A DNA stretch of 64,000 nucleotides from Nanobdellota archaeon. Its GTDB lineage: Archaea > Nanobdellota > Nanobdellia > Woesearchaeales > UBA9642. The translations under genes were made by a program, and so were the position numbers. Positions 1-64,000 of the stretch are shown here, piece by piece. Where the stretch lies: contig JAKAKR010000013.1 in assembly GCA_021813435.1 (NCBI GenBank), positions 1 to 64,000 of the forward strand, read 5' to 3'. The notes beneath the pieces are model-generated. The model worked only from the letters and a program-made list of their open reading frames with translations, made no database searches and had not been told where the DNA came from. The first letter of the stretch is position 1. Every line of letters begins with the position of its first letter.

Positions 1-1
1 C

Positions 2-145
2 AAATATGGAGATGCACTAAAAGCATATTCAATAAAAGGAAGACGCGCAGAAGTAACAACAAAAATATTAGCACATAACTTATGGAGAAGATTAATTCTC
101 AAAATCTACGAGCTTTGCAATATCGCCTATCATCGACAATCATGA
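2..145 (+). CDS. C-terminal fragment of a protein truncated by the window edge (…KYGDALKAYSIKGRRAEVTTKILAHNLWRRLILKIYELCNIAYHRQS*)
   Basis: Open frame from position 2 to TGA 143-145; the stop overlaps the next ATG (ATGA), typical of coupled genes. Confidence 0.5.
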   Translation, partial: KYGDALKAYSIKGRRAEVTTKILAHNLWRRLILKIYELCNIAYHRQS

Positions 146-585
146 ACAACATAAAAAAAACGCATCAGAGAATTTATAAATACATCGCGTTGCATTGCAG
201 CATGCGAAAAGTATATGGACAATCAACGTCGAGTGAATGCATATTTTGCAATACGCGCGCGCTCCTCTTGAACGCGCAGAAATTTCCTGTATGCAATACC
301 CATCGCGAATCGCTTGTTGATACTGATGCATTGCGTTGCACATGCGGGGGGTATCTTGATATCAGAAACGGAAAGTTCGGGGCATTCTTTACATGCATGC
401 ATTGCGGGCCGCGAAGCATCAGCAAGATAAAGGAGCTTAACGACATCATGGATTGCAACGACAACAAAGTACCGCGCCAGCAGCCGCAACAACAAGAGCA
501 TTCTCCCACGACAAAGAATACTCCTCCACGCGAATCAGCACCAAAGACCTACACCATATCAACAAATGATGTCGAATATTTCTGA
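142..585 (+). CDS. Zinc-ribbon hypothetical protein
   Basis: ORF with CxxC pairs (CIFCN, CTCGGYLDIRNGKFGAFFTCMHCG); start chosen at ATG 142 because it overlaps the upstream stop. Confidence 0.55.
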   Translation: MNNIKKTHQRIYKYIALHCSMRKVYGQSTSSECIFCNTRALLLNAQKFPVCNTHRESLVDTDALRCTCGGYLDIRNGKFGAFFTCMHCGPRSISKIKELNDIMDCNDNKVPRQQPQQQEHSPTTKNTPPRESAPKTYTISTNDVEYF

Positions 586-632
586 AAATAAAAAAAACAA
601 TATTTATAAATGGTTGCTTGTTTCTGCATGGG

Positions 633-908
633 ATGGAAATCAAAGTTGCTGAGAAGACAAAAAAACGTATCGTCTTTGACCTCGTCGGTGCAGACCATAC
701 ATTTGCCGGCGCATTAAAAAAAGAGTTATGGAATGACAAGGCAGTCGAGATCTCTACGTATGCTGTCGAGCATCCACTCATCGGCGTCCCCCGGTTCATA
801 GTCGAGACCAATGACAAGGACCCTGAAAAAGCGCTTACTGATGCGGTAAAACGATTGCAAAAGAAAAACGAACAATTTCTTGAAGGATTCAAAAAAATCC
901 GCTTTTAA
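633..908 (+). CDS. rpoL: DNA-directed RNA polymerase subunit L (Rpb11-like)
   Basis: Small archaeal RpoL-like sequence MEIKVAEKTKKRIVFDLVGADHTFAGALKKELW…VEHPLIGVPRFIVET. Confidence 0.85.
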   Translation: MEIKVAEKTKKRIVFDLVGADHTFAGALKKELWNDKAVEISTYAVEHPLIGVPRFIVETNDKDPEKALTDAVKRLQKKNEQFLEGFKKIRF

Positions 909-1008
909 CACGTATATTACGCACAACGTTCTGAGTACTTTCCAGTAGCAATGTATTTGTTGAGCATAAATAAGAATCTATAAAAACACGGGCGGTTTCT
1001 CAGAATGT

Positions 1009-1560
1009 ATGCACAAAAAAAACCAATTTCTTCTTCTCAAACTTGCAAGAAATACATTAGAGGCTGCATTTAGCGACGAAGATCCTGATACCAGTGCATG
1101 TATACACCTTACCCAACTGCGCGGGTGCTTTGTTACACTGCACAAACAGCAGCAATTGCGAGGATGCATCGGATTTCCAAAACCCATCATGCCACTCTAT
1201 GAACAGGTGATTGCAGCAACAAAGGCTGCAGCTTTTGAGGATCCTCGTTTTGATCCAGTAAACGTGAAGGAATTAAAAGACATTATTATCGAGATATCGA
1301 TCCTTACGCGTCCAGAACTTATCAAGGTCACAGATTTCAAAGAGTATCTCCAAAAAATTGAAGTGGGGCGTGACGGGCTTATTATCCAAGGCGAAAGTTC
1401 CGGATTGCTTCTCCCGCAGGTCGCTACAGAATATCATATGGATGCAAAAGCGTTTCTTGAATCACTCTGTGAAAAAGCAGGACTTGCAAAGGATGCCTGG
1501 AAAGACCTAAAAAACAAGATTTATAAGTTCCATGCAGAGATATTTGCAGAAAAAGAATAA
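1009..1560 (+). CDS. AMMECR1 domain protein
   Basis: Characteristic LRGCIGF motif and AAFEDPRFDPV. Confidence 0.85.
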   Translation: MHKKNQFLLLKLARNTLEAAFSDEDPDTSACIHLTQLRGCFVTLHKQQQLRGCIGFPKPIMPLYEQVIAATKAAAFEDPRFDPVNVKELKDIIIEISILTRPELIKVTDFKEYLQKIEVGRDGLIIQGESSGLLLPQVATEYHMDAKAFLESLCEKAGLAKDAWKDLKNKIYKFHAEIFAEKE

Positions 1561-1588
1561 ATAATGTAGCACACCTATCGGAGCGCAC

Positions 1589-2050
1589 ATGCCGCACATC
1601 CATGAAAAGATTGATTTCACTGCTGAAGTGTTTATTGTGTACAAGAATAAGATACTTCTGCGTAAACATGACAAGTATCATATTTGGATTGGAGTCGGCG
1701 GGCACATTGAACTGCATGAAGATCCTATAGAAGCTGCTATCCGTGAAGTAAAAGAAGAAGTTGGACTTGATATTCATATTTATCAGGAGTATCCCATCCC
1801 GAAGAATTATGAGGGATATACTGAACTGATCCCCCCGCAATTTCTGAACAGGCACAGAATATCCCCCACTCATGAGCACATATCCTTTGTGTATTTTGCA
1901 AGCAGCGGAAGCGATCGCATCATACAACCAGACAGAGAAAAAGCAGAATGGAAATGGTTCGACGAAAAGGAATTAGACGACCCAAAATATGCGATTAATG
2001 AGAATATAAGGATATATGCACGAAAAGCGCTCGCAGTGTTAAGAACATAG
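1589..2050 (+). CDS. NUDIX hydrolase
   Basis: Nudix box GGHIELHEDPIEAAIREVKEEVGL. Confidence 0.9.
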   Translation: MPHIHEKIDFTAEVFIVYKNKILLRKHDKYHIWIGVGGHIELHEDPIEAAIREVKEEVGLDIHIYQEYPIPKNYEGYTELIPPQFLNRHRISPTHEHISFVYFASSGSDRIIQPDREKAEWKWFDEKELDDPKYAINENIRIYARKALAVLRT

Positions 2051-2172
2051 ACCGTAGTGAACTATTACGGCCGAGGTCCGTAGCGTCTATGTCTAAAGAT
2101 AACATTTTAATGAGTAAGTATATACACTGGATTTTTCGCTCAAAAAAGAAGAGACTATTGTCGCTGCCCCGC

Positions 2173-2394
2173 TCATACCCCCGATTCTTGAGTGATGGTA
2201 TATTGTGATGAAGTTGATTGATGAGGATCAATTATTTTAACCGGCCCGCCATAAATCAGTAATGCAGTAAGTGCCGTATAATTAGGTTCTTGCTGCGATC
2301 TTTTGTCAAGTACATTACGCTCATAGTCAGTACATATAGCGTCGATATACTCGCGAAGATGTGGGCGAATATCAAAAAGTTTTTGTATAAGCAT
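2173..2394 (-). CDS. Small hypothetical protein
   Basis: 73-aa ORF filling the gap between flanking genes; no recognised family. Confidence 0.35.
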   Translation of the reverse strand: MLIQKLFDIRPHLREYIDAICTDYERNVLDKRSQQEPNYTALTALLIYGGPVKIIDPHQSTSSQYTITQESGV

Positions 2395-2462
2395 AGTATC
2401 GAGAACAAATATAATTTTTTAAAACTTATGGTTCAAAAACCGAAAATCTTCCGGGATATCAT

Positions 2463-3170
2463 TTATTTTCCGTATCTTCGCTCCCGTTTTGAGTATTCGT
2501 CAAGGATTTGGACAAGATCTTCTTTCTCAAATTCCGGCCATGCCTTGTCGGTAAAGAACCATTCACTATAGATTGACTGCCAGGGCAAAAAATTTGATGT
2601 CCGTTTCTCCCCGCCGGTTCTTATGATAAGATCCGGTTCTGCATCCATGTAGAGTGATCCACGAATGGTTGATTCATCAATGGCATTAGGGTCTAATTGT
2701 TTACTTGCTACTTTGCGCGCAATTGACTTGATAGCATCGAGCAATTCCTCGCGACCGCCATAGGCCATTGCAAAGTTCAGAATAAATCCGTCATGATCCT
2801 TTGTTTTAGTGACGATCTTGCGCATGGTGTCTGCGATGTCCTTGGGGAAAAGATCGTATCTTCCGATGATTCTCACCTTCATATGATACTGCGCGATACG
2901 CGGGTCATCACTGAATTTTTTGAATGCTTCACGAAATATCTTCATGAGATAGTCAAATTCTTCTTTTGGCCTGTTAAAATTCTGCATGGAGAATGAGTAG
3001 AGTGTAAGTTCCTTAATCTGCAGTTCCCGGCACCAATCGATGAGTTTTTCGACTTTTTCTACGCCATACTCGTGTCCCTTCCAGGGTTCGAGCATGAGCC
3101 GCTTTGCGAATCTGCGATTACCATCAAGAATAACTGCAAGATGCAACATGTTGTGAGGCATTTTAATCAA
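2463..3170 (-). CDS. uppS: Cis-prenyltransferase (undecaprenyl/polyprenyl diphosphate synthase family)
   Basis: HLAVILDGNRRFAK…GHEYGVEKVEKLIDWC…LTLYSFSMQNFNRP…DLIIRTGGEKRTSNFLPWQSIYSEWFF. Confidence 0.92.
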   Translation of the reverse strand: MIKMPHNMLHLAVILDGNRRFAKRLMLEPWKGHEYGVEKVEKLIDWCRELQIKELTLYSFSMQNFNRPKEEFDYLMKIFREAFKKFSDDPRIAQYHMKVRIIGRYDLFPKDIADTMRKIVTKTKDHDGFILNFAMAYGGREELLDAIKSIARKVASKQLDPNAIDESTIRGSLYMDAEPDLIIRTGGEKRTSNFLPWQSIYSEWFFTDKAWPEFEKEDLVQILDEYSKRERRYGK

Positions 3171-3191
3171 CTATCACCAACGGCAAAAGCA

Positions 3192-3686
3192 TTATTTTCT
3201 CTTCTTTTTCTTAAGCTCAGGAAAAAAATCCTCCTGATATGCTTTGCGATCCTCTTCTTCTCTGATTTCATATTGTTCTACCAGGAGATCGATGAGAACT
3301 GGTTGGATTTTGAGGATATCTTTTTGGGTGAGAAATCCCTGCAACTTGCCTTTGGACATGACAGGCAATTGTCGGATATTGTTGTCGCGCATGCTGATGA
3401 GCGCGTTATAGATGTCTTTATCAGGTGTTATGGTGATAAGGTCCTGGTTCATGATGTCTTTGAGCATCATTTTTTTTGGATCAAGCCCTTTTCCGATGAC
3501 TTTGCGCACAAAATCCTCGTCAGTGACTATTCCAAGCGCGGTTTCGCCATCAACCACAAGGAGACTGTTGATATTATGCTCCTCCATCAGTCTTGCTGCG
3601 TCAATAAGTTTCATATCCTTACGCGCAGTAATCGGCTTATTGGTCATGACATCCATTACACGGTATCCTGTTTGCACTCCTATCAC
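3192..3686 (-). CDS. CBS-domain pair protein
   Basis: Two CBS repeats (VMTNKPITA…NSLLVVDGETALGIVTDEDF; IMNQDLITI…NIRQLPVMSKGKLQGFLTQKDIL). Confidence 0.88.
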   Translation of the reverse strand: MIGVQTGYRVMDVMTNKPITARKDMKLIDAARLMEEHNINSLLVVDGETALGIVTDEDFVRKVIGKGLDPKKMMLKDIMNQDLITITPDKDIYNALISMRDNNIRQLPVMSKGKLQGFLTQKDILKIQPVLIDLLVEQYEIREEEDRKAYQEDFFPELKKKKRK

Positions 3687-3789
3687 CCAATATCCATAAA
3701 TCCTGAATTATTTAAAAAGGTTATTAAAATGAGTCAATACATACGACGTAAACAGAACCAAAAGAGAATAAAAAAAAGTATAAACTATC

Positions 3790-5673
3790 CTAATAATTGA
3801 TGAGGATCTCTACGTCCTTGCCAAAGATGCTCTTGAGATGCTCAAAAATGGCCTCTTTGATAAAGGTTTTTGGAGGGATTTCGGTCTCTGTCAATGCCTT
3901 TTCGAGTTCTTCAAGCGAACTTTCTTTGATGCCGCTAAAGCTTCCGTCAGTAGCAAGTGTTGCGCGGGTGATCTCCTTCTCTTCGTTATCAATGTCATGG
4001 ATAATGAATGCGCTCTTGCCTAAAAGGATAACCTCGCCATATTTGTTGCCGTGTTTTACCCGGATCTTTACGCGTTCAAGCTCTCGCCCGCGTTTGCGTT
4101 GCATGTATTCTACCAGGAATCGGATAAGCTCGCGCGCATTTTTATTGATCTCATACGTTTCGCTCTTGCCGATCTTTCCGGTATCATAATCTTTCTTTGC
4201 TTTGATGATGTCTTTGAGGATGCGCAGAAATTTTTCAGGGATCAAGCCTTTATGGATGATTTCTGACTCAAAAATCTTGATCATGTCTGCATCACTTACT
4301 TTTTCAACACCCTCAATCCTGAGGATATCACGTACTATTGTTACAATGCTCTCATAGTTATGCTTGATAGTCTCGGTTTCTTTAAGGGCTTCAATCTGCT
4401 TGAAGAGTTCGTTGATGCGTCGCAGGTATTTTTTTGATTCCTCGACCAGGGTGTCTATCTCTTTTCCGGTGACGATCTTCTTGTCTCCATGCTCAATATC
4501 TTTGCGCACTTTGAGCACTTTTTCCATGATAGTCACATATTCTGGTTCAAGCATCTTTTCTTTCTTGACAAAAACATCAGTCAAGATTTGCGGGGTTTCT
4601 TTTGGCGTTGGCGGCGGAAGCCCGTAGAGCATGATTGCTGCCTGCGTGGGGGTGAGTGTTGCCCAGAAGAAGTCTTCTGTTGCAATCTCGGTGAGTTTGT
4701 ACTGTACCCGTTCAAGGATCTGGTCCCCTGAATGCATAAACATCTCAATGGACTCAGGGCTTGGCTTTACGCGTCCCATCTGGAGGAGCTGTTTCCAGGG
4801 CATGAATATCCCACGATCATAGAATGGTACTCCATCGCGCAGGAAAGTGAAGATGACTGGATTTGCCTCCTTGACTGAGTCCCAGAAGTCTGTAAGGATA
4901 TAGACTTGGATGTTGATCTTGTTTTCAATACCGGTCATTTTCCCTGCATCAACACCCATACCGATGATGATTGCACGCAGTTTATCCTTTAATTCAGCGC
5001 GGGTCATCTTCTTGACATCAGTATCATCAATCACAATATAGACATCAATATCCGACTTCGGGGTCGCTCTTCCCTGTACAATGGATCCTGCAAGCACATA
5101 GGCGACAATGTATTTCTCAAATTTCTTCAATGCCATGGTCTTATGGACTTCTGCAATACGTATCGCTGCAAGCATACCTTTATCATATAACGGCATGGAC
5201 ATGGCAATCGCCTGCAGATAATCATACTTAGCATCATAGCAGGACTGCCATAATTCTGTGAGGATAAGGGTTTCTACGGCAAGATTCTTGTCAACTTCGC
5301 CTGCCATATTTGTAATGATTGCAGAAAGCTTCTCTTTGAGCTCTTCTTTTGACATCTTCTTGCTATCAGAATCATCAACGAGAACCAGAAGATAGATCTT
5401 ATTCTTGTCTACTGGTTTTTCCTTGCCTTCTTCATCAACCTCTGGTTTTGGCGGGGGGAGAAGCGCAATGCCGAGCACATAATCCTCGAATTTTTCAAGC
5501 ACTTTCTTCTGGAACTGGTCGAGTTTTACCTTGATTTCTGCAAGCTTCTTTTTTGCATCTTCAGGGATATTTACGGGAATTTCCATACCAAGAGCGCCGT
5601 CAACAGGAACTTGGGGAGCAGTATAAGAATCACGGGGTTCTGATTGCGCGCTCGATTTTGATTTTTTTGCCAT
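3790..5673 (-). CDS. Large protein with nucleotidyltransferase-like domains
   Basis: YVLAGSIVQGRATPKSDIDVYIVIDD is a polymerase-beta-type NTase motif; an upstream segment (GIALLPPPKPEVDEEGKEKPVDKNKIYLLVLVDDSD) looks like a degenerate second copy. Confidence 0.65.
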   Translation of the reverse strand: MAKKSKSSAQSEPRDSYTAPQVPVDGALGMEIPVNIPEDAKKKLAEIKVKLDQFQKKVLEKFEDYVLGIALLPPPKPEVDEEGKEKPVDKNKIYLLVLVDDSDSKKMSKEELKEKLSAIITNMAGEVDKNLAVETLILTELWQSCYDAKYDYLQAIAMSMPLYDKGMLAAIRIAEVHKTMALKKFEKYIVAYVLAGSIVQGRATPKSDIDVYIVIDDTDVKKMTRAELKDKLRAIIIGMGVDAGKMTGIENKINIQVYILTDFWDSVKEANPVIFTFLRDGVPFYDRGIFMPWKQLLQMGRVKPSPESIEMFMHSGDQILERVQYKLTEIATEDFFWATLTPTQAAIMLYGLPPPTPKETPQILTDVFVKKEKMLEPEYVTIMEKVLKVRKDIEHGDKKIVTGKEIDTLVEESKKYLRRINELFKQIEALKETETIKHNYESIVTIVRDILRIEGVEKVSDADMIKIFESEIIHKGLIPEKFLRILKDIIKAKKDYDTGKIGKSETYEINKNARELIRFLVEYMQRKRGRELERVKIRVKHGNKYGEVILLGKSAFIIHDIDNEEKEITRATLATDGSFSGIKESSLEELEKALTETEIPPKTFIKEAIFEHLKSIFGKDVEILINY

Positions 5674-5823
5674 AAGACCTCACCTGCAGATATGATTGGT
5701 TAATATGATTCATGATACAGAAGAAAGATTATTTATAAATCTATTGGTTAAAAAATCGAAAAGTTTATATTGCAGAACACGCAGTAACCATTGGAAAATA
5801 ACGATTCTATACAGGTGATCATT

Positions 5824-6627
5824 ATGGCAGATAAAGAAGAAAAAAAACCTTGGAAAACAATTGACAATTTTTTTGATGATCTCTATAAACAGCACTCTAA
5901 AGATATCGAATCTTCATTCAAGGCGGTTGATGAATTCCAAAAAGAAGAAAACATTAATCACATTCAAAATAATATTTTGCATCCTGCGATGATTGAATTC
6001 TACAACACGTTCAAATCAGGGCTTGATAAACAGTTCAAAGGTAAAGATGATACTAAACTACGAGAAAAGGGAAAAGACGGAAAATACTCTGATAAGAAAA
6101 AAGAGGTACAGACTGCAGCAATAGGCGGCCTAAAAAAATATTTTGAGAAAACCATGCCGTCAGTGCTTAAAGCTATCGAAGGTCTCAAAGATGAAGGGGA
6201 GATATATCACGCACTTGTAAGAACGTATAACGAATACCATGGATTAAATCCTCAAAAGGGCGAAGGATTAGATCAATTGATAGAATCATACATTAAAAAA
6301 AAAGATGCTACTGTTGGATCACTTAAAACATTATTATTTAACATACAATCCCAGCATGCAGGTAAAGCAGTACAATACCTTGCAGCAAAGCACAGTAGCC
6401 ACCATTTTGGAAAATATCGCTCGCACGAAGTGGGAGCGTACGTTAAGGATTTTGCAACTAAAAAAGGTGCTGAGATAACAGATCACGCGGCATTTTTAGA
6501 TAATGATACTAATGACTATATTGCATTAAGAAATATGATAAAAACAGGAGAAGTTCCTAAAGAAACCCATCTTGAAACACAATATGGCCTTAAGCTCTAT
6601 GCAGATAAGAAAAAAGAAAGCAAATAA
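5824..6627 (+). CDS. Hypothetical charged/helical protein
   Basis: Long ORF, ATG 5824 most plausible start; no family recognised. Confidence 0.5.
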   Translation: MADKEEKKPWKTIDNFFDDLYKQHSKDIESSFKAVDEFQKEENINHIQNNILHPAMIEFYNTFKSGLDKQFKGKDDTKLREKGKDGKYSDKKKEVQTAAIGGLKKYFEKTMPSVLKAIEGLKDEGEIYHALVRTYNEYHGLNPQKGEGLDQLIESYIKKKDATVGSLKTLLFNIQSQHAGKAVQYLAAKHSSHHFGKYRSHEVGAYVKDFATKKGAEITDHAAFLDNDTNDYIALRNMIKTGEVPKETHLETQYGLKLYADKKKESK

Positions 6628-6742
6628 TTTCTTCTCTTCTTTTTTATTTTTTTAACAATATTTAAAAATCCCGCCATCCGAAGGAGAGGTAAGTAGAGGT
6701 GAATCTATTAATCAAAGGATTGTTTCTTATATCCAGGATGCA

Positions 6743-8029
6743 TTGAACAAGGGGTATGATATTGTTACAGTCCGCACTACGCTGCTCAAGGGGAATGTGA
6801 ACCCTCAAGAGGTTGATGAGGCGATTGATTATATCTACAAGAGCAATAATCAATCCAGTACTACTCCCGGGCTTGAAGCACAATTGAAAGGATACATCAA
6901 GACCCTGCTCTTGCAGGGATATACCCCGCAAACGGTGCGTGACGCACTTGCAAAGCAAGGGTTTGATTCCTCGCTTGTTGAACGCATGATTGAACAGGTG
7001 CAACCGCAGAGTCTCACTGTAAAGCACGAAATCCACTTTCCCAATAAGACAGTATTCATTATTGTGCTGATTATTCTTGCTGCAGGCGGTGTAGGATGGT
7101 TTTTGCTTCATGCCAACAATACCGGCGGAACATACGCACTGCTTGATGTCAGTATGACTGGACAGGGTTATAAATACAACCCCGGGGATACGCTTACTTT
7201 TGATATTGCGCTCAATAATAAGGGTTCAGGCGGCAAATTTGATGCTATACTAACATATCTTGTGGTTGACAATAGCGGGAACACTATAACCAGTAAGACT
7301 GAGACTCTTGCAGTGGATTCAATATATCAAGGCGCTAAAAGCCTTGCACTTCCCAAAACAATGCGACCAGGGACATATCATGTCAATGCTATTGCAACGT
7401 ACGGCGCAAATCAGGAGGCAAAGGGAAGCATAGAGTTTATTATTACAGGCGCAGGTAGTGTGTCAGGAGGAGCACAATCTTCTCAAGTGCAAAATACTGG
7501 AGAGGCAGGAACACCAGGGGATAATTCTAATCCTACAGGCGCGCAAACCGCTGGACAAACCCCGACATACACTATTCCAGAAATGAACCGGACGCCAACA
7601 TTTGGCGAATCATTGCAGAGTGTACGTGTACGCGCAAGAACAGCGCCTGCTGAAGCTGCAATAACCTGCAGATCATTCAACACAGAGGATCAGAAGGATT
7701 TATGCTATAGTGCAGTTGCAGAGGAATCTAATACGCACAGTTATTGCGAGAACATCATCAATGCAGGATACCGTGACGGGTGTTACCTCTACTTTACTAT
7801 TAATGGTGATTTGAGCGTGTGCCCGAAATTCACAGATACCAACATGCAAGCATACTGCAGACAATTGGATCTTGTCAACAAGATGGAAGAAGCATACAAG
7901 AACAATCAAAGCGATGAAGTCGCACGCTTAAGCAGCGAGTTCGAGCCAAAAATCTATAATACGAACCCGCAATTACCGGATTATAGTGCAGTATATGGCG
8001 AACCATCCACCATTGTTGTAGGATCATAA
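6743..8029 (+). CDS. Membrane-anchored secreted protein with a Cys-rich C-terminal domain; true start may lie upstream
   Basis: One TM (TVFIIVLIILAAGGVGWFLL), beta-rich extracellular part, C-terminal cysteines (CRSF…CYSAVAEESNTHSYCENI…CYLYFTINGDLSVC). Confidence 0.6.
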   Translation: MNKGYDIVTVRTTLLKGNVNPQEVDEAIDYIYKSNNQSSTTPGLEAQLKGYIKTLLLQGYTPQTVRDALAKQGFDSSLVERMIEQVQPQSLTVKHEIHFPNKTVFIIVLIILAAGGVGWFLLHANNTGGTYALLDVSMTGQGYKYNPGDTLTFDIALNNKGSGGKFDAILTYLVVDNSGNTITSKTETLAVDSIYQGAKSLALPKTMRPGTYHVNAIATYGANQEAKGSIEFIITGAGSVSGGAQSSQVQNTGEAGTPGDNSNPTGAQTAGQTPTYTIPEMNRTPTFGESLQSVRVRARTAPAEAAITCRSFNTEDQKDLCYSAVAEESNTHSYCENIINAGYRDGCYLYFTINGDLSVCPKFTDTNMQAYCRQLDLVNKMEEAYKNNQSDEVARLSSEFEPKIYNTNPQLPDYSAVYGEPSTIVVGS

Positions 8030-8058
8030 GAAACAAGCGCGCAAGGAAAGATCGTGTT

Positions 8059-10332
8059 CTAATGTATTTTCGGGATTAATAATGCGCGATATTGTTCTGT
8101 TAGTTGTGGCAACGCTGCAATTTCCTGCATATTGTCAATGCATAGCGGATTTGCAAGCCTGAGCACAGAGAATGTTATGGTCTTTCCTGGAGCAATATCG
8201 TTTCTGGTGAATGAGACAGTGTTGTTCTCATCGAATTCTACGCCACCCCAGGGTGCGGGACTTATCTCAATATTTTTTTCAGGAACAGATGTGCATGTCT
8301 CTCCAAGTCCTAAAAATCCGCTTTTGTAGCATATCGGTTTACAACCTTTGAGTATGACAAATCCGTTCTGGTCAAGTAATTGGCCAGTGATGGTGTATGA
8401 TCCCGGTACCAGTTGCAGAGATAATGGATTGGTTGAGGCATTTTTTCCAAAGGCAAGTGTCTGTTCCCAATCAGTATCAAGTGTTGCGCGTTTCTGGCGG
8501 GTGAGAGTTATGATTACAGTATCATTCTCGCCAATAGGCACAGGGGTCGTGTTTAATACTGATAGATAATAGGATAATCCCTGTTGTTTGAAGATTGTGC
8601 GTTTGAAGACGAATTTGTTTATTGTGGCGTTCACAGTCGTGATCGGGTCAAGGTATACTGCTCCAATATTTTGTGCAGTATTGAGTGCTGTGGAGAGCGG
8701 GATCTTTTTCGTAAGGTATCCTGGTTTGTCCAGTTGGAGATAACCATTCATACAGAGAGGTAGTTTTGTGGTGAAATCAGTGAGGTGTGTAGTGGAATTC
8801 AATTGCGCGGTTCCTACAAGGCAGCTCATATAACTGCCGCAACCGTAAGAGATGCTTACATCAGTGATTGCGCGCGTTGTTGATGCGTCAAAAATCCTGA
8901 GGGATACTCGGCCGCTTAATTGTTGATCAGGGCTGCAGAACATGTTCTGATCTATGCGCGGACGCTGCTTGAATGTATAAGAATTGTTGGCGTTGGATAA
9001 ATTTGCACCAACAAGGGGATCAGTAAATTCCCGGGTAAATGTCCCTTTTGCTACATATATTGGTCTATTGCTTGCATTGAGCCAATCGCGCAGCTTTATA
9101 TTCTCTTTGGTTGTTGATTCAAGTGCAAATAGGAATGAATAGTCCTGTCCTTTCTTGTATTCATCATGTATCTCTACAATAATAGGGTAGGAGATGTCAT
9201 AAAAATATTTGTAGGTATTGTATTGTTGCGGTGGAAGCAGTGAGACTGCTGGCGTCATGTCCTGATTTGGACCGATAAGATCCCCACGTGAAGGCTGGAT
9301 GCGTAGGTAAATATCGCTTCCAGGATAGATAAAGCTGATTGCAGTGGTATCAAGATTCTTATGGAAGAAATCTAAGCTCATGGAATCGTAGAAATTCTTT
9401 TCATACGTGCTCATATTTGTTGTTGGTATAGCCTGATAGTTTCGTGTTCCAAGCACGCGGAATACTGGCATATAAGAGGTAATGAGCTGTTTGTAATGTT
9501 CTTTTACCGCAGTCTGCGACCAGTAATATACGCTATAATCACTTGTTGTTGCAAACAATGGTGGGAGCATTGCAGTATCGAGCCCACTATAGGAGTAGAG
9601 GAGGTAGGTATTGAGGTTTTCGAGAAATCCGTTGTCAAATTCGCTTGTAGTGATGTTGAGCGCCATAAGATAATATTTCATGAGCGGAACATCATCAATA
9701 GTATAATACTTCTCTATTGATGACTTGGCATTATTAAATGTTACATTAATAGGGTATACTGCTTCAAATACCACATCCTGGTCGCGTATGGTTGTGCGCA
9801 CAAGCATATCTGATGGTGTAGTGATATTGTAGCCGCGCGCAGTAAACGTGGTGAAATTATTTAGGCAGGTATCAATATTTTCGCTGATATAGATGCTGAG
9901 TTGCCTTTCCATCTCATCCAGGTAAGGCGTTTGTGACATCATCTGGCAGTTTGCGCAGTTGCCTTGGCTGAACGAATAATACCAGTATGCAACTCCCGAA
10001 TAAGGATCATCTGGAGAAAGGTATGCGACATCTGAATCATACTGCAGGGATGGACGTTTAATGAATACTCTTCCTGAAAGGTATTCATCATTAGGATCAA
10101 TATATCCTCCGTGTTGTCCAAGGCTGATCACGCCCTCGTGACCGATAGTTGCGATGCATCCTTCAATATACTGTTGTAGTGGTTTGAGTTCGTTTGATAC
10201 TTCGCTGCGCTCAGGCGTGGTTGTTTGCGTTGGAGTTTTGGTTTTGAGCACAAAGTAGAGTGTTACTCCTGCAATGATAAGTACAACGATGGCAAGGATT
10301 ACAAAGATTGTTATCTGGGATTTCTTGTTCAA
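8059..10332 (-). CDS. QITIF-type secreted/membrane-anchored surface protein
   Basis: N-terminal KKSQITIFVILAIVVLIIAGVTLYFVL; paralogue of 16668-19073 (shared xQSFV/xQQYIEGC…GxxGGYIDP and downstream architecture). Confidence 0.65.
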   Translation of the reverse strand: MNKKSQITIFVILAIVVLIIAGVTLYFVLKTKTPTQTTTPERSEVSNELKPLQQYIEGCIATIGHEGVISLGQHGGYIDPNDEYLSGRVFIKRPSLQYDSDVAYLSPDDPYSGVAYWYYSFSQGNCANCQMMSQTPYLDEMERQLSIYISENIDTCLNNFTTFTARGYNITTPSDMLVRTTIRDQDVVFEAVYPINVTFNNAKSSIEKYYTIDDVPLMKYYLMALNITTSEFDNGFLENLNTYLLYSYSGLDTAMLPPLFATTSDYSVYYWSQTAVKEHYKQLITSYMPVFRVLGTRNYQAIPTTNMSTYEKNFYDSMSLDFFHKNLDTTAISFIYPGSDIYLRIQPSRGDLIGPNQDMTPAVSLLPPQQYNTYKYFYDISYPIIVEIHDEYKKGQDYSFLFALESTTKENIKLRDWLNASNRPIYVAKGTFTREFTDPLVGANLSNANNSYTFKQRPRIDQNMFCSPDQQLSGRVSLRIFDASTTRAITDVSISYGCGSYMSCLVGTAQLNSTTHLTDFTTKLPLCMNGYLQLDKPGYLTKKIPLSTALNTAQNIGAVYLDPITTVNATINKFVFKRTIFKQQGLSYYLSVLNTTPVPIGENDTVIITLTRQKRATLDTDWEQTLAFGKNASTNPLSLQLVPGSYTITGQLLDQNGFVILKGCKPICYKSGFLGLGETCTSVPEKNIEISPAPWGGVEFDENNTVSFTRNDIAPGKTITFSVLRLANPLCIDNMQEIAALPQLTEQYRALLIPKIH

Positions 10333-10344
10333 ATCACACCTCTT

Positions 10345-11112
10345 TTATGTAGCGTACACACAGTACATATAATGTTTTGACCAGATAATCCAGAGGATTA
10401 TTGCAGGTATAAACAGGATCAGGATAAATGCATGGAGGAATAGTGCAAGGATCGCGCATATAACAAGGAGTACTGCTAAGAGGATGATACTGCAACAGAA
10501 GGGGGTTATTCCGTAGTGCAAGTGAAGCACATTGATGAGATACTGCATAACACTCTTTTGGTATGGTTTTTTGTCAGTGATTGTAGCAGTGAACACAAGC
10601 ATGAGATACGCATAGATTACGGTAAGGACAATAAGAAGGAATGTGAGGAATGGAACGCTGGAAATAGTATAAATCAGTATAAATGCGATAATCCCATAGA
10701 GAAGCGTAAGGATTGCCTCGCCAAGTACATATCTCCAGAATGATTGCATTGTCCACGTTGTCTTGCGCATGAGACTGGTGATTTTGCTGTCGAAGAATGC
10801 GCTGATGAGTATAATAATAGCAAAGCTGATGATGATAAGAATGATAAGTTCAATAATAAATGCGATAAAAAGTCCGCTATGATTAGTGAACTGCCCTACA
10901 AGCAAGTCAGTCATTCCTGTTGCCTTGATGGTTGCAAGGATGTCAAGTACAGGCTGTACATTAAGGAATAATCGCGCAAAAATCGATAATGCCGAAAGAA
11001 GGACAAGGAGTAGTGCAATGTATTTTACAAATTCGAGAAGTGCAATTGTTAATACTGACGGTATCTTGACACTGCGTACCAATGCGTTTTTTTGTTGTTT
11101 GAGGTAGTTCAT
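10345..11112 (-). CDS. Multi-pass membrane protein
   Basis: Several long hydrophobic segments; start at ATG 11112 (MNYLKQQ) inferred. Confidence 0.6.
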   Translation of the reverse strand: MNYLKQQKNALVRSVKIPSVLTIALLEFVKYIALLLVLLSALSIFARLFLNVQPVLDILATIKATGMTDLLVGQFTNHSGLFIAFIIELIILIIISFAIIILISAFFDSKITSLMRKTTWTMQSFWRYVLGEAILTLLYGIIAFILIYTISSVPFLTFLLIVLTVIYAYLMLVFTATITDKKPYQKSVMQYLINVLHLHYGITPFCCSIILLAVLLVICAILALFLHAFILILFIPAIILWIIWSKHYMYCVYAT

Positions 11113-11741
11113 CCATTCCCTCCAATCGGTTTTTGGATGATTGGCGCTACCCAAAGGACTGCCTTATTTTTTGTGTCGATGATAAATGCGTAGGTATAAT
11201 TCTTTTCAGAAGTGAAGGGAGCATACCCGACATCGCCCTGCACACTATCTGCAGAAAGATTATCAGTGTTTGGCAGGATATCTTTTCCTGCAAGAAGTGT
11301 ATTAAGCGTCGTGTAACTATTCTTTTCTGAAAGTCCTATTGCGTAGCTCAGTACACCATCTTTTGGCTGGACATACCATGAAATCTCGTATAATGTCTCA
11401 TTTGTGCTGTATGCGGACTTGTATCCATTGATGACTGTTGTTATAGCATACACATTTTCAAGTCCTGGCGATGATGCAAAGCCATAAGGGTCGTAGGGTG
11501 ATAATTCATCCGTAACGCCCTTGGCGCATGCCTGAATCTCCCAATTATCCAGTGTATAAAACATTCCCTGCTGCTTGCCGCTGCTTCCGGTGTTTCCGAA
11601 TGGATTATAGGATACTATAGTTGACCACCAGGGGTCGAGCAGGTTCTTGGAATCCCATGTTCCAGTGTGCGGTTGTGATGAAGCTGCAGCAACAAAGCTC
11701 ATGCTGAGCAGAAATATCATTAGTAATATGAGTTTACCCAC
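11109..11741 (-). CDS. Secreted hypothetical protein
   Basis: Signal peptide MGKLILLMIFLLSMSFVAAASS. Confidence 0.6.
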   Translation of the reverse strand: MGKLILLMIFLLSMSFVAAASSQPHTGTWDSKNLLDPWWSTIVSYNPFGNTGSSGKQQGMFYTLDNWEIQACAKGVTDELSPYDPYGFASSPGLENVYAITTVINGYKSAYSTNETLYEISWYVQPKDGVLSYAIGLSEKNSYTTLNTLLAGKDILPNTDNLSADSVQGDVGYAPFTSEKNYTYAFIIDTKNKAVLWVAPIIQKPIGGNG

Positions 11742-14700
11742 TGTAATCCACCCCTTGGCAGTAATCGTGTATGGTTGCCGGATCGTCTGGTCGTGAACTG
11801 GTTGTTATTCCCTTCCATTGTGTTGGACTAAAGACCTGTTCGACTTCTCGCCAGCGTAAAAAGAGTCCGGTCATTCCACAGGGCAAGGCGCTCCATGACG
11901 CTTCGGGTAGTGTGTGACTAGTGAGTCCGCTGTTATATCCGCTGCACGCAGCGCTATACGCGCTCTGTACTCCAAGGCTTGTTGCAAATGCAAGCCCTGA
12001 ACGGATCATTCCTGACATGAGCGCGCTCATGAACGGTACATCCTCAAATTTCCACTGCGCACTGTCTATATATAAGCAGGTATCCATCTCATAATCTTTC
12101 TCACAGGTAATAGTTGGGATTCCTGCAGAGGACTGCTTTTCAAGGCAGGAAAGATATTTGCAACGAATCTGCTTTTCCTTCTGCTTATTATACAATATCG
12201 CAGGGATACATGCAGAATCATAATGCACACTACGATACGGATTGATAATCCAATCATTCGATTCCAATTCTGCATAAAACTTCATATCACGCTGCAACGC
12301 TAAATTACTCGCCTCTGCATTGTCAGTAGGATTAAAATTGACTGCAGGGGTTTGCATCGATGGATCAGTAGCCCTGCCAGAGATGAAATCACGCTGATCA
12401 GTTGTTGCAGAGGAGACAGGATAGATGACGTTAGAGGTAGGATTATACGCATAATATGCATAAGACCCATCACTCAGTCGTTTCTGCCATAGATTGATGC
12501 GAGATTTTGAAGAGTCTATTGGAAGATCGATACTGTCTCCTTGATACATAAAATATTGTCCTGTGTTTGTATCCTGAAAAATCCTAGGCGGGTAACTGTT
12601 TAAACTAACACTTTGTTTTGTGGAACGTGTTCCTATAAGTTTAATCCCTGAATTAGACGTTCCAGCGTTATTTGTGGTGGAATCTGCCGTCGATAAGACA
12701 TAATAAGGATTACTCGAATCATACGTTTGATATTTTACAGATTGTAAATCATAATTATTCATAGGTTGCGGCTCGAATAATAACCGGTAATAGTCAGGTC
12801 TGTTGGTTTTAAGTGCATTAATCTGATTGTTAAGTTCGTCAGATATTTTTGGATCATCAGCATAAGGATTACCATTGCCTTTTGCCACTGCTGAAACATA
12901 TCCCAACACAAGATCATACCCGTTGTTTTTCAGATAATCCCGAGAAGAAGAATATCCCGAGTCTGATACGAATGTTTTGATATTGTTCATTTCTAAGGTA
13001 ACATAATCCTTTGTGTTTTGCAGAGATTGTGCAGTATTCACAAACAGCACATTTTCAATGCCCTTACCTAATTCAACACGAGTATTGGAGAGTTCTTTAC
13101 CATTGGTATCAAGCTCCACTTTGTAATATTTTCCATTTTCCCGGTAATAGTTGAACCACTTAGCTCCTTCTTTTCCATTACCGATCCATCCATTCTGTTG
13201 AGGTGCACCAGTACCTGTTCCCGCATCGGTTCCTTTTGTTCCAGTCTGAACATCTTTTTTGGTGTTATCTATCGGTGTACTGCTTGATGCGCTGTCGCCC
13301 CCCACATTAAGAAGGTCTCCGGTAGAGTCAAATGTAAAGACATCTCCCTTATCAGACTTCCAAACAATATTTCCGTTCTCAAGACTACTTGTGTATTTTG
13401 CTCCGTCGCTTGTTACGAATACCCACTGATCATTTTCCTTCACAAATTTACCGACAGGATCGATCCATTCAAATAACGGATCACTATGACTGTTAGGATT
13501 ATACTCATTCACGTTAACTCCTTGCGTAGCATATGCTGCTGCCCGATTGTCATTAAATAATGTGTCTCGTTGATTGGTGAGATCATTGATTTGTGTTTGT
13601 TGCTGCGCAATAAAATCTTTTAAGTTATTATACTCAACAAGAGTACCATACTTTTCTCCATCGTTTGGTGTGGCCTTAAAATCAACTTGTTGGCTCAGTT
13701 GAGCAAGTTTATCCTGTGATTGTTTGAGACCGGCAGTCAATCCATCTATCTGTTTTTGCAACATATCGCCCTTAATCTGCAGCTGATCATAAGAATCCAA
13801 ACTATCAAGAAAATTATCTCCTGCGGATATAATACTCCACTGATTAGTTTTTGGGTCAAGAGTCATTTTTGATCCCTCTCCAGAAGTCCAAACCTCTAAA
13901 CCATTCTCATCAGCACTACGGGTAAATTTCTGGCCGCTATCCTTGTCGATGATGGTGTGGTCATCAACATACTCAATATTTTTTTTATACTGTTTTGCAA
14001 GAGCATCCTGCGCAACTTGTCTCCCATGCGCTGTTACGAGTCCTGCAATGTCTGAGACCATGGTGTAGATTCCGCTTGTTTTGTAGAATTGGCAGGTGTA
14101 GACCATACAGGAGAATTTGTAGGCGTATCCTATGGTCGCAGTGGGATCGATTCCTGTCGGCCAGACAAAATGTTGCACCTGACGGTCGATATTATTGAAT
14201 ACGCCGTCGCCAACCGCGAGCCAGAAGACATCACCCCAACCAGGAATATAATCTAGACTTCCGATGGCACCTACAGGACCACTTATCCCGTTGAGTATGA
14301 TTGCAACAGGATATATCACGACTGATTTTGCGGTTTGAAGCATTGAATTGAATTTTACGACGATCTCTGCAATGTTGCAGAGGTTTCCTAAGATATTGTC
14401 GATTGACTTATAGGTACCAATCTGCGAGTCAAGCTTGCGGAGCGATTCTTTTTCCTGATCGATTTTTTTCTGGATGCTATCATTGATGACTCCGAACGGA
14501 TTATTATAAGGGTTTATGGTTATTATTACTGTCTCGCGCTCTGGCTGCGTATAGACCACACTTCCGCTGCGGATTTTGAGATCAAGGGTACAGTTGACTG
14601 TGAATGGTTCCTCAGGCAATTGTATTCCATTTCCTCCGATAAATACTGCCATGACCGGCGGCTTTAAGGTGAGCATATAATGTCCTGTTGCCATCACGTC

Positions 14701-16632
14701 ATAACCATTTGCATCGGTACCATAACAATTGGTGATTGTGTAATCCATGACTTGCGCGCCAATGCTTTTGAGTGTTGCCGAGAGCATGACATACTGTTCA
14801 ACAGGAATCCTGCTTGCTGTTCTCCGATCGACCGATAAAGTATTTTTTGCAGTTATTTTTGAGACTACATTCGGTGCAGTGTCGCTTTTTGGCTCGCAGA
14901 TTTCAAGATTGTAGGGGATGCGTAATTGGTTTCCTGCAAGGTCCTGCACAATGAGTCTCGTGCCGGGCACTGTGCGATGTCCAGTGATGAAATCCTTGAT
15001 GTCAATAGTGCATTGCCAGTGTTCCCCGTCTGTTGTTGCGCATGTTCCTTCTTGGGTGTCATGTGAGGTGAATGCTGAGGTATTCATCCAGATGGTGAGT
15101 GCCGGGCTTTGCGTCTCATTGACTGCAACGCTGAGTGTGAGTGTCTCAGAGCTTGTCGGGCATATGGTCGAACTTGAGACATTGCCATCCTTCACAGGTA
15201 CGCTATCGTCGATATGTACAAGGCGTTCGGCATTAGGGACAGGATTGCCATAATCATCTGTTGAGGGGTATGCGACAAATAATCGCACACTGCTTGCGCC
15301 CTGCGGAATGATGAGGGGTGATGTACAGGCCCATGAGGTATTATCGAAATTGCAGAATGTGAATTGTGAGTTTGTTACTCCGCCTGTTGCGTATCCGAGC
15401 CGGACATTACTCATGGAATAGTTTGATGTCCCGTCGAATTCTATGGAAAATAGTGTCATGAGTCCTGCAGCTTTTGAGGTGGTGTAGCAGTCTGCAAGAT
15501 CGCTTGTGCAATGCCTTTCTTTGTCATAAGGACCGATGTAGGTTACTGTTCCGGCAGTATTTTGTATGTCAAACGTTTTGGTGATTGTGCTATTTGCGCT
15601 AAAGCCGTACTGGTTTGTTGCAAAGATAGTGATTGATAATGTGGTGTTTGTGATGTGGAGTGGTATTGCCGCAAATTTGCAGTTATAGACTGTGGTACTC
15701 GCATTGTCGAGTGTGCATACTGCACTTGCGTGTTGGAGCGGGATGCTGAATGCAGGATTGGTGTTTAATGCCGAGAGGTCTCCCGTGACTGTGAGTGATG
15801 AACCTGCAGCAGTTGCATCGTCAATGCGTACAACGACATCAACAGTAGGGTTCCCGTTGTTTGAAAGCGTGGTGACTGGTGTTTGGCCGGTGTAGAGCAT
15901 GAAATCAGGAGTGATGACTGGCGGTAGAAAGTGTCCGTTGATGCTTTGGTTTGCAGTGCGGATAAGTCCGACGCCGTCAGATGCGTGGATGAATACATTA
16001 AGATTATCTTGGGCATAATTATTCAGGGTGATGTTGAGTGTTCCGTTTGCTGTGCAGGTATTGGGGGGAATGTTAAGAGGGAACACATAATCAGTGTCGG
16101 CAGTGATGGTGATGCTGCTGATGCCTGAACAATGCGTGGAATCTGTTGGGGACGCAGTGTCAGTGATGGCATAATCAATGAGTAATTGTCCATTTGTTTT
16201 GCGTAATTGGAAGAGGTTGATTGTAGGCGGCGCTGAGTCGACAGTGATATGCAGGTTTGTGGTGTTCTGGGTTATGGGATCCTTGAGTGTAAAATCTGTG
16301 ATATTTGTTCCCGGGTAAGTAAAGCTGCAGAATACGCCTGCAGGCTGCGCAGTTAATAAAGGAGTGCAGGACATATTCAGTTCTTCGCTAGTTTGGAGTA
16401 TGACTGTCAGATTATTATTGCTCATTGCAGTGATAGTGACGCTCTCTGCTACTGATTTGAATCCAGTACTATTTGATTGCGTTCCAAAAATCCGTGCAGC
16501 ATCAATGTATGCTGATGCAGTGCCGGCAAGTATGAGCAAAAGTACAAAAGAGTATATCAAGAAATATATGATGCCTAAGGGATATGCGGCTTGTTGCGGC
16601 TTTCGGGTTTGTGTGTGCAGTGTAGTGGGCAT
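11734..16632 (-). CDS. Giant (1632 aa) surface protein with Ig-like repeats, internal helical/repeat insert and C-terminal Cys-rich domain
   Basis: Long ORF; N-terminal TM; many beta-sandwich-like segments; C-terminal ACIPAILYNKQKEKQIRCKYLSCLEK…TCEKDYEMDTCLYI shared with 19138-23820. Confidence 0.75.
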   Translation of the reverse strand: MPTTLHTQTRKPQQAAYPLGIIYFLIYSFVLLLILAGTASAYIDAARIFGTQSNSTGFKSVAESVTITAMSNNNLTVILQTSEELNMSCTPLLTAQPAGVFCSFTYPGTNITDFTLKDPITQNTTNLHITVDSAPPTINLFQLRKTNGQLLIDYAITDTASPTDSTHCSGISSITITADTDYVFPLNIPPNTCTANGTLNITLNNYAQDNLNVFIHASDGVGLIRTANQSINGHFLPPVITPDFMLYTGQTPVTTLSNNGNPTVDVVVRIDDATAAGSSLTVTGDLSALNTNPAFSIPLQHASAVCTLDNASTTVYNCKFAAIPLHITNTTLSITIFATNQYGFSANSTITKTFDIQNTAGTVTYIGPYDKERHCTSDLADCYTTSKAAGLMTLFSIEFDGTSNYSMSNVRLGYATGGVTNSQFTFCNFDNTSWACTSPLIIPQGASSVRLFVAYPSTDDYGNPVPNAERLVHIDDSVPVKDGNVSSSTICPTSSETLTLSVAVNETQSPALTIWMNTSAFTSHDTQEGTCATTDGEHWQCTIDIKDFITGHRTVPGTRLIVQDLAGNQLRIPYNLEICEPKSDTAPNVVSKITAKNTLSVDRRTASRIPVEQYVMLSATLKSIGAQVMDYTITNCYGTDANGYDVMATGHYMLTLKPPVMAVFIGGNGIQLPEEPFTVNCTLDLKIRSGSVVYTQPERETVIITINPYNNPFGVINDSIQKKIDQEKESLRKLDSQIGTYKSIDNILGNLCNIAEIVVKFNSMLQTAKSVVIYPVAIILNGISGPVGAIGSLDYIPGWGDVFWLAVGDGVFNNIDRQVQHFVWPTGIDPTATIGYAYKFSCMVYTCQFYKTSGIYTMVSDIAGLVTAHGRQVAQDALAKQYKKNIEYVDDHTIIDKDSGQKFTRSADENGLEVWTSGEGSKMTLDPKTNQWSIISAGDNFLDSLDSYDQLQIKGDMLQKQIDGLTAGLKQSQDKLAQLSQQVDFKATPNDGEKYGTLVEYNNLKDFIAQQQTQINDLTNQRDTLFNDNRAAAYATQGVNVNEYNPNSHSDPLFEWIDPVGKFVKENDQWVFVTSDGAKYTSSLENGNIVWKSDKGDVFTFDSTGDLLNVGGDSASSSTPIDNTKKDVQTGTKGTDAGTGTGAPQQNGWIGNGKEGAKWFNYYRENGKYYKVELDTNGKELSNTRVELGKGIENVLFVNTAQSLQNTKDYVTLEMNNIKTFVSDSGYSSSRDYLKNNGYDLVLGYVSAVAKGNGNPYADDPKISDELNNQINALKTNRPDYYRLLFEPQPMNNYDLQSVKYQTYDSSNPYYVLSTADSTTNNAGTSNSGIKLIGTRSTKQSVSLNSYPPRIFQDTNTGQYFMYQGDSIDLPIDSSKSRINLWQKRLSDGSYAYYAYNPTSNVIYPVSSATTDQRDFISGRATDPSMQTPAVNFNPTDNAEASNLALQRDMKFYAELESNDWIINPYRSVHYDSACIPAILYNKQKEKQIRCKYLSCLEKQSSAGIPTITCEKDYEMDTCLYIDSAQWKFEDVPFMSALMSGMIRSGLAFATSLGVQSAYSAACSGYNSGLTSHTLPEASWSALPCGMTGLFLRWREVEQVFSPTQWKGITTSSRPDDPATIHDYCQGVDYSG

Positions 16633-16667
16633 TATCCTATCCTACGATAGTTGAGTACAGTGATTAA

Positions 16668-19073
16668 TTATCCGAGTCGTGGCAGTACCATCATGTTCTT
16701 TCCCTGTTGGTACTCTTGGGGTGTTGGAGCGTTCTCGATCATCTCCCAATTGGTCGGTTGCGGAATTTCAAGGACATATAAAGTGAGGTTTCCTGCAGCA
16801 TAGACATCGTTTTCGCTAAGGGTGAAGTTGAGTGTTGCCCCGCCGGTCATCCATGCAGTGAAATTTTGGGGAGGAAGGTCCACACTTTTCTTCTGTCCAA
16901 GGCATCCTGCAAATGAGTCAATGCCCATGCAAAATGTCCTGGTCTCTTTAGGGATTGCAATCGTTCCAGTATAGAGGAGTGTTGCATCAATAAGATATGT
17001 TCCGGGGGCCAGATCAAAATCGTGTGCAGTTTCTGGGATGATTGTCTCTTGGGACAAATTCTCGTTGAGATTGAGTTGTGAGAGCATGTAATCGCGCATT
17101 GATGCATTGATAGTGCCATTCGCATAATATCCCTCAATGATTTGCTGCTGCGAATACATGTCTTGTTGCGGTACAGTTATGGTACTGGTGTTTCCGCCGG
17201 CAAATGCCATGAATCCCACGAGCGGAACATCAGTCTCGAGCGGGTTTTCCTTGATCTTGTTGAATGTTAAGAGGACTGTATCGTTTTCTGCAAGCGGTGT
17301 TGCCTCTGTCCGATATACTGCAAGTCCTGTTCCGCTCCGCCTGATGCGATCAATATTAGTCGGTGTGCGCTTGAGTATTTGGACTGTCTTATTTGCAAGC
17401 GGCCATAGTGCGATGGTGAATGATTGATCATCATTTCCATCATTATTATTGTAGGGGAATGCGCTACCAAGATATCCGGGCTTTTCATAGACGATCTCCC
17501 CACCCTGCTCGCAGAATGGCATGCGCGCGCTCAGCAGTGCTGCTGCACCATTGTTTTCAAGATGCGTCTGTCCAATCGTATATTGCGGACCGCAGCGATA
17601 GTAGATGATGACTCCGTCAAGCGGCGCGCGGGTGTGCTTGTCAATACTGGTGATAGTGATGGTGCGGTTCGGTTTTTGGAGTGCAGAATCAAGCGCAAGC
17701 GCCCGTGTACCATTCCCGAATCCGATGATGGTGATATTTCCACTGATGGGAACATTCTGGCGGATATTTGCCTCCATTGCATAACTGAATCGATAGCCTT
17801 GTCCATTAAATGCACCAGGATCCTGGACAGTGACAATGACAGGGTAACTCAGATCATATTTGAACCCGTAATCATTGATGAAGAGCCCTGCCATCTTGAC
17901 AATAAATCCGTCGCCGACATTGATATTTTTCGGTTTGATGACTTCTGAATCGCCAATACGCAGATACACATCTGCATACGGGTATTGGATGTTTGCCTTG
18001 AGATCAAAATGTGTAGTGTTGGAAACTTTTACTGCAAGGCTGCGATACATTCCTTCCTCATAAGGGAGGTAGTTAGGGTCTGTTCCTGAAGAGTGGATGG
18101 GTTTTGCATTGCCGGCATTCACGATCTGGATGAAATCCATGTAGGGCAAGACATCGTTTTGCAGTTGGGATTGGACGCTTGATCTTACCCAATACTTCTT
18201 GTCCGGACTGAATAATTGCATTCCTGAAAGTGGCGGCAATAATTTTTCATCAATACCCGAGTAGAGTGAGATAAGATTGAGTGTCATGGATTCGAGGAAG
18301 GTGGTATTCATCTCTGCTTCGTAGATCTCTGTTGCAAAAAGATACATCTCCTTGAATTTGACCGGCTCTTTGACGACAAAATAAGGGATCTTGATGTGGT
18401 TTGTGGTGCCGGTTGGCGTGATGTCAAGCGGGTAGGATAATTTTACCGTGACATCTTTCTCATTGACCTGCGTATCTGCAGTTATTGCTCCTGCAGTGAT
18501 GCTGAACCGATCTTTGAGCGAAGAGAACTGATTGATGCAATCAGTGATATGCGATTCAATATAGCCGTTCAATTGTTCCTCGATAGAATGCGGACCGTTG
18601 GATCCAGGGATAACGCATGCAACGCCTGGCGCGCAGAGCGGAGGCTTGCGGGTCTGCAGGCAACCATAGGGTGAATTAGTTGTTTGACAGTCATCCTGCA
18701 GATAATACCAGTACGGCATGGTTTGCGGACTCCAGACCAATGCATCAGAAAGGTATGCCGGCGATCGGATGTGCAATCCGCTGATTGTTGCAGGATCAAT
18801 ATATCCGCCATTGTTTCCGAGCTTGATGAGCGCGTCGCGTGAGACTGTTCCAAGACATTGAGTCACAAAGGATTGGACAGGCTGCACTTCCTCGCTCACT
18901 TCCAACTGCTCGACCGGCGGGCGAACTTTAAGCGCAGAGGATTGCACATAAAAGTAGAGTGCAGTCACAAAGAGGATGATGATTGCAAGAATAATAAATA
19001 TGGTTATCTGCCCGCGACGATGCATGCATGCATTTGGAACTGGCGTTTGTTTTTTTTGTTTGACAGGTTTCAT
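16668..19073 (-). CDS. QITIF-type secreted/membrane-anchored surface protein (paralogue of 8059-10332)
   Basis: HRRGQITIFIILAIIILFVTALYFY N-terminus, GNNGGYIDPATISGLHIRSP…YWYY segment shared with the 8-10 kb gene. Confidence 0.65.
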   Translation of the reverse strand: MKPVKQKKQTPVPNACMHRRGQITIFIILAIIILFVTALYFYVQSSALKVRPPVEQLEVSEEVQPVQSFVTQCLGTVSRDALIKLGNNGGYIDPATISGLHIRSPAYLSDALVWSPQTMPYWYYLQDDCQTTNSPYGCLQTRKPPLCAPGVACVIPGSNGPHSIEEQLNGYIESHITDCINQFSSLKDRFSITAGAITADTQVNEKDVTVKLSYPLDITPTGTTNHIKIPYFVVKEPVKFKEMYLFATEIYEAEMNTTFLESMTLNLISLYSGIDEKLLPPLSGMQLFSPDKKYWVRSSVQSQLQNDVLPYMDFIQIVNAGNAKPIHSSGTDPNYLPYEEGMYRSLAVKVSNTTHFDLKANIQYPYADVYLRIGDSEVIKPKNINVGDGFIVKMAGLFINDYGFKYDLSYPVIVTVQDPGAFNGQGYRFSYAMEANIRQNVPISGNITIIGFGNGTRALALDSALQKPNRTITITSIDKHTRAPLDGVIIYYRCGPQYTIGQTHLENNGAAALLSARMPFCEQGGEIVYEKPGYLGSAFPYNNNDGNDDQSFTIALWPLANKTVQILKRTPTNIDRIRRSGTGLAVYRTEATPLAENDTVLLTFNKIKENPLETDVPLVGFMAFAGGNTSTITVPQQDMYSQQQIIEGYYANGTINASMRDYMLSQLNLNENLSQETIIPETAHDFDLAPGTYLIDATLLYTGTIAIPKETRTFCMGIDSFAGCLGQKKSVDLPPQNFTAWMTGGATLNFTLSENDVYAAGNLTLYVLEIPQPTNWEMIENAPTPQEYQQGKNMMVLPRLG

Positions 19074-19137
19074 GGTGATTATGGTATCGGAATCTGTTTG
19101 CGTTACAGTCTATATTTTGTCGTGTATGCTTTGCGGT

Positions 19138-22100
19138 TTATTCAAGTACTCCGGGTTCGTTATTTGCGCCGGTACGTGTCTGTACATGATATTGATCGAC
19201 GCCGATCGGCGAGAGCGCAGGGTTTTGTGGCACAACGCCTGCATCCACTGCAGGATTCCCAGTGTTGAAACTATTCTCCCTGATGTCCCTACAATATTCT
19301 TTTTTGGCGCCAATGGTCTTCGGCGGGTATTCCTCGTCGAATATGATGCAGATCTTGTTGAACTTATTCACGTTTGCAAACGCCTTCTGGACCTGTTGGA
19401 CTTCTCCATAGTGCAGTACTGGTTTATTACGCGTGTAGCCTTTTGCGACAACATGGTCTCCACGGAATTCTACAGTGTAGGAGAGTGTGTCTGTCTCGCG
19501 GTCAAAAATGATCGGTCCAATATAATAGACTATTGTATAAATGTAATACGTGGAATTTGCCTGCGTGGTGTTTGCGCGCTCCATCTTGATGCGCTCAGCA
19601 GCATAGGTGAGTACTGGCTGGCATGCGCCAAGCTGACAGGATATCGCGCTCTCATCACTGCTGGTGCCGCCGGATACTCCGATCACGTCAGGATTGCAGA
19701 TGCTCTGCTTCCACTGCTCAGTATCCAGATATTTTATTGCACTATCAAACCATTGCATACCCCAATGATCAGTCGTCATGAAATTAAAGACGCCCTTAGC
19801 GTAGAGTGCAGTAAAGACTACGCTTGCAACCTGTCCGAATTGTTCTGCATCAGCGATCTGTGTATAACGGTCTGCCTCTGACTGGTAATAGGATTTACGC
19901 TCATTTAATTGTGTTTGTAATTGTTTGAGACCGGCTTTATTGATATTAACAGCTCCGTCTTTATATATCAGATTTTGCCATTTGTTGGTGCACTCTTCTT
20001 TAGTTGAACAAATATCATTATCCATGAGGTACTGCATGAAACTTGTCGGGGCCGTAACATAGTTTTTAGTAAAATCATTGTTACCGGGGTTTGCTTTTTC
20101 TGCGTTATTCACAAGATCATTAATTGCAGAATTAAGATAATCCACGCGTTGGATATTCTGAGTATAGAGCATTTGAAGTCCATAAGGATTAATGGGAGTC
20201 GAACTCTGAGAGTCTTTATTATTAATCTGCGTTCGCACGCCCTGTGCCGCATCTAATTGTTCTTGTTGTAGTACAGACAATTCATTCTTGACTCGATTCT
20301 TGAAGTTTGTGTCAGTTGCAGGAGGGATAACATCACCATCCGGTAAGTTTAGTAATTGCCTAAATTCATTTACTTCACTTTCAGTAAATTGCAGTCCGGT
20401 AAATTGCGGGGATAGAGAATATTTGTTCCATAATGTGTTTAATCTATTATATTTGCTGTTTGCTGCAGCCATATTTTTGTAGTCAAGCTGCGCGTAGTTT
20501 GATGGCGGGATATTGAAGTTATTGGAGAGTTGGTCCCATTCACTCTGCTGGATAGTGCAGGCAGCATTGTTTGGATTATTGGGATTGATGCAGTCTGCTT
20601 CCTTGCACATGTCAGGCAATGCCTGATACCTAAAGTATTGCGCTTGAGTGCTTCTGCGCGCGCCGTCAATAACATTTGCAATCTGGATCGGGATTTGGCA
20701 TGCATAGATCTTCCAGGTCGGTGGAAGCTGCCCTTTACCCTGCGCAGCATTCAAGTAAACTGGTGAGTTTCCAAAATTGTCAAAATTATAGTCTGAACAG
20801 ATGGTCTTTGATGCAAGGGTATTTGCAGCAAGCGGCCCGATATTGTTTGCGACTTCGCGAATATTGTCTGCAAGATTGCGCAGGTATTTGATAGGAAGCA
20901 TGGGCAGGTCCATGACTTCTCCTACAACAATCATGCAGGTCTGCGTACTCTTGACCTTATCGCAGGTTGAGATGTCTGTTCCACGCAGTGACGTCGTCTT
21001 TAAGCAATAAAGATAATTGCATTCTGTCTGGCGCCACTTATTCACGTTATAGATGACTGCAGGCCAGCATTGCTGTTGTAATGCGGCGACAATGCTGTTG
21101 CGCGGATTGGAAAGGTTCAGGTTGCGCGTAATGCCTTTGCTGGTGTTTGAGAAATCAAACGCATCCTCAAGTGTGTACATGACCTGGCGTTTTTGCATCT
21201 CTCCGGCTACAGAGCAGCTTGCAAGTTCGCACGCTTTCTTGATGAGACTGCCGCACATCGATACATTTGGTGAAAGCATTATGCCCTGATTGCTAGAACT
21301 AAAAAGTCCGCTCTTTTGCGCGTTCAAATCAGTGGGTTGTTGTAATTTCTCGTATTGCGTGTAAGAATTTACCGGCGTATCAATCGGATTATAGAAGCAT
21401 TGACTGATCTTTTCAAAATTGATGAATATTGACATGCCGGTTCCGGTCATGCCTTGTCCGATAGGTATTCCGACTCCGCTGACGATGTTTCCTGCAACTG
21501 CAATAGAATTCCCGAGGAATTTTCCTGCATCCAAGAGTGAGTGGAATTGGCAGAGTGTCTGGAGTGTTCCTGCAAGTTTATCAAGGGTTGAAAGGAACGC
21601 CAGGTCCTTGACAAAGAAATTATTCTGTTGCGCCTTGATCTTGTCAGCGATTTCCTGTCCAGGATTTGGGAGTGCTGCATTCCGTAGGGTAAACGGTACT
21701 TCGATCTGCAGGATCTGCGGATTAGTATAGACAGTGTTTCCCTCTTTTACAACTGCAGAGATATTGCAGACAATCTTGAAATCATTCGTGATCTTATTGA
21801 TATAAGTTGCATCAAGCGCAGTGTTAAACGTATAATCAATCCTGTTGACTGTTCCGATCTGCGCGTAGGGATCAGCGATCACAATACTCGAGAAGACCTG
21901 GTTGGTGTCGCTATAACCGTCGCTTCCTACAATGATGCATTGGGATGGATTGATTGATTGATAGAGGACCTGCGGCTTTACTGAGGGTTTTCTTGCAGTG
22001 ATGGTATAGGATGCGTGGGCAAAGAAATCGAGTCCATTGCGCATTGCAAGATCGAGCGCGATGCGATTGATTGATTGCGGAACAATACTATTCGGATCAA

Positions 22101-23820
22101 AGTTGAGCCCAAGGCTGCTGGGCGTCGCGTTATCTTCAGTCGTCAGTACGAGTTTCTTGATGGTTTTCGTCAACATATTTCCTGCAGTATCAGTAAAATT
22201 GAATTGTACTACTGCAGTATTTGCCTTGCCGGCGGTTATTGCATTTACTTTCCATGTGCAATTAAACGTATTCATGACTGTCTTGACACATACCCCTGTT
22301 TCAGTGCTGTTCTTGATAGTATCAAAATATGCCGTGGCATTGATCTCATCACTGACTGTATCCGTAATGGTTGCAACAACCGTCAGATCGTTTCCGACAA
22401 CAAGCAGGTTTGCATTCGGTTGATAACTTGATAACCAGGAATCGTTGACAAATACTGGCTTATCATTATCGCAGTAGACAGTTGATGATATTGGCGCGAT
22501 TGGGTTTCCGCTATCGTCCCTGCTTTCAGGCGCAAGAGAGAGTTGGTACGTATTGCCGCTGGTGCACATAAAGTATGCGCGATCAGTCATGCACATGCCG
22601 CCAGTACAGTTCCACGCCTGATACCGCTGATTGTTGATGAGAAACCATACCTGCTTTGCATTGAAATTATTTTTGGTCAGTGTGACTGAGAATCCGTTGA
22701 TTCCGCTTTTTACAAAGCATTTCTGGTTGGAATCGCAATGATCAGTCTGGATGAGTGATGCCTGCGGAGTCACATTGTCAATAGTCAATGGAGGCGCAAG
22801 GGACGCAATCCCTTGGTTTCCTGACGCATCAATTGCAGTGATTGTGATATTTCCTATAGTGTTTGATACACGCAGGGGCTGACCTGCAAGCATACAGGAA
22901 TATTTCTGCGCAGTATCATTAAATGTGCAGGAGCTTACCGGAACATCGCGTTTCTGGAGCAGATAGGATTGTGCAGGATTATTATTCAGTCCTGAAAGAT
23001 CGACACTGATTGCTGAAAGATTCGCCTCAGCGACATCAAAGGAGAGATCTACAAGGACAACGACATTTGCCCCGATGGTCTGCAATGGCACTCCATTGAC
23101 TGATAATGCAATACCACTTATCTGTGGCGGGGTCACGTCAAATGTTGCATTGGATGGAGTTGTGGTCTTGTGATTTCCGACCTTGTCATAGACATCAACA
23201 AAGAATTCTTTTGTTCCTGATGATGCGATAGAAAGTATTGCAGTGCCGGTTTGCGTGCATCCTGTTCCTGAAGGCGTGATGGTATTGACGAGATCGCTTC
23301 CCCAGTGCACGTCGATATGATCGATCCCTGAACAACGGGCTGCGTCATTATTAAATCCTGTATCTGTTGTCGTGTAGAAGAGTGTGACATTGCCGTTTAC
23401 TGATTGGAGCGTTGTGGTGGTAGTGCCGATGCTGTTATCAACAGTGATGGTCTTCGTATCGCTCTGCCCGGGCAGCGTGCTATTGACAATGTATGTTGCT
23501 GTTGGCGTCGATACACTATCAGTGATCGTGCAGATGCAGTTAGCGTAGGATTGCGCAGGAGTGCACGCACAATTTGCAGGCGCATTATTGATGAAGAGCG
23601 TCTCATTGGTTGTTGAGATGTTGAATGTGAGTGTGTCGTTTGTTGCGCGATAATCCTGCACGTTTCCGCTACCGGAAATGCTGCTGATGATGACGAATGC
23701 AGAGACGCTGGTCATGCTGATGAGTAGAAATAATAGTGGCAGAAACAACAATAAGAATGCATACCGATAATATGTTTGTCTCACAACTCTGTTCTTCAAA
23801 CCAACACCCTCACACCCCAA
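19138..23820 (-). CDS. Giant (1560 aa) surface protein (paralogue of 11734-16632)
   Basis: N-terminal TM, Ig-like regions, C-terminal CWPAVIYNVNKWRQTECNYLYCLKTTSLRGTDISTCDK…TCMIV matching the paralogue. Confidence 0.75.
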   Translation of the reverse strand: MGCEGVGLKNRVVRQTYYRYAFLLLFLPLLFLLISMTSVSAFVIISSISGSGNVQDYRATNDTLTFNISTTNETLFINNAPANCACTPAQSYANCICTITDSVSTPTATYIVNSTLPGQSDTKTITVDNSIGTTTTTLQSVNGNVTLFYTTTDTGFNNDAARCSGIDHIDVHWGSDLVNTITPSGTGCTQTGTAILSIASSGTKEFFVDVYDKVGNHKTTTPSNATFDVTPPQISGIALSVNGVPLQTIGANVVVLVDLSFDVAEANLSAISVDLSGLNNNPAQSYLLQKRDVPVSSCTFNDTAQKYSCMLAGQPLRVSNTIGNITITAIDASGNQGIASLAPPLTIDNVTPQASLIQTDHCDSNQKCFVKSGINGFSVTLTKNNFNAKQVWFLINNQRYQAWNCTGGMCMTDRAYFMCTSGNTYQLSLAPESRDDSGNPIAPISSTVYCDNDKPVFVNDSWLSSYQPNANLLVVGNDLTVVATITDTVSDEINATAYFDTIKNSTETGVCVKTVMNTFNCTWKVNAITAGKANTAVVQFNFTDTAGNMLTKTIKKLVLTTEDNATPSSLGLNFDPNSIVPQSINRIALDLAMRNGLDFFAHASYTITARKPSVKPQVLYQSINPSQCIIVGSDGYSDTNQVFSSIVIADPYAQIGTVNRIDYTFNTALDATYINKITNDFKIVCNISAVVKEGNTVYTNPQILQIEVPFTLRNAALPNPGQEIADKIKAQQNNFFVKDLAFLSTLDKLAGTLQTLCQFHSLLDAGKFLGNSIAVAGNIVSGVGIPIGQGMTGTGMSIFINFEKISQCFYNPIDTPVNSYTQYEKLQQPTDLNAQKSGLFSSSNQGIMLSPNVSMCGSLIKKACELASCSVAGEMQKRQVMYTLEDAFDFSNTSKGITRNLNLSNPRNSIVAALQQQCWPAVIYNVNKWRQTECNYLYCLKTTSLRGTDISTCDKVKSTQTCMIVVGEVMDLPMLPIKYLRNLADNIREVANNIGPLAANTLASKTICSDYNFDNFGNSPVYLNAAQGKGQLPPTWKIYACQIPIQIANVIDGARRSTQAQYFRYQALPDMCKEADCINPNNPNNAACTIQQSEWDQLSNNFNIPPSNYAQLDYKNMAAANSKYNRLNTLWNKYSLSPQFTGLQFTESEVNEFRQLLNLPDGDVIPPATDTNFKNRVKNELSVLQQEQLDAAQGVRTQINNKDSQSSTPINPYGLQMLYTQNIQRVDYLNSAINDLVNNAEKANPGNNDFTKNYVTAPTSFMQYLMDNDICSTKEECTNKWQNLIYKDGAVNINKAGLKQLQTQLNERKSYYQSEADRYTQIADAEQFGQVASVVFTALYAKGVFNFMTTDHWGMQWFDSAIKYLDTEQWKQSICNPDVIGVSGGTSSDESAISCQLGACQPVLTYAAERIKMERANTTQANSTYYIYTIVYYIGPIIFDRETDTLSYTVEFRGDHVVAKGYTRNKPVLHYGEVQQVQKAFANVNKFNKICIIFDEEYPPKTIGAKKEYCRDIRENSFNTGNPAVDAGVVPQNPALSPIGVDQYHVQTRTGANNEPGVLE

Positions 23821-23931
23821 TAGGAGTTTATGTACAAACCTTGACGATGCGATTTATAAATATTTCTCTTTTTAGAATTCCAGCGCACGATACATAAAAA
23901 GCAGGAATGAAGAACACAAAAAACCTATAAA

Positions 23932-26199
23932 TCAGCGCACTGCGCCGTGCGAGACCTTATCGACACTGATGCCGCCGGAAAGCGACACCAATTCTCGATC
24001 ATCACAAAAGACCGTCTTATTCTTGACAATGATCTTAGTCTGGAAGAATTCATCGATCTTGATTTTCGGGAGTGATTTGACTGTCTCGAGTAATGATTCG
24101 TTCACTTTCTGATCATTCCCACTTTGATAGATGTACTCCCCGATGTTTCCCTGCGGCAGTAAGAGTCCGACAACACCGTGTTCTTCAGCAGCAAGAAGCA
24201 TGCCATTGCTTTCGACTCCGCGCAGTTTTGCAGGTTCAAGATTTGTGACGACAATGATTTTTTTTCCGAGAAGTTCGTCCTCGCGATAGTAAGGCACAAG
24301 TCCTGAGACAATAGTGCGCTTCTCATCGCCAAGATCAATCTCCTCGATGTATAATTTTTCTGCGCTGGAATGTTTTTTTACATTGACGATCTCTGCAATG
24401 CGCAATTGAAGTTTATTGAATGGATTTTGGGCAAACACGCTTGACGGCGCTGCAGTTGATGGCACGGGTGCAGCAGTGGATTTTGCTGTTCCAGGATCTG
24501 CTATTCCGGTTTTTGCTTCTGTCGCTACTCCGGTCTTTGTTCCTGCAAATCGTTTCCGGAATTCGCTGATTTCCTTGTCCTCAATTTTCTTGAAGAGGAG
24601 TGCTGCAGTACCCATAGTGTGTCCTCCTGCAATAGAAAATGTTCCTAAATCATCCCATGAACCTGCATGGTGCTGCAATTGCTGCAGGATGCGTTGCGAG
24701 GCCTGTGGCATGTAGGGCGCAATGAGCAGTGCAAGATCTTTCACAAGATTTGCAAGCAGGTATAGGCATGCGGCTTTTCTCTTCTCATCTGGATTCTTCC
24801 AGGGCTCATTTTCCTGGAGATATTGGTTTCCGAATTTTCCGACCTGCATGATCTCGCGCAGCGCCTCCTTGATATTGATCTCGTCAAGTAATTGGGTGAT
24901 CCGGTGTTCTTTCGATCGGACTTCTTCCCAGAATGTCTTGTCGTTTTCATCCAATACGCCATGCGGAACTTTTGAATCATAGAACCGGTTAAGGAATGTG
25001 ATGGTCCGATTGACCAGGTTTCCGATGTTTGCAACGATCTCAGCGTTATTTTTTTTCTGGAAGTCATCCCAGGAGAATTCAGTATCAGTCTTCTCGGGCC
25101 TATTGACCATAAGGTAATACCTGAAGACATCAGGGCTGATTCCGGTCGCTATGGCGTCGTCGCCAAATACGCCGACGCTGCGGCTCTTGGAGAATTGCCC
25201 CTGTTCATAATTGAGGAATTCATTGACTGAGATGTCAGTCATGAGCGTATAATCATCCTTGGTTCCGATGAGAAATGATGGGAAGAGTATGGTGTGGAAT
25301 GGGATGTTGTCCTTGCCCATGAATTGGACGAGTCGCGTATGTTCTGGATTGAACCAGTAATCCTTCCAGTCCTTCTTATTTTCCTTAGTGATTCCGATGT
25401 ATCCGATTGGCGCGTCAAACCAGGAGTAGAATACTTTATCCTCAAATCCTTGCAATGGAACACTGATGCCCCATTTTAGGTCTCGCGTGATGCAGCGCTG
25501 CCGCAATCCTTCCTTGAGCCATGCATGGGTCATTGTCCGCGCATTGTCAGACCAATTCTTGTCGACACGCATAATCCAATCACGGAGTGCGGGTTCAAGC
25601 TTTGGCAGGTCAATGAATAAGTGCGTCGTCTTTTTGATGACTGGAGTGTTCTTGCAGATCTTGCATTTCGGATTGACCAGTTCATGTGCGTTGAGCAGTG
25701 TTCCGCATTGCTCGCATTGGTCCCCGCGGGCATGCTCATAATTGCATTTAGGGCAGGTCCCTTCCACATAGCGGTCTGCAAGGAATCGCGCGTCCTTCTC
25801 ACAGTATAATTGTTCAAGAGTATCCTTAGCGATATAGCCGTTCTTATGTAATTTGTTGAAGATATCGATGGTGACTTCAGCATTGTCCTTGCTGCTGGTC
25901 CTGCCGTAGCAGTCGAAATCACACTTGAACCAATCATAGATCTCTTTGTGGATCTTTGCGTATTTGTCACAAAGTTCCTTTGGTGTGAGTCCTTCTTCAA
26001 GAGCCTTTGTTTCTGAAGTCGTTCCATGCTCGTCTGTACCGAGGACTGAGATCACGTTTGCTTTCTTTAGCCGAAGAAATCGCGTATAGACATCTGCGCT
26101 GATGACGCAGACAAGATTGCCCAAGTGCGGAACATTGTTTACATACGGAAGCGCAGATGTGACAATGATCTTCTTACCAGTCGCAGTGTGCGTTGTCAT
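23932..26199 (-). CDS. metG: Methionyl-tRNA synthetase with C-terminal tRNA-binding (Trbp111-like) domain
   Basis: SALPYVNNVPHLGNLVC, GTDEHGTTSE, CxxC zinc knuckles, C-terminal LQLRIAEIVNVKKHSSAEKLYIEEIDLGDEKRTIVSGL. Confidence 0.95.
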   Translation of the reverse strand: MTTHTATGKKIIVTSALPYVNNVPHLGNLVCVISADVYTRFLRLKKANVISVLGTDEHGTTSETKALEEGLTPKELCDKYAKIHKEIYDWFKCDFDCYGRTSSKDNAEVTIDIFNKLHKNGYIAKDTLEQLYCEKDARFLADRYVEGTCPKCNYEHARGDQCEQCGTLLNAHELVNPKCKICKNTPVIKKTTHLFIDLPKLEPALRDWIMRVDKNWSDNARTMTHAWLKEGLRQRCITRDLKWGISVPLQGFEDKVFYSWFDAPIGYIGITKENKKDWKDYWFNPEHTRLVQFMGKDNIPFHTILFPSFLIGTKDDYTLMTDISVNEFLNYEQGQFSKSRSVGVFGDDAIATGISPDVFRYYLMVNRPEKTDTEFSWDDFQKKNNAEIVANIGNLVNRTITFLNRFYDSKVPHGVLDENDKTFWEEVRSKEHRITQLLDEINIKEALREIMQVGKFGNQYLQENEPWKNPDEKRKAACLYLLANLVKDLALLIAPYMPQASQRILQQLQHHAGSWDDLGTFSIAGGHTMGTAALLFKKIEDKEISEFRKRFAGTKTGVATEAKTGIADPGTAKSTAAPVPSTAAPSSVFAQNPFNKLQLRIAEIVNVKKHSSAEKLYIEEIDLGDEKRTIVSGLVPYYREDELLGKKIIVVTNLEPAKLRGVESNGMLLAAEEHGVVGLLLPQGNIGEYIYQSGNDQKVNESLLETVKSLPKIKIDEFFQTKIIVKNKTVFCDDRELVSLSGGISVDKVSHGAVR

Positions 26200-26251
26200 G
26201 TCCTAATGGATGAGATGGGAGTTTATAAATATTTAGAAAATCAATGGTTAA

Positions 26252-26707
26252 TCACTTATTCTTTCTTTTTTTGAGACCAATAGAATTAACAGATTCTTTC
26301 ATATGATTAAATTTGGTCTCTGCACGTATTCCATAAATCAATAATAGTACTGAGAATGTAATCATTCCATAAGCCATGCCTGTCTTTAGAGGGTCAGTAA
26401 GATCTGTTACTAATAAAACAAGACCAGAAACCAACAAGCCATATCCAACACTTTTCGAGAAATCCACAGAAAATCTCCACATATCATACACATTAGTCTG
26501 TATGTCTGGAGCCATGGACCATTTAACTAAAAAGAACATCGCTACAATAAAAAAAACTACAACCATAAACGGACTTAATTGAACAAAAATATTTTTCGTG
26601 TCATGAATAATAGATTTTAACAAAAATATACCAACAGTTAAAACCATAAAAACCCAAAACAAAATATTATAAATAAAAGATTTTCGCATTGTTTTATTCG
26701 TCATCAT
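26252..26707 (-). CDS. Small membrane protein
   Basis: Four hydrophobic segments. Confidence 0.5.
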   Translation of the reverse strand: MMTNKTMRKSFIYNILFWVFMVLTVGIFLLKSIIHDTKNIFVQLSPFMVVVFFIVAMFFLVKWSMAPDIQTNVYDMWRFSVDFSKSVGYGLLVSGLVLLVTDLTDPLKTGMAYGMITFSVLLLIYGIRAETKFNHMKESVNSIGLKKRKNK

Positions 26708-27146
26708 CCATGTCTTCAGCGTCTTCGCCTTTCTTTGATTTTTTCTTGATGACTTTCATCTTCTTGGTGATGTCGATGTTTTCCTTGCATTTTTCGCACT
26801 GGAATCGCAGAGTCTTTACGCCCATGACTGATTTGCGCTTGAACGGCATCTGCACTTGTCCCTTGAATTGGCATTTCGGGCAGGTATAGTCGATATTTGC
26901 CGTAAGTTTTTCCTCATAGGATGTTTTTTCCTCAGTATAATTGCATGCAGGGCAGACATATTCTTTTGCGCGGATCTGGATTTTTCCTTCAGGTCCTTTG
27001 GGCTTTCCCATGAATGCTTTCTTGCATTTAGGGCATTTTTCCCGAAAGACCCAGCAGCGCGCAAATCCAGTATAATTTTCCCCGATTGCGCGATTCGTGA
27101 AATAGATGCATTCATCCATTGATTGTGGTTCGACTAATTTTACCAT
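26694..27146 (-). CDS. Multi zinc-ribbon protein
   Basis: Repeated CPKC/CPAC/CPKC/CEKC motifs, acidic tail. Confidence 0.65.
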   Translation of the reverse strand: MVKLVEPQSMDECIYFTNRAIGENYTGFARCWVFREKCPKCKKAFMGKPKGPEGKIQIRAKEYVCPACNYTEEKTSYEEKLTANIDYTCPKCQFKGQVQMPFKRKSVMGVKTLRFQCEKCKENIDITKKMKVIKKKSKKGEDAEDMDDDE

Positions 27147-27173
27147 GCATTACACCTCGTTAAATAGTAGTTA

Positions 27174-27770
27174 TTATCCTCCTCTGATAAATCCGACAAT
27201 GCCCTGCTGGATGAAATCCACTGCAAGGGCTGCAAGGAGGAGCCCCAGCACCTTTGAGAGTATCTCGATGATTTCTGAGCCGAGCCATTTATGCACATGA
27301 TGCGCAAATTTGAGGATAAAGAATGATACGATAATCACTGCAAGGGCTGCAAGTCCGGGAACAATATACCCATAATTTTTTGAGAGGATGATAATAGTCG
27401 TGAGTGCTCCGGGTCCTGAGAGGAGTGGTGTTCCGATAAGGATTGCCGCAGATTTCGTGTGCTCGGCCTTACTTGCATAATCAATTGCAAGAACAGTTGT
27501 TACGCCCATGATCAGAAGGATTATTCCGCCGGCTATCATGAATCCGTTGAAGCTGATTCCCAGCATGTTCAGCAGGTATAATCCTGAGAAGAGAAAGATG
27601 ACAAGAAGCCCTGCGGCAACAAGGATAGCAGTCCAGATGGACTTGTTAGATTCTTTTGCAGTCATGTTCTTTGAGATTGTGATGAAATAGACTGCGCTCA
27701 CAAAGGGATCAATGATGATGAATAATGTGATGAATGATTTGATGAATTCAGACCAGAGCATGCGCCTCAC
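27174..27770 (-). CDS. MarC-family membrane protein
   Basis: IIDPFVSAVYFITISKNMTAKE…GGIILLIMGV…GTPLLSGPGALTTIIILS. Confidence 0.85.
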   Translation of the reverse strand: MRRMLWSEFIKSFITLFIIIDPFVSAVYFITISKNMTAKESNKSIWTAILVAAGLLVIFLFSGLYLLNMLGISFNGFMIAGGIILLIMGVTTVLAIDYASKAEHTKSAAILIGTPLLSGPGALTTIIILSKNYGYIVPGLAALAVIIVSFFILKFAHHVHKWLGSEIIEILSKVLGLLLAALAVDFIQQGIVGFIRGG

Positions 27771-27773
27771 CTA

Positions 27774-28628
27774 CTAATCGGAACTTTCGGTTACAATAAT
27801 ATGATAATGTGCGGAATTTTTAAATGTAATCCTTTTCACTTCAATGCTGACGGCATTTTGCATGACCTTGATATAATTAGGGCAGTCCACTGTGTCAAGA
27901 TTATTCTGCGCGCAGTATGCGTGGATTGCTGCTTTTTCATCCGGCGTTGAATATGCGATGGTGACATTAATGCCGATCGCGTGCGGGTGAAGTATATTGT
28001 ACGCTGAAAGGTCGTGCATGATTTTTGCGCGCGTCTTCTGGTAGGCTTCGCGTTTTTCTGCAAGTGTTGCAATCGCTGCTGCAAGTGCAGTATAATAATT
28101 TGGCATGCGCGAAATAGTGATAGGTGAATGGGTCAGTTCAGGAATGGGTTCTGTTGTTGCAAGAAATCCGCCAAATCCAGTTGCAAGAGGCTTATCATAG
28201 CGGGTGCTGCAGACAATGTAGTCGCCGATTGCAGCGTCCGGTGTTCCAATACATGCGCATGCATCATTGATAAAAAAAGCGCCTGCTTTTTTACAGAGTG
28301 CAAAAATTTCTTCAAGCGGCTCGCGCACAAAGTATCCTCCATATGCATTGATGAGAACAATATCTTTTGCGCGGATAATGCCGGAAAGTTGCGCAGGGTC
28401 GATCAGTGAATCAGTTGTTGCGATAGGGATGATCTCAAGCCCATGTTTTAAGGGAAGTTTCTGGTAGGAGAACCAACCGCCAGAATCCGGGATGAGTACA
28501 CGCAAAGCGCCGTGATTTTTGAAATAGCCAAGAAGATAATTGATTGCCGCATCGCAGCGGTCAAAAAAATAGACTGCATCTTTGCCGGTCAATTCCTGCA
28601 CTGCACTGCGCGCTCCTGATTCATCCAT
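27774..28628 (-). CDS. DegT/fold-type-I-like PLP-dependent enzyme (short form)
   Basis: AGAFFINDACACIGTPDAAIGDYIVCSTRYDKPLATGFGGFL resembles the PLP-binding region. Confidence 0.5.
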   Translation of the reverse strand: MDESGARSAVQELTGKDAVYFFDRCDAAINYLLGYFKNHGALRVLIPDSGGWFSYQKLPLKHGLEIIPIATTDSLIDPAQLSGIIRAKDIVLINAYGGYFVREPLEEIFALCKKAGAFFINDACACIGTPDAAIGDYIVCSTRYDKPLATGFGGFLATTEPIPELTHSPITISRMPNYYTALAAAIATLAEKREAYQKTRAKIMHDLSAYNILHPHAIGINVTIAYSTPDEKAAIHAYCAQNNLDTVDCPNYIKVMQNAVSIEVKRITFKNSAHYHIIVTESSD

Positions 28629-28702
28629 GATAATGCAAATAATTTCTTATTAATAAAGTTATGCAATACATTTATAAACAATCTGAAACTTTTATGCAAC
28701 AC

Positions 28703-28828
28703 GCAGGGGTAGCAAAGCCTGGTCAAATGCGCAGGACTTAAGCGACACGAAACGTGATACTTGAGCGATTGTGCTCCGAGAAATCCTGTCACTTAGTGTG
28801 TTCGAGGGTTCGAATCCCTTCCCCTGCA
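28703..28828 (+). tRNA. tRNA-Leu(TAA) with intron in the anticodon loop
   Basis: Acceptor GCAGGGG/CCCCTGC, anticodon stem CAGGA/TCCTG with CTTAAG…A loop, T-arm GAGGGTTCGAATCCCTT; no encoded CCA. Confidence 0.85.
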
Positions 28829-28984
28829 AATTTTTACAAAAAATTTGATAAAAAGTGAGGGTTCAACATCGTTGAAGCCCTCATGCCAGAGGAAGGTTCC
28901 CGAACGAAAGCGAGGAAACCTTCCCCTGCAGTTTTTTACATAATCACAAACAATATAAATCATTCCTATACCCACTTTAGTATT

Positions 28985-29076
28985 GCCTCTGTAGCATAGT
29001 AGCCATTGCGGCTGCCTAGTAATGCAGCAATGCATCAGAAAGCAGCAGGTCGAGGGTGCAATTCCCTCCAGAGGCT
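28985..29076 (+). tRNA. tRNA with probable ~19-nt intron; isoacceptor not resolved
   Basis: Acceptor GCCTCTG/CAGAGGC, T-arm GAGGGTGCAATTCCCTC, anticodon stem GCTGC/GCAGC enclosing a 26-nt loop. Confidence 0.65.
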
Positions 29077-29161
29077 TTCTCACCAGAACATAAAAGAACA
29101 TCGCAGAACTACTTCTCGATTAAACCGCAATCTTTATATTAACGCATACCGAGAGGAAGTT

Positions 29162-29899
29162 ATGGCTGAATCAAAACCGTTCTTGGGTAAATTTGCGCTT
29201 GTGACCGGGGCGAGCCGGGGTATTGGCAAAGCAGTAGCACTTGAACTTGCAAAAAAAGGCGCGACAGTTATTGTCCATTACCACACGCATTCTTCAGATG
29301 CAACTTGCAAAGAGATTACAAAACATAGCAGCAAGTCATATGCGATAAAAGCAAATCTTGCAAGCGAGCAGGAACGCCGTAATCTAAAAAAATCTGTGAA
29401 GAAGATAACAGGCCGCGTCGATATTCTGGTGAATAATGCAGGAATTTTTGATGAGACAGACGGGGCTGATACATCAGCTGAGACGCTCAATAATCTTTTT
29501 GCGCTCCATGCGGTTGCAGTAGCAAGAATATGCGCATTGTTTAAGCCGATACTTTCAAAAGATGCGTCCATCATCAATATTTCCTCTATTCACGGGATCA
29601 TAGCAAGGCCACACGCCATGGCATATAGCGCAAGTAAAGCCGCAACACATGCTATAACACAGAGTTTGGCGCAAGCATACGCGCCTATCAGGGTGAACAC
29701 TGTGTCTCCAGGCCCTGTGGAAACAGATATGTGGGGCAATGATCAAAGATTGATACGTGCTGTTTCTAAAGATATTCTATTGAAAAGATTCGGAAAACCA
29801 GAAGAGGTCGCAAAAGTCGTTGCGTTTTTGGCTTCGTCGGATGCAAGCTATATGACTGGCGCGAATATTGTTGTTGACGGTGGAACTCTTCTGAGATAA
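29162..29899 (+). CDS. Short-chain dehydrogenase/reductase (FabG-like)
   Basis: GASRGIGKAVA, NNAG, YSASKAA, SPGPVETDMW, ASYMTGANIVVDGG. Confidence 0.93.
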   Translation: MAESKPFLGKFALVTGASRGIGKAVALELAKKGATVIVHYHTHSSDATCKEITKHSSKSYAIKANLASEQERRNLKKSVKKITGRVDILVNNAGIFDETDGADTSAETLNNLFALHAVAVARICALFKPILSKDASIINISSIHGIIARPHAMAYSASKAATHAITQSLAQAYAPIRVNTVSPGPVETDMWGNDQRLIRAVSKDILLKRFGKPEEVAKVVAFLASSDASYMTGANIVVDGGTLLR

Positions 29900-29944
29900 C
29901 AGTGATTCAAAACATTTAAATACAACCATTCGTTAGTAGAGAAC

Positions 29945-30172
29945 ATGGAGGATCATACGAATAATCATCGTAAATTCATCATCCTGATGATTGTTTTGCT
30001 TATTGTCTTTGCGATCATTTTTCTTCTTGCATTTGCAGGTCTGCAGACCAAGCGTGCGCTTTTTGGCATCGAAGGGCTGCCTGTGGAATTTGAGAATTGG
30101 CTTATCATGATCCTCTCGCTTGGGTCCATTATCAAAATCGTCTGGGAATTATTCAATTATAAGAAACAGTAG
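29945..30172 (+). CDS. Small membrane protein
   Basis: Two TM segments, preceded by an archaeal TATA-like sequence. Confidence 0.45.
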   Translation: MEDHTNNHRKFIILMIVLLIVFAIIFLLAFAGLQTKRALFGIEGLPVEFENWLIMILSLGSIIKIVWELFNYKKQ

Positions 30173-30203
30173 ATTTTTATATGAGCAGTTCTTGCTAAAG
30201 CGT

Positions 30204-30554
30204 ATGTTCACGTCCTATAAACAGGTCATTCTGGTCAGAAAAGATTTGAAGCTTCCTGCAGGAAAACTTGCAGCGCAGGTTGCGCACGCCTCTGTTGAGG
30301 CAGTTCATCGCTCAGATAAAGACATGGTTAAGAAATGGCGCGCAGAGGGCATGAAAAAAGTCGTACTCAAAGTAAATGATCTCAAGGGATTACAAGAACA
30401 TAATCAACGCGCAAAAGATTTAGGCATAATCACTGCACTTATTACTGATGCAGGATTAACCTGCGTTCCACCAGGCACAACCACCTGTCTCGCTATTGGT
30501 CCTGCAAAAGAAGAGGATATCGACGAGATTACCGGCAATTTATCCATGCTCTAA
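30204..30554 (+). CDS. pth2: Peptidyl-tRNA hydrolase, archaeal type
   Basis: VLVRKDLKLPAGKLAAQVAHASVEAV…DAGLTCVPPGTTTCLAIGP. Confidence 0.93.
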   Translation: MFTSYKQVILVRKDLKLPAGKLAAQVAHASVEAVHRSDKDMVKKWRAEGMKKVVLKVNDLKGLQEHNQRAKDLGIITALITDAGLTCVPPGTTTCLAIGPAKEEDIDEITGNLSML

Positions 30555-31087
30555 ATGTCGGAAATGCTCCATTTTTTCTGGAAATAGTGTGTTAAGTTAT
30601 ATACAATCTAATTACTATAATTCAGGGCAACAATATTTAAATAGTTCGGTATCTATAGTAATGGTATATTGGAGGGTGATAGTAAAAGTAATATTAGTAA
30701 ACTAGCCTTACGGCTATGTGACTACAAGATTCGACAAGAACTCTGCTACTCCAGAAAAGGGAACATGGAGTTCAAAAATAAAACCAATCATAACACTATT
30801 CTCTTAGACTACACCATCTACATCCTTATCAGTATCACTCTGCTTGCTTCAATGTTTTTCATGTTCAAACTATAGATCGAGGTCCAAAAAGGAATGAAAC
30901 AGACATACGGAGGTGAATGTATGATTAAGGATTTTTGGACAGAAGACGATCTTGAGGACTTGGAGATAGATGATAATTGATGAAACACAGAAAAGAATTT
31001 ATCACCAAAGAGTATAGTATCGTCTGCTGGAGTTAAAACATAAATTTAAATAGTGTTCTAGATACATGTATCCATGGGGGTTTACGC

Positions 31088-31228
31088 ATGTATAATGAAG
31101 AAATAGATGAAAAAGATGAATGGCTCTTTGATGAAGTCACCGGTTCAAAGCGCAAGCCGGCAATGAACGTTCTGAACAAGCAAAAATTGTCCAAGTATGA
31201 ATTGGACGAATTATTCAGCGAAGAATAA
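31088..31228 (+). CDS. Acidic microprotein MYNEEIDEKDEWLFDEVTGSKRKPAMNVLNKQKLSKYELDELFSEE
   Basis: Short ORF preceded by a TATA-like AAATTTAAATAG; not in the supplied track. Confidence 0.35.
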   Translation: MYNEEIDEKDEWLFDEVTGSKRKPAMNVLNKQKLSKYELDELFSEE

Positions 31229-31354
31229 ATCTGACAAATTCTAAATCTAAACAAGAGATCATTCCTGAAATGACTAATCAATAGACTTGATAGATCAAAA
31301 CAATAAACCGCAAATTTTAAATACTCTCCTCTTATCTTCCCAGAAGGGTGTACC

Positions 31355-32872
31355 ATGACTGATGAAAAAGAAACAAAGGCATTAAAAGATGTCGAGACGC
31401 GACTAGAAAAAGAAAGCCATCTCATCGCTGAGCGCATCAAGAAACTGAATGAACTCAAAGACCAGAATATCAATCCCTACCCTTATCATTTCAACCAAAC
31501 GCATCACTCTGCAGCACTCAAGGAAAAATACGCACACTTGAAACCAGAAGAGAGCAGTGAAGACACCGCGCACGTCGCAGGACGCATTGTGGCGCTCCGG
31601 CGCATGGGCAAGGTCACATTCATGCATCTTGCAGACAATGACGGCAGAATACAAGTCTATGCACAAGGGGATGAACTTGCAAACTATACTGAACTCAAAC
31701 TCTATGATATGGGCGACTATATCGGCGTTGCCGGAAAGATATTCAAGACAAAAACCGGCGAAGTGACTGTACGCGCCCAGACCATCGAACTGCTCTCCAA
31801 GAGCATCAGGCCGCTTCCGGAAAAATATCACGGCATCCAGGATACTGAAATAAAATACCGCCAGCGGTATCTTGATCTCATCATGGACGAGGAAAGCAAG
31901 AAACGATTCATCCTGCGCGCAAAGATCATCAAGGCAATCAAGGAATTTCTTGACAGCAAGGGATTCATGGAAGTAGAGACCCCTATCATCCAGCCAATCT
32001 ATGGCGGGGCTGCAGCAAAACCATTCACAACACACATCAACGACCTTGACATGAAGGCATACCTACGCATCTCACTTGAACTCTATCTCAAACGGCTCAT
32101 CGCCGGAGGGTATGAGAAAGTCTATGAGATCGGAAAAGTCTTTCGCAACGAGAGCATCGACACCAGCCACAATCCGGAATTCACACTCATGGAATCCTAC
32201 TGGGCATACGCCGATTACAATGACGTCATGGAACTCGTCGAGGATTGTTACACCTTTGTCGCGCAAAAAGTCCTCAGGACAACAACCATTATCTATCAGG
32301 GCAAGACTATTGAACTCAAGAAACCCTGGAAACGCATGACTATGAAAGCAGCATTGCAGGAACTTGCAGGGCTTGACGTCAATAATATGAATGAAAAAGC
32401 CATCAAAGAATTACTCGACCAGCACAAGATCGAGTATCGTGATGATATGAACAAGGGCCTGCTCATTAACCAGCTGTTCAAGATTGTCGAGGAACAACTT
32501 ATCCAGCCGGTATTCATCATTGATCATCCAAAGGAAACGACCCCGCTCTGCAAATTGCACCGGCAGCATCCGGATCTTATCGAGCGATTCGAACCCTACA
32601 TCAATGGCTGGGAAATCGGCAACGCGTATTCTGAACTCAATGATCCGATAAGGCAACGTTATCTTCTTGAAGAGCAGGCAAGGCTCCTGCGCGCAGGAAC
32701 AGATGCAGAAGCAAACCCGATGGATGAGGATTTCTGCAAGTGCGTCGAGCACGGTCTTCCGCCCATGGGCGGTCTTGGTCTCGGGATTGATCGCATGGTC
32801 ATGCTCATGACTGATGCGCCCTCAATCCGCGATGTCCTCTTCTTCCCAACCATGAAACCGGATGGACAGTAG
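31355..32872 (+). CDS. lysS: Lysyl-tRNA synthetase, class II
   Basis: RYLDLIMDEESKKRFILRAKI…FMEVETPIIQPIYGGAAAKPF…GLGLGIDRMVML. Confidence 0.96.
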   Translation: MTDEKETKALKDVETRLEKESHLIAERIKKLNELKDQNINPYPYHFNQTHHSAALKEKYAHLKPEESSEDTAHVAGRIVALRRMGKVTFMHLADNDGRIQVYAQGDELANYTELKLYDMGDYIGVAGKIFKTKTGEVTVRAQTIELLSKSIRPLPEKYHGIQDTEIKYRQRYLDLIMDEESKKRFILRAKIIKAIKEFLDSKGFMEVETPIIQPIYGGAAAKPFTTHINDLDMKAYLRISLELYLKRLIAGGYEKVYEIGKVFRNESIDTSHNPEFTLMESYWAYADYNDVMELVEDCYTFVAQKVLRTTTIIYQGKTIELKKPWKRMTMKAALQELAGLDVNNMNEKAIKELLDQHKIEYRDDMNKGLLINQLFKIVEEQLIQPVFIIDHPKETTPLCKLHRQHPDLIERFEPYINGWEIGNAYSELNDPIRQRYLLEEQARLLRAGTDAEANPMDEDFCKCVEHGLPPMGGLGLGIDRMVMLMTDAPSIRDVLFFPTMKPDGQ

Positions 32873-32883
32873 AAGGAGATAGT

Positions 32884-33639
32884 ATGAAAATTATCGCTAT
32901 TGGTGGTGGCCACATCGGAGAAACAATAGGAGGAAAAAGATATCCTCCAGATTCTGCAACTATCTACAAAGAAATTGTTGCGATAAGTAATAAAAAACAT
33001 CCCACAATACTTTTCGTCTCTACTGCAAGTACAGATTCTGAAGGGTATTGCAAGATTATTTCTCAGTATTTCAAGAAATTCGGGTGCGCTACAACAACAC
33101 TGAAACTCATAACAGAAAAGCCTTCCATTGCCAAAATAAAAGAGAGAATCAGCAAGGCAGATATCATCTATGTCGGGGGAGGAAATACATTAAAGATGAT
33201 GAATGTGTGGAGAGCGTATGGTTTTGATAAACTAATTATCGATGCAGGAAAAAAAGGAAAAATACTCTCCGGGATAAGCGCAGGAGCTATTTGTTGGTTC
33301 AGACAAGGAAGTTCTGATTCCAGAAAATTTACCAATAAGAATGCGGCGCTCATCAAAGTCAGAGGATTAAACCTCTATGATCTACTCTATTGCCCCCATT
33401 ATGATGCAGAAGCAGATCGTCGGCCGCAACTCAAAAAAATGATGAAAAAAACACGTGGCGTCGCAATCGCGTGCGAGAACTGCTGTGCACTGGAAATTAT
33501 TAATAACACCTATCGAATCATTACTCCCAAAAAGAATGCCAATGCGTATAAGTGTTACTGGAATAAAGGCAAGTACTACGAGGAAAAAATCTCTAAAACA
33601 AAAATTTACAACCCGCTGCAAGATCTACTATGCAAATAA
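32884..33639 (+). CDS. Peptidase S51 family (dipeptidase E-like)
   Basis: YVGGGNTLKMM and GISAGAICWF nucleophile region. Confidence 0.8.
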   Translation: MKIIAIGGGHIGETIGGKRYPPDSATIYKEIVAISNKKHPTILFVSTASTDSEGYCKIISQYFKKFGCATTTLKLITEKPSIAKIKERISKADIIYVGGGNTLKMMNVWRAYGFDKLIIDAGKKGKILSGISAGAICWFRQGSSDSRKFTNKNAALIKVRGLNLYDLLYCPHYDAEADRRPQLKKMMKKTRGVAIACENCCALEIINNTYRIITPKKNANAYKCYWNKGKYYEEKISKTKIYNPLQDLLCK

Positions 33640-34271
33640 AAAAAACAGCGACTTCGAGAGTGACCCGCATCATTCTTGTCCGGCACGGCGAAACTATCGA
33701 GAACAAAAAGAAGATTGTGCAGGGACAGATCCATGGACAATTGAGCAGGCTTGGCAAAACGCAAGCAAAACTCGTCGGCAAGCGATTACAAAAAACAAAA
33801 ATCGATATCATCTATGTCAGCGATTTGGGACGCGCCCGCGACACTGCCAAGGAAATCATCCAGCATCACAAGAATGTCCCGGTACAATATGACGCGCGGA
33901 TCCGCGAGCGGAGTTTTGGCATATTTGAGGGAAAGAACAGGGATATCATCATCGCTGCAAGAAAAAAAGCAGAAAAGAATTATGAGACATTCACGCCCAA
34001 AAATGGCGAGTCATTTGCGCAACTCAACAAACGGGTCAAATCATTCTATCATTGGCTACTAACGCATGAGCAGGGAAAAACAGTTTTGCTGGTCTCACAT
34101 GGCGGGTTCATCACTGCATTGCTCCTGCAATTGACCAATTCTCCGAACAGCGAATTCAAAACATACCATCCGAAAAATACTGCAATCACCATCATTGAAG
34201 TCAATGGAAAAAAGAGCCGCATCCATACGCTTAACTGCACCAAACATCTGAGAAGTAAAGCAAAGGGTTAA
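33630..34271 (+). CDS. Histidine phosphatase (phosphoglycerate mutase-like)
   Basis: ILVRHGETIEN … LLVSHGGF. Confidence 0.9.
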   Translation: MQIKKTATSRVTRIILVRHGETIENKKKIVQGQIHGQLSRLGKTQAKLVGKRLQKTKIDIIYVSDLGRARDTAKEIIQHHKNVPVQYDARIRERSFGIFEGKNRDIIIAARKKAEKNYETFTPKNGESFAQLNKRVKSFYHWLLTHEQGKTVLLVSHGGFITALLLQLTNSPNSEFKTYHPKNTAITIIEVNGKKSRIHTLNCTKHLRSKAKG

Positions 34272-34301
34272 GTTTAAATAGGTCAAATAATTCTTAGGAT
34301 C

Positions 34302-35300
34302 ATGACTGAATGCCTTTTGCCATTTGAAAAACGGGAGCGTGAATTCTCGACAAAAAGGAATGCAGAGACTTCTCCAAAATTTGGCAAACGACCAGAAGAG
34401 CGCAGTATGCAGGAGATGCTCGAGTATGCAATCATCAATATTGATAAGCCTGCAGGACCGACCAGTCATCAGATCTCTGGATATGTTCGCGATATTGTGC
34501 ATGCAGAAAAAGCAGGGCATTCAGGAACGCTCGATCCGGGTGTTACCGGCGTTCTGCCCATTGGCATCAACAAGGCAACGCGGATCATGCAATGGCTCCT
34601 CACTGCAGGAAAAGAATATGTCTGCCTCATGCATATCCATGAGGAATTGCCGCGCGACAAGATCATCTACAAGATGAAGGAGTTTACCGGACTCTTAAAG
34701 CAATTGCCGCCAGTCAAGAGCGCAGTCAAGCGGCAGGTCCGCGAACGAAATGTCTATTACGTCGATGTCATCGATATTGACGGCAAGGATGTCTTGTTCC
34801 GCATCGGGTGCCAGGCAGGAACATATATTCGCAAATGGGTCCATGATTTCGGACTTATCCTCGGCACCAATGCGCACATGGTCGAACTCCGACGGACAAA
34901 GGCCGGCCCTTTCAGCGAGGAGAATCTTGTCGACATGCTCGCACTTACTGACGCGTATCATTATTATGAGAACGACAAGAATGAAGAGCCCCTGCGCAAA
35001 ATACTTATCACTCCTGAACGTGCAGTCGCGCACCTGAAAAAAATCTATGTCATGGATACTACGGTAAATAGTCTCTGCCATGGCGCAATGCTCAAGATAC
35101 CGGGGCTTGTCAAATACGAAAAAAGCATCCAGGAGGGCGATATTGTTGCCGTATGCACACTCAAAGAGGAACTTGTTCTTATCGGGACTGCAGTCATGAA
35201 TGCCGAAGCCATTGCAGCGCAGGAAAAAGGCATTGTCGTCAGAACAAACCAGGTATTTATGGACCCGGACGTGTACCCGCGGGTTGAAAAAAGCGAATGA
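34302..35300 (+). CDS. cbf5: tRNA/rRNA pseudouridine synthase Cbf5 (TruB family)
   Basis: GHSGTLDPGVTGVLPIGINKATR, C-terminal PUA-like region. Confidence 0.92.
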   Translation: MTECLLPFEKREREFSTKRNAETSPKFGKRPEERSMQEMLEYAIINIDKPAGPTSHQISGYVRDIVHAEKAGHSGTLDPGVTGVLPIGINKATRIMQWLLTAGKEYVCLMHIHEELPRDKIIYKMKEFTGLLKQLPPVKSAVKRQVRERNVYYVDVIDIDGKDVLFRIGCQAGTYIRKWVHDFGLILGTNAHMVELRRTKAGPFSEENLVDMLALTDAYHYYENDKNEEPLRKILITPERAVAHLKKIYVMDTTVNSLCHGAMLKIPGLVKYEKSIQEGDIVAVCTLKEELVLIGTAVMNAEAIAAQEKGIVVRTNQVFMDPDVYPRVEKSE

Positions 35301-35812
35301 AACCGCAGATCCGAATCATCAATGCAGATATCACCACACTTTCCGTTGAAGCTATTGTAAACGCTGCCAACCCTACACTTTACGGTGGCGGGGGAGTTGA
35401 CGGCGCTATACACGACGCCGCAGGACCAAATCTTCTCCACGCATGCAAGAATATACGCAAATCACAATACCCTCAAGGACTCCCGACCGGACAGGCAGTA
35501 ATCACCCCAGGGTTTAATCTTTCTGCAAAACATATCATTCACACTGTCGGACCAGTATATCATAAGGACGATCTCGCACTTCTTGCAGACTGCTATCGCA
35601 ATAGTCTAAAACTTGCTGAAGATCATAATTGCAAGAGTATTGCGTTCCCGTCAATCTCTACCGGCGCATATGGCGTCCCGATTACACAAGCTGTAAAGAT
35701 CGTCAAGAAAGTTATTGATTCATTTGAATCGCAGCATATCAAAGAAATTATTCTGGTGCTCCATACTGTTAATGATCTGGAGATATATCTGCAGACGTTT
35801 AAAGATGGATAA
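35297..35812 (+). CDS. Macro-domain ADP-ribose hydrolase
   Basis: IVNAANPTLYGGGGVDGAIHDAAG, SISTGAYGVPITQA. Confidence 0.93.
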   Translation: MKPQIRIINADITTLSVEAIVNAANPTLYGGGGVDGAIHDAAGPNLLHACKNIRKSQYPQGLPTGQAVITPGFNLSAKHIIHTVGPVYHKDDLALLADCYRNSLKLAEDHNCKSIAFPSISTGAYGVPITQAVKIVKKVIDSFESQHIKEIILVLHTVNDLEIYLQTFKDG

Positions 35813-35861
35813 GGTAGCAATACCCAAATATTTAAATAAGACTTCTTCACGAACAAGAGAC

Positions 35862-36362
35862 ATGAAAGAAATCTTTGATGCATTACCCACCTGCAATCTT
35901 CAGGACGAGGAGGCAAAAGAATGCATCCTGCTTGACACCTGCTTTTTTATCCACACATTTGAGCATCAAAAAGAGCATCAATTGCGTGAACTCATGGAAA
36001 AGTACGCGGTTGCAATGACCTCGTTTAATGTCGAGGAATTCCTCCTCAAAGAGCATGTCGTCGATGAGCGTGTCCGCGAGTATGCGCGAAAATTCCTGAA
36101 GAAAAATGCATTGCAAATCATTACAGTCCCGGTCAGTCCGGGAAATTACCTGCAGGAAAAATCATTCGTGCATGCCATTGATCCTGAACTGCTCAGTGCC
36201 ATCCCTGACGCGTCAGATGCGGTCCTTATCGCCGCAGGCATCAAGACTAATGGAACGATTCTGACCAAGGATAAGCATCATCTCTTCACGACCAAGCTCG
36301 AGAATTTTCTCCAGAAATATTCCATTGCAGTGCATAAAGAGTACCACGATGTCCTGCAGTGA
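35862..36362 (+). CDS. PIN-domain protein
   Basis: ILLDTCFFIH…VAMTSFNVEEF…DASDAVLIAAGIKTNGTILTKD. Confidence 0.75.
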   Translation: MKEIFDALPTCNLQDEEAKECILLDTCFFIHTFEHQKEHQLRELMEKYAVAMTSFNVEEFLLKEHVVDERVREYARKFLKKNALQIITVPVSPGNYLQEKSFVHAIDPELLSAIPDASDAVLIAAGIKTNGTILTKDKHHLFTTKLENFLQKYSIAVHKEYHDVLQ

Positions 36363-36418
36363 GCCAAGCGATAGCTTTATAAATAGCCCATAATTTCTGT
36401 ACACATAGGTGGATTTTT

Positions 36419-36712
36419 ATGACGACACGTATGGATGGATTCCGGAAACGGACAAGACAAAAGTTCAGCAAGAACATTTCAGCTAAAGGAAAAGTCAGTA
36501 TTCGAAAATATCTGCAACAATTTTCCGTAGGCGACAAGGTAAACCTGACTGTAGAGCCTGGATACCAGAAAGGAATGTATCGGCCAAAATATATGGGAAA
36601 GACAGGAAAGGTTGTTGCAGTGAAAGGAACCTGCTACGAAGTTGAGATTACAGATTTTAGTAAGACAAAAAAACTTATTGTCCATCCTGTTCATTTAACA
36701 AAATCCAAGTGA
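36419..36712 (+). CDS. rpl21e: Ribosomal protein eL21
   Basis: DKVNLTVEPGYQKGMYRPKYMGKTGKVVAVKGTCYEVEI. Confidence 0.9.
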   Translation: MTTRMDGFRKRTRQKFSKNISAKGKVSIRKYLQQFSVGDKVNLTVEPGYQKGMYRPKYMGKTGKVVAVKGTCYEVEITDFSKTKKLIVHPVHLTKSK

Positions 36713-36718
36713 GTAACT

Positions 36719-37075
36719 ATGCCAACCATCAAGACACTTGAGGAAAAGCCGCTTGCAATGGCGGATCTGAAAGAAGAATTGAAAGAGATTAAGAAACGTG
36801 ATGAGGAGCTTAGCTTTCGCGCTGCAAAAGTAGCAGAACAACTCGACACTGTAAAGGTTGTCAAACCGAAGGAAGCTGAAGAGTTGTTTAGCGCAATAGA
36901 AAAGCTCAATGTCCCGCGCCTCAAGGAGATGCATATCTACAAGATCATTGATTTAATGCCGTCTGACATGACGCAATTAAAGAACATCATCCAGGGATTC
37001 TCGCTTACTATTACTGCAGAGAATCTCAATAAGATTCTTGAAACCGTGCAGGAATACCTGCCAAAGAAAAAATAA
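36719..37075 (+). CDS. rpoF: RNA polymerase subunit F (Rpb4-like)
   Basis: Position after eL21 and Rpb4-like sequence KIIDLMPSDMTQLKNIIQGF. Confidence 0.85.
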   Translation: MPTIKTLEEKPLAMADLKEELKEIKKRDEELSFRAAKVAEQLDTVKVVKPKEAEELFSAIEKLNVPRLKEMHIYKIIDLMPSDMTQLKNIIQGFSLTITAENLNKILETVQEYLPKKK

Positions 37076-37144
37076 AACCGCTACGGGGGTTCTTAACAAA
37101 AACTTTATATACTCACCTTATCTATAATCATCACTGGGGGCCTT

Positions 37145-37726
37145 ATGGACAATCAACCGGACAATCATAAAGAGGAACGAACAAAAGAAGAGTATGCAAT
37201 AGTCCTCGATTTCTTGCCGAATGGATACCTGAATGATCCGCGCCCCATGTTCAAGAAGACCCCGATAGTCCAGGCAATCGGCAATAAGCATTTCACACTC
37301 CTCGAATTAGTCCCAAAAAAAGAGATATTTGTCCAACCTTCTGATATCGTCTATATCGGCGAGAAAGAGCGGGACAAGATCCATCATATTAATGGGCGAT
37401 TGCCATTGAATAAACTGACGCCAACAGCAAAATCAGAGATTGAGCCGATCGTCAAAAAGATTGTGCACGAGAATCAAGCGCGATTTGTGGAGTTCTTCAA
37501 TAAGGCGCAGCCACTCAGTACACGCATGCATTCATTGGAATTGCTCCCGGGTCTTGGAAAAAAACATATGTGGGAGATTCTTGAGGAACGCCGTGGCGAA
37601 CCATTCAAGGATTTTGATGATCTCAAGAACCGTGTAAAGCTCATGCCTGATCCTGAAAAAATCATCATCAAGCGCATCCTTAAGGAACTTGAGAAAGAGG
37701 AAAAGTATTATATCTTCTTAGAATAG
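37145..37726 (+). CDS. DUF655 RNA-binding-like protein
   Basis: Typical archaeal eL21-RpoF-DUF655 gene order; LELLPGLGKKHMWEILEERR HhH motif. Confidence 0.85.
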   Translation: MDNQPDNHKEERTKEEYAIVLDFLPNGYLNDPRPMFKKTPIVQAIGNKHFTLLELVPKKEIFVQPSDIVYIGEKERDKIHHINGRLPLNKLTPTAKSEIEPIVKKIVHENQARFVEFFNKAQPLSTRMHSLELLPGLGKKHMWEILEERRGEPFKDFDDLKNRVKLMPDPEKIIIKRILKELEKEEKYYIFLE

Positions 37727-37765
37727 AACGATACGACATGATGTAGATTACAAAGAAAATGAGCT

Positions 37766-38395
37766 CCCCGCCCTAAATGGCGAGGTATCTAGTTCGCGAA
37801 CGAACTGATGTTCGTTTGCGTGTAATAGTTCCAATGGTTGTTGCTTTCAGCAATATAGTGCTGAATGGTATCGGCAGTTACGTTTCCGACGCTGCGGTAA
37901 AATTTTCCTGAACTCCAGAAGTGTCCTTTGCGAAAATTTATATATCTGCGTAGGCTAGGATGTTTTTTGAAGAGCTGATATGCGCTTCCGCCCTTAAAAA
38001 TCTGCAAAGCTTTGCAGACGGGTATTGTCGCTGGAATACCAACAAACAAGTGGATGTGATCATCCATTACTTTCAATTCAAATATTTCAAATCTCCATCG
38101 CTCGGCGATGGAACGCAAGATTGCATAGCAATCTTGTCTCAAGTTTTCCAATCCAAAGATGGGAAAAGCATATTTTGGCTTCCACACAAAGTGAAAACAA
38201 TTTTGCCCGACAGAATGCCTATTGTTGGTTAAGCCTTTCATTTTCGTTGCCTCCGTGCAACGAAAAATATAGCTCACGCTAAGTTGATGCAAATTTGGGT
38301 GCGTGTGCCAAAAATTCGGTGCACGCATTATTTATAATCAAACTAAAAGAAAAAGTTAACGAAGAATACAACCCGATTTAAAAGTCGAGGTATTC
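37766..38395. mobile_element. IS200/IS605-type insertion sequence (tnpA only), approximate ends
   Basis: TnpA ORF flanked by subterminal hairpins CCCCGCCctaaatGGCGAGG and GAATA…GTATTC. Confidence 0.6.
37789..38328 (-). CDS. tnpA: IS200/IS605 family TnpA transposase (Y1-HUH)
   Basis: FHFVWKPKYAFPIF…VMDDHIHLFVGIP…HFWSSGKFYRSVGNVTADTIQHYI. Confidence 0.9.
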   Translation of the reverse strand: MRAPNFWHTHPNLHQLSVSYIFRCTEATKMKGLTNNRHSVGQNCFHFVWKPKYAFPIFGLENLRQDCYAILRSIAERWRFEIFELKVMDDHIHLFVGIPATIPVCKALQIFKGGSAYQLFKKHPSLRRYINFRKGHFWSSGKFYRSVGNVTADTIQHYIAESNNHWNYYTQTNISSFAN

Positions 38396-38421
38396 TTTGT
38401 TTGTAATAAAGAAAATCTCTT

Positions 38422-38991
38422 TTAATTGTTTCGTCCATGATTGGCGCGAACTGAAGGTCTTGCCTTTTCAGCACCAAGACCCTTGTTTGCAAGGCCACGG
38501 CCTTTTCTTCCTGCAGATGTGAGTCCACGCTGCGTTCGTCCCTTGGTGGTTATCGTGTGATAGACTGAATCCGCCATGACTGCCGGGTGCGCGCGGTCAA
38601 GAAGGATGACTTCATACCACACGTAGATTGCATCTGTTCCTACAAGGTAACTATTGAGTGCCTCGCAGTTCTTGAATCGCTCATTAGCGCGCTCTTCAGC
38701 GATCTGCTGATAATTCTTGGAAAGATTCTTTTTCTGGTAATTATGCGCAGTCCTGCGTCCTGCACGGATTGATGGTCTCTTTCTGCCGCCACGTTCCACA
38801 CGCTGCCTGACAAGAATAACGCCTTGCTTTGCGCGGTAACCTAATGATCGCGCCCGGTCGATACGTGTCGGTCGGTCAATGCGTACTGTAGAATCCTGAT
38901 CGCGCCACTCTGCCATGCGTGCGCGCTGCATTGCAACAAATTCAGGAGATTGCTCCTGCCAAGTATGTTTTACCTGTTTATATAATCCCAT
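38422..38991 (-). CDS. rpl15e: Ribosomal protein eL15
   Basis: MGLYKQVKHTWQEQ…RIDRARSLGYRAKQGVILVRQRVERGGRKRP. Confidence 0.93.
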   Translation of the reverse strand: MGLYKQVKHTWQEQSPEFVAMQRARMAEWRDQDSTVRIDRPTRIDRARSLGYRAKQGVILVRQRVERGGRKRPSIRAGRRTAHNYQKKNLSKNYQQIAEERANERFKNCEALNSYLVGTDAIYVWYEVILLDRAHPAVMADSVYHTITTKGRTQRGLTSAGRKGRGLANKGLGAEKARPSVRANHGRNN

Positions 38992-39150
38992 TTTAGCCTC
39001 CGTTATTCTCTTATACAACCACCTTCAGGCAAGCCATTGCCCACACGGGTGATATATACTGGGAGAAAACATCTCTTTATAAATGTTATCGCAAAGAATT
39101 CCCAGTTTCACAAATTATTTAAATCAATTCCTGTTTTGCATGATTGGTGA

Positions 39151-39522
39151 TTGATTATGGCAGAAACAGATGCACAGCCCGAAAATTCTGAAGACAAGGT
39201 TACCGCGCAATTAAATCTCGGGGGAAATATTGAACTTGTAGGATTCAAACAGGTCAGTCTCTCTGACGTGGTTGTTGTCAAGAAAGTCGTCGGGCATTAT
39301 ACCCGAAAAATACAGGAGAACGCACCGAATTTCCAGAAGGTGACGATTATTCTCAAGGAAATCCATAAGATTGATAATAATGCAAAGCACGAGATTCATG
39401 TCAAAGTAGAGGATGGCGGGCTCCATTATGCCTCAGAGGTTGTTGACAAGAATCTTTTTGTCGCGCTTGATTCTGCATTGAAGAAAGTGCTTGCAGAAGT
39501 CACGCACCACAACAAGAGATAA
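39151..39522 (+). CDS. Hypothetical protein, possibly HPF/sigma-54-modulation-like fold
   Basis: IELVGFKQVSLSDVVVVKKVVGHYTRKIQE…HEIHVKVEDGG…DLFVALDSAL-like pattern. Confidence 0.45.
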   Translation: MIMAETDAQPENSEDKVTAQLNLGGNIELVGFKQVSLSDVVVVKKVVGHYTRKIQENAPNFQKVTIILKEIHKIDNNAKHEIHVKVEDGGLHYASEVVDKNLFVALDSALKKVLAEVTHHNKR

Positions 39523-39663
39523 ATATTTTTATTTATTTTCAATGTTCTTATTTTTTTAGTGTTTTTCTTTCCTGCAGCAAATTATTGATACAGGTAGTGA
39601 TGAACCTGTAGAAGAAGTAAATTCAGAAAAAGTAAAGTATAACAAAAAGAGAGAATAAAAAAA

Positions 39664-40203
39664 TTATTTCTTTTTAGAAGGAGCTTTCTTTGGCATCTCA
39701 TGCGGATGGGCATGTTCAGCGTCATGCTTGTGTTCATGTTCCTTTGCAGGTCCATGATCATGCTCATGATGCTCTTTTTTTACGTCGCTTGATGTGCTCT
39801 TTGCTTTTGTGTCTTCTGCGTTCTCGGAAGTGTCGGTCTTCTTCTCTTTCTTTTCTGCAGATTTTCCTTTGAGCGCATCAAGCTTCTCTTCAACTTTTGA
39901 TTTCTCTTCCTTGGCCTCTTTTTTCTTATGATCATACTTGAAGCCGTAGAGTTCTGCCTTGACTGTCCCATCATCTTCCTTGATAACAGTGATCTTAATC
40001 CGTGCAGGAGGATTTCTGATGCCGTGTTCCCATAACTTCTTGTTCAGGTTCTTGCCGATAAATATCTTCTTGGTTTCCGGCTGCTTGAGATGCTGTGATA
40101 AGAATGCGACGAGTGTTGCCCCTGCCTTCTTTGTCTTCTTGTATTTTGCAGTCTCGTGGAATCCTTTCCGCAATGGAACTGTGTAAACGCGTTCAATAAC
40201 CAT
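39664..40203 (-). CDS. rpl31e: Ribosomal protein eL31 with a lysine/glutamate then histidine-rich C-terminal extension
   Basis: MVIERVYTVPLRKGFHETAKYKKTKKA… core; tail KKEHHEHDHGPAKEHEHKHDAEHAHPHEMP. Confidence 0.85.
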   Translation of the reverse strand: MVIERVYTVPLRKGFHETAKYKKTKKAGATLVAFLSQHLKQPETKKIFIGKNLNKKLWEHGIRNPPARIKITVIKEDDGTVKAELYGFKYDHKKKEAKEEKSKVEEKLDALKGKSAEKKEKKTDTSENAEDTKAKSTSSDVKKEHHEHDHGPAKEHEHKHDAEHAHPHEMPKKAPSKKK

Positions 40204-40210
40204 TTTAACC

Positions 40211-40384
40211 TCATGCCTTTAATTTTGTTCTGCGCCAGGATCGTTTCTTTGCAGTATGCCGTCCAGGATGAACCTTTCGTGATGCACCGTATTTTTTTGG
40301 AACAGTCCAGAATGGTGCCCAGCGTGTCTGCCTGCCTGCCTTAGCAAGCCGCGCTTTTCTATTAGGATGTTTTGCAGTAGCCAT
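40211..40384 (-). CDS. rpl39e: Ribosomal protein eL39
   Basis: MATAKHPNRKARLAKAGRQTRWAPFWTVPKK…RSWRRTKLKA. Confidence 0.85.
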   Translation of the reverse strand: MATAKHPNRKARLAKAGRQTRWAPFWTVPKKYGASRKVHPGRHTAKKRSWRRTKLKA

Positions 40385-40385
40385 A

Positions 40386-40814
40386 TTAATCAGCCTTCTT
40401 TGCACTCTGAGTGTATCCTGCCTTAGCAAGTAATGACTGGCCTTTTGCAGTGATGATGCGTCCTTTGTGCACTCCCTTCTCTGCCTTTACCGTAAGTCCG
40501 GCCTTGTCCAGTTCCTGAAGCGCTTTTCTGATGATATTTCCAGAACCTTTATAGAATTTTTCTGGCTTGACGCCGCGGTTCTTTCGTCCACCATACTTTG
40601 CACGTAATTTTGCAGTTCCGATAGGACCTTTCAATGCGATAGTGCGCAGGATTGATGCCGCACGAGTATAGAACCAATCCTTGTCTGCAGGCGGCCGCTC
40701 CTTGTGGGTTCCGGTCTTTACAAACGGTGTCCATTCTGGTTGCTTGATGAGTTTTTTCAACTCTTGAGCAGCGTTGTCAATAACTGTTTTTGCATCAGTA
40801 TCATACATTCCCAT
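40386..40814 (-). CDS. rps19e: Ribosomal protein eS19
   Basis: WTPFVKTGTHKERPPADKDWFYTRAASILR…YGGRKNRGVKPEKFYKGSGNIIRKALQELDKAG. Confidence 0.93.
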   Translation of the reverse strand: MGMYDTDAKTVIDNAAQELKKLIKQPEWTPFVKTGTHKERPPADKDWFYTRAASILRTIALKGPIGTAKLRAKYGGRKNRGVKPEKFYKGSGNIIRKALQELDKAGLTVKAEKGVHKGRIITAKGQSLLAKAGYTQSAKKAD

Positions 40815-41069
40815 GTTCGTACTCCTTACGCGCCTCTTTTGCAACTCAAGGCGTAGTAAGATTACCTCGAAACTTATAGGAGGAAAAAGGGACTATTTAT
40901 AAATATGATGGTTTGCAAGGGCTGCTGCAAAAAGCAGTCTGACCGAAATTATACACGCAATAACGATAGCGATGTGTCAATGATCATACCCTTGTTCGAC
41001 ACCCTTGTGCGGCATGAGCGATGTGCAAGCGCCCATAAACTTTATAATAGTAATATTATTCTTTTGTCT

Positions 41070-41432
41070 ATGCAACTGACTGCAGAAATCAAGAGTAAGT
41101 ATGCGCAAGAAATCCTGGAATTGTACAAACAGTACTTGAATGAAAACCCAAAAAATCATGTGTTCTTTGGAATCATTGAAAACGAAGTGTTGCAAGCCGT
41201 GGCATCGATTCGCGTATATCATGGGCATTGGTATTTTCGCGGCTGTGTCGTAAAACCGGAATTTCGTGGCAGAGGTCTGCAACGGGAATTGATTCGTGAG
41301 AGAATCCAATACCTGCAAGAGAGGGATAAGAAAGAAGTCAGGATCTCTATCAGTCCGAAAAATACTCATTCTATAGCTAAATGTGGTGCAGGAAGGGTTT
41401 GTGTTCGAAAAAACAAGAGAATTGAACAATAA
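41070..41432 (+). CDS. GNAT-family acetyltransferase
   Basis: YFRGCVVKPEFRGRGLQRELIRERIQYL; start at ATG 41070 inferred. Confidence 0.75.
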   Translation: MQLTAEIKSKYAQEILELYKQYLNENPKNHVFFGIIENEVLQAVASIRVYHGHWYFRGCVVKPEFRGRGLQRELIRERIQYLQERDKKEVRISISPKNTHSIAKCGAGRVCVRKNKRIEQ

Positions 41433-41501
41433 AACAGTGAGTGTATTCTATCAGCATATATAATCCATACATTTATAAAAAAAATTCTTTTACGCTTCAG
41501 T

Positions 41502-43592
41502 GTGACTGATGAATTGCCGTTTGAGGAGTATGAAGAGAGTGATGGTGCAGAAAGGCCGAAGACTGCTGAAGAGATCCAACTTGAACAGGTCGAAGAGCTC
41601 CTCTTTCCGCATCAGGAGATTCGCGAGATCCAGGATACGCTTATCAGAAAAATTGATGAGTGCATCCAGAACAAAAAGCATCTGGTTGCGCACGCGCCGA
41701 CTGGCCTTGGCAAGACTGCTGCAGCGCTCAGTCCTGCGCTCACGCACGCAATCAAGAAAAAGAATCTTGTCATCCTCTTTCTGACCAGCCGTCATACCCA
41801 GCACCGGATCGTGATCGAGACATTAAGCAAGATCAATGCAAAGTTCAATCTGAATATCAAGTCTGTTTCGATTATAGGAAAGAAACATTTGTGCCTGCAA
41901 CCGAGTGTGGATACATTCCAGAGCAAGGATTTTGCCGAATACTGCAGGTTGCTCAAGGAAGACAATAAGTGTGAGTTCTATACTAATCTCAAGTCAAAAG
42001 ATAAATTGAGTCCTGAAACCCTCCTTGCGCTCGCGCACATCAACACCCGATTTCATGGTGTTGCAACAACTGAGAGCGTTATGGATGAGTCCCGTGAACG
42101 CAGGATCTGTCCGTATGAGGTGAGCCTGCTTCTTGCAAAGGACGCAAAAGTCATTATCACGGATTATCAGTATGTGTTCAATAAGGATATTCGTGAAGGG
42201 TTTTTGAAAAAGATCAACAAGGAGATGAGTGATGTCATCCTTATTGTTGATGAGGCGCATAATCTTCCGAATAGGGTCAAGGATTTGAGTTCAGAATATC
42301 TCTCAAACATCACCATCAAGCGCGCGATTGCTGAAGCAAAAAAGCATAAGTATGATCAGATTGTCAATACGCTTGAAGAGATTAATGCAATCCTTGAGGA
42401 ATATGCGCGGACATTGAATCCTGAGCTTGCGACAAGGCATCAGCGTAATTCGCTTGCGACAAAGAGCGTCACGGGCAATGCGAGTCTTGCAGCATTCAGC
42501 AGCGCAAACAATCTGGATAAGAAGGAGTACACGAATGATTTGATTGCAAGCGAAAGATATATTTCGCAGGAAGATTTCACTGAACGTATTACGCGCATAA
42601 AGCCATATGATGCGCTGGTCTCTGAACTGGAGTTTATTGGCAATGCAGTGCGCGAGGAACAGCATGCATCGTATATTGGTACTGTCGCAGCATTTCTTGA
42701 GGCATGGCAGGGACCTGATGAGGGATTCACCCGGATTTTGAGCACAAAAAGATTCAAAGAGGCAAGTATGATCACTTTGGGTTATCGCTGTCTTGATCCG
42801 GGTATTGTGACTGCGCCAGTCATGAGAGATAGTTATTCGACTATTCTGATGTCCGGGACACTTACCCCGACTGCAATGTATCGGGAGCTTATGGGGATTG
42901 AAGCTGAAGAGTTGACATTAAAGAGCCCGTTTCCTGAAGAGAACCGGTTGAATATTATTATCCCGAAGACTTCGACAAAGTATGAGGCGCGCAGTCCTGA
43001 ACAGTATAAGGCAATAGCTGACGTGCTCTGTGATGCAAGCAAGGTTATTCCTGGTTGTATTGCAGTGTATTTTCCGAGTTATTATCTTCTGAATGAGGTT
43101 GCAGCGTTTTTTGAGACCAAAACTACAAAGTCAGTGTTTATTGAGCAGCCTGATATGACTCAAGCTGAAAAGCAGGAATTTCTGGAACGGTTCAAGACGT
43201 ATAAGAGTACTGGCGCTGTTCTTCTTGCAGTGACGAGTGGGAATTTTGCTGAGGGTATTGATATGCCGGGCGTTCTTAAGGGCGTTATTATTGTAGGGCT
43301 TCCTTTGCAGAGGCCTGATCTTGAGACAAAATCACTTATTGAATATTATGACAAGAAATTTGGGAAGGGTTGGGATTATGGGTATTTATTCCCGGCATTC
43401 ACGAAGACTATCCAGGCTGCGGGAAGATGCATCAGAAGTGAGAAGGATAAGGGCGTTATCATATTTCTTGATGAGCGGTATTCCTGGAATAATTATTATC
43501 GCTGTTTTCCGATGAGTTGGCGTTTGCGGATTAGCCTGTTATATCCTGCACTCATCAATACGTTCTTTGCGCAGGAAACATCCCACGCATAA
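41502..43592 (+). CDS. XPD/Rad3-family DNA helicase with Fe-S cysteine cluster
   Basis: HAPTGLGKTAAALSPAL, VDEAHNLPNRV, four cysteines around CLQPSV…YCRLL…CEFY…RICPYE, AAGRCIRSEKDKGVIIFLDERY. Confidence 0.92.
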   Translation: MTDELPFEEYEESDGAERPKTAEEIQLEQVEELLFPHQEIREIQDTLIRKIDECIQNKKHLVAHAPTGLGKTAAALSPALTHAIKKKNLVILFLTSRHTQHRIVIETLSKINAKFNLNIKSVSIIGKKHLCLQPSVDTFQSKDFAEYCRLLKEDNKCEFYTNLKSKDKLSPETLLALAHINTRFHGVATTESVMDESRERRICPYEVSLLLAKDAKVIITDYQYVFNKDIREGFLKKINKEMSDVILIVDEAHNLPNRVKDLSSEYLSNITIKRAIAEAKKHKYDQIVNTLEEINAILEEYARTLNPELATRHQRNSLATKSVTGNASLAAFSSANNLDKKEYTNDLIASERYISQEDFTERITRIKPYDALVSELEFIGNAVREEQHASYIGTVAAFLEAWQGPDEGFTRILSTKRFKEASMITLGYRCLDPGIVTAPVMRDSYSTILMSGTLTPTAMYRELMGIEAEELTLKSPFPEENRLNIIIPKTSTKYEARSPEQYKAIADVLCDASKVIPGCIAVYFPSYYLLNEVAAFFETKTTKSVFIEQPDMTQAEKQEFLERFKTYKSTGAVLLAVTSGNFAEGIDMPGVLKGVIIVGLPLQRPDLETKSLIEYYDKKFGKGWDYGYLFPAFTKTIQAAGRCIRSEKDKGVIIFLDERYSWNNYYRCFPMSWRLRISLLYPALINTFFAQETSHA

Positions 43593-43607
43593 GCCGCGAG
43601 GAAAATT

Positions 43608-43690
43608 CAGTATACAAATAAGTATACTGGTGAGTAAATTAGTATATTAATGACGCTATTACGAGCACAATTAGTAAACCAGTATACAAA
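43608..43690. promoter_or_regulatory. Repeated AGTATAC operator-like sites
   Basis: CAGTATAC-AAATAA-GTATACTG (43608-43629), AGTATAtt (43641), CAGTATAC (43680-43687). Confidence 0.45.
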
Positions 43691-43729
43691 AACGTAACAT
43701 TTATATATTAGTTAGTTTTACTATGAGTT

Positions 43730-44149
43730 ATGACAATCCTCTACGATCAATATAATCTTCCTGAGAACATCTTCGAGATCATCTTTGCAACAGAACAACA
43801 GGTCGTTGTCGCAAAACTTCTCATTGAAGAGATGAAGCAGCATGGCGGGGAAATCGGAAAGACCGAGATGAGTGTTTTTGCAACAGCATTGCATGAAGGA
43901 AAACTGATTGATGAAGAGACCAACCAATTCGGCCAGAAGAAAAAAGTCACACTCTCGTATAACAAAAGGCAGTTTTATGATCGCATCCTCACTCCGATGA
44001 AGAGCATGGGGCTTATTGACTATGACATGTACAAGAAGACCTATAAGGTTTCAGACAAGTTCAATAAGAACATGATGAAGATCGGCATGCTCTGGCTTTA
44101 TGAGATGCGAAAACCCGCACAGGCACATACGCTCAGTATAAAAAAATAA
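43730..44149 (+). CDS. Winged-helix-like DNA-binding protein
   Basis: Helical, basic ORF (KRQFYDRILTPMKSMGLIDYDMYKKTYKVSDKF). Confidence 0.5.
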   Translation: MTILYDQYNLPENIFEIIFATEQQVVVAKLLIEEMKQHGGEIGKTEMSVFATALHEGKLIDEETNQFGQKKKVTLSYNKRQFYDRILTPMKSMGLIDYDMYKKTYKVSDKFNKNMMKIGMLWLYEMRKPAQAHTLSIKK

Positions 44150-44310
44150 GAGGTCACTAACTCACGTTTAAAGTAAACACTCGCTTCCTGCTTGCATTTC
44201 TAAATTCTACCCACTCACCCCACAAACAACCCCGGTAGGAAGCGTTAGTGTTTCTTTATTTCCATTTTCGTATACTAGAATTCAAAAAAATACATTAATA
44301 TGGTGTAACA

Positions 44311-44493
44311 ATGGATGATTATATTGGAATGATAAACGAGGGAATCCCGATTGCTGCGCCCGAGATCATTGATGCAGAGCATCCCTGGATGCCGACTGAT
44401 CGTGTTGCAGGCGCATTCAGGCTCTCTATTGAGCACAATATCCCAGTCACTGAAATCATGTTCGGCAGGACAAACACACAAGGGTATCAATGA
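44311..44493 (+). CDS. Small hypothetical protein
   Basis: 60-aa ORF with plausible archaeal start context. Confidence 0.4.
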   Translation: MDDYIGMINEGIPIAAPEIIDAEHPWMPTDRVAGAFRLSIEHNIPVTEIMFGRTNTQGYQ

Positions 44494-44528
44494 TAAACAA
44501 TATAAAGCATGAGTGATTATCTTCAGGT

Positions 44529-44882
44529 ATGGCAAACAAAAAATTACGATTTGACGAATTCGATGCTTCTGAATCAAAACTTTTTGCATTTATCGGAGTA
44601 TTTCTTCTGATTATTGGCTTTTTCCTCGTGTATGGCCTACGCCGCCGGGATAAATATGCAATGTTCTACGCAAAACAAGGCATTGTACTATTTGTTTTGG
44701 CGCTCATTGCAGCGATTGCAACAGCAATCCTGGGATGGATCCCGATTGTTGGCGCAATTATCGGCGCAGTATGCTGGATTGTCTTTCTTGCATTCTGGCT
44801 CTTAGGGCTTGTCTACAGCCTCTCAAACAAAGAGCAATGGCTGCCGCTTATCGGAAAATATGCAAAGATGATTACTGTATAA
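44529..44882 (+). CDS. DUF4870-like small membrane protein
   Basis: YAMFYAKQGIVLFVLALIAAIATAILGWIPIVGAIIGAVCWIVFLAFWLLGLVYSLSNKE. Confidence 0.7.
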   Translation: MANKKLRFDEFDASESKLFAFIGVFLLIIGFFLVYGLRRRDKYAMFYAKQGIVLFVLALIAAIATAILGWIPIVGAIIGAVCWIVFLAFWLLGLVYSLSNKEQWLPLIGKYAKMITV

Positions 44883-44903
44883 CTGCGCAGAAAATTGCAA
44901 TAA

Positions 44904-46532
44904 TTATTTTTTGCATGCCTTGACAAATCCGTCAAATAATGGCGCAGGTTTCAGAAGCGATGACTTGAATTCTGGATGCGCCTGTGTCGCAACAAAGAAT
45001 TTGTGATTTGACAGTTCAATAAATTCTACAAGCGATCCATCAGGGCTCATGCCTGAAAAGATGAGTCCTTTTTCTTGCAATACTGCATGATACGCAGGAT
45101 TGACTTCATAGCGATGACGATGACGCTCAAACACTATCGCAGCGCCGTATAATTGGTGGACCAGTGTTGCAGGCTTCAAATGCGCAGGATACGCGCCAAG
45201 CCGCATAGTCCCGCCCTTTGCATGGATTGCCTTTTGTTCAGGCAGAATATCGATGACAGGATTTGTGGTGTGATCATTGATCTCAGAACTATTCGCATCA
45301 TGCAAACCGCAGACATTGCGCGCAAACTCGATGACTGCCATCTGCAATCCATAGCATAACCCTAAGAAAGGGATATTGTGCTCGCGGCAATACTGGATTG
45401 CCTTCATTTTTCCCTCAACACCCGTTCCCCCGAATCCGCCCGGGATAACAATCCCATCAAAGGATGAAAGAAGCGCAGTCATATTAGCGCCAGGCTCTTC
45501 CAATTGCTTGGAGTCCATCCAGGTGAGGTGCAGTTTAAGGCAGTATTTTGCGCAGGCATGCTTTAATGCCTCATTGACTGAAAGATAGGAATCTGCGAGC
45601 TGATATTCGCCGATATTGAAATATTTTCCAATCATTGCAATACGCACTGACCCTTCAGGATGCGTGATACAGTCAACAGTATGCGACCAGTCTGCAAGTG
45701 AAGCACCATTCTTATGCTCCAGATGCAATGATTCAAGAATTTTCTCTCCCAATCCTTCTTTTTGCAGATCAAGTGGCACTACATAGACAGTGTTTGCAGT
45801 GCCTTTGCCGATAACATCAGGCATTGAGATGATGTGGGATGATTTGATGTTCGAGTATTCAGCGATCTTTTTCTTGCGTACTTCATCAAGGGCATTTTTT
45901 CCGCGGCAGAGAACAAAATCCGGCTGGATACCATTCTCGCGCAGCAACTTGATGGATAGTTGTGTCGGCTTTGTCTTCATCTCATCAATATGGCTTGGGA
46001 TCGGCAGGTAGGTCACAAGGATATAACAGATGTTTTCCTTGCCGATCAGTGTCTCAAGATTGCGCAATGCAAAAAGAAATGCCGTATTCTCGAAATCGCC
46101 CACAGTCCCGCCAATCTCTACGAGCGCGATATCATAATCCCTGCTCGATTCAAGGATGCGATTTTTGATCTCGTCAGTGATGTGCGGGATGAATTGGACT
46201 GTGTGACCCAAGAATTCTCCCCGACGCTCTTTTTCAATCACTGCCCGGTATACTTGCCCGGTCGTGATATTATTTTTTTTAGGGATCGACTCGCCCAGAA
46301 ACCGCTCATAGGTCCCCAGGTCCTGATCAGTCTCACCGCCATCGTCAGTAACCCAGACCTCGCCATGCTCTGTCGGGCGCATGGTGCCGGCATCACAATT
46401 GATGTAGGGATCGATCTTTATTGCAGTAACACGATACCCATATTCCTTCATGATCCGTCCAATGGACGCAGTGGCAACTCCCTTGCCGACTCCAGAAATA
46501 ACCCCGCCTGCCACGACAATGAACTTTGTCAT
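44904..46532 (-). CDS. pyrG: CTP synthase
   Basis: MTKFIVVAGGVISGVGKGVATASIG…DPYINCDAGTMRPTEHGEVWVTDDGGETDQDLGTYERF…PFLGLCYGLQ. Confidence 0.97.
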   Translation of the reverse strand: MTKFIVVAGGVISGVGKGVATASIGRIMKEYGYRVTAIKIDPYINCDAGTMRPTEHGEVWVTDDGGETDQDLGTYERFLGESIPKKNNITTGQVYRAVIEKERRGEFLGHTVQFIPHITDEIKNRILESSRDYDIALVEIGGTVGDFENTAFLFALRNLETLIGKENICYILVTYLPIPSHIDEMKTKPTQLSIKLLRENGIQPDFVLCRGKNALDEVRKKKIAEYSNIKSSHIISMPDVIGKGTANTVYVVPLDLQKEGLGEKILESLHLEHKNGASLADWSHTVDCITHPEGSVRIAMIGKYFNIGEYQLADSYLSVNEALKHACAKYCLKLHLTWMDSKQLEEPGANMTALLSSFDGIVIPGGFGGTGVEGKMKAIQYCREHNIPFLGLCYGLQMAVIEFARNVCGLHDANSSEINDHTTNPVIDILPEQKAIHAKGGTMRLGAYPAHLKPATLVHQLYGAAIVFERHRHRYEVNPAYHAVLQEKGLIFSGMSPDGSLVEFIELSNHKFFVATQAHPEFKSSLLKPAPLFDGFVKACKK

Positions 46533-46638
46533 GGAATAATTCACGCAACAAAGATATATAAAAATATTTTGATTAAGCATACACTCCGCATAAAATAAAA
46601 AGCAAATTTATAAACTGACTAAAACTTTTGAAAAACAT

Positions 46639-46730
46639 GGGCGGGTAGTTCAATCCGGCAGAACGTCCCGTTGGCTATACTCTCAATACTGAAATCGGGA
46701 AGGCTCCGGGTTCAAATCCCGGCTCGTCCA
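46639..46730 (+). tRNA. Intron-containing tRNA, most consistent with tRNA-Phe(GAA) with an 18-nt non-canonically placed intron
   Basis: Acceptor GGGCGGG/CTCGTCC, D-arm GTTC/GAAC, anticodon stem TCCCG/CGGGA, 25-nt loop that becomes TTGAAAT after removing 18 nt, T-arm CCGGGTTCAAATCCCGG. Confidence 0.7.
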
Positions 46731-46815
46731 TTATGCCTATTGGGTCAGATTGCAGGGACAGTGGCGTTGTGGTCCACTTTACTGTGACACCTTCCTCTTT
46801 GTTTGTCGACTATAA
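46720..46815 (+). repeat. Left-arm direct repeat copy 1 (attL-like), starting in the tRNA 3' end
   Basis: CGGCTCGTCCATTATGCCTATTGGGTCAGATTGCAGGGACAGTGG…TTTGTTTGTCGACTATAA; about 85/96 identical by hand to 55921-56016. Confidence 0.85.
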
Positions 46816-47154
46816 AGTGACGAGATTGTATTGCATTTTCACCACTCCTTTTATAAATCATGCGAGCTATAAGAGGAGTATGAGGACTATTTTAACTAAT
46901 AATTCTGGGCAACAAGAAGTTGACCCCTACAATACTCGCGGACATTACGAAATTTGGTTAAAGAGCATTACCAAAGATGGCGGTATTGATTATTATACAT
47001 GTAAAAATATTTCTAGAGAAGGAAGCGAATGTATTACAAAATATATTCTTGATTTGTACTATGGAAGAAATTTAGCCAGAGGAACACGAAAGGGTCGCCG
47101 AAGTTATAATCATTTAGTTAATACTCGTACACGATTACAAAAAATAGTAAACTA

Positions 47155-47729
47155 CCGCGGGCTGAAGCCCGCGGCGTTCAGGCGTAGGCGAGCAGCGTTT
47201 GTTGAGGCATTCGCGTATGATTTTCCCAGTGCTTCTTCTGACTCTCTGCGACGTATATCCTTACGGTTTCAGCGGTGACGACTCCAACAGTACGATAGAA
47301 GTATCCCGCAGTCCAGAATTTGTCACCCCAGAGTTTGTCCTCGAACAAGTAAGCGTAGTCACGACGGAGGGCGCGGCTAATCGCGCCCTTAAATCGCTGC
47401 GCGAGATCAGCAATTCCCCATCGCTTCCAGTTCGTGATGAACAAATGGGCATGGTCAGGACCATAGTCAAGGGCTGCAAGAGTCACGTCGAGCTTACGCG
47501 CCTGTTCAATGAACAGGCTCGTCACGATATCGCGCAAAATACGCGACTCAAACACGCCACGCCGATAGGCAGGCGTGAACTGCAAGTGCAGGTTCGATTC
47601 ACCCACAGTGTGGGCACTGGCCAGTAAGACGTTCGCACTCATGTTAGCCACCTCAGAAAGTTTTTTATTCTTAGCCAACATAGCTCCCGCTATGTTGATC
47701 TTTGGTTTCGAGCCGGCAACGGCTCGAAA
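47155..47729. mobile_element. IS200/IS605-type element (tnpA only) inside cassette A
   Basis: Terminal hairpins CCGCGGGCTGAAGCCCGCGG (47155-47174) and TTTCGAGCCGGCAACGGCTCGAAA (47706-47729) flanking a tnpA ORF. Confidence 0.65.
47178..47681 (-). CDS. tnpA: IS200/IS605 family TnpA transposase
   Basis: LHLQFTPAYRRGVF…ALDYGPDHAHLFITN…KFWTAGYFYRTVGVVTAETVRIYV. Confidence 0.88.
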   Translation of the reverse strand: MLAKNKKLSEVANMSANVLLASAHTVGESNLHLQFTPAYRRGVFESRILRDIVTSLFIEQARKLDVTLAALDYGPDHAHLFITNWKRWGIADLAQRFKGAISRALRRDYAYLFEDKLWGDKFWTAGYFYRTVGVVTAETVRIYVAESQKKHWENHTRMPQQTLLAYA

Positions 47730-47776
47730 TCCAAGGTTTCTGAGTAAAAGGTATAGAAAAAGATGACGATACTATC

Positions 47777-47840
47777 CGCGTTTCAGCACGCTTTTCATCT
47801 CCGGACTGAAGCCCGGCAAGGGTTCAAGCGTGGAAACGCG
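47777..47840. other. Long near-perfect hairpin next to the IS
   Basis: CGCGTTTCaGCACGCTT … CAAGCGTGgAAACGCG with an inner CCGG…CCGG hairpin. Confidence 0.55.
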
Positions 47841-47871
47841 CCCTAAAAAAATTCGCAGAAAACTACTAAAA

Positions 47872-48249
47872 CTATTTCTTACTAACTTTATTCATACCGT
47901 CAACAACCAATTTAATTAATATAACAACAAGTCCAACCATAAATAGGAAATAAATTCTATATAATCCCTCAAGAGCGAAGTAAATTAAAATGAATATACT
48001 TGCAAATACGCCAGTCCAATAACCAATCTTAAAAGATTGCCGATACATTGCATATTTCTGTCTCCAATCAAAAAACCACCAAATAACAAATAAAATAATA
48101 GCAGCGCCCAATATCGGAAGAATATAATGCCAACATAAAGACCAATCAGTAGGAATTAAATTTTTAGAAACATCAAAAGACAAAGGAGCAATAATTCCTG
48201 ACAAAATACTTGCACAAATATTGTTTACTATTTCCCGAGTCAGAGTCAT
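47872..48249 (-). CDS. Small membrane protein
   Basis: Three hydrophobic segments. Confidence 0.5.
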   Translation of the reverse strand: MTLTREIVNNICASILSGIIAPLSFDVSKNLIPTDWSLCWHYILPILGAAIILFVIWWFFDWRQKYAMYRQSFKIGYWTGVFASIFILIYFALEGLYRIYFLFMVGLVVILIKLVVDGMNKVSKK

Positions 48250-48391
48250 AACTGCCTAATTGTTCGCGCGATATAAATAGTTTATGTTTAATGGTCCAAA
48301 AGCGCAAACCAACACCAAATAATAAAACGATATCGGAATAAAGCCAATAAATGCGTAATTTAATCTAGCCAAATGTTTCTCTAAGGAGATG

Positions 48392-48650
48392 CATACTTCC
48401 GGGCACTATTTAGGCTAGATTTTTATTTATGCCTCGTCGTAAAGTGCGTGAATATTGGCTAGATTCAGGCTATAGGTCGACCATATAATAACGGGCAACA
48501 TTTAGGGTCTTAAAACGGCAGAAAACGCAGAATTCTGCAAGATAAGGCGAAAAACTGGCTCTTGGCGACGAGCGTATGGACGAGTAAAATCCGCCAGGTT
48601 TACGGGAGGCGGTAGGACATACTTCCGGGCAAAAAACACGCCAGATTTTT
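48392..48650 (+). repeat. Pair of ~33-bp imperfect direct repeats (48392-48424, 48618-48650)
   Basis: CATACTTCCGGGCA…GCYAGATTTTT in both copies. Confidence 0.55.
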
Positions 48651-48673
48651 CCAGAACTCATCGACGATGACCT

Positions 48674-49351
48674 ATGGAATTGTCCGCCGGATTCTCGCCA
48701 GACTCGCCACCGGCGATGAAGAAAAATATGAAAATATTATTAAGCGGGCATAAAATTAATAAATACTATCGAAATAAGAAAAATATGGTTTTCAAACACC
48801 CACACCGGTACGGACTTATGTTAATGGTCTCTAAAAAAAATTATGCTCATTTAGAAAAATACAAAGCAGAATTAGATCCATACATAAAATTTTATATGAA
48901 ACCAGATTTTTTTGATGATATAGCGCCACAACACATTTCTATATGTTATTTTAGCTATCCAGAAAAATATCCTGAAGAAATTGCTTCAAAATTGGTCCCA
49001 AAAATTAACACAGTTATAAAAAAACACCTGCCACTAAAAATTAAAATAAAAGGCCTAATGGGTGGTTGGGAGATTGGACTGGGCGCACCCGCAATACTGT
49101 GGAATATCATTTCATTCGATAACATTAATACAGTGCACCACGAGATAATAGCTGCACTTAAGAACGACATAGAACATTTTAATGATCCGGAAACCGACTT
49201 TACACCACATATAGGTATAGCGTTAGGAAAAGCGGAAGATACAACAATTCTTAAAGAAATTATTGAGAAATCAAAAAACGATCCAATAATTGAATTGACA
49301 ATAGATCGTGTATATATCTTTTATCCGAATGGACCTAAACAGATATTCTAA
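48674..49351 (+). CDS. 2H phosphoesterase superfamily protein (LigT/2'-5' ligase-like)
   Basis: Two H-x-[ST/G]-x motifs, PQHISICYF and FTPHIGIALG, at appropriate spacing. Confidence 0.6.
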   Translation: MELSAGFSPDSPPAMKKNMKILLSGHKINKYYRNKKNMVFKHPHRYGLMLMVSKKNYAHLEKYKAELDPYIKFYMKPDFFDDIAPQHISICYFSYPEKYPEEIASKLVPKINTVIKKHLPLKIKIKGLMGGWEIGLGAPAILWNIISFDNINTVHHEIIAALKNDIEHFNDPETDFTPHIGIALGKAEDTTILKEIIEKSKNDPIIELTIDRVYIFYPNGPKQIF

Positions 49352-50156
49352 CAGTATGAACATATTTTTGTTCAAAATAAACAATTTCAGAAATATTTCT
49401 CTTCTGGAGTTCAGTTATAATTAACGGAATATTCTTTCCAATAGTCGCAGGTTCGTGAGCGTCAGAACCTAAAGTTAATTTTACGTCAAGATTATTCGCT
49501 AACGTAATTAAATCAAAGTTAGGATATGATTCGCCTAAATGATGATTTTTTTTACTGTCTGTTAAAGGATCGTACATGTCTTTAGTAAGTCCAGAACAGT
49601 TTATTTCATAACCAACGTTATGTTTTTTACAAAGCTGTAATATTTCTAAAAAAGAATCTATTACTTGAGTGGGTTTTATCCCCGCTCTCAAAATAATATC
49701 AGGATGAGCTAATGCCGTATACATATTTGATGTTATAGCATTTTTTAAATAAGTAAAATAAGTATTAACCACTACAGGATTTTTGAATTGCTCAAAATCC
49801 CAAACACTAATTTTATCTTCATTAACATCAATAAAGTGTACTGATCCATATACGAAATCTAATTCATTTGATAAAATGATATTTTTTATAAATTCTTCAT
49901 GCAAGGGAGAATAATCCATTTCCAGTCCTGCCAAAATTTTTATATAAGAGGAATATTTTGAACGCATAATATTGATTTCTAATAAATATTCTTTTGTTTC
50001 TTCAATATTCATTCGATTTTCACAATCAAATGGCAATGGTCCATGTTCAGAAAATCCGATTATTTCTAAATTCTTATCGATAGCACTAAGTATGACTTCT
50101 TCTATATCGCCTATACCGTGATGCGATCGTTTGGTGTGTATATGACAGTCAATCAT
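49335..50156 (-). CDS. PHP-domain phosphoesterase (histidinol-phosphatase-like)
   Basis: MIDCHIHTKRSHHGIGDIEEV…GFSEHGPLPF…LAGLEMDYSP…VYGSVHF…LGSDAHEP. Confidence 0.88.
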   Translation of the reverse strand: MIDCHIHTKRSHHGIGDIEEVILSAIDKNLEIIGFSEHGPLPFDCENRMNIEETKEYLLEINIMRSKYSSYIKILAGLEMDYSPLHEEFIKNIILSNELDFVYGSVHFIDVNEDKISVWDFEQFKNPVVVNTYFTYLKNAITSNMYTALAHPDIILRAGIKPTQVIDSFLEILQLCKKHNVGYEINCSGLTKDMYDPLTDSKKNHHLGESYPNFDLITLANNLDVKLTLGSDAHEPATIGKNIPLIITELQKRNISEIVYFEQKYVHTVRISV

Positions 50157-51190
50157 TTTAACCCCTTGATTGTCTTTAAAAATAATTCAGGATATTTTTC
50201 AGATATTACTCGCACAACCCAATAAGGATTATTTATTTTCTCAATATCTCTGGCGATAATTTTATGAGTATTCAATTTAGAAATAATTTCTTTGAATGAT
50301 CGATTATATAGTTTATTTATAATTTCATTATGTTCGACTTCTTGTAGTAATTTATTAATAGATAATTCATCAAAAAAAATATTTCCTACGGATTTGTATT
50401 CTATTCCATAAAAGAAAATATCGCCAGTATTTTTTATAGTGATATCCAATCCTTTTTTTTGTTCGGAAATATGCCCCATTGTAAAAGGAACACCATTTTT
50501 ATTTTCCAACAAGTTGATATAGTCTAACATAGGAAACAAGTGTTTATTGAAGGCACCATTATTGTTTACTATGTTCTTATAATGTATGATTATTTCTTTA
50601 TCATGCATATGTACCGCATCAACCAATGGAGACCGTTCTTCAATTAGTGGGCTATTATCTATAGTTGAAAGTATTTTATAGATATGAGTTCGTGTAGCGT
50701 TTTTATATTCCAATAGCCCTCTAACTGCAATACTAACTTTGTTTGAATTAGAATTTAGATGATATTTAAAAAAATCTACATAGTTACGCATATCTATTTG
50801 AGAAATATGAAATGGATCGATACTTAATCGAATAGAATAGTAATCATTTTTATCCAAGGATTTTTGTTCCAGGGTACTGAGATAATCTTGAATTGCTACA
50901 TCCCACCCGCCATTAGTAATAATTTGAAAAGAATTATTGCCTGTTGATAGATCCAAAATTTCATTTATGCAATCAAAGTTTTTCGAGGGCTCTCCTTCTC
51001 CGCTAAGAACTACTAACCCCGTATCATCGTGATTAATGATATTTGAAACATTTTTTCTCGAATAATCATTCAATTTTAAATGAAGCGGTACATCCGTATG
51101 CTTATCTTTGTACATGCAGATCTTACAAGTTAAATTACATTCATCAGTTACATCAAAATATACTAAATGATTAGTTAATTTATTGTCCAT
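50153..51190 (-). CDS. Radical SAM protein
   Basis: DVTDECNLTCKICMYKDKH (CxxxCxxC), LSGEGEPSKNF. Confidence 0.9.
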   Translation of the reverse strand: MDNKLTNHLVYFDVTDECNLTCKICMYKDKHTDVPLHLKLNDYSRKNVSNIINHDDTGLVVLSGEGEPSKNFDCINEILDLSTGNNSFQIITNGGWDVAIQDYLSTLEQKSLDKNDYYSIRLSIDPFHISQIDMRNYVDFFKYHLNSNSNKVSIAVRGLLEYKNATRTHIYKILSTIDNSPLIEERSPLVDAVHMHDKEIIIHYKNIVNNNGAFNKHLFPMLDYINLLENKNGVPFTMGHISEQKKGLDITIKNTGDIFFYGIEYKSVGNIFFDELSINKLLQEVEHNEIINKLYNRSFKEIISKLNTHKIIARDIEKINNPYWVVRVISEKYPELFLKTIKGLK

Positions 51191-52385
51191 TGGCCATGAC
51201 CTGTATTAATTTTTGTGCATCTTTTCTCATTAAAAAATCAAAAGGGATATAAATTTTATTTTCGTCTATTTTCGATATTCGTCCCAAGAAAAAAACATAT
51301 TTATCTAAACGCACATCTGAAATAGTTTCGATTACAGATTTTGTTTCTTGCGGCAATTTATTAACATTCCACTCGGATCCAAGAGATATCTGTTGAATAT
51401 TATTTAACAAGTTGCTAAATTCAGACATATAACTATGGCGAATATTTGCATAAATAGAATAACCAGTCTGTTTATTGGGCAATATATTGATCTGTACAGG
51501 CTTATCTTTGTCTAATCCTGCTTGTAAAAAATAGACCAACAACCGATAATTATCTGTAGATATATTTTGAGTAAAATTAAATTTTTTTTCGTGAGAGTCT
51601 ATAAATCGTTCAATACTTGAATGATGGTTTTTTGCCGCAAGGATAATATTATTAAACGTGTTTGGAGTTGTATACTTAAAACTTTTAATTAGACCGTCAT
51701 AAATATAATCATGCGGTGTATCGAATAAAGTATAAAATTCAGAAGGAAATTCCACTGTTTGAAACATAGTAGAAGAGTTTTCAGCAATAGAAGTAAAATT
51801 ACTTAACTTTTTAATCACCGCATCATAATTTCCGACATGAGTTATAGCCATCTCTGCTGCGGGACCAACAACACCATATACTTCTGATCCTGCGATATTA
51901 AATCGTTTTAAAAAACTTTTTAGTTGTTTTATTTCAAATAATTGTTGTTTTGAAAATTGAAAATATGTGCTGTCATCCATATCCCATTTCCATTTATCTT
52001 TAACGACATCACAGATCGTAAAATCAAAATTAATAGTGTTATGCACACCGGAAATTCTATGACCTGCAAAATAAATTTCATTAAAATGTGAAGTAATCCG
52101 TTTATAAAAATCAATACTAAAGAGTTGACATCCCTCGAACAAATTACTAGTATAAGCAATTTTTGTTATTAAGTCACTATTGGCTTCTAAAATAAGATCA
52201 ATGTCCCATTTAGAAATAGCTGGCGGTAAGGAAGTTCCTCGAGCTAATGAACCGGTTCTTTTGATAGTAACATCTTCAGAATATTCTTTTTTAAAAAAAG
52301 TCTTTAATCTGCCAACTAATTCATTACTGGTATTATCAATAAAAGTTTGTTCGTTTTTGTTTAATTCAAAAAGAGTATTTGACAT
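51180..52385 (-). CDS. CCA-adding-like class I nucleotidyltransferase
   Basis: TGSLARGTSLPPAISKWDIDLILEAN; downstream FLKRFNIAGSEVYGVVGPAAEMAITHVGNYDAVIKKLSNF resembles the archaeal CCA enzyme segment. Confidence 0.7.
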   Translation of the reverse strand: MSNTLFELNKNEQTFIDNTSNELVGRLKTFFKKEYSEDVTIKRTGSLARGTSLPPAISKWDIDLILEANSDLITKIAYTSNLFEGCQLFSIDFYKRITSHFNEIYFAGHRISGVHNTINFDFTICDVVKDKWKWDMDDSTYFQFSKQQLFEIKQLKSFLKRFNIAGSEVYGVVGPAAEMAITHVGNYDAVIKKLSNFTSIAENSSTMFQTVEFPSEFYTLFDTPHDYIYDGLIKSFKYTTPNTFNNIILAAKNHHSSIERFIDSHEKKFNFTQNISTDNYRLLVYFLQAGLDKDKPVQINILPNKQTGYSIYANIRHSYMSEFSNLLNNIQQISLGSEWNVNKLPQETKSVIETISDVRLDKYVFFLGRISKIDENKIYIPFDFLMRKDAQKLIQVMANGQ

Positions 52386-52386
52386 C

Positions 52387-53760
52387 TTATAATTTAAATG
52401 ATCTTACAAAATTTTCCATCTTTTTTTGTTCTCGCATGAGTATATCATTAGGAATATTTGACACATTAACGGTCAACTCATATGCATCTTTAAATGAAAT
52501 TTTTGAAAGTATTTGGTCTATTGAAGGAAGCGAATCTTTATTCCTATTATATAGTTCTGAACCAGGGTAAGGTGTTGCAAAATATATTGCTCCAAAATTG
52601 TTGAATCCTCTCTCAAAAAATTCTTTCTCATTAGATTTTTGTAAAGTTTTACCGTATTGTATTAATCGCTGAAAGAACCGGTAGTTATCTTCAATATTCA
52701 TCATAGTTTCATTATCATATCCGATGATAATATTCGGAACAGGATAAATTCCTGCTTCAACACTTAATTTGAATGCATTAAAATTATCATCTAACGTCAT
52801 TTTTTTATTCATCCTCAGTAAAGTATTTTCGCTACCGGAATCAAAGCCATAATAAATATAGTCACATCCTGCACTTTTAATCTCTTTTAAAATTTCTGCA
52901 TCCACCGATGTTGATCTTGCAGCGATTCCCCACCTAATATTACGATTCAATTTTTTTAATTCTTCGCTTAGTGCATAAACTAATTTTTTATTGGTTAAAA
53001 AAGATTCATCCATAAAGCTTATAAAATCAATATGGTATTTTCCAATAAGTTCAGTTATTTCTCCAATGACATTATCTGTTGAACGATATCGTATTACTTT
53101 TCTTCCAAGAGTGTTAGAACAAAAATCGCAGTGATAAGGGCAACCTCTCGAGGTTAACACATTCCCTCGTCGAGATGCACTTTGAACATTCGGAGATAAA
53201 GGAAACGATTTATTCTCAAAATATCTTTCTAAATTAAGTAAGTCAATATCAGGATAAGGGATATCATCTAGTGTTTTGATAAACTCTTCATTAGGATTTC
53301 GTTTTATTCCTTGATCTGTCCGATAGGCAATACCCTTAACAGAATCAAGACTCCCAGTTAGATTTTTCATAAAAGATAGTACACTTTTTTCTGCTTCTCC
53401 AATAAATAATACATCTAATTCAGGAACTAATTCTAGTAACGCAATATCTGCAGAACTCGCCAATCCTCCTCCAGAACCAACAATTGCAGCAGGATTTGCT
53501 TTTTTGATGGTTTTAATAGCATTTTTTTGATATTCATAAGTTGTTACAAGCCCAGACAAACCTATAAACGAATAATTAGATTCAGCAACTACTGAATACA
53601 GTTCAGCGGTTGTTTGAAAATTTCCATCAAAATAATCTACAGAATATCCATTATTACGCAAAATCGAACTAATAATTCCTATACCATAAGGATAATGCCG
53701 TGGTGGCTCCGACTGCCTATTGGGAGAATTAATGAGCAGTACTTTATTCATCAATAACAC
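52387..53760 (-). CDS. B12-binding-domain radical SAM protein
   Basis: N-terminal Rossmann-like PYGIGIISSILRNNGYSVDYFDG…IGEAEKSV; SRGCPYHCDFCS. Confidence 0.88.
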   Translation of the reverse strand: MLLMNKVLLINSPNRQSEPPRHYPYGIGIISSILRNNGYSVDYFDGNFQTTAELYSVVAESNYSFIGLSGLVTTYEYQKNAIKTIKKANPAAIVGSGGGLASSADIALLELVPELDVLFIGEAEKSVLSFMKNLTGSLDSVKGIAYRTDQGIKRNPNEEFIKTLDDIPYPDIDLLNLERYFENKSFPLSPNVQSASRRGNVLTSRGCPYHCDFCSNTLGRKVIRYRSTDNVIGEITELIGKYHIDFISFMDESFLTNKKLVYALSEELKKLNRNIRWGIAARSTSVDAEILKEIKSAGCDYIYYGFDSGSENTLLRMNKKMTLDDNFNAFKLSVEAGIYPVPNIIIGYDNETMMNIEDNYRFFQRLIQYGKTLQKSNEKEFFERGFNNFGAIYFATPYPGSELYNRNKDSLPSIDQILSKISFKDAYELTVNVSNIPNDILMREQKKMENFVRSFKL

Positions 53761-54256
53761 CTCTGATAAATGGATCTAATTGTGTAAATAGTGCTTCTGT
53801 TGAAGCATCATTTATCACCCAATGATCTACGTGTTCAGATAAGAGTTTTCCTAATCCCAAGCTATAATCTGCGCATAATTTTTTATAAAAATCTATAGGA
53901 GAAAGACACTCGTTATCTCGTTTTCTGCTATTATACCTATTAAGACACAATTCATCTGCTGAGTATATCCCTATAGTTTTTACTGATCCAATTTGTTTAA
54001 TACAATCCAATTCTTGAACTGTTCTGAATCCAGATATAACCGCATCAATATCTTTATGTAATGATTTTGATATTTCCTTTGCTACATAATCCATGCCTAA
54101 TTTTAACAATAACGCTTCACTATTTACAATTCCAGTACGTGTTTTTGCGTTGTTAATAAAACTGCTAGCCTCATACCCTATAAACCCATTTGCTTCAAAG
54201 TATTCTCGAGCAGTAGTCTTGCCGCTTGCCGATTTTCCAATTAGCACATAGATCAT
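53744..54256 (-). CDS. P-loop nucleotide/dephospho-CoA kinase-like protein
   Basis: MIYVLIGKSASGKTTAREYFE Walker A. Confidence 0.75.
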   Translation of the reverse strand: MIYVLIGKSASGKTTAREYFEANGFIGYEASSFINNAKTRTGIVNSEALLLKLGMDYVAKEISKSLHKDIDAVISGFRTVQELDCIKQIGSVKTIGIYSADELCLNRYNSRKRDNECLSPIDFYKKLCADYSLGLGKLLSEHVDHWVINDASTEALFTQLDPFIRGVIDE

Positions 54257-55227
54257 TTTGTTTCAATTCGCATTCCGAAATTATTCGGTTTAGTTATATA
54301 AATAAATGAATATTCAATGTCACTATTTTTTTCTAATCTCAATGCAATGTCTTCCAGATTATCCCCAAAGGCATACACTGCCGGGCCTATACTACTCATA
54401 CCTATCCCTTCAGCGCCTAAGCGATGCAATTTTTTTATAGTATCAACTACGCTGCTACCGTAGATAGTTATTTCATTTTTTTTCCAGACACGGTCTTGCA
54501 GTGAGTTTATTCCTTTACAAAAGGTATATCTGTCACCTTCACAAATCGCGGGAAGTATTTGTGATAATGTAATTCTTGCACTTTTTTCTACATCTGTTCG
54601 GGGAACAGGACATATTTTTTGAAAAAATTCAATCTCTTTTTGACCGTACATATGTACAGTTTTTGGGAGAGCAACTAACACATTCCAATCAGGCATAGCA
54701 TATCTTGCAAGAATTGGTGCAAGCGTAACAGTTTTAGCAGCAGACGAAGGGATAAATTCTTTTTTGTATTTAGTTGAATGTCCTCCTTCCAAAATGAATC
54801 CCCCTTTATCAATAAGGTTTATTCCTAATCCAGATGTTCCACCCCTTTTTACTTGTTGAGCAATCTGACACATATCTAAATTTAAATCATACAATTTTCC
54901 AAATGCATAGATAACTGATAAAAGTGTTGCTGTTTTTGAACCAAATCCTGAATGTTCAGGAATAGTATCAATAAGAGTTATTTCAACACCATTTGTTTTA
55001 TACTGATGCGCAATCTCAGTTAAAACAGTGAGTAATTTCGAAGATAGTTCCGAATTCACATAATCTTTATTAATAATGCTAAACTGATCATTCTTTTTAA
55101 TCTCGAATTCCAATTTAGGGTTATCGATAGAAAAACCCATACCACCATCTACCCGTCCAAGGTTTCCATTCATATCATATAAATTTATAGCTATACGTGA
55201 TGGTACTGTACAGTGTAATGTTGTCAT
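54253..55227 (-). CDS. GHMP-family protein resembling beta-ribofuranosylaminobenzene 5'-phosphate synthase (COG1907-like)
   Basis: PSRIAINLYDMNGNLGRVDGGMGFSI, EHSGFGSKTATLLSVIYAF, RGGTSGLGINLIDKGGFILEGGH. Confidence 0.75.
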   Translation of the reverse strand: MTTLHCTVPSRIAINLYDMNGNLGRVDGGMGFSIDNPKLEFEIKKNDQFSIINKDYVNSELSSKLLTVLTEIAHQYKTNGVEITLIDTIPEHSGFGSKTATLLSVIYAFGKLYDLNLDMCQIAQQVKRGGTSGLGINLIDKGGFILEGGHSTKYKKEFIPSSAAKTVTLAPILARYAMPDWNVLVALPKTVHMYGQKEIEFFQKICPVPRTDVEKSARITLSQILPAICEGDRYTFCKGINSLQDRVWKKNEITIYGSSVVDTIKKLHRLGAEGIGMSSIGPAVYAFGDNLEDIALRLEKNSDIEYSFIYITKPNNFGMRIETK

Positions 55228-55622
55228 TTTTTACCTGTTGCAGCATATTCGCTATCAAGGATAATACATATATAATATCCCGATCCACTAATAACATTTG
55301 CTGAATGTAGAGTATCTTTAGGTATCCAAATGTTGCTTGGGGATTTTATCAAATATTCTTCATTCTCAAAACAAATCTTATACTCAACATTACCAAGTAA
55401 AATATTTATTTCAGGGACTGTATGTTTATGTAAGTTAACATACTCTTGAGGAATTGTATTTACAGCAGAAATAACATGAATCGCTGCATGAACAGGAAAA
55501 TTCTCAGATATGTATCTATCAATACACAAGGTATTGCTATGAAAAGGAACGCCATCTAGCGGCGCATTTTTTAGAGCATAAATATATTTCGAATAATCTT
55601 TTTTCTCAGGAACATTATCCAT
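55224..55622 (-). CDS. Cupin-domain protein
   Basis: VNLHKHTVPEINILLGN…YLIKSPSNIWIPKDTLHSANV. Confidence 0.8.
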   Translation of the reverse strand: MDNVPEKKDYSKYIYALKNAPLDGVPFHSNTLCIDRYISENFPVHAAIHVISAVNTIPQEYVNLHKHTVPEINILLGNVEYKICFENEEYLIKSPSNIWIPKDTLHSANVISGSGYYICIILDSEYAATGKK

Positions 55623-55761
55623 AGTACCACTACTTAATAGATAAGCTCAAGGATTTATTAACTTTTCGTTAGATTTTCGTAAAAATTCCGGATAGAATCT
55701 TTAAAAGATGTATTACATTCTCCGAGTTTCTTTTTTATTTTTTGTGAGCTTTATTGATTAT

Positions 55762-55902
55762 ATGGAATCTTACAAAATTTTAATTGACGTCGAGAAGTTT
55801 AAAGAAATATTAATTTACAGTTGGCATTTATTACCGCTGGAAAAACAGCAAGAACTCATAAATATCGGAGTACACCCGCAAAGGACCGTCCCTAAATTCT
55901 GA
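55762..55902 (+). CDS. Small hypothetical protein at the right end of cassette A
   Basis: MESYKILIDVEKFKEILIYSWHLLPLEKQQELINIGVHPQRTVPKF; C-terminus runs into the right-arm repeat. Confidence 0.3.
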   Translation: MESYKILIDVEKFKEILIYSWHLLPLEKQQELINIGVHPQRTVPKF

Positions 55903-55935
55903 CCTACGAGAACTCACACACGGCTCGTCCATGAT
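55878..55935 (+). repeat. Right-arm direct repeat copy 1
   Basis: GCAAAGGACCGTCCCTAAATTCTGACCTACGAGAACTCACACACGGCTCGTCCATGAT; about 46/58 identical by hand to 60301-60358. Confidence 0.8.
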
Positions 55936-56016
55936 GCCTATTGGGCCAGATTGCAGGGACAGTGGCTCTGTGGTCCACTTTGCTATGGCACTTCGTTCTT
56001 TGTTTGTCGACTATAA
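55921..56016 (+). repeat. Left-arm direct repeat copy 2 (internal att junction)
   Basis: CGGCTCGTCCATGATGCCTATTGGGCCAGATTGCAGGGACAGTGG…TTTGTTTGTCGACTATAA. Confidence 0.85.
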
Positions 56017-56021
56017 CATGT

Positions 56022-56486
56022 TTAATTCGTATTCTGTTGTATTCGATGTCTGATAATATCTTTGGGTGAATTTTTGAGAAAGCCTTTTTTTGAGACAACG
56101 TTGATATGCTGTATCTCTGCATCAGGAGCGATTTGTCTTTTATACTCATCCAAATCTTCGAGCGATGCAAATCCCGTTATGAGAATGTGTGTAATGATCG
56201 ACTCATTTATTTCGAATGCACCGATGATGTGTTCATTATTGAGAATGTGTCTATTTATGACCTTAAGTTGTATAATCGCAAAAACATGTATCCCAATTTT
56301 TTCATAATCGACCATGGCCCTGTACTCTTTAATGTAGTGATCCTCGAGCTTTTTTCTGATCTTTCTTACACCGGGTGGCGTAATCTTTATCTTAGACGAT
56401 ATTTTCGAATCAGTCATTCGTGCGTTGTCTAATAATGCGAGAAAGACTTTTCGATCATTACTCGTCAACCGACGTTCAGTACTCAT
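56022..56486 (-). CDS. Lrp/AsnC-like transcriptional regulator
   Basis: LTSNDRKVFLALLDNARMTDSKISSKIKITPPGVRKIRKKLEDHYIKEYRAMVDYEKIG; start at MSTERRL inferred. Confidence 0.75.
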   Translation of the reverse strand: MSTERRLTSNDRKVFLALLDNARMTDSKISSKIKITPPGVRKIRKKLEDHYIKEYRAMVDYEKIGIHVFAIIQLKVINRHILNNEHIIGAFEINESIITHILITGFASLEDLDEYKRQIAPDAEIQHINVVSKKGFLKNSPKDIIRHRIQQNTN

Positions 56487-56518
56487 ATATAACTTAACAT
56501 TCAATAATAGTTTAAATA

Positions 56519-56549
56519 GTTAACGAATATTTTATTAATACGTGTTAAC
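56519..56549. promoter_or_regulatory. Operator-like dyad in the lrp-like/hydG intergenic region
   Basis: GTTAACGAATATT…TAATACGTGTTAAC; TATA-like TTTAAATA at 56511-56518. Confidence 0.45.
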
Positions 56550-56560
56550 AGGTTATATTT

Positions 56561-57961
56561 ATGAACCAAAATACGTTTATTAATGCAACAACCATTGAAA
56601 ACCTATTAACGAGACATATAAATTCTTCACCTCAAAAAATTGATGATATTCTCGCAAAGGCTTTAGAACTTAAAGGATTAGATATTGAAGATGCGGCAAC
56701 ATTAATCACTATCTCAGATAAAGACCAACTAGAAAAAATTTTTCAGACTGCATTAAAAATTAAGGATGAAATTTATGGTAATAGATTAGTACTTTTTGCT
56801 CCGCTTTATGTGTCGAATCATTGTGCTAATAACTGTTTGTATTGCGGTTTTCGACACGATAATAAAGATATGAAACGCATATGCCTAAATATTGATGAAG
56901 TAAAAGATGAGACTAGGATAATACTTGAAGAAGGTCATAAGCGGATATTGATGCTCATGGGCGAGCATCCTGCAAAGTGTAGTTTCGAATATTTTTTAGA
57001 GACAATAGACGCCGCATATGCAGTGAAAGACTCTAAAGGATCCTCTCTGCGAAGAGTAAACATTGAGATTGCTCCGCTCAGCGATGTACAATTCGCAGAG
57101 TTAAGCCATATACCTATCGGCACGTATACCTGTTTTCAAGAAACATACCACGAAGAAACGTACAAGAAGATGCATCCTTCCGGCAAGAAATCCCATTATG
57201 ATTGGAGATTGAATGTTATGGATCGAGCATTAAAGAATGGTTTGCACGATGTCGGGATCGGGGCATTATTTGGATTGTACGATTATCGATTTGAGGTATT
57301 AGCGTTATTGCAGCACGCAAAACATCTAGATGAAACATATCGTATAGGACCACACACGATATCTGTTCCAAGAATTGAATCTGCGCAGAATGCTCCGGCA
57401 TCACGCATCGTTCCTCATCCCACGGCAGATACAGATTTTAAAAAGATTGTTGCGGTACTGCGATGTGCCGTGCCTTATACCGGCATAATCCTGTCAACAA
57501 GAGAATCACCGACCATGAGAAATGAATTATTTCATCTAGGAATTTCACAGATAAGCGCAGGTTCAAGAACAAGTCCTGGCGGCTATGCGAATGCTATGAT
57601 TAATTCTACAGTGCAAGAACAATTCAGTGTGAACGATACGCGAAGTACAGGTGAAGTGATACGTTCAGTTATTGAACAAGGATTTGTGCCTTCATTCTGC
57701 ACGGGATGTTATCGACGTGGAAGAACCGGTCAAGACTTTATGGAGTTAGCAAAGCCCGGGCTTATCAAAGCACATTGTCTTCCCAATGCACTCCTGACGT
57801 TAAAAGAATACTTAAAAGACTATGCTGATGAAGAGACCAGAATTTGGGGAGAGAATATTATTAAAAAAGAGTTATTACATATCCCGAGTAAAAACCGCAT
57901 GAAGAAAACCGAAGAATATCTTAAACAGGTGGAGAATGGTAAACGAGACCTTTACTTCTAA
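56561..57961 (+). CDS. hydG: [FeFe]-hydrogenase maturase HydG (radical SAM tyrosine lyase)
   Basis: SNHCANNCLYCGFRHDN (CxxxCxxC) and C-terminal CTGCYRRGRTGQDFMELAKPGLIKAHC = CX2CX22C, diagnostic of HydG. Confidence 0.93.
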   Translation: MNQNTFINATTIENLLTRHINSSPQKIDDILAKALELKGLDIEDAATLITISDKDQLEKIFQTALKIKDEIYGNRLVLFAPLYVSNHCANNCLYCGFRHDNKDMKRICLNIDEVKDETRIILEEGHKRILMLMGEHPAKCSFEYFLETIDAAYAVKDSKGSSLRRVNIEIAPLSDVQFAELSHIPIGTYTCFQETYHEETYKKMHPSGKKSHYDWRLNVMDRALKNGLHDVGIGALFGLYDYRFEVLALLQHAKHLDETYRIGPHTISVPRIESAQNAPASRIVPHPTADTDFKKIVAVLRCAVPYTGIILSTRESPTMRNELFHLGISQISAGSRTSPGGYANAMINSTVQEQFSVNDTRSTGEVIRSVIEQGFVPSFCTGCYRRGRTGQDFMELAKPGLIKAHCLPNALLTLKEYLKDYADEETRIWGENIIKKELLHIPSKNRMKKTEEYLKQVENGKRDLYF

Positions 57962-59033
57962 CATATCAAAAAGTTGGATGCGTGAAGCATTAACTGCGCG
58001 GGGTGATGAACAAAGAAAATTACATCAACGCGCAGCAGATATCAGAGATAAAACTGTTTCCCGCGCAGTATACTTTAGAGGACTAATCGAATTTTCTAAT
58101 AAGTGTATCAATGATTGTTTGTATTGCGGGATACGAAAATCAAATAATGCAGTGAAAAGGTATATGATGGACAAAGAGGAAATTTTGGATGCAGTAGAAT
58201 TCTGCGAGAGAGCTGGTTACGGGTCCGTTGTGCTACAATCTGGAGAGCAGAAGAATAAAAAATTTACTGGATTGATAAGTAGTATTGTCGGGGATATCAA
58301 AAAAAAATTTCCAAAGATTAGTATCACATTATGTGTTGGAGAACAAGAAAAGAGTGTATATCAAGAATTTTTTGATTCAGGCGCAGAGCGGTATTTATTA
58401 CGTATAGAAACCTCTAATGCAGAACATTACAAAAAATTACATCCGAAAGAAATGAGTTTTAGTGAGCGATATCGATGTCTTAATGACCTTAAAAACATTG
58501 GATTTCAAGTGGGTACGGGAGTCATGGTTAATGCTCCATCACAAACACTTGATATGCTTGCTGAAGATATATTATTCTTTAGAGAGATCGATGCGGATAT
58601 GATTGGTATGGGCCCCTATATCCCCCACTCCAAAACACCGCTCTATATAACAATAATTAATAAAACTGAGAGCTTAAATCTCACATTAAATATGATTGCA
58701 TTGACGAGAATCATGATGCCAGATGTTAATATCGCTGCAACCACTGCACTGCAAGCGCTACATCCTAAAGGGAGAGAGCTTGGTCTTCTGAGCGGCGCAA
58801 ATGTGATTATGCCATTAGTTACGCCAATCCATTATCGTAATAATTACGTATTATATGATGATAAGCCATGCCGTAATGAATCTTCTCTACAATGCGCTAA
58901 TTGTGTTACTGAAAGGATATATGCAATCGACCTTGTCCCTAAACATCGTGTAACCGGCGATTCGCTCCACTATATAAATAGGATAACATCGCATCATGTA
59001 AATGAAGGCAAGGGAGTAGATAATGATAGTTGA
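57936..59033 (+). CDS. hydE: [FeFe]-hydrogenase maturase HydE (radical SAM)
   Basis: RGLIEFSNKCINDCLYCGIRKSN, VLQSGEQ, YLLRIETSNAEHYKKLHP, GMGPYIPHSKTPL. Confidence 0.93.
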   Translation: MVNETFTSNISKSWMREALTARGDEQRKLHQRAADIRDKTVSRAVYFRGLIEFSNKCINDCLYCGIRKSNNAVKRYMMDKEEILDAVEFCERAGYGSVVLQSGEQKNKKFTGLISSIVGDIKKKFPKISITLCVGEQEKSVYQEFFDSGAERYLLRIETSNAEHYKKLHPKEMSFSERYRCLNDLKNIGFQVGTGVMVNAPSQTLDMLAEDILFFREIDADMIGMGPYIPHSKTPLYITIINKTESLNLTLNMIALTRIMMPDVNIAATTALQALHPKGRELGLLSGANVIMPLVTPIHYRNNYVLYDDKPCRNESSLQCANCVTERIYAIDLVPKHRVTGDSLHYINRITSHHVNEGKGVDNDS

Positions 59034-60291
59034 ACGGGATCATATCGGGATATTTGGAAAGATGAATGCAGGAAAGAGTAGCATCATGAATTTACTGACT
59101 CAACAATCGTCGTCCATTGTCGATTCAACACCAGGAACAACGACTGATTCTAAGATTATACTGCAAGAAGTTCACGGGATTGGACCGATTAAACTGTATG
59201 ATACTGCAGGCATTGATGAACAAAGCATTTTAGGACAGAAAAAAAAGCTGAAGGCCTATGCCGATCTAAAAGAATGTGATCTCATTATTGTCGTTATCGA
59301 TCCATCTACTGAACGTGTTGATCACGAAAAAGATATCATCACCCACGCTAAAACATTGGATAAACAAGTGTTGATTGTATACAATATTTTTGATCCAGAA
59401 CATGAGAAAAATATTCCTATACTAGAAAAAAATATTCCCAAAATCTCAACGTATAATCGTCTAACGATAAAAGCAATAGATTCAACGTATCGGATGCCAC
59501 TTATAGATTTTATATGTGAGCATTTTGATTCACAATATAAGAACATTGAGTTATTGCCATTTCTCCAACAGGGTGAACAATATATGTTAATTATTCCAAT
59601 GGATGTTGAGACTCCGAAAGGGCGGTATTTGAGGCCGCAGGCAATGGTTGAAGAGTATATTACACGAAATTGGGCATATCCCTTATCATTCAGGCTGGAT
59701 CTTACAAAGGCGCGAAGCAGAGATCTTGAACACATCATAGAACAAGATCGTTTCATTTCAGTTATGGATTCATTTAAGAAGCGTCCACATGCAGTTATTA
59801 CTGACTCCCAAGCAATCGATATCATGTACCAATGGGTTCCGGAAGATATCTTGCTCACCACGTTTTCTATTACCATGATTAATTATACGAGTAGGGGGCG
59901 ATTACAACAATTTGTTAATGGCATAAATGCACTTCGCAAATTAAAATCAGGGGATACGGTGCTTATTGCTGAAGCATGCAATCATTCACGAATTGGAGAA
60001 GATATCGGTACAGTGCAAATCCCAAATTTTTTGGATAAAAATTTTCCTGAAGTCAAGTATGAACATGCATTCGGAAAGGTTTTCGGGGATGATTTGGCAA
60101 AATATCAGCTGATCATACATTGTGGAGGTTGCATGATGAGCCCACAAAAACAGTTAGCACGAATACGAGATATTGAACACGTAAACGTACCGGTCACTAA
60201 CTATGGAATGTTCTTATCATATATTCAAGGAGAAAAAGCATTACAACGAGTGCTAAAACCATGGGGCATAACCTACAATCTCCGAGATTAA
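59023..60291 (+). CDS. hydF: [FeFe]-hydrogenase maturation GTPase HydF
   Basis: GKMNAGKSSIMNLLTQQ, VDSTPGTTTD, IKLYDTAGIDE; C-terminal CNHSRIGEDIGT…HCGGCMM cluster-binding motif. Confidence 0.93.
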   Translation: MIVERDHIGIFGKMNAGKSSIMNLLTQQSSSIVDSTPGTTTDSKIILQEVHGIGPIKLYDTAGIDEQSILGQKKKLKAYADLKECDLIIVVIDPSTERVDHEKDIITHAKTLDKQVLIVYNIFDPEHEKNIPILEKNIPKISTYNRLTIKAIDSTYRMPLIDFICEHFDSQYKNIELLPFLQQGEQYMLIIPMDVETPKGRYLRPQAMVEEYITRNWAYPLSFRLDLTKARSRDLEHIIEQDRFISVMDSFKKRPHAVITDSQAIDIMYQWVPEDILLTTFSITMINYTSRGRLQQFVNGINALRKLKSGDTVLIAEACNHSRIGEDIGTVQIPNFLDKNFPEVKYEHAFGKVFGDDLAKYQLIIHCGGCMMSPQKQLARIRDIEHVNVPVTNYGMFLSYIQGEKALQRVLKPWGITYNLRD

Positions 60292-60300
60292 CAACATATG

Positions 60301-60358
60301 GCAAAAGACTATTCCCTAATGCTAACCTACTCGCACTCACACACGGCTCATCCATGAT
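60301..60358 (+). repeat. Right-arm direct repeat copy 2 (terminal attR-like)
   Basis: GCAAAAGACTATTCCCTAATGCTAACCTACTCGCACTCACACACGGCTCATCCATGAT. Confidence 0.8.
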
Positions 60359-60429
60359 AAATTGATGATGAGCATTATCTGAAAACAAATAGAAAAAAAC
60401 GAATAGAAAAAGATAGTAATGAAAAAGAT

Positions 60430-60897
60430 TTAATCGAGCTTGAATCCTTTCATGATCTTGTCGAATTTGCGGTTGAGTTCCTGCAATTCATGACGGATAC
60501 TCTCCATCTCCTGCGAGCAGTCAGAAGCACGAGGGACGAATTCGCGGGATCTTTCGCGCGGCATAAATCGTTCAGAACCGCCTGCATGTTGTTCTCCAGG
60601 ACTGTCCCTAAAACAGCTTCGGCAATAGATTGGTTTATTGCCCGAAGGTTTGAATGGGACGTCGCATTTCCTGCCGCATTTTGCGCAGGTCGTCGCGTGC
60701 AGTTCAAATCCGTTCGGAGTCTTTTTTGGGGTTGACATTGAAGTCTCGCGCCTATCGAATCGTTCTCGCGGTCGTGATTCTGTAAAAGAGTTTCGGGAAT
60801 GATCATCGGATCGTGATTCCCGATTAAACCGCTTGGGGCTGCGAGCATTTTGCGGTTTAGAATTAAATTGTTTTGCACGGTTAAAAGTTTTTTTCAT
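60430..60897 (-). CDS. CxxCxC zinc-binding protein with Arg/Ser-rich tails
   Basis: ATTCAKCGRKCDVPFKPSGNKPIYCRSCF. Confidence 0.7.
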   Translation of the reverse strand: MKKTFNRAKQFNSKPQNARSPKRFNRESRSDDHSRNSFTESRPRERFDRRETSMSTPKKTPNGFELHATTCAKCGRKCDVPFKPSGNKPIYCRSCFRDSPGEQHAGGSERFMPRERSREFVPRASDCSQEMESIRHELQELNRKFDKIMKGFKLD

Positions 60898-61031
60898 AAA
60901 GGCACCTTTTTTAGCAATATAATGGACGTATAGTGCAGAAAAACAGATGGGTTTATAAACGTATGCACAGCGGCGCTGCAGATGATAAAAACCGTCTATT
61001 TTTTAAATTCGAAATGATGCCGTGATAAGGC

Positions 61032-63593
61032 ATGAAAACAGACAAGGAATTGAAGAAAGAATTCAAGCTCATCGCAAGCAAGAATCCTGAAAAGTATTAT
61101 GCGGTAAGTGTCCTTGAAAAAGAGGGGTTCAAACGCGCGCAGTGCACGCATTGTAAAAAATTCTATTGGTCAATCGAAAAACGAGAGGTGTGTGGCGATT
61201 CTGAATGCATGCAGGGCGTTACATTATTCCAGAAGAATCCTCAGCGTCATGCATTAACATATATCGAGGTTTGGGAAACATTCAAAAAACACTTTCAACA
61301 CCTCGGGTACACACCTATTAATCGGTATCCGGTTGTTGCCAAGTGGAATCCCACGACGGATTTTACCATTGCATCCATTGCAGCATTCCAGCCGTATGTG
61401 GTTTCTGGAGAGACTGATCCTCCGGCAAAAAAACTTGTCATCCCGCAATTCTGTCTCAGGTTCGGCGACATTGATAATGTCGGAATCACTGGCTCGCACT
61501 GCACGGGTTTTGTCATGATTGGCCAGCACGCATTTGTACGGCCAGAGGAGTGGGATCAGGCGCAGTTCTTTACAGACCTTTACCAATATGTCACAACAAT
61601 TGTCGGCCTGAGCAAGGATGAACTGGTATTGCATGAGGATGCCTGGGCTGGCGGCGGAAATTTTGGTCCCTGCATGGAATTCTTCTCGAATGGGATTGAA
61701 TTGTTCAATCAAGTCTATATGATGTATGAGCATCGCGACGAGGGTGATAAGGAGCTCGGGCTCAAGGTCCTTGATATGGGTCTTGGGATGGAGCGTATTG
61801 CCTGGTTCAGCCAGGGGACGCCTACGCTCTATGATGCAGTGTTTCCTCCGGTGCTTGAATATCTCAAGGATGTTACTCGCGTGGAATTTGATGCAGCACT
61901 ATTCAAAAAGTTTGCAGCATACTCTTCAATGCTCAATATTGATGAGACAGAAAATATTGACAAGGCATGGGAGGATGTTGCGGCAAAAGTCGGGGTAGAG
62001 ACTGCAACACTCAAGGAAAAGATCATGCCTATGACTGCAATCTACAGCATTGCAGAGCATTCCCGCGCGCTCCTGTTTGCAATCACTGATGGCGGGCTTC
62101 CCAGCAATGTCGGCGGATTCTATAACCTGCGGGTGATCTTCCGGAGGATGATGTCATTTATGGATAAGTTCGGATGGAGTGATGTGATAGAATTGAAAAA
62201 AATCCTCCGATTGCATGCACAATTCCTTGAACCGATATTTCCTGAACTCCAGGATTCTGCAAGTGAAGTCGCTGAGATTCTTGCGTTCGAAAAAAAGAAG
62301 TATGAGGAGAGCCGTGAGCGTGCAGGAAACATCATCAAGAATATCATTGCAAAAAATGAGGGGATCACAACCCAAAGACTCATCGAGCTTTATGATAGCC
62401 ACGGCATCAATCCTGAGGAATTACGGCAGGAAGCGGCAAAAAATAATTTCACCATCGATGTTCCGGACAATTTTTATGCCCGGGTTGCAGAACTCCACGA
62501 GGAGGAAGCGACACAATTGCGTGAGGTGCAAAAGACCCAGACCAAACGCGAAAAACATTATGACATCGACCCGCAGGCAAAGACCGAAGCGTTGTATTAT
62601 GACCATTATGATCTCATTGATTTCAAGGCAACAGTCCTCACTATCATCCATGATACTGCAGAAAACAATTTCAAGGTCGTTCTGGACAAGACTGCATTCT
62701 ATCCGACTTCTGGCGGGCAATTGCATGATACCGGAACCATCAATAAATGCAGGGTCCGTGATATCTTCAAGCAGGGCGCAGTCATCATCCATGTACTCGA
62801 TCATGTCGACTTCCATGAGCGGCAGGTGGTGCACGGACGAATTGATTTTGACCGACGCATGCAGCTTGCGCAGCATCATACGGGAACCCATATCCTCAAC
62901 GGCGCTGCACGAAAAATCCTGGGCAATCATATCTGGCAGGCTGGCGCTGCAAAGACACTGGAGAAAGCAAGACTTGATATCACGCACTATGAGAATCTCT
63001 CTCAAGAGCAGATCACTGCAATTGAGCAGCTTGCAAATAAGATCATCAAGGAAAATCTTCCGGTCTATAAGACATTCATGAAGCGCAGCCTTGCAGAGGC
63101 AAAGTATGGTTTCCGGCTCTATCAGGGCGGGGCAATTCCCGGCAAGGAACTGCGTGTGGTAGATATCATGGGTTTTGACGTCGAGGCATGCGGAGGAACG
63201 CACCTTGATATCACCGGTGACGTCGGGCAGATCAAGATTCTCAAGACCACAAAGATCCAGGACGGGATTGTGCGCATTGAGTTTGTTGCCGGTATTGCTG
63301 CAGAAAAGAATCGCGAACAGAATACTGAATCACTTGAGGAACTTGCAAAAATCCTTAACTGCACTTCGCGGCAGATTCCTGCACGCGCGCTCGAACTCTT
63401 TGAACTCTGGAAAAAGATTGTCAAGAAGGGCGCAAAAGAGGAGTTCAAGCTTACCACTACGCAGGAGACTGATGAACCTGAAGAGAAAATTCTTGCAAGC
63501 ACTGCAACACTGCTGCGCACGCAGCCAGAGAATGTGATGAAAACAGTCGAGCGGTTCCTGCGCGAAATCTACGAGAAGAATAAACCGCAATGA
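61032..63593 (+). CDS. alaS: Alanyl-tRNA synthetase, archaeal type
   Basis: CGDSECMQGVTLFQKNPQRHALTYIEVWETFKKHFQHLGYTPINRYPVVAKW…GGGNFGPCMEFF…HHTGTHILNGAARKILG…VDIMGFDVEACGGTHLD. Confidence 0.96.
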   Translation: MKTDKELKKEFKLIASKNPEKYYAVSVLEKEGFKRAQCTHCKKFYWSIEKREVCGDSECMQGVTLFQKNPQRHALTYIEVWETFKKHFQHLGYTPINRYPVVAKWNPTTDFTIASIAAFQPYVVSGETDPPAKKLVIPQFCLRFGDIDNVGITGSHCTGFVMIGQHAFVRPEEWDQAQFFTDLYQYVTTIVGLSKDELVLHEDAWAGGGNFGPCMEFFSNGIELFNQVYMMYEHRDEGDKELGLKVLDMGLGMERIAWFSQGTPTLYDAVFPPVLEYLKDVTRVEFDAALFKKFAAYSSMLNIDETENIDKAWEDVAAKVGVETATLKEKIMPMTAIYSIAEHSRALLFAITDGGLPSNVGGFYNLRVIFRRMMSFMDKFGWSDVIELKKILRLHAQFLEPIFPELQDSASEVAEILAFEKKKYEESRERAGNIIKNIIAKNEGITTQRLIELYDSHGINPEELRQEAAKNNFTIDVPDNFYARVAELHEEEATQLREVQKTQTKREKHYDIDPQAKTEALYYDHYDLIDFKATVLTIIHDTAENNFKVVLDKTAFYPTSGGQLHDTGTINKCRVRDIFKQGAVIIHVLDHVDFHERQVVHGRIDFDRRMQLAQHHTGTHILNGAARKILGNHIWQAGAAKTLEKARLDITHYENLSQEQITAIEQLANKIIKENLPVYKTFMKRSLAEAKYGFRLYQGGAIPGKELRVVDIMGFDVEACGGTHLDITGDVGQIKILKTTKIQDGIVRIEFVAGIAAEKNREQNTESLEELAKILNCTSRQIPARALELFELWKKIVKKGAKEEFKLTTTQETDEPEEKILASTATLLRTQPENVMKTVERFLREIYEKNKPQ

Positions 63594-63619
63594 CGCAAAA
63601 GTACCGCGATGCGCGGGGA

Positions 63620-64000
63620 TTAATGCACTAACCGCGTATAGATAATATCACTGAGTATCTTCCAATTCTCGACCCTGAAGACATATTCTCCGGTGTAGCG
63701 GGCCGCTTTTGCAACGAGCTGTTCTTTGGCATGCAGATCCTCGGTGGAGAGCAGTTCAGTATCATAATGCGTGATATCATTCCACGGCTGGCGGAATAGA
63801 AAGACAGGAATCTTCTCCTGCGCGTACGCGAGCGCAATCTCAAGATTGTCCTCAAATGCAACCGCAACATTTTTTTCCAAAGCTTTCTCGACCTTTTGGC
63901 GGGTAAGCAGGACATTCTGTGCAGGGATTGAAAGACTATGTTTTGCAACATAGGATAATGTCTTTTCTAGCGGGTTGTCATAAAAATCTGTTGAACGCGA
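63620..64000 (-). CDS. HAD-like hydrolase, partial (continues past window edge)
   Basis: VAFEDNLEIALAYAQEKIPVFLFRQPWN resembles the C-terminal HAD motif region of NT5C-like proteins; frame open to position 64000. Confidence 0.55.
   Translation of the reverse strand, partial: SRSTDFYDNPLEKTLSYVAKHSLSIPAQNVLLTRQKVEKALEKNVAVAFEDNLEIALAYAQEKIPVFLFRQPWNDITHYDTELLSTEDLHAKEQLVAKAARYTGEYVFRVENWKILSDIIYTRLVH

Follow-up and report, generated by a model that had tools for sequence, protein, structure and literature searches.

Tandem integrative elements at a tRNA-Ala gene of a DPANN archaeon, probably accreted by one tyrosine-integrase family, with a [FeFe]-hydrogenase maturation operon as cargo

In the 64,000-nucleotide stretch of DPANN archaeal DNA analysed here (the window), an intron-containing tRNA-Ala(GGC) gene is followed by two cassettes in tandem, A (9.2 kb) and B (4.4 kb). 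Diverged copies of the tRNA 3' end, together with left-arm and right-arm repeats, separate A from B and close B. The features of the locus are as follows.

46639-46730, + strand: tRNA-Ala(GGC), intron in the anticodon loop (Rfam RF00005, 53.5 bits)
46720-46734, + strand: J1, attL core of cassette A, CGGCTCGTCCATTAT
46731-46832, + strand: left arm of A; GGTCA, a family-wide motif, occupies +13 to +17 past the tRNA end
46880-47152, + strand: 5' stub of a tyrosine integrase gene, 91 codons (similarity to integrase N-termini)
47153-47860 (approximate borders), no strand: REP-flanked IS200/REP-type insertion, at the point where integrase homology ends
47178-47681, - strand: Y1 (IS200-like) transposase of the insertion (PF01797, 7.7e-23)
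47872-48249, - strand: small membrane-like ORF, no family
48674-49351, + strand: 2'-5' RNA ligase-superfamily protein (PF13563, 9.7e-7)
49335-50156, - strand: A operon, PHP/HisJ-like phosphatase (PF02811, 2e-19; TIGR01856)
50153-51190, - strand: A operon, divergent radical SAM protein (weak TIGR04317/TIGR04084 matches)
51180-52385, - strand: A operon, nucleotidyltransferase-like (weak tRNA_NucTransf2 and SMODS matches, under cut-off)
52387-53760, - strand: A operon, B12-binding radical SAM protein (PF04055, 7e-24; PF02310, 1.7e-12)
53744-54256, - strand: A operon, possible P-loop kinase (AAA_18, E=0.0011, under cut-off)
54253-55227, - strand: A operon, beta-RFAP synthase-family protein, GHMP kinase fold (TIGR00144, 273 bits, over cut-off)
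55224-55622, - strand: A operon, small protein, no significant family (best AraC_binding, E=0.22)
55762-55902, + strand: terminal small ORF of the element family, 46 aa, its stop TGA inside the right-arm TGACC motif
55878-55920, + strand: right arm of A, its TGACC ending 27 nt ahead of the final core base
55921-55935, + strand: J2, attR of A and attL of B, core CGGCTCGTCCATGAT
55936-56033, + strand: left arm of B; the motif at +13 is GGCCA, differing from GGTCA by one base
56022-56504, - strand: cassette B, Lrp/AsnC-like winged-helix regulator (PF13412, 1.2e-5; its G002 orthologue adjoins hydGEF)
56561-57961, + strand: cassette B, hydG (TIGR03955, 511 bits)
57936-59033, + strand: cassette B, hydE (TIGR03956, 383 bits)
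59023-60291, + strand: cassette B, hydF (TIGR03918, 329 bits)
60301-60343, + strand: right arm of B; TAACC replaces TGACC; residual terminal-ORF tail QKTIP*
60344-60358, + strand: J3, attR of B, core CGGCTCATCCATGAT

The left-arm repeat (46720-46832 against 55921-56033) is 83% identical over 113 bp and 89% over its first 96 bp (E=7.6e-30, searched against the whole 1.41-Mb genome), close to the 88% or so that a first-pass annotation had estimated for a 96-bp block. The right-arm repeat (55878-55935 against 60301-60358), described there as a 58-bp block of about 79% identity, is indeed 79% identical, and its local alignment score was matched by none of 500 dinucleotide shuffles. The arms do not behave as an ordinary dispersed repeat: core plus left arm and right arm plus core each occur twice in the genome, and a left-arm 21-mer, allowing up to three mismatches, found only chance-level matches across 352 further genomes of the order. 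Each core is short, at 11-15 bp, and both A (33.6% GC) and B (37.8%) are lower in GC than the flanks (43.4% and 46.4%).

The integration target (attB) is the tRNA-Ala(GGC) gene, whose 3' end is regenerated. ARAGORN made no call here because of the intron; the sequence itself and the intronless orthologue in a relative, G349, gave the anticodon GGC and the G3:U70 pair. The site is unoccupied in three congeners (G001, G002 and G003), which belong to the same genus as separate species rather than as strains. The tRNA gene adjoins alaS in G001 and G003, with no cassette genes in between, and in G002, where extra sequence is inserted in the T loop, it lies directly before alaS. These unoccupied sites, and the recurrence of the same arms, cores and tandem order in independent relatives, with an architecture that extends to other families of the order, bear out the earlier proposal of two stacked integrations at one attB, in which the 55.9-kb junction serves as attR of A and attL of B. 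G002 also carries the regulator and hydGEF, without arms. Taken literally, it is the related genome with the same genes and no repeats that the first-pass annotation had named as counter-evidence, but the att-site evidence stands, and the armless operon tells us no more than that this cargo can exist without a cassette.

Cassette A retains the beginning of an integrase gene. Pfam and PHROG scans of the stub by itself were uninformative at first, and its identity was obtained through full-length relatives, with a PHROG integrase match and, in hhalign, 99.4% to PF00589 integrases; the subfamily scores below the detection limit of Pfam Phage_integrase. The stub is 48-52% identical (E about 1e-27) to the N-termini of tRNA-adjacent integrases of about 415-425 aa, whose intact genes, in related Woesearchaeota, are found 94-172 bp downstream of a tRNA. 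It occupies the usual place of the family, beside attL, with the att core outside it, 150 bp upstream of its start. The insertion that follows has hairpins GGGCTGAAGCCC at 47159 and GGACTGAAGCCC at 47803 and a GC content of 52%, against 32% in its surroundings. No C-terminal remnant was found at attR or anywhere in the window, which also lacks an intact integrase gene next to attL and outside the att core. The earlier statement that no integrase is recognisable is correct for B, which has none, and has to be withdrawn for A. Elsewhere in the genome, where the first-pass annotation had proposed to look, a 94-residue N-terminal query against the 96%-complete assembly found no cognate full-length integrase, so A and B are non-autonomous here; the search met no second homologue of this integrase. 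The genome's two other tRNA-adjacent integrases (contigs C7 and C15) were rejected as partners in trans: the arm motif is missing beside their tRNAs, and neither of them matches the stub in sequence. The integrase family was also sought in IMG/VR and not found there.

The attachment sites follow a fixed geometry, in which GGTCA starts exactly 13 nt past the last base of the tRNA and the inverted TGACC has its end 27 nt ahead of the final core base. GGTCA at +13 recurs in the flanks of 11 integrase-adjacent tRNAs, which none of 2000 shuffles reproduced, and in none of 12 other tRNA flanks, while TGACC keeps its 27-nt distance at four right ends and is one or two changes off in two more. The arms at J1, J2 and J3 agree in motif and spacing with the integrase-linked sites of G144, G349 and G147, where the integrase gene is intact and lies next to attL, outside the att core. 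We infer that the arm motifs are putative integrase binding sites. Cassette B has one change each in its left motif, right motif and core and therefore, judging from sequence, may be immobile. Two other interpretations of the arms were rejected: as RNA or folded attC sites they show no folding beyond that of shuffles (z -0.2 to 1.2), and as terminal inverted repeats they are unconvincing, since between 45 and 358 of 1000 shuffles scored as high as left arm versus reversed right arm. Viral and phage collections contained no arms; when the right-arm pattern was relaxed, many chance matches appeared, and all of them lacked both GGTCA at +13 and the small ORF.

That terminal ORF of about 46 aa is intact in A, and only its tail is left in B. 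Homologues lie at the right ends of elements in G138, G349, G047 and G144, and the ORF is found at five right ends with E 1e-11 or better. Codon-position differences of 64/23/124 mark it as coding and under purifying selection; a structure model of moderate confidence predicts two helices. In the G349 tandem an intact integrase gene is followed by right arm-core-left arm, and on a second contig of that genome a 64-codon integrase stub follows the same arm. Integrase-less cassettes occur in G047 (about 1.4 kb, a single Fic-like gene) and G138 (0.87 kb, one cargo gene plus the terminal ORF); as GGTCA is missing at +13 in their left arms, both may be remnants. The suggestion of an integrase-less cassette family fits these 0.9-1.4 kb members but not the family as a whole, which is integrase-bearing (G144, G349, G147), and loss by decay is therefore at least as likely as primary integrase-lessness.

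In the cargo of A, the product of 54253-55227, over cut-off for TIGR00144, scores under the equivalog cut-off of NF040726, and a "cupin" label for 55224-55622 was dropped at its E of 0.22. Conjugation families had no match among the cassette ORFs scanned; the intact relatives are visible only partly, as their contigs end. Between the att ends of B lie exactly one regulator gene and the hydG-hydE-hydF operon, and homology to the armless G002 operon spans 56032-60276, ending no more than 25 bp from each arm. HydE, HydF and HydG all exceed their NCBIfam equivalog cut-offs, and the operon is a three-gene kit for assembly of the [FeFe]-hydrogenase active site. The hydrogenase itself, HydA, is encoded outside the cassettes (G000:C7:164950, motifs MPCTAKKFE and EIMACYGGCIGGGG), and HydGEF presumably matures this chromosomal enzyme. 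A hydrogenase large subunit is present in 11 of 60 relatives, HydG scores over its family cut-off in only 3 of the 60, and the same 3 have HydE at E <= 1e-40. With so few relatives holding HydG and HydE compared with the hydrogenase, a mobile maturation kit bears on the cofactor supply of archaeal hydrogenases.

We conclude that the locus very probably consists of two related integrative elements, a decayed A and a CIME-like B, brought together by tandem accretion through tyrosine integrases of a DPANN family that targets tRNA genes. The enzyme would read the final bases of the tRNA as an 11-bp core, with GGTCA/TGACC arms in inverted orientation on either side of it at fixed spacing. Such recognition of core and arms would therefore leave an inserted element in the order tRNA-left arm ... 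right arm-core, with the regenerated core open to a second element. A would have arrived with its own integrase gene beside attL, of which 91 codons persist, the REP/Y1 transposase insertion lying at the break, and would have retained the tiny terminal gene of the family beside attR. B would have lost its integrase or never had one, and nearly all of its terminal gene would be gone. The order of the integration events and the loss of the integrase by decay are reconstructed from this anatomy, and any further movement would probably use the integrase of an incoming relative in trans.

Another possibility, which we consider rather unlikely, is that B and the G047 and G138 cassettes belong to a class that is integrase-less by design, made of core, arms, terminal ORF and cargo and always moved by the integrase of another element. 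It could be likened, with about the same reserve, to satellites or to integron cassettes whose integrase lies elsewhere. Integrase-less cassettes in three genomes, only 0.87-1.4 kb long in G138 and G047, speak for it, as do a terminal ORF under purifying selection where the integrase is gone and a cargo in B that almost exactly fills the space between the arms. However, the 5' integrase stubs in A and in the second G349 element point to decayed integrase-bearing parents, B has lost the terminal ORF as well, and the missing left motif makes G047 and G138 possible remnants.

Casposon-like or other transposition at the tRNA 3' end would turn the cores into target-site duplications and the arms into terminal inverted repeats of an element that has since lost its transposase, and cores of 11-15 bp and the inverted GGTCA/TGACC motifs do have that look; it is nevertheless very improbable, given that the ends have no convincing inverted similarity, that Pfam met neither Cas1 nor another transposase family apart from the internal Y1 among the cassette ORFs scanned, and that the integrase stub lies on the attL side, where intact relatives adjoin the same arm motif. 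Still less credible is SSV-type (suicidal) integration, with att inside the integrase gene and the stub as the normal N-terminal half left at attL: A does have only an N-terminal fragment there, but the core lies outside it, integrated relatives keep complete genes at the same place, and the C-terminal counterpart is found neither at attR nor elsewhere in the window. We give equally little credence to a local duplication of the tRNA end beside ordinary chromosomal genes. The armless hydGEF and regulator of G002 would suit it, whereas two distinct arms in strict order at three cores, three unoccupied congeners, low GC, the stub and the recurrence of this architecture across other families of the order argue against it.

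Returning to accretion by an integrase family, we also consider a broader and distinctly tentative idea, namely that DPANN archaea have a two-part system in which small cassettes of core, arms and 46-aa gene depend on rarer full-length relatives, whose tyrosine integrase moves them in trans, and form arrays at tRNA-Ala. The 46-aa end gene would then perhaps be a directionality or targeting factor needed in cis, and such arrays would deliver metabolic modules such as hydrogenase maturation. Little is known of gene gain in DPANN archaea with their reduced genomes, and the family described here can be recognised by its att geometry, by its terminal ORF and by a divergent integrase that escapes Pfam; one member carries a complete [FeFe]-hydrogenase maturation kit.

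Compared with known systems, the locus resembles archaeal integron cassette arrays and CALINs (PMC9668308) in having integrase-less cassettes that could be moved by an integrase in trans, but its arms lack attC-like folding, its core lies at a tRNA end and there is no IntI. As far as the relevant parts of PMC8371274 and, for Thaumarchaeota iMGEs, PMC6563490 describe them, archaeal class II (lambda-like, non-suicidal) tRNA elements share the tRNA 3' target, short cores (8-11 bp for some), an integrase gene at one end, tandem integration and integrase loss; the same sources report excision of TKV4 of Thermococcus by an exogenous integrase. Unlike those elements, the integrase subfamily here falls below the Pfam Phage_integrase detection limit, and the terminal small ORF and fixed GGTCA/TGACC geometry have no counterpart in those portions of the two accounts. 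The ssrA islands of Dehalococcoides (PMC3146451) are likewise tandem site-specific islands at one RNA gene with short direct repeats between them, an integration module in only some and a metabolic cargo operon (vcrABC), although they use a serine recombinase and tmRNA, here replaced by a tyrosine integrase and tRNA-Ala in a different phylum. The nearest term is the CIME (cis-mobilizable element), known in tandem accretion with ICEs and IMEs and outlined in PMC5704250 with reference to Streptococcus thermophilus ICESt work. As that outline has it, a CIME keeps attL and attR, has lost its integration genes and is stacked on a related element at a tRNA gene 3' end, joined at a shared att site; at our locus attL and attR of a known integrase system are present, and the integration genes are gone from B and reduced to a stub in A. 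In contrast to the CIMEs of that outline, these elements are archaeal, have no conjugation genes visible in the cassettes, and carry a terminal small ORF beside attR and a hydrogenase maturation operon as cargo.

Empty versions of this tRNA site, which the first-pass annotation had proposed to look for in related genomes, are found in three congeners, G001, G003, and G002. The gene order in G001 is kept without the cassettes (helicase, homologues of genes 43730 and 44529, the tRNA, a homologue of gene 60430, and alaS), and alaS lies directly after the tRNA in G003 and in G002, where the tRNA has inserted T-loop sequence. The GC contents of cassettes A and B (33.6% and 37.8%) contrast with the higher values of the flanks (43.4% and 46.4%). 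A CTP synthase gene (44904-46580) lies between gene 44529 and the tRNA and is absent from that place in G001, so the upstream side of the tRNA is likewise rearranged.

Features at the tRNA site and in cassette A
46639-46730, tRNA-Ala(GGC), located by Rfam and typed by direct reading
46880-47152, 91-codon integrase stub, 150 bp after the tRNA, from protein homology
47178-47681, Y1 transposase, at the break of the integrase frame
55762-55902, 46-codon terminal ORF, with its 3' end inside the right arm of A

The target tRNA is detected by Rfam and missed by ARAGORN because its anticodon loop holds an intron; direct reading shows the G3:U70 identity pair, and the counterpart in G349, a relative of the order, is intronless with the loop CTGGCAG. 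The orthologous tRNA-Ala of G002 (locus L050, about 8993-9199) has an anticodon-loop intron plus ~95 extra nt within the T-loop, after GGGTTCAAA, which look like a second intron or an insertion. The left-arm and right-arm repeats noticed by eye are genuine, far over chance level, and the concern that they might be dispersed repeats can be set aside: they are absent elsewhere in this genome (G000; 1.41 Mb in 16 contigs, 96% complete, with the window on a 203-kb contig), and the 352 other genomes of the order give matches at chance level alone. The 79-89% similarity between copies rules out both an assembly artefact and a recent duplication.

The claim that no recombinase is recognisable does not hold for cassette A, which contains the 5' part of a tyrosine integrase gene. 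The stub matches the N-termini of ~415-425 aa proteins in the relatives G144, G349, and G147 at 48-52% identity (E about 1e-27); in these three genomes the full-length gene starts 94-172 bp downstream of a tRNA. The N-terminus of a G150 protein matches at 35% identity. The full-length G349, G147, and G150 proteins give PHROG integrase hits (best 1.6e-11 to 3e-6), and a four-sequence profile of full-length proteins aligns with two PF00589 integrases at 99.4% probability; Pfam itself does not flag the full-length family integrases. The stub ends at about 47153, at the start of a REP-like hairpin and the Y1 transposase, and no C-terminal integrase remnant is found anywhere in the window. The suggested search of the rest of the genome, with the stub as query, gave no other homologue in G000. 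Among one-per-species public genomes, the family integrase is present at 22 loci, nearly all in DPANN archaea, and it was not found in IMG/VR. One locus, L099, comes from a bin assigned to the bacterial Omnitrophota, which may reflect mis-binning or cross-domain transfer. G000 has two more tyrosine integrases, each directly downstream of a tRNA 3' end (contig C7, L054, 15463-16622; contig C15, L055, 8271-9617, with a helicase and defence-like cargo after it); these tRNAs are different ones, the flank sequences differ, and the arm motif is absent.

Aligning 11 integrase-adjacent tRNA flanks, we found the five most informative columns at positions +13 to +17, counted from the tRNA end, a signal reached by none of 2000 shuffles. 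The closest relatives show GGTCA there, as does the left arm that follows the core at the tRNA 3' end (J1), with GGCCA after the core at the A/B junction (J2); the +13 motif occurs in 0 of 12 other tRNA flanks. In the right arms of J2, G138, G349, and G144, the end of TGACC is always exactly 27 nt ahead of the final core base, with the variants TGCCG in G047 and TAACC at the far end of B (J3). GGTCA and TGACC, putative integrase binding sites, are inverted and symmetric around a position 7 nt into the core.

The terminal ORF has homologues at the element right ends in G138, G349, G047, and G144 (E 1e-11 or better), and its remaining matches are at chance level. Its differences by codon position (64/23/124) argue that it is translated and constrained. 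Cassette B retains the tail alone (QKTIP-stop). The predicted structure has two helices, and the ORF may be an accessory in recombination; a review of archaeal tyrosine recombinases (PMC8371274) states that the archaeal integrases tested needed no directionality factor, which counts against this role.

The same layout is seen in other relatives. G349 has the tRNA, an intact integrase, ~9 kb, the terminal ORF, right arm, core, and a further left arm, which is a tandem arrangement. A second G349 contig starts at the core and continues with a left arm that is nearly identical and then with an integrase stub of 64 codons, which shares 95% identity with the intact G349 integrase. The G047 cassette (~1.4 kb) contains one Fic-like gene, named from the HPFRDGNGR motif read directly, plus the terminal ORF, and that of G138 (0.87 kb between two cores) contains one 172-aa gene plus the terminal ORF. 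Thus, integrase-less and integrase-stub members recur. The integrase-bearing element of G144 (C12, L074, 3944-5540; L127, 1-774) has an RT-like ORF, an RT-16 RNA, and two 81-bp repeats with 11 differing positions, all 11 being A in one copy, and so looks like a carrier of a diversity-generating retroelement; RT-16 RNA is also near family integrases at loci L086 and L091.

Family and profile searches identify a seven-gene operon in cassette A, encoding a beta-RFAP synthase-family protein, a B12 radical SAM protein, a second, divergent radical SAM protein, a nucleotidyltransferase-like protein, a possible kinase, a PHP phosphatase, and a small unassigned protein, plausibly a small-molecule pathway. 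Short direct intergenic repeats CATACTTCCGGGCA...AGATTTTT of this cassette lie at 48392-48424 and 48618-48650, and locus L075 has three 40-bp repeats of similar style spaced ~190 bp. Cassette B encodes a winged-helix regulator and hydG, hydE, and hydF, all three hyd genes over equivalog cut-offs. It is 75.4% identical over 4.25 kb (56032 to 60276) to a G002 operon that adjoins a pgk-like gene without arms, and the homologous segment stops no more than 25 bp from either arm. HydA, with L2 and L3 motifs, is encoded at C7:164950; HydA and HydE are both absent from G001 and G003. HydG over cut-off and HydE at E <= 1e-40 occur in the same 3 of 11 HydA-bearing relatives, G000 counted (G000, G002, and G018). 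PF02906 hydrogenase large subunits, with L2/L3 active-site motifs where readable, occur in eight genomes of the order (G009, G011, G019, G026, G037, G041, G045, and G054), all of which lack both HydG over cut-off and HydE at E <= 1e-40.

In the most likely scenario, family elements enter at the last 11 bp of a tRNA gene via their own integrase and regenerate the tRNA, and a second element then takes the core regenerated next to the tRNA or that at the far end, giving tRNA-A-B. The integrase of A would have been broken later, and B would either have lost both its integrase and its terminal ORF or have been put together without them; further movement would require the integrase of an incoming relative. 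A limited literature search found nothing on this specific integrase/element family, a result that supports novelty only weakly. At RNA genes, tandem integration, loss of the integrase, and metabolic cargo are already known singly. For TKV4 of Thermococcus, an archaeal element with a broken integrase, excision by an exogenous integrase is reported in PMC8371274, and a general cycle in which decay to a CIME precedes accretion is described in bacteria (PMC5704250). The closest functional parallel carrying metabolic cargo is the ssrA islands of Dehalococcoides (PMC3146451). What is new here is a family of elements in DPANN archaea, marked by its att geometry and terminal ORF and by the recurrence of integrase-less members, together with the carriage of a complete hydGEF operon as cargo.
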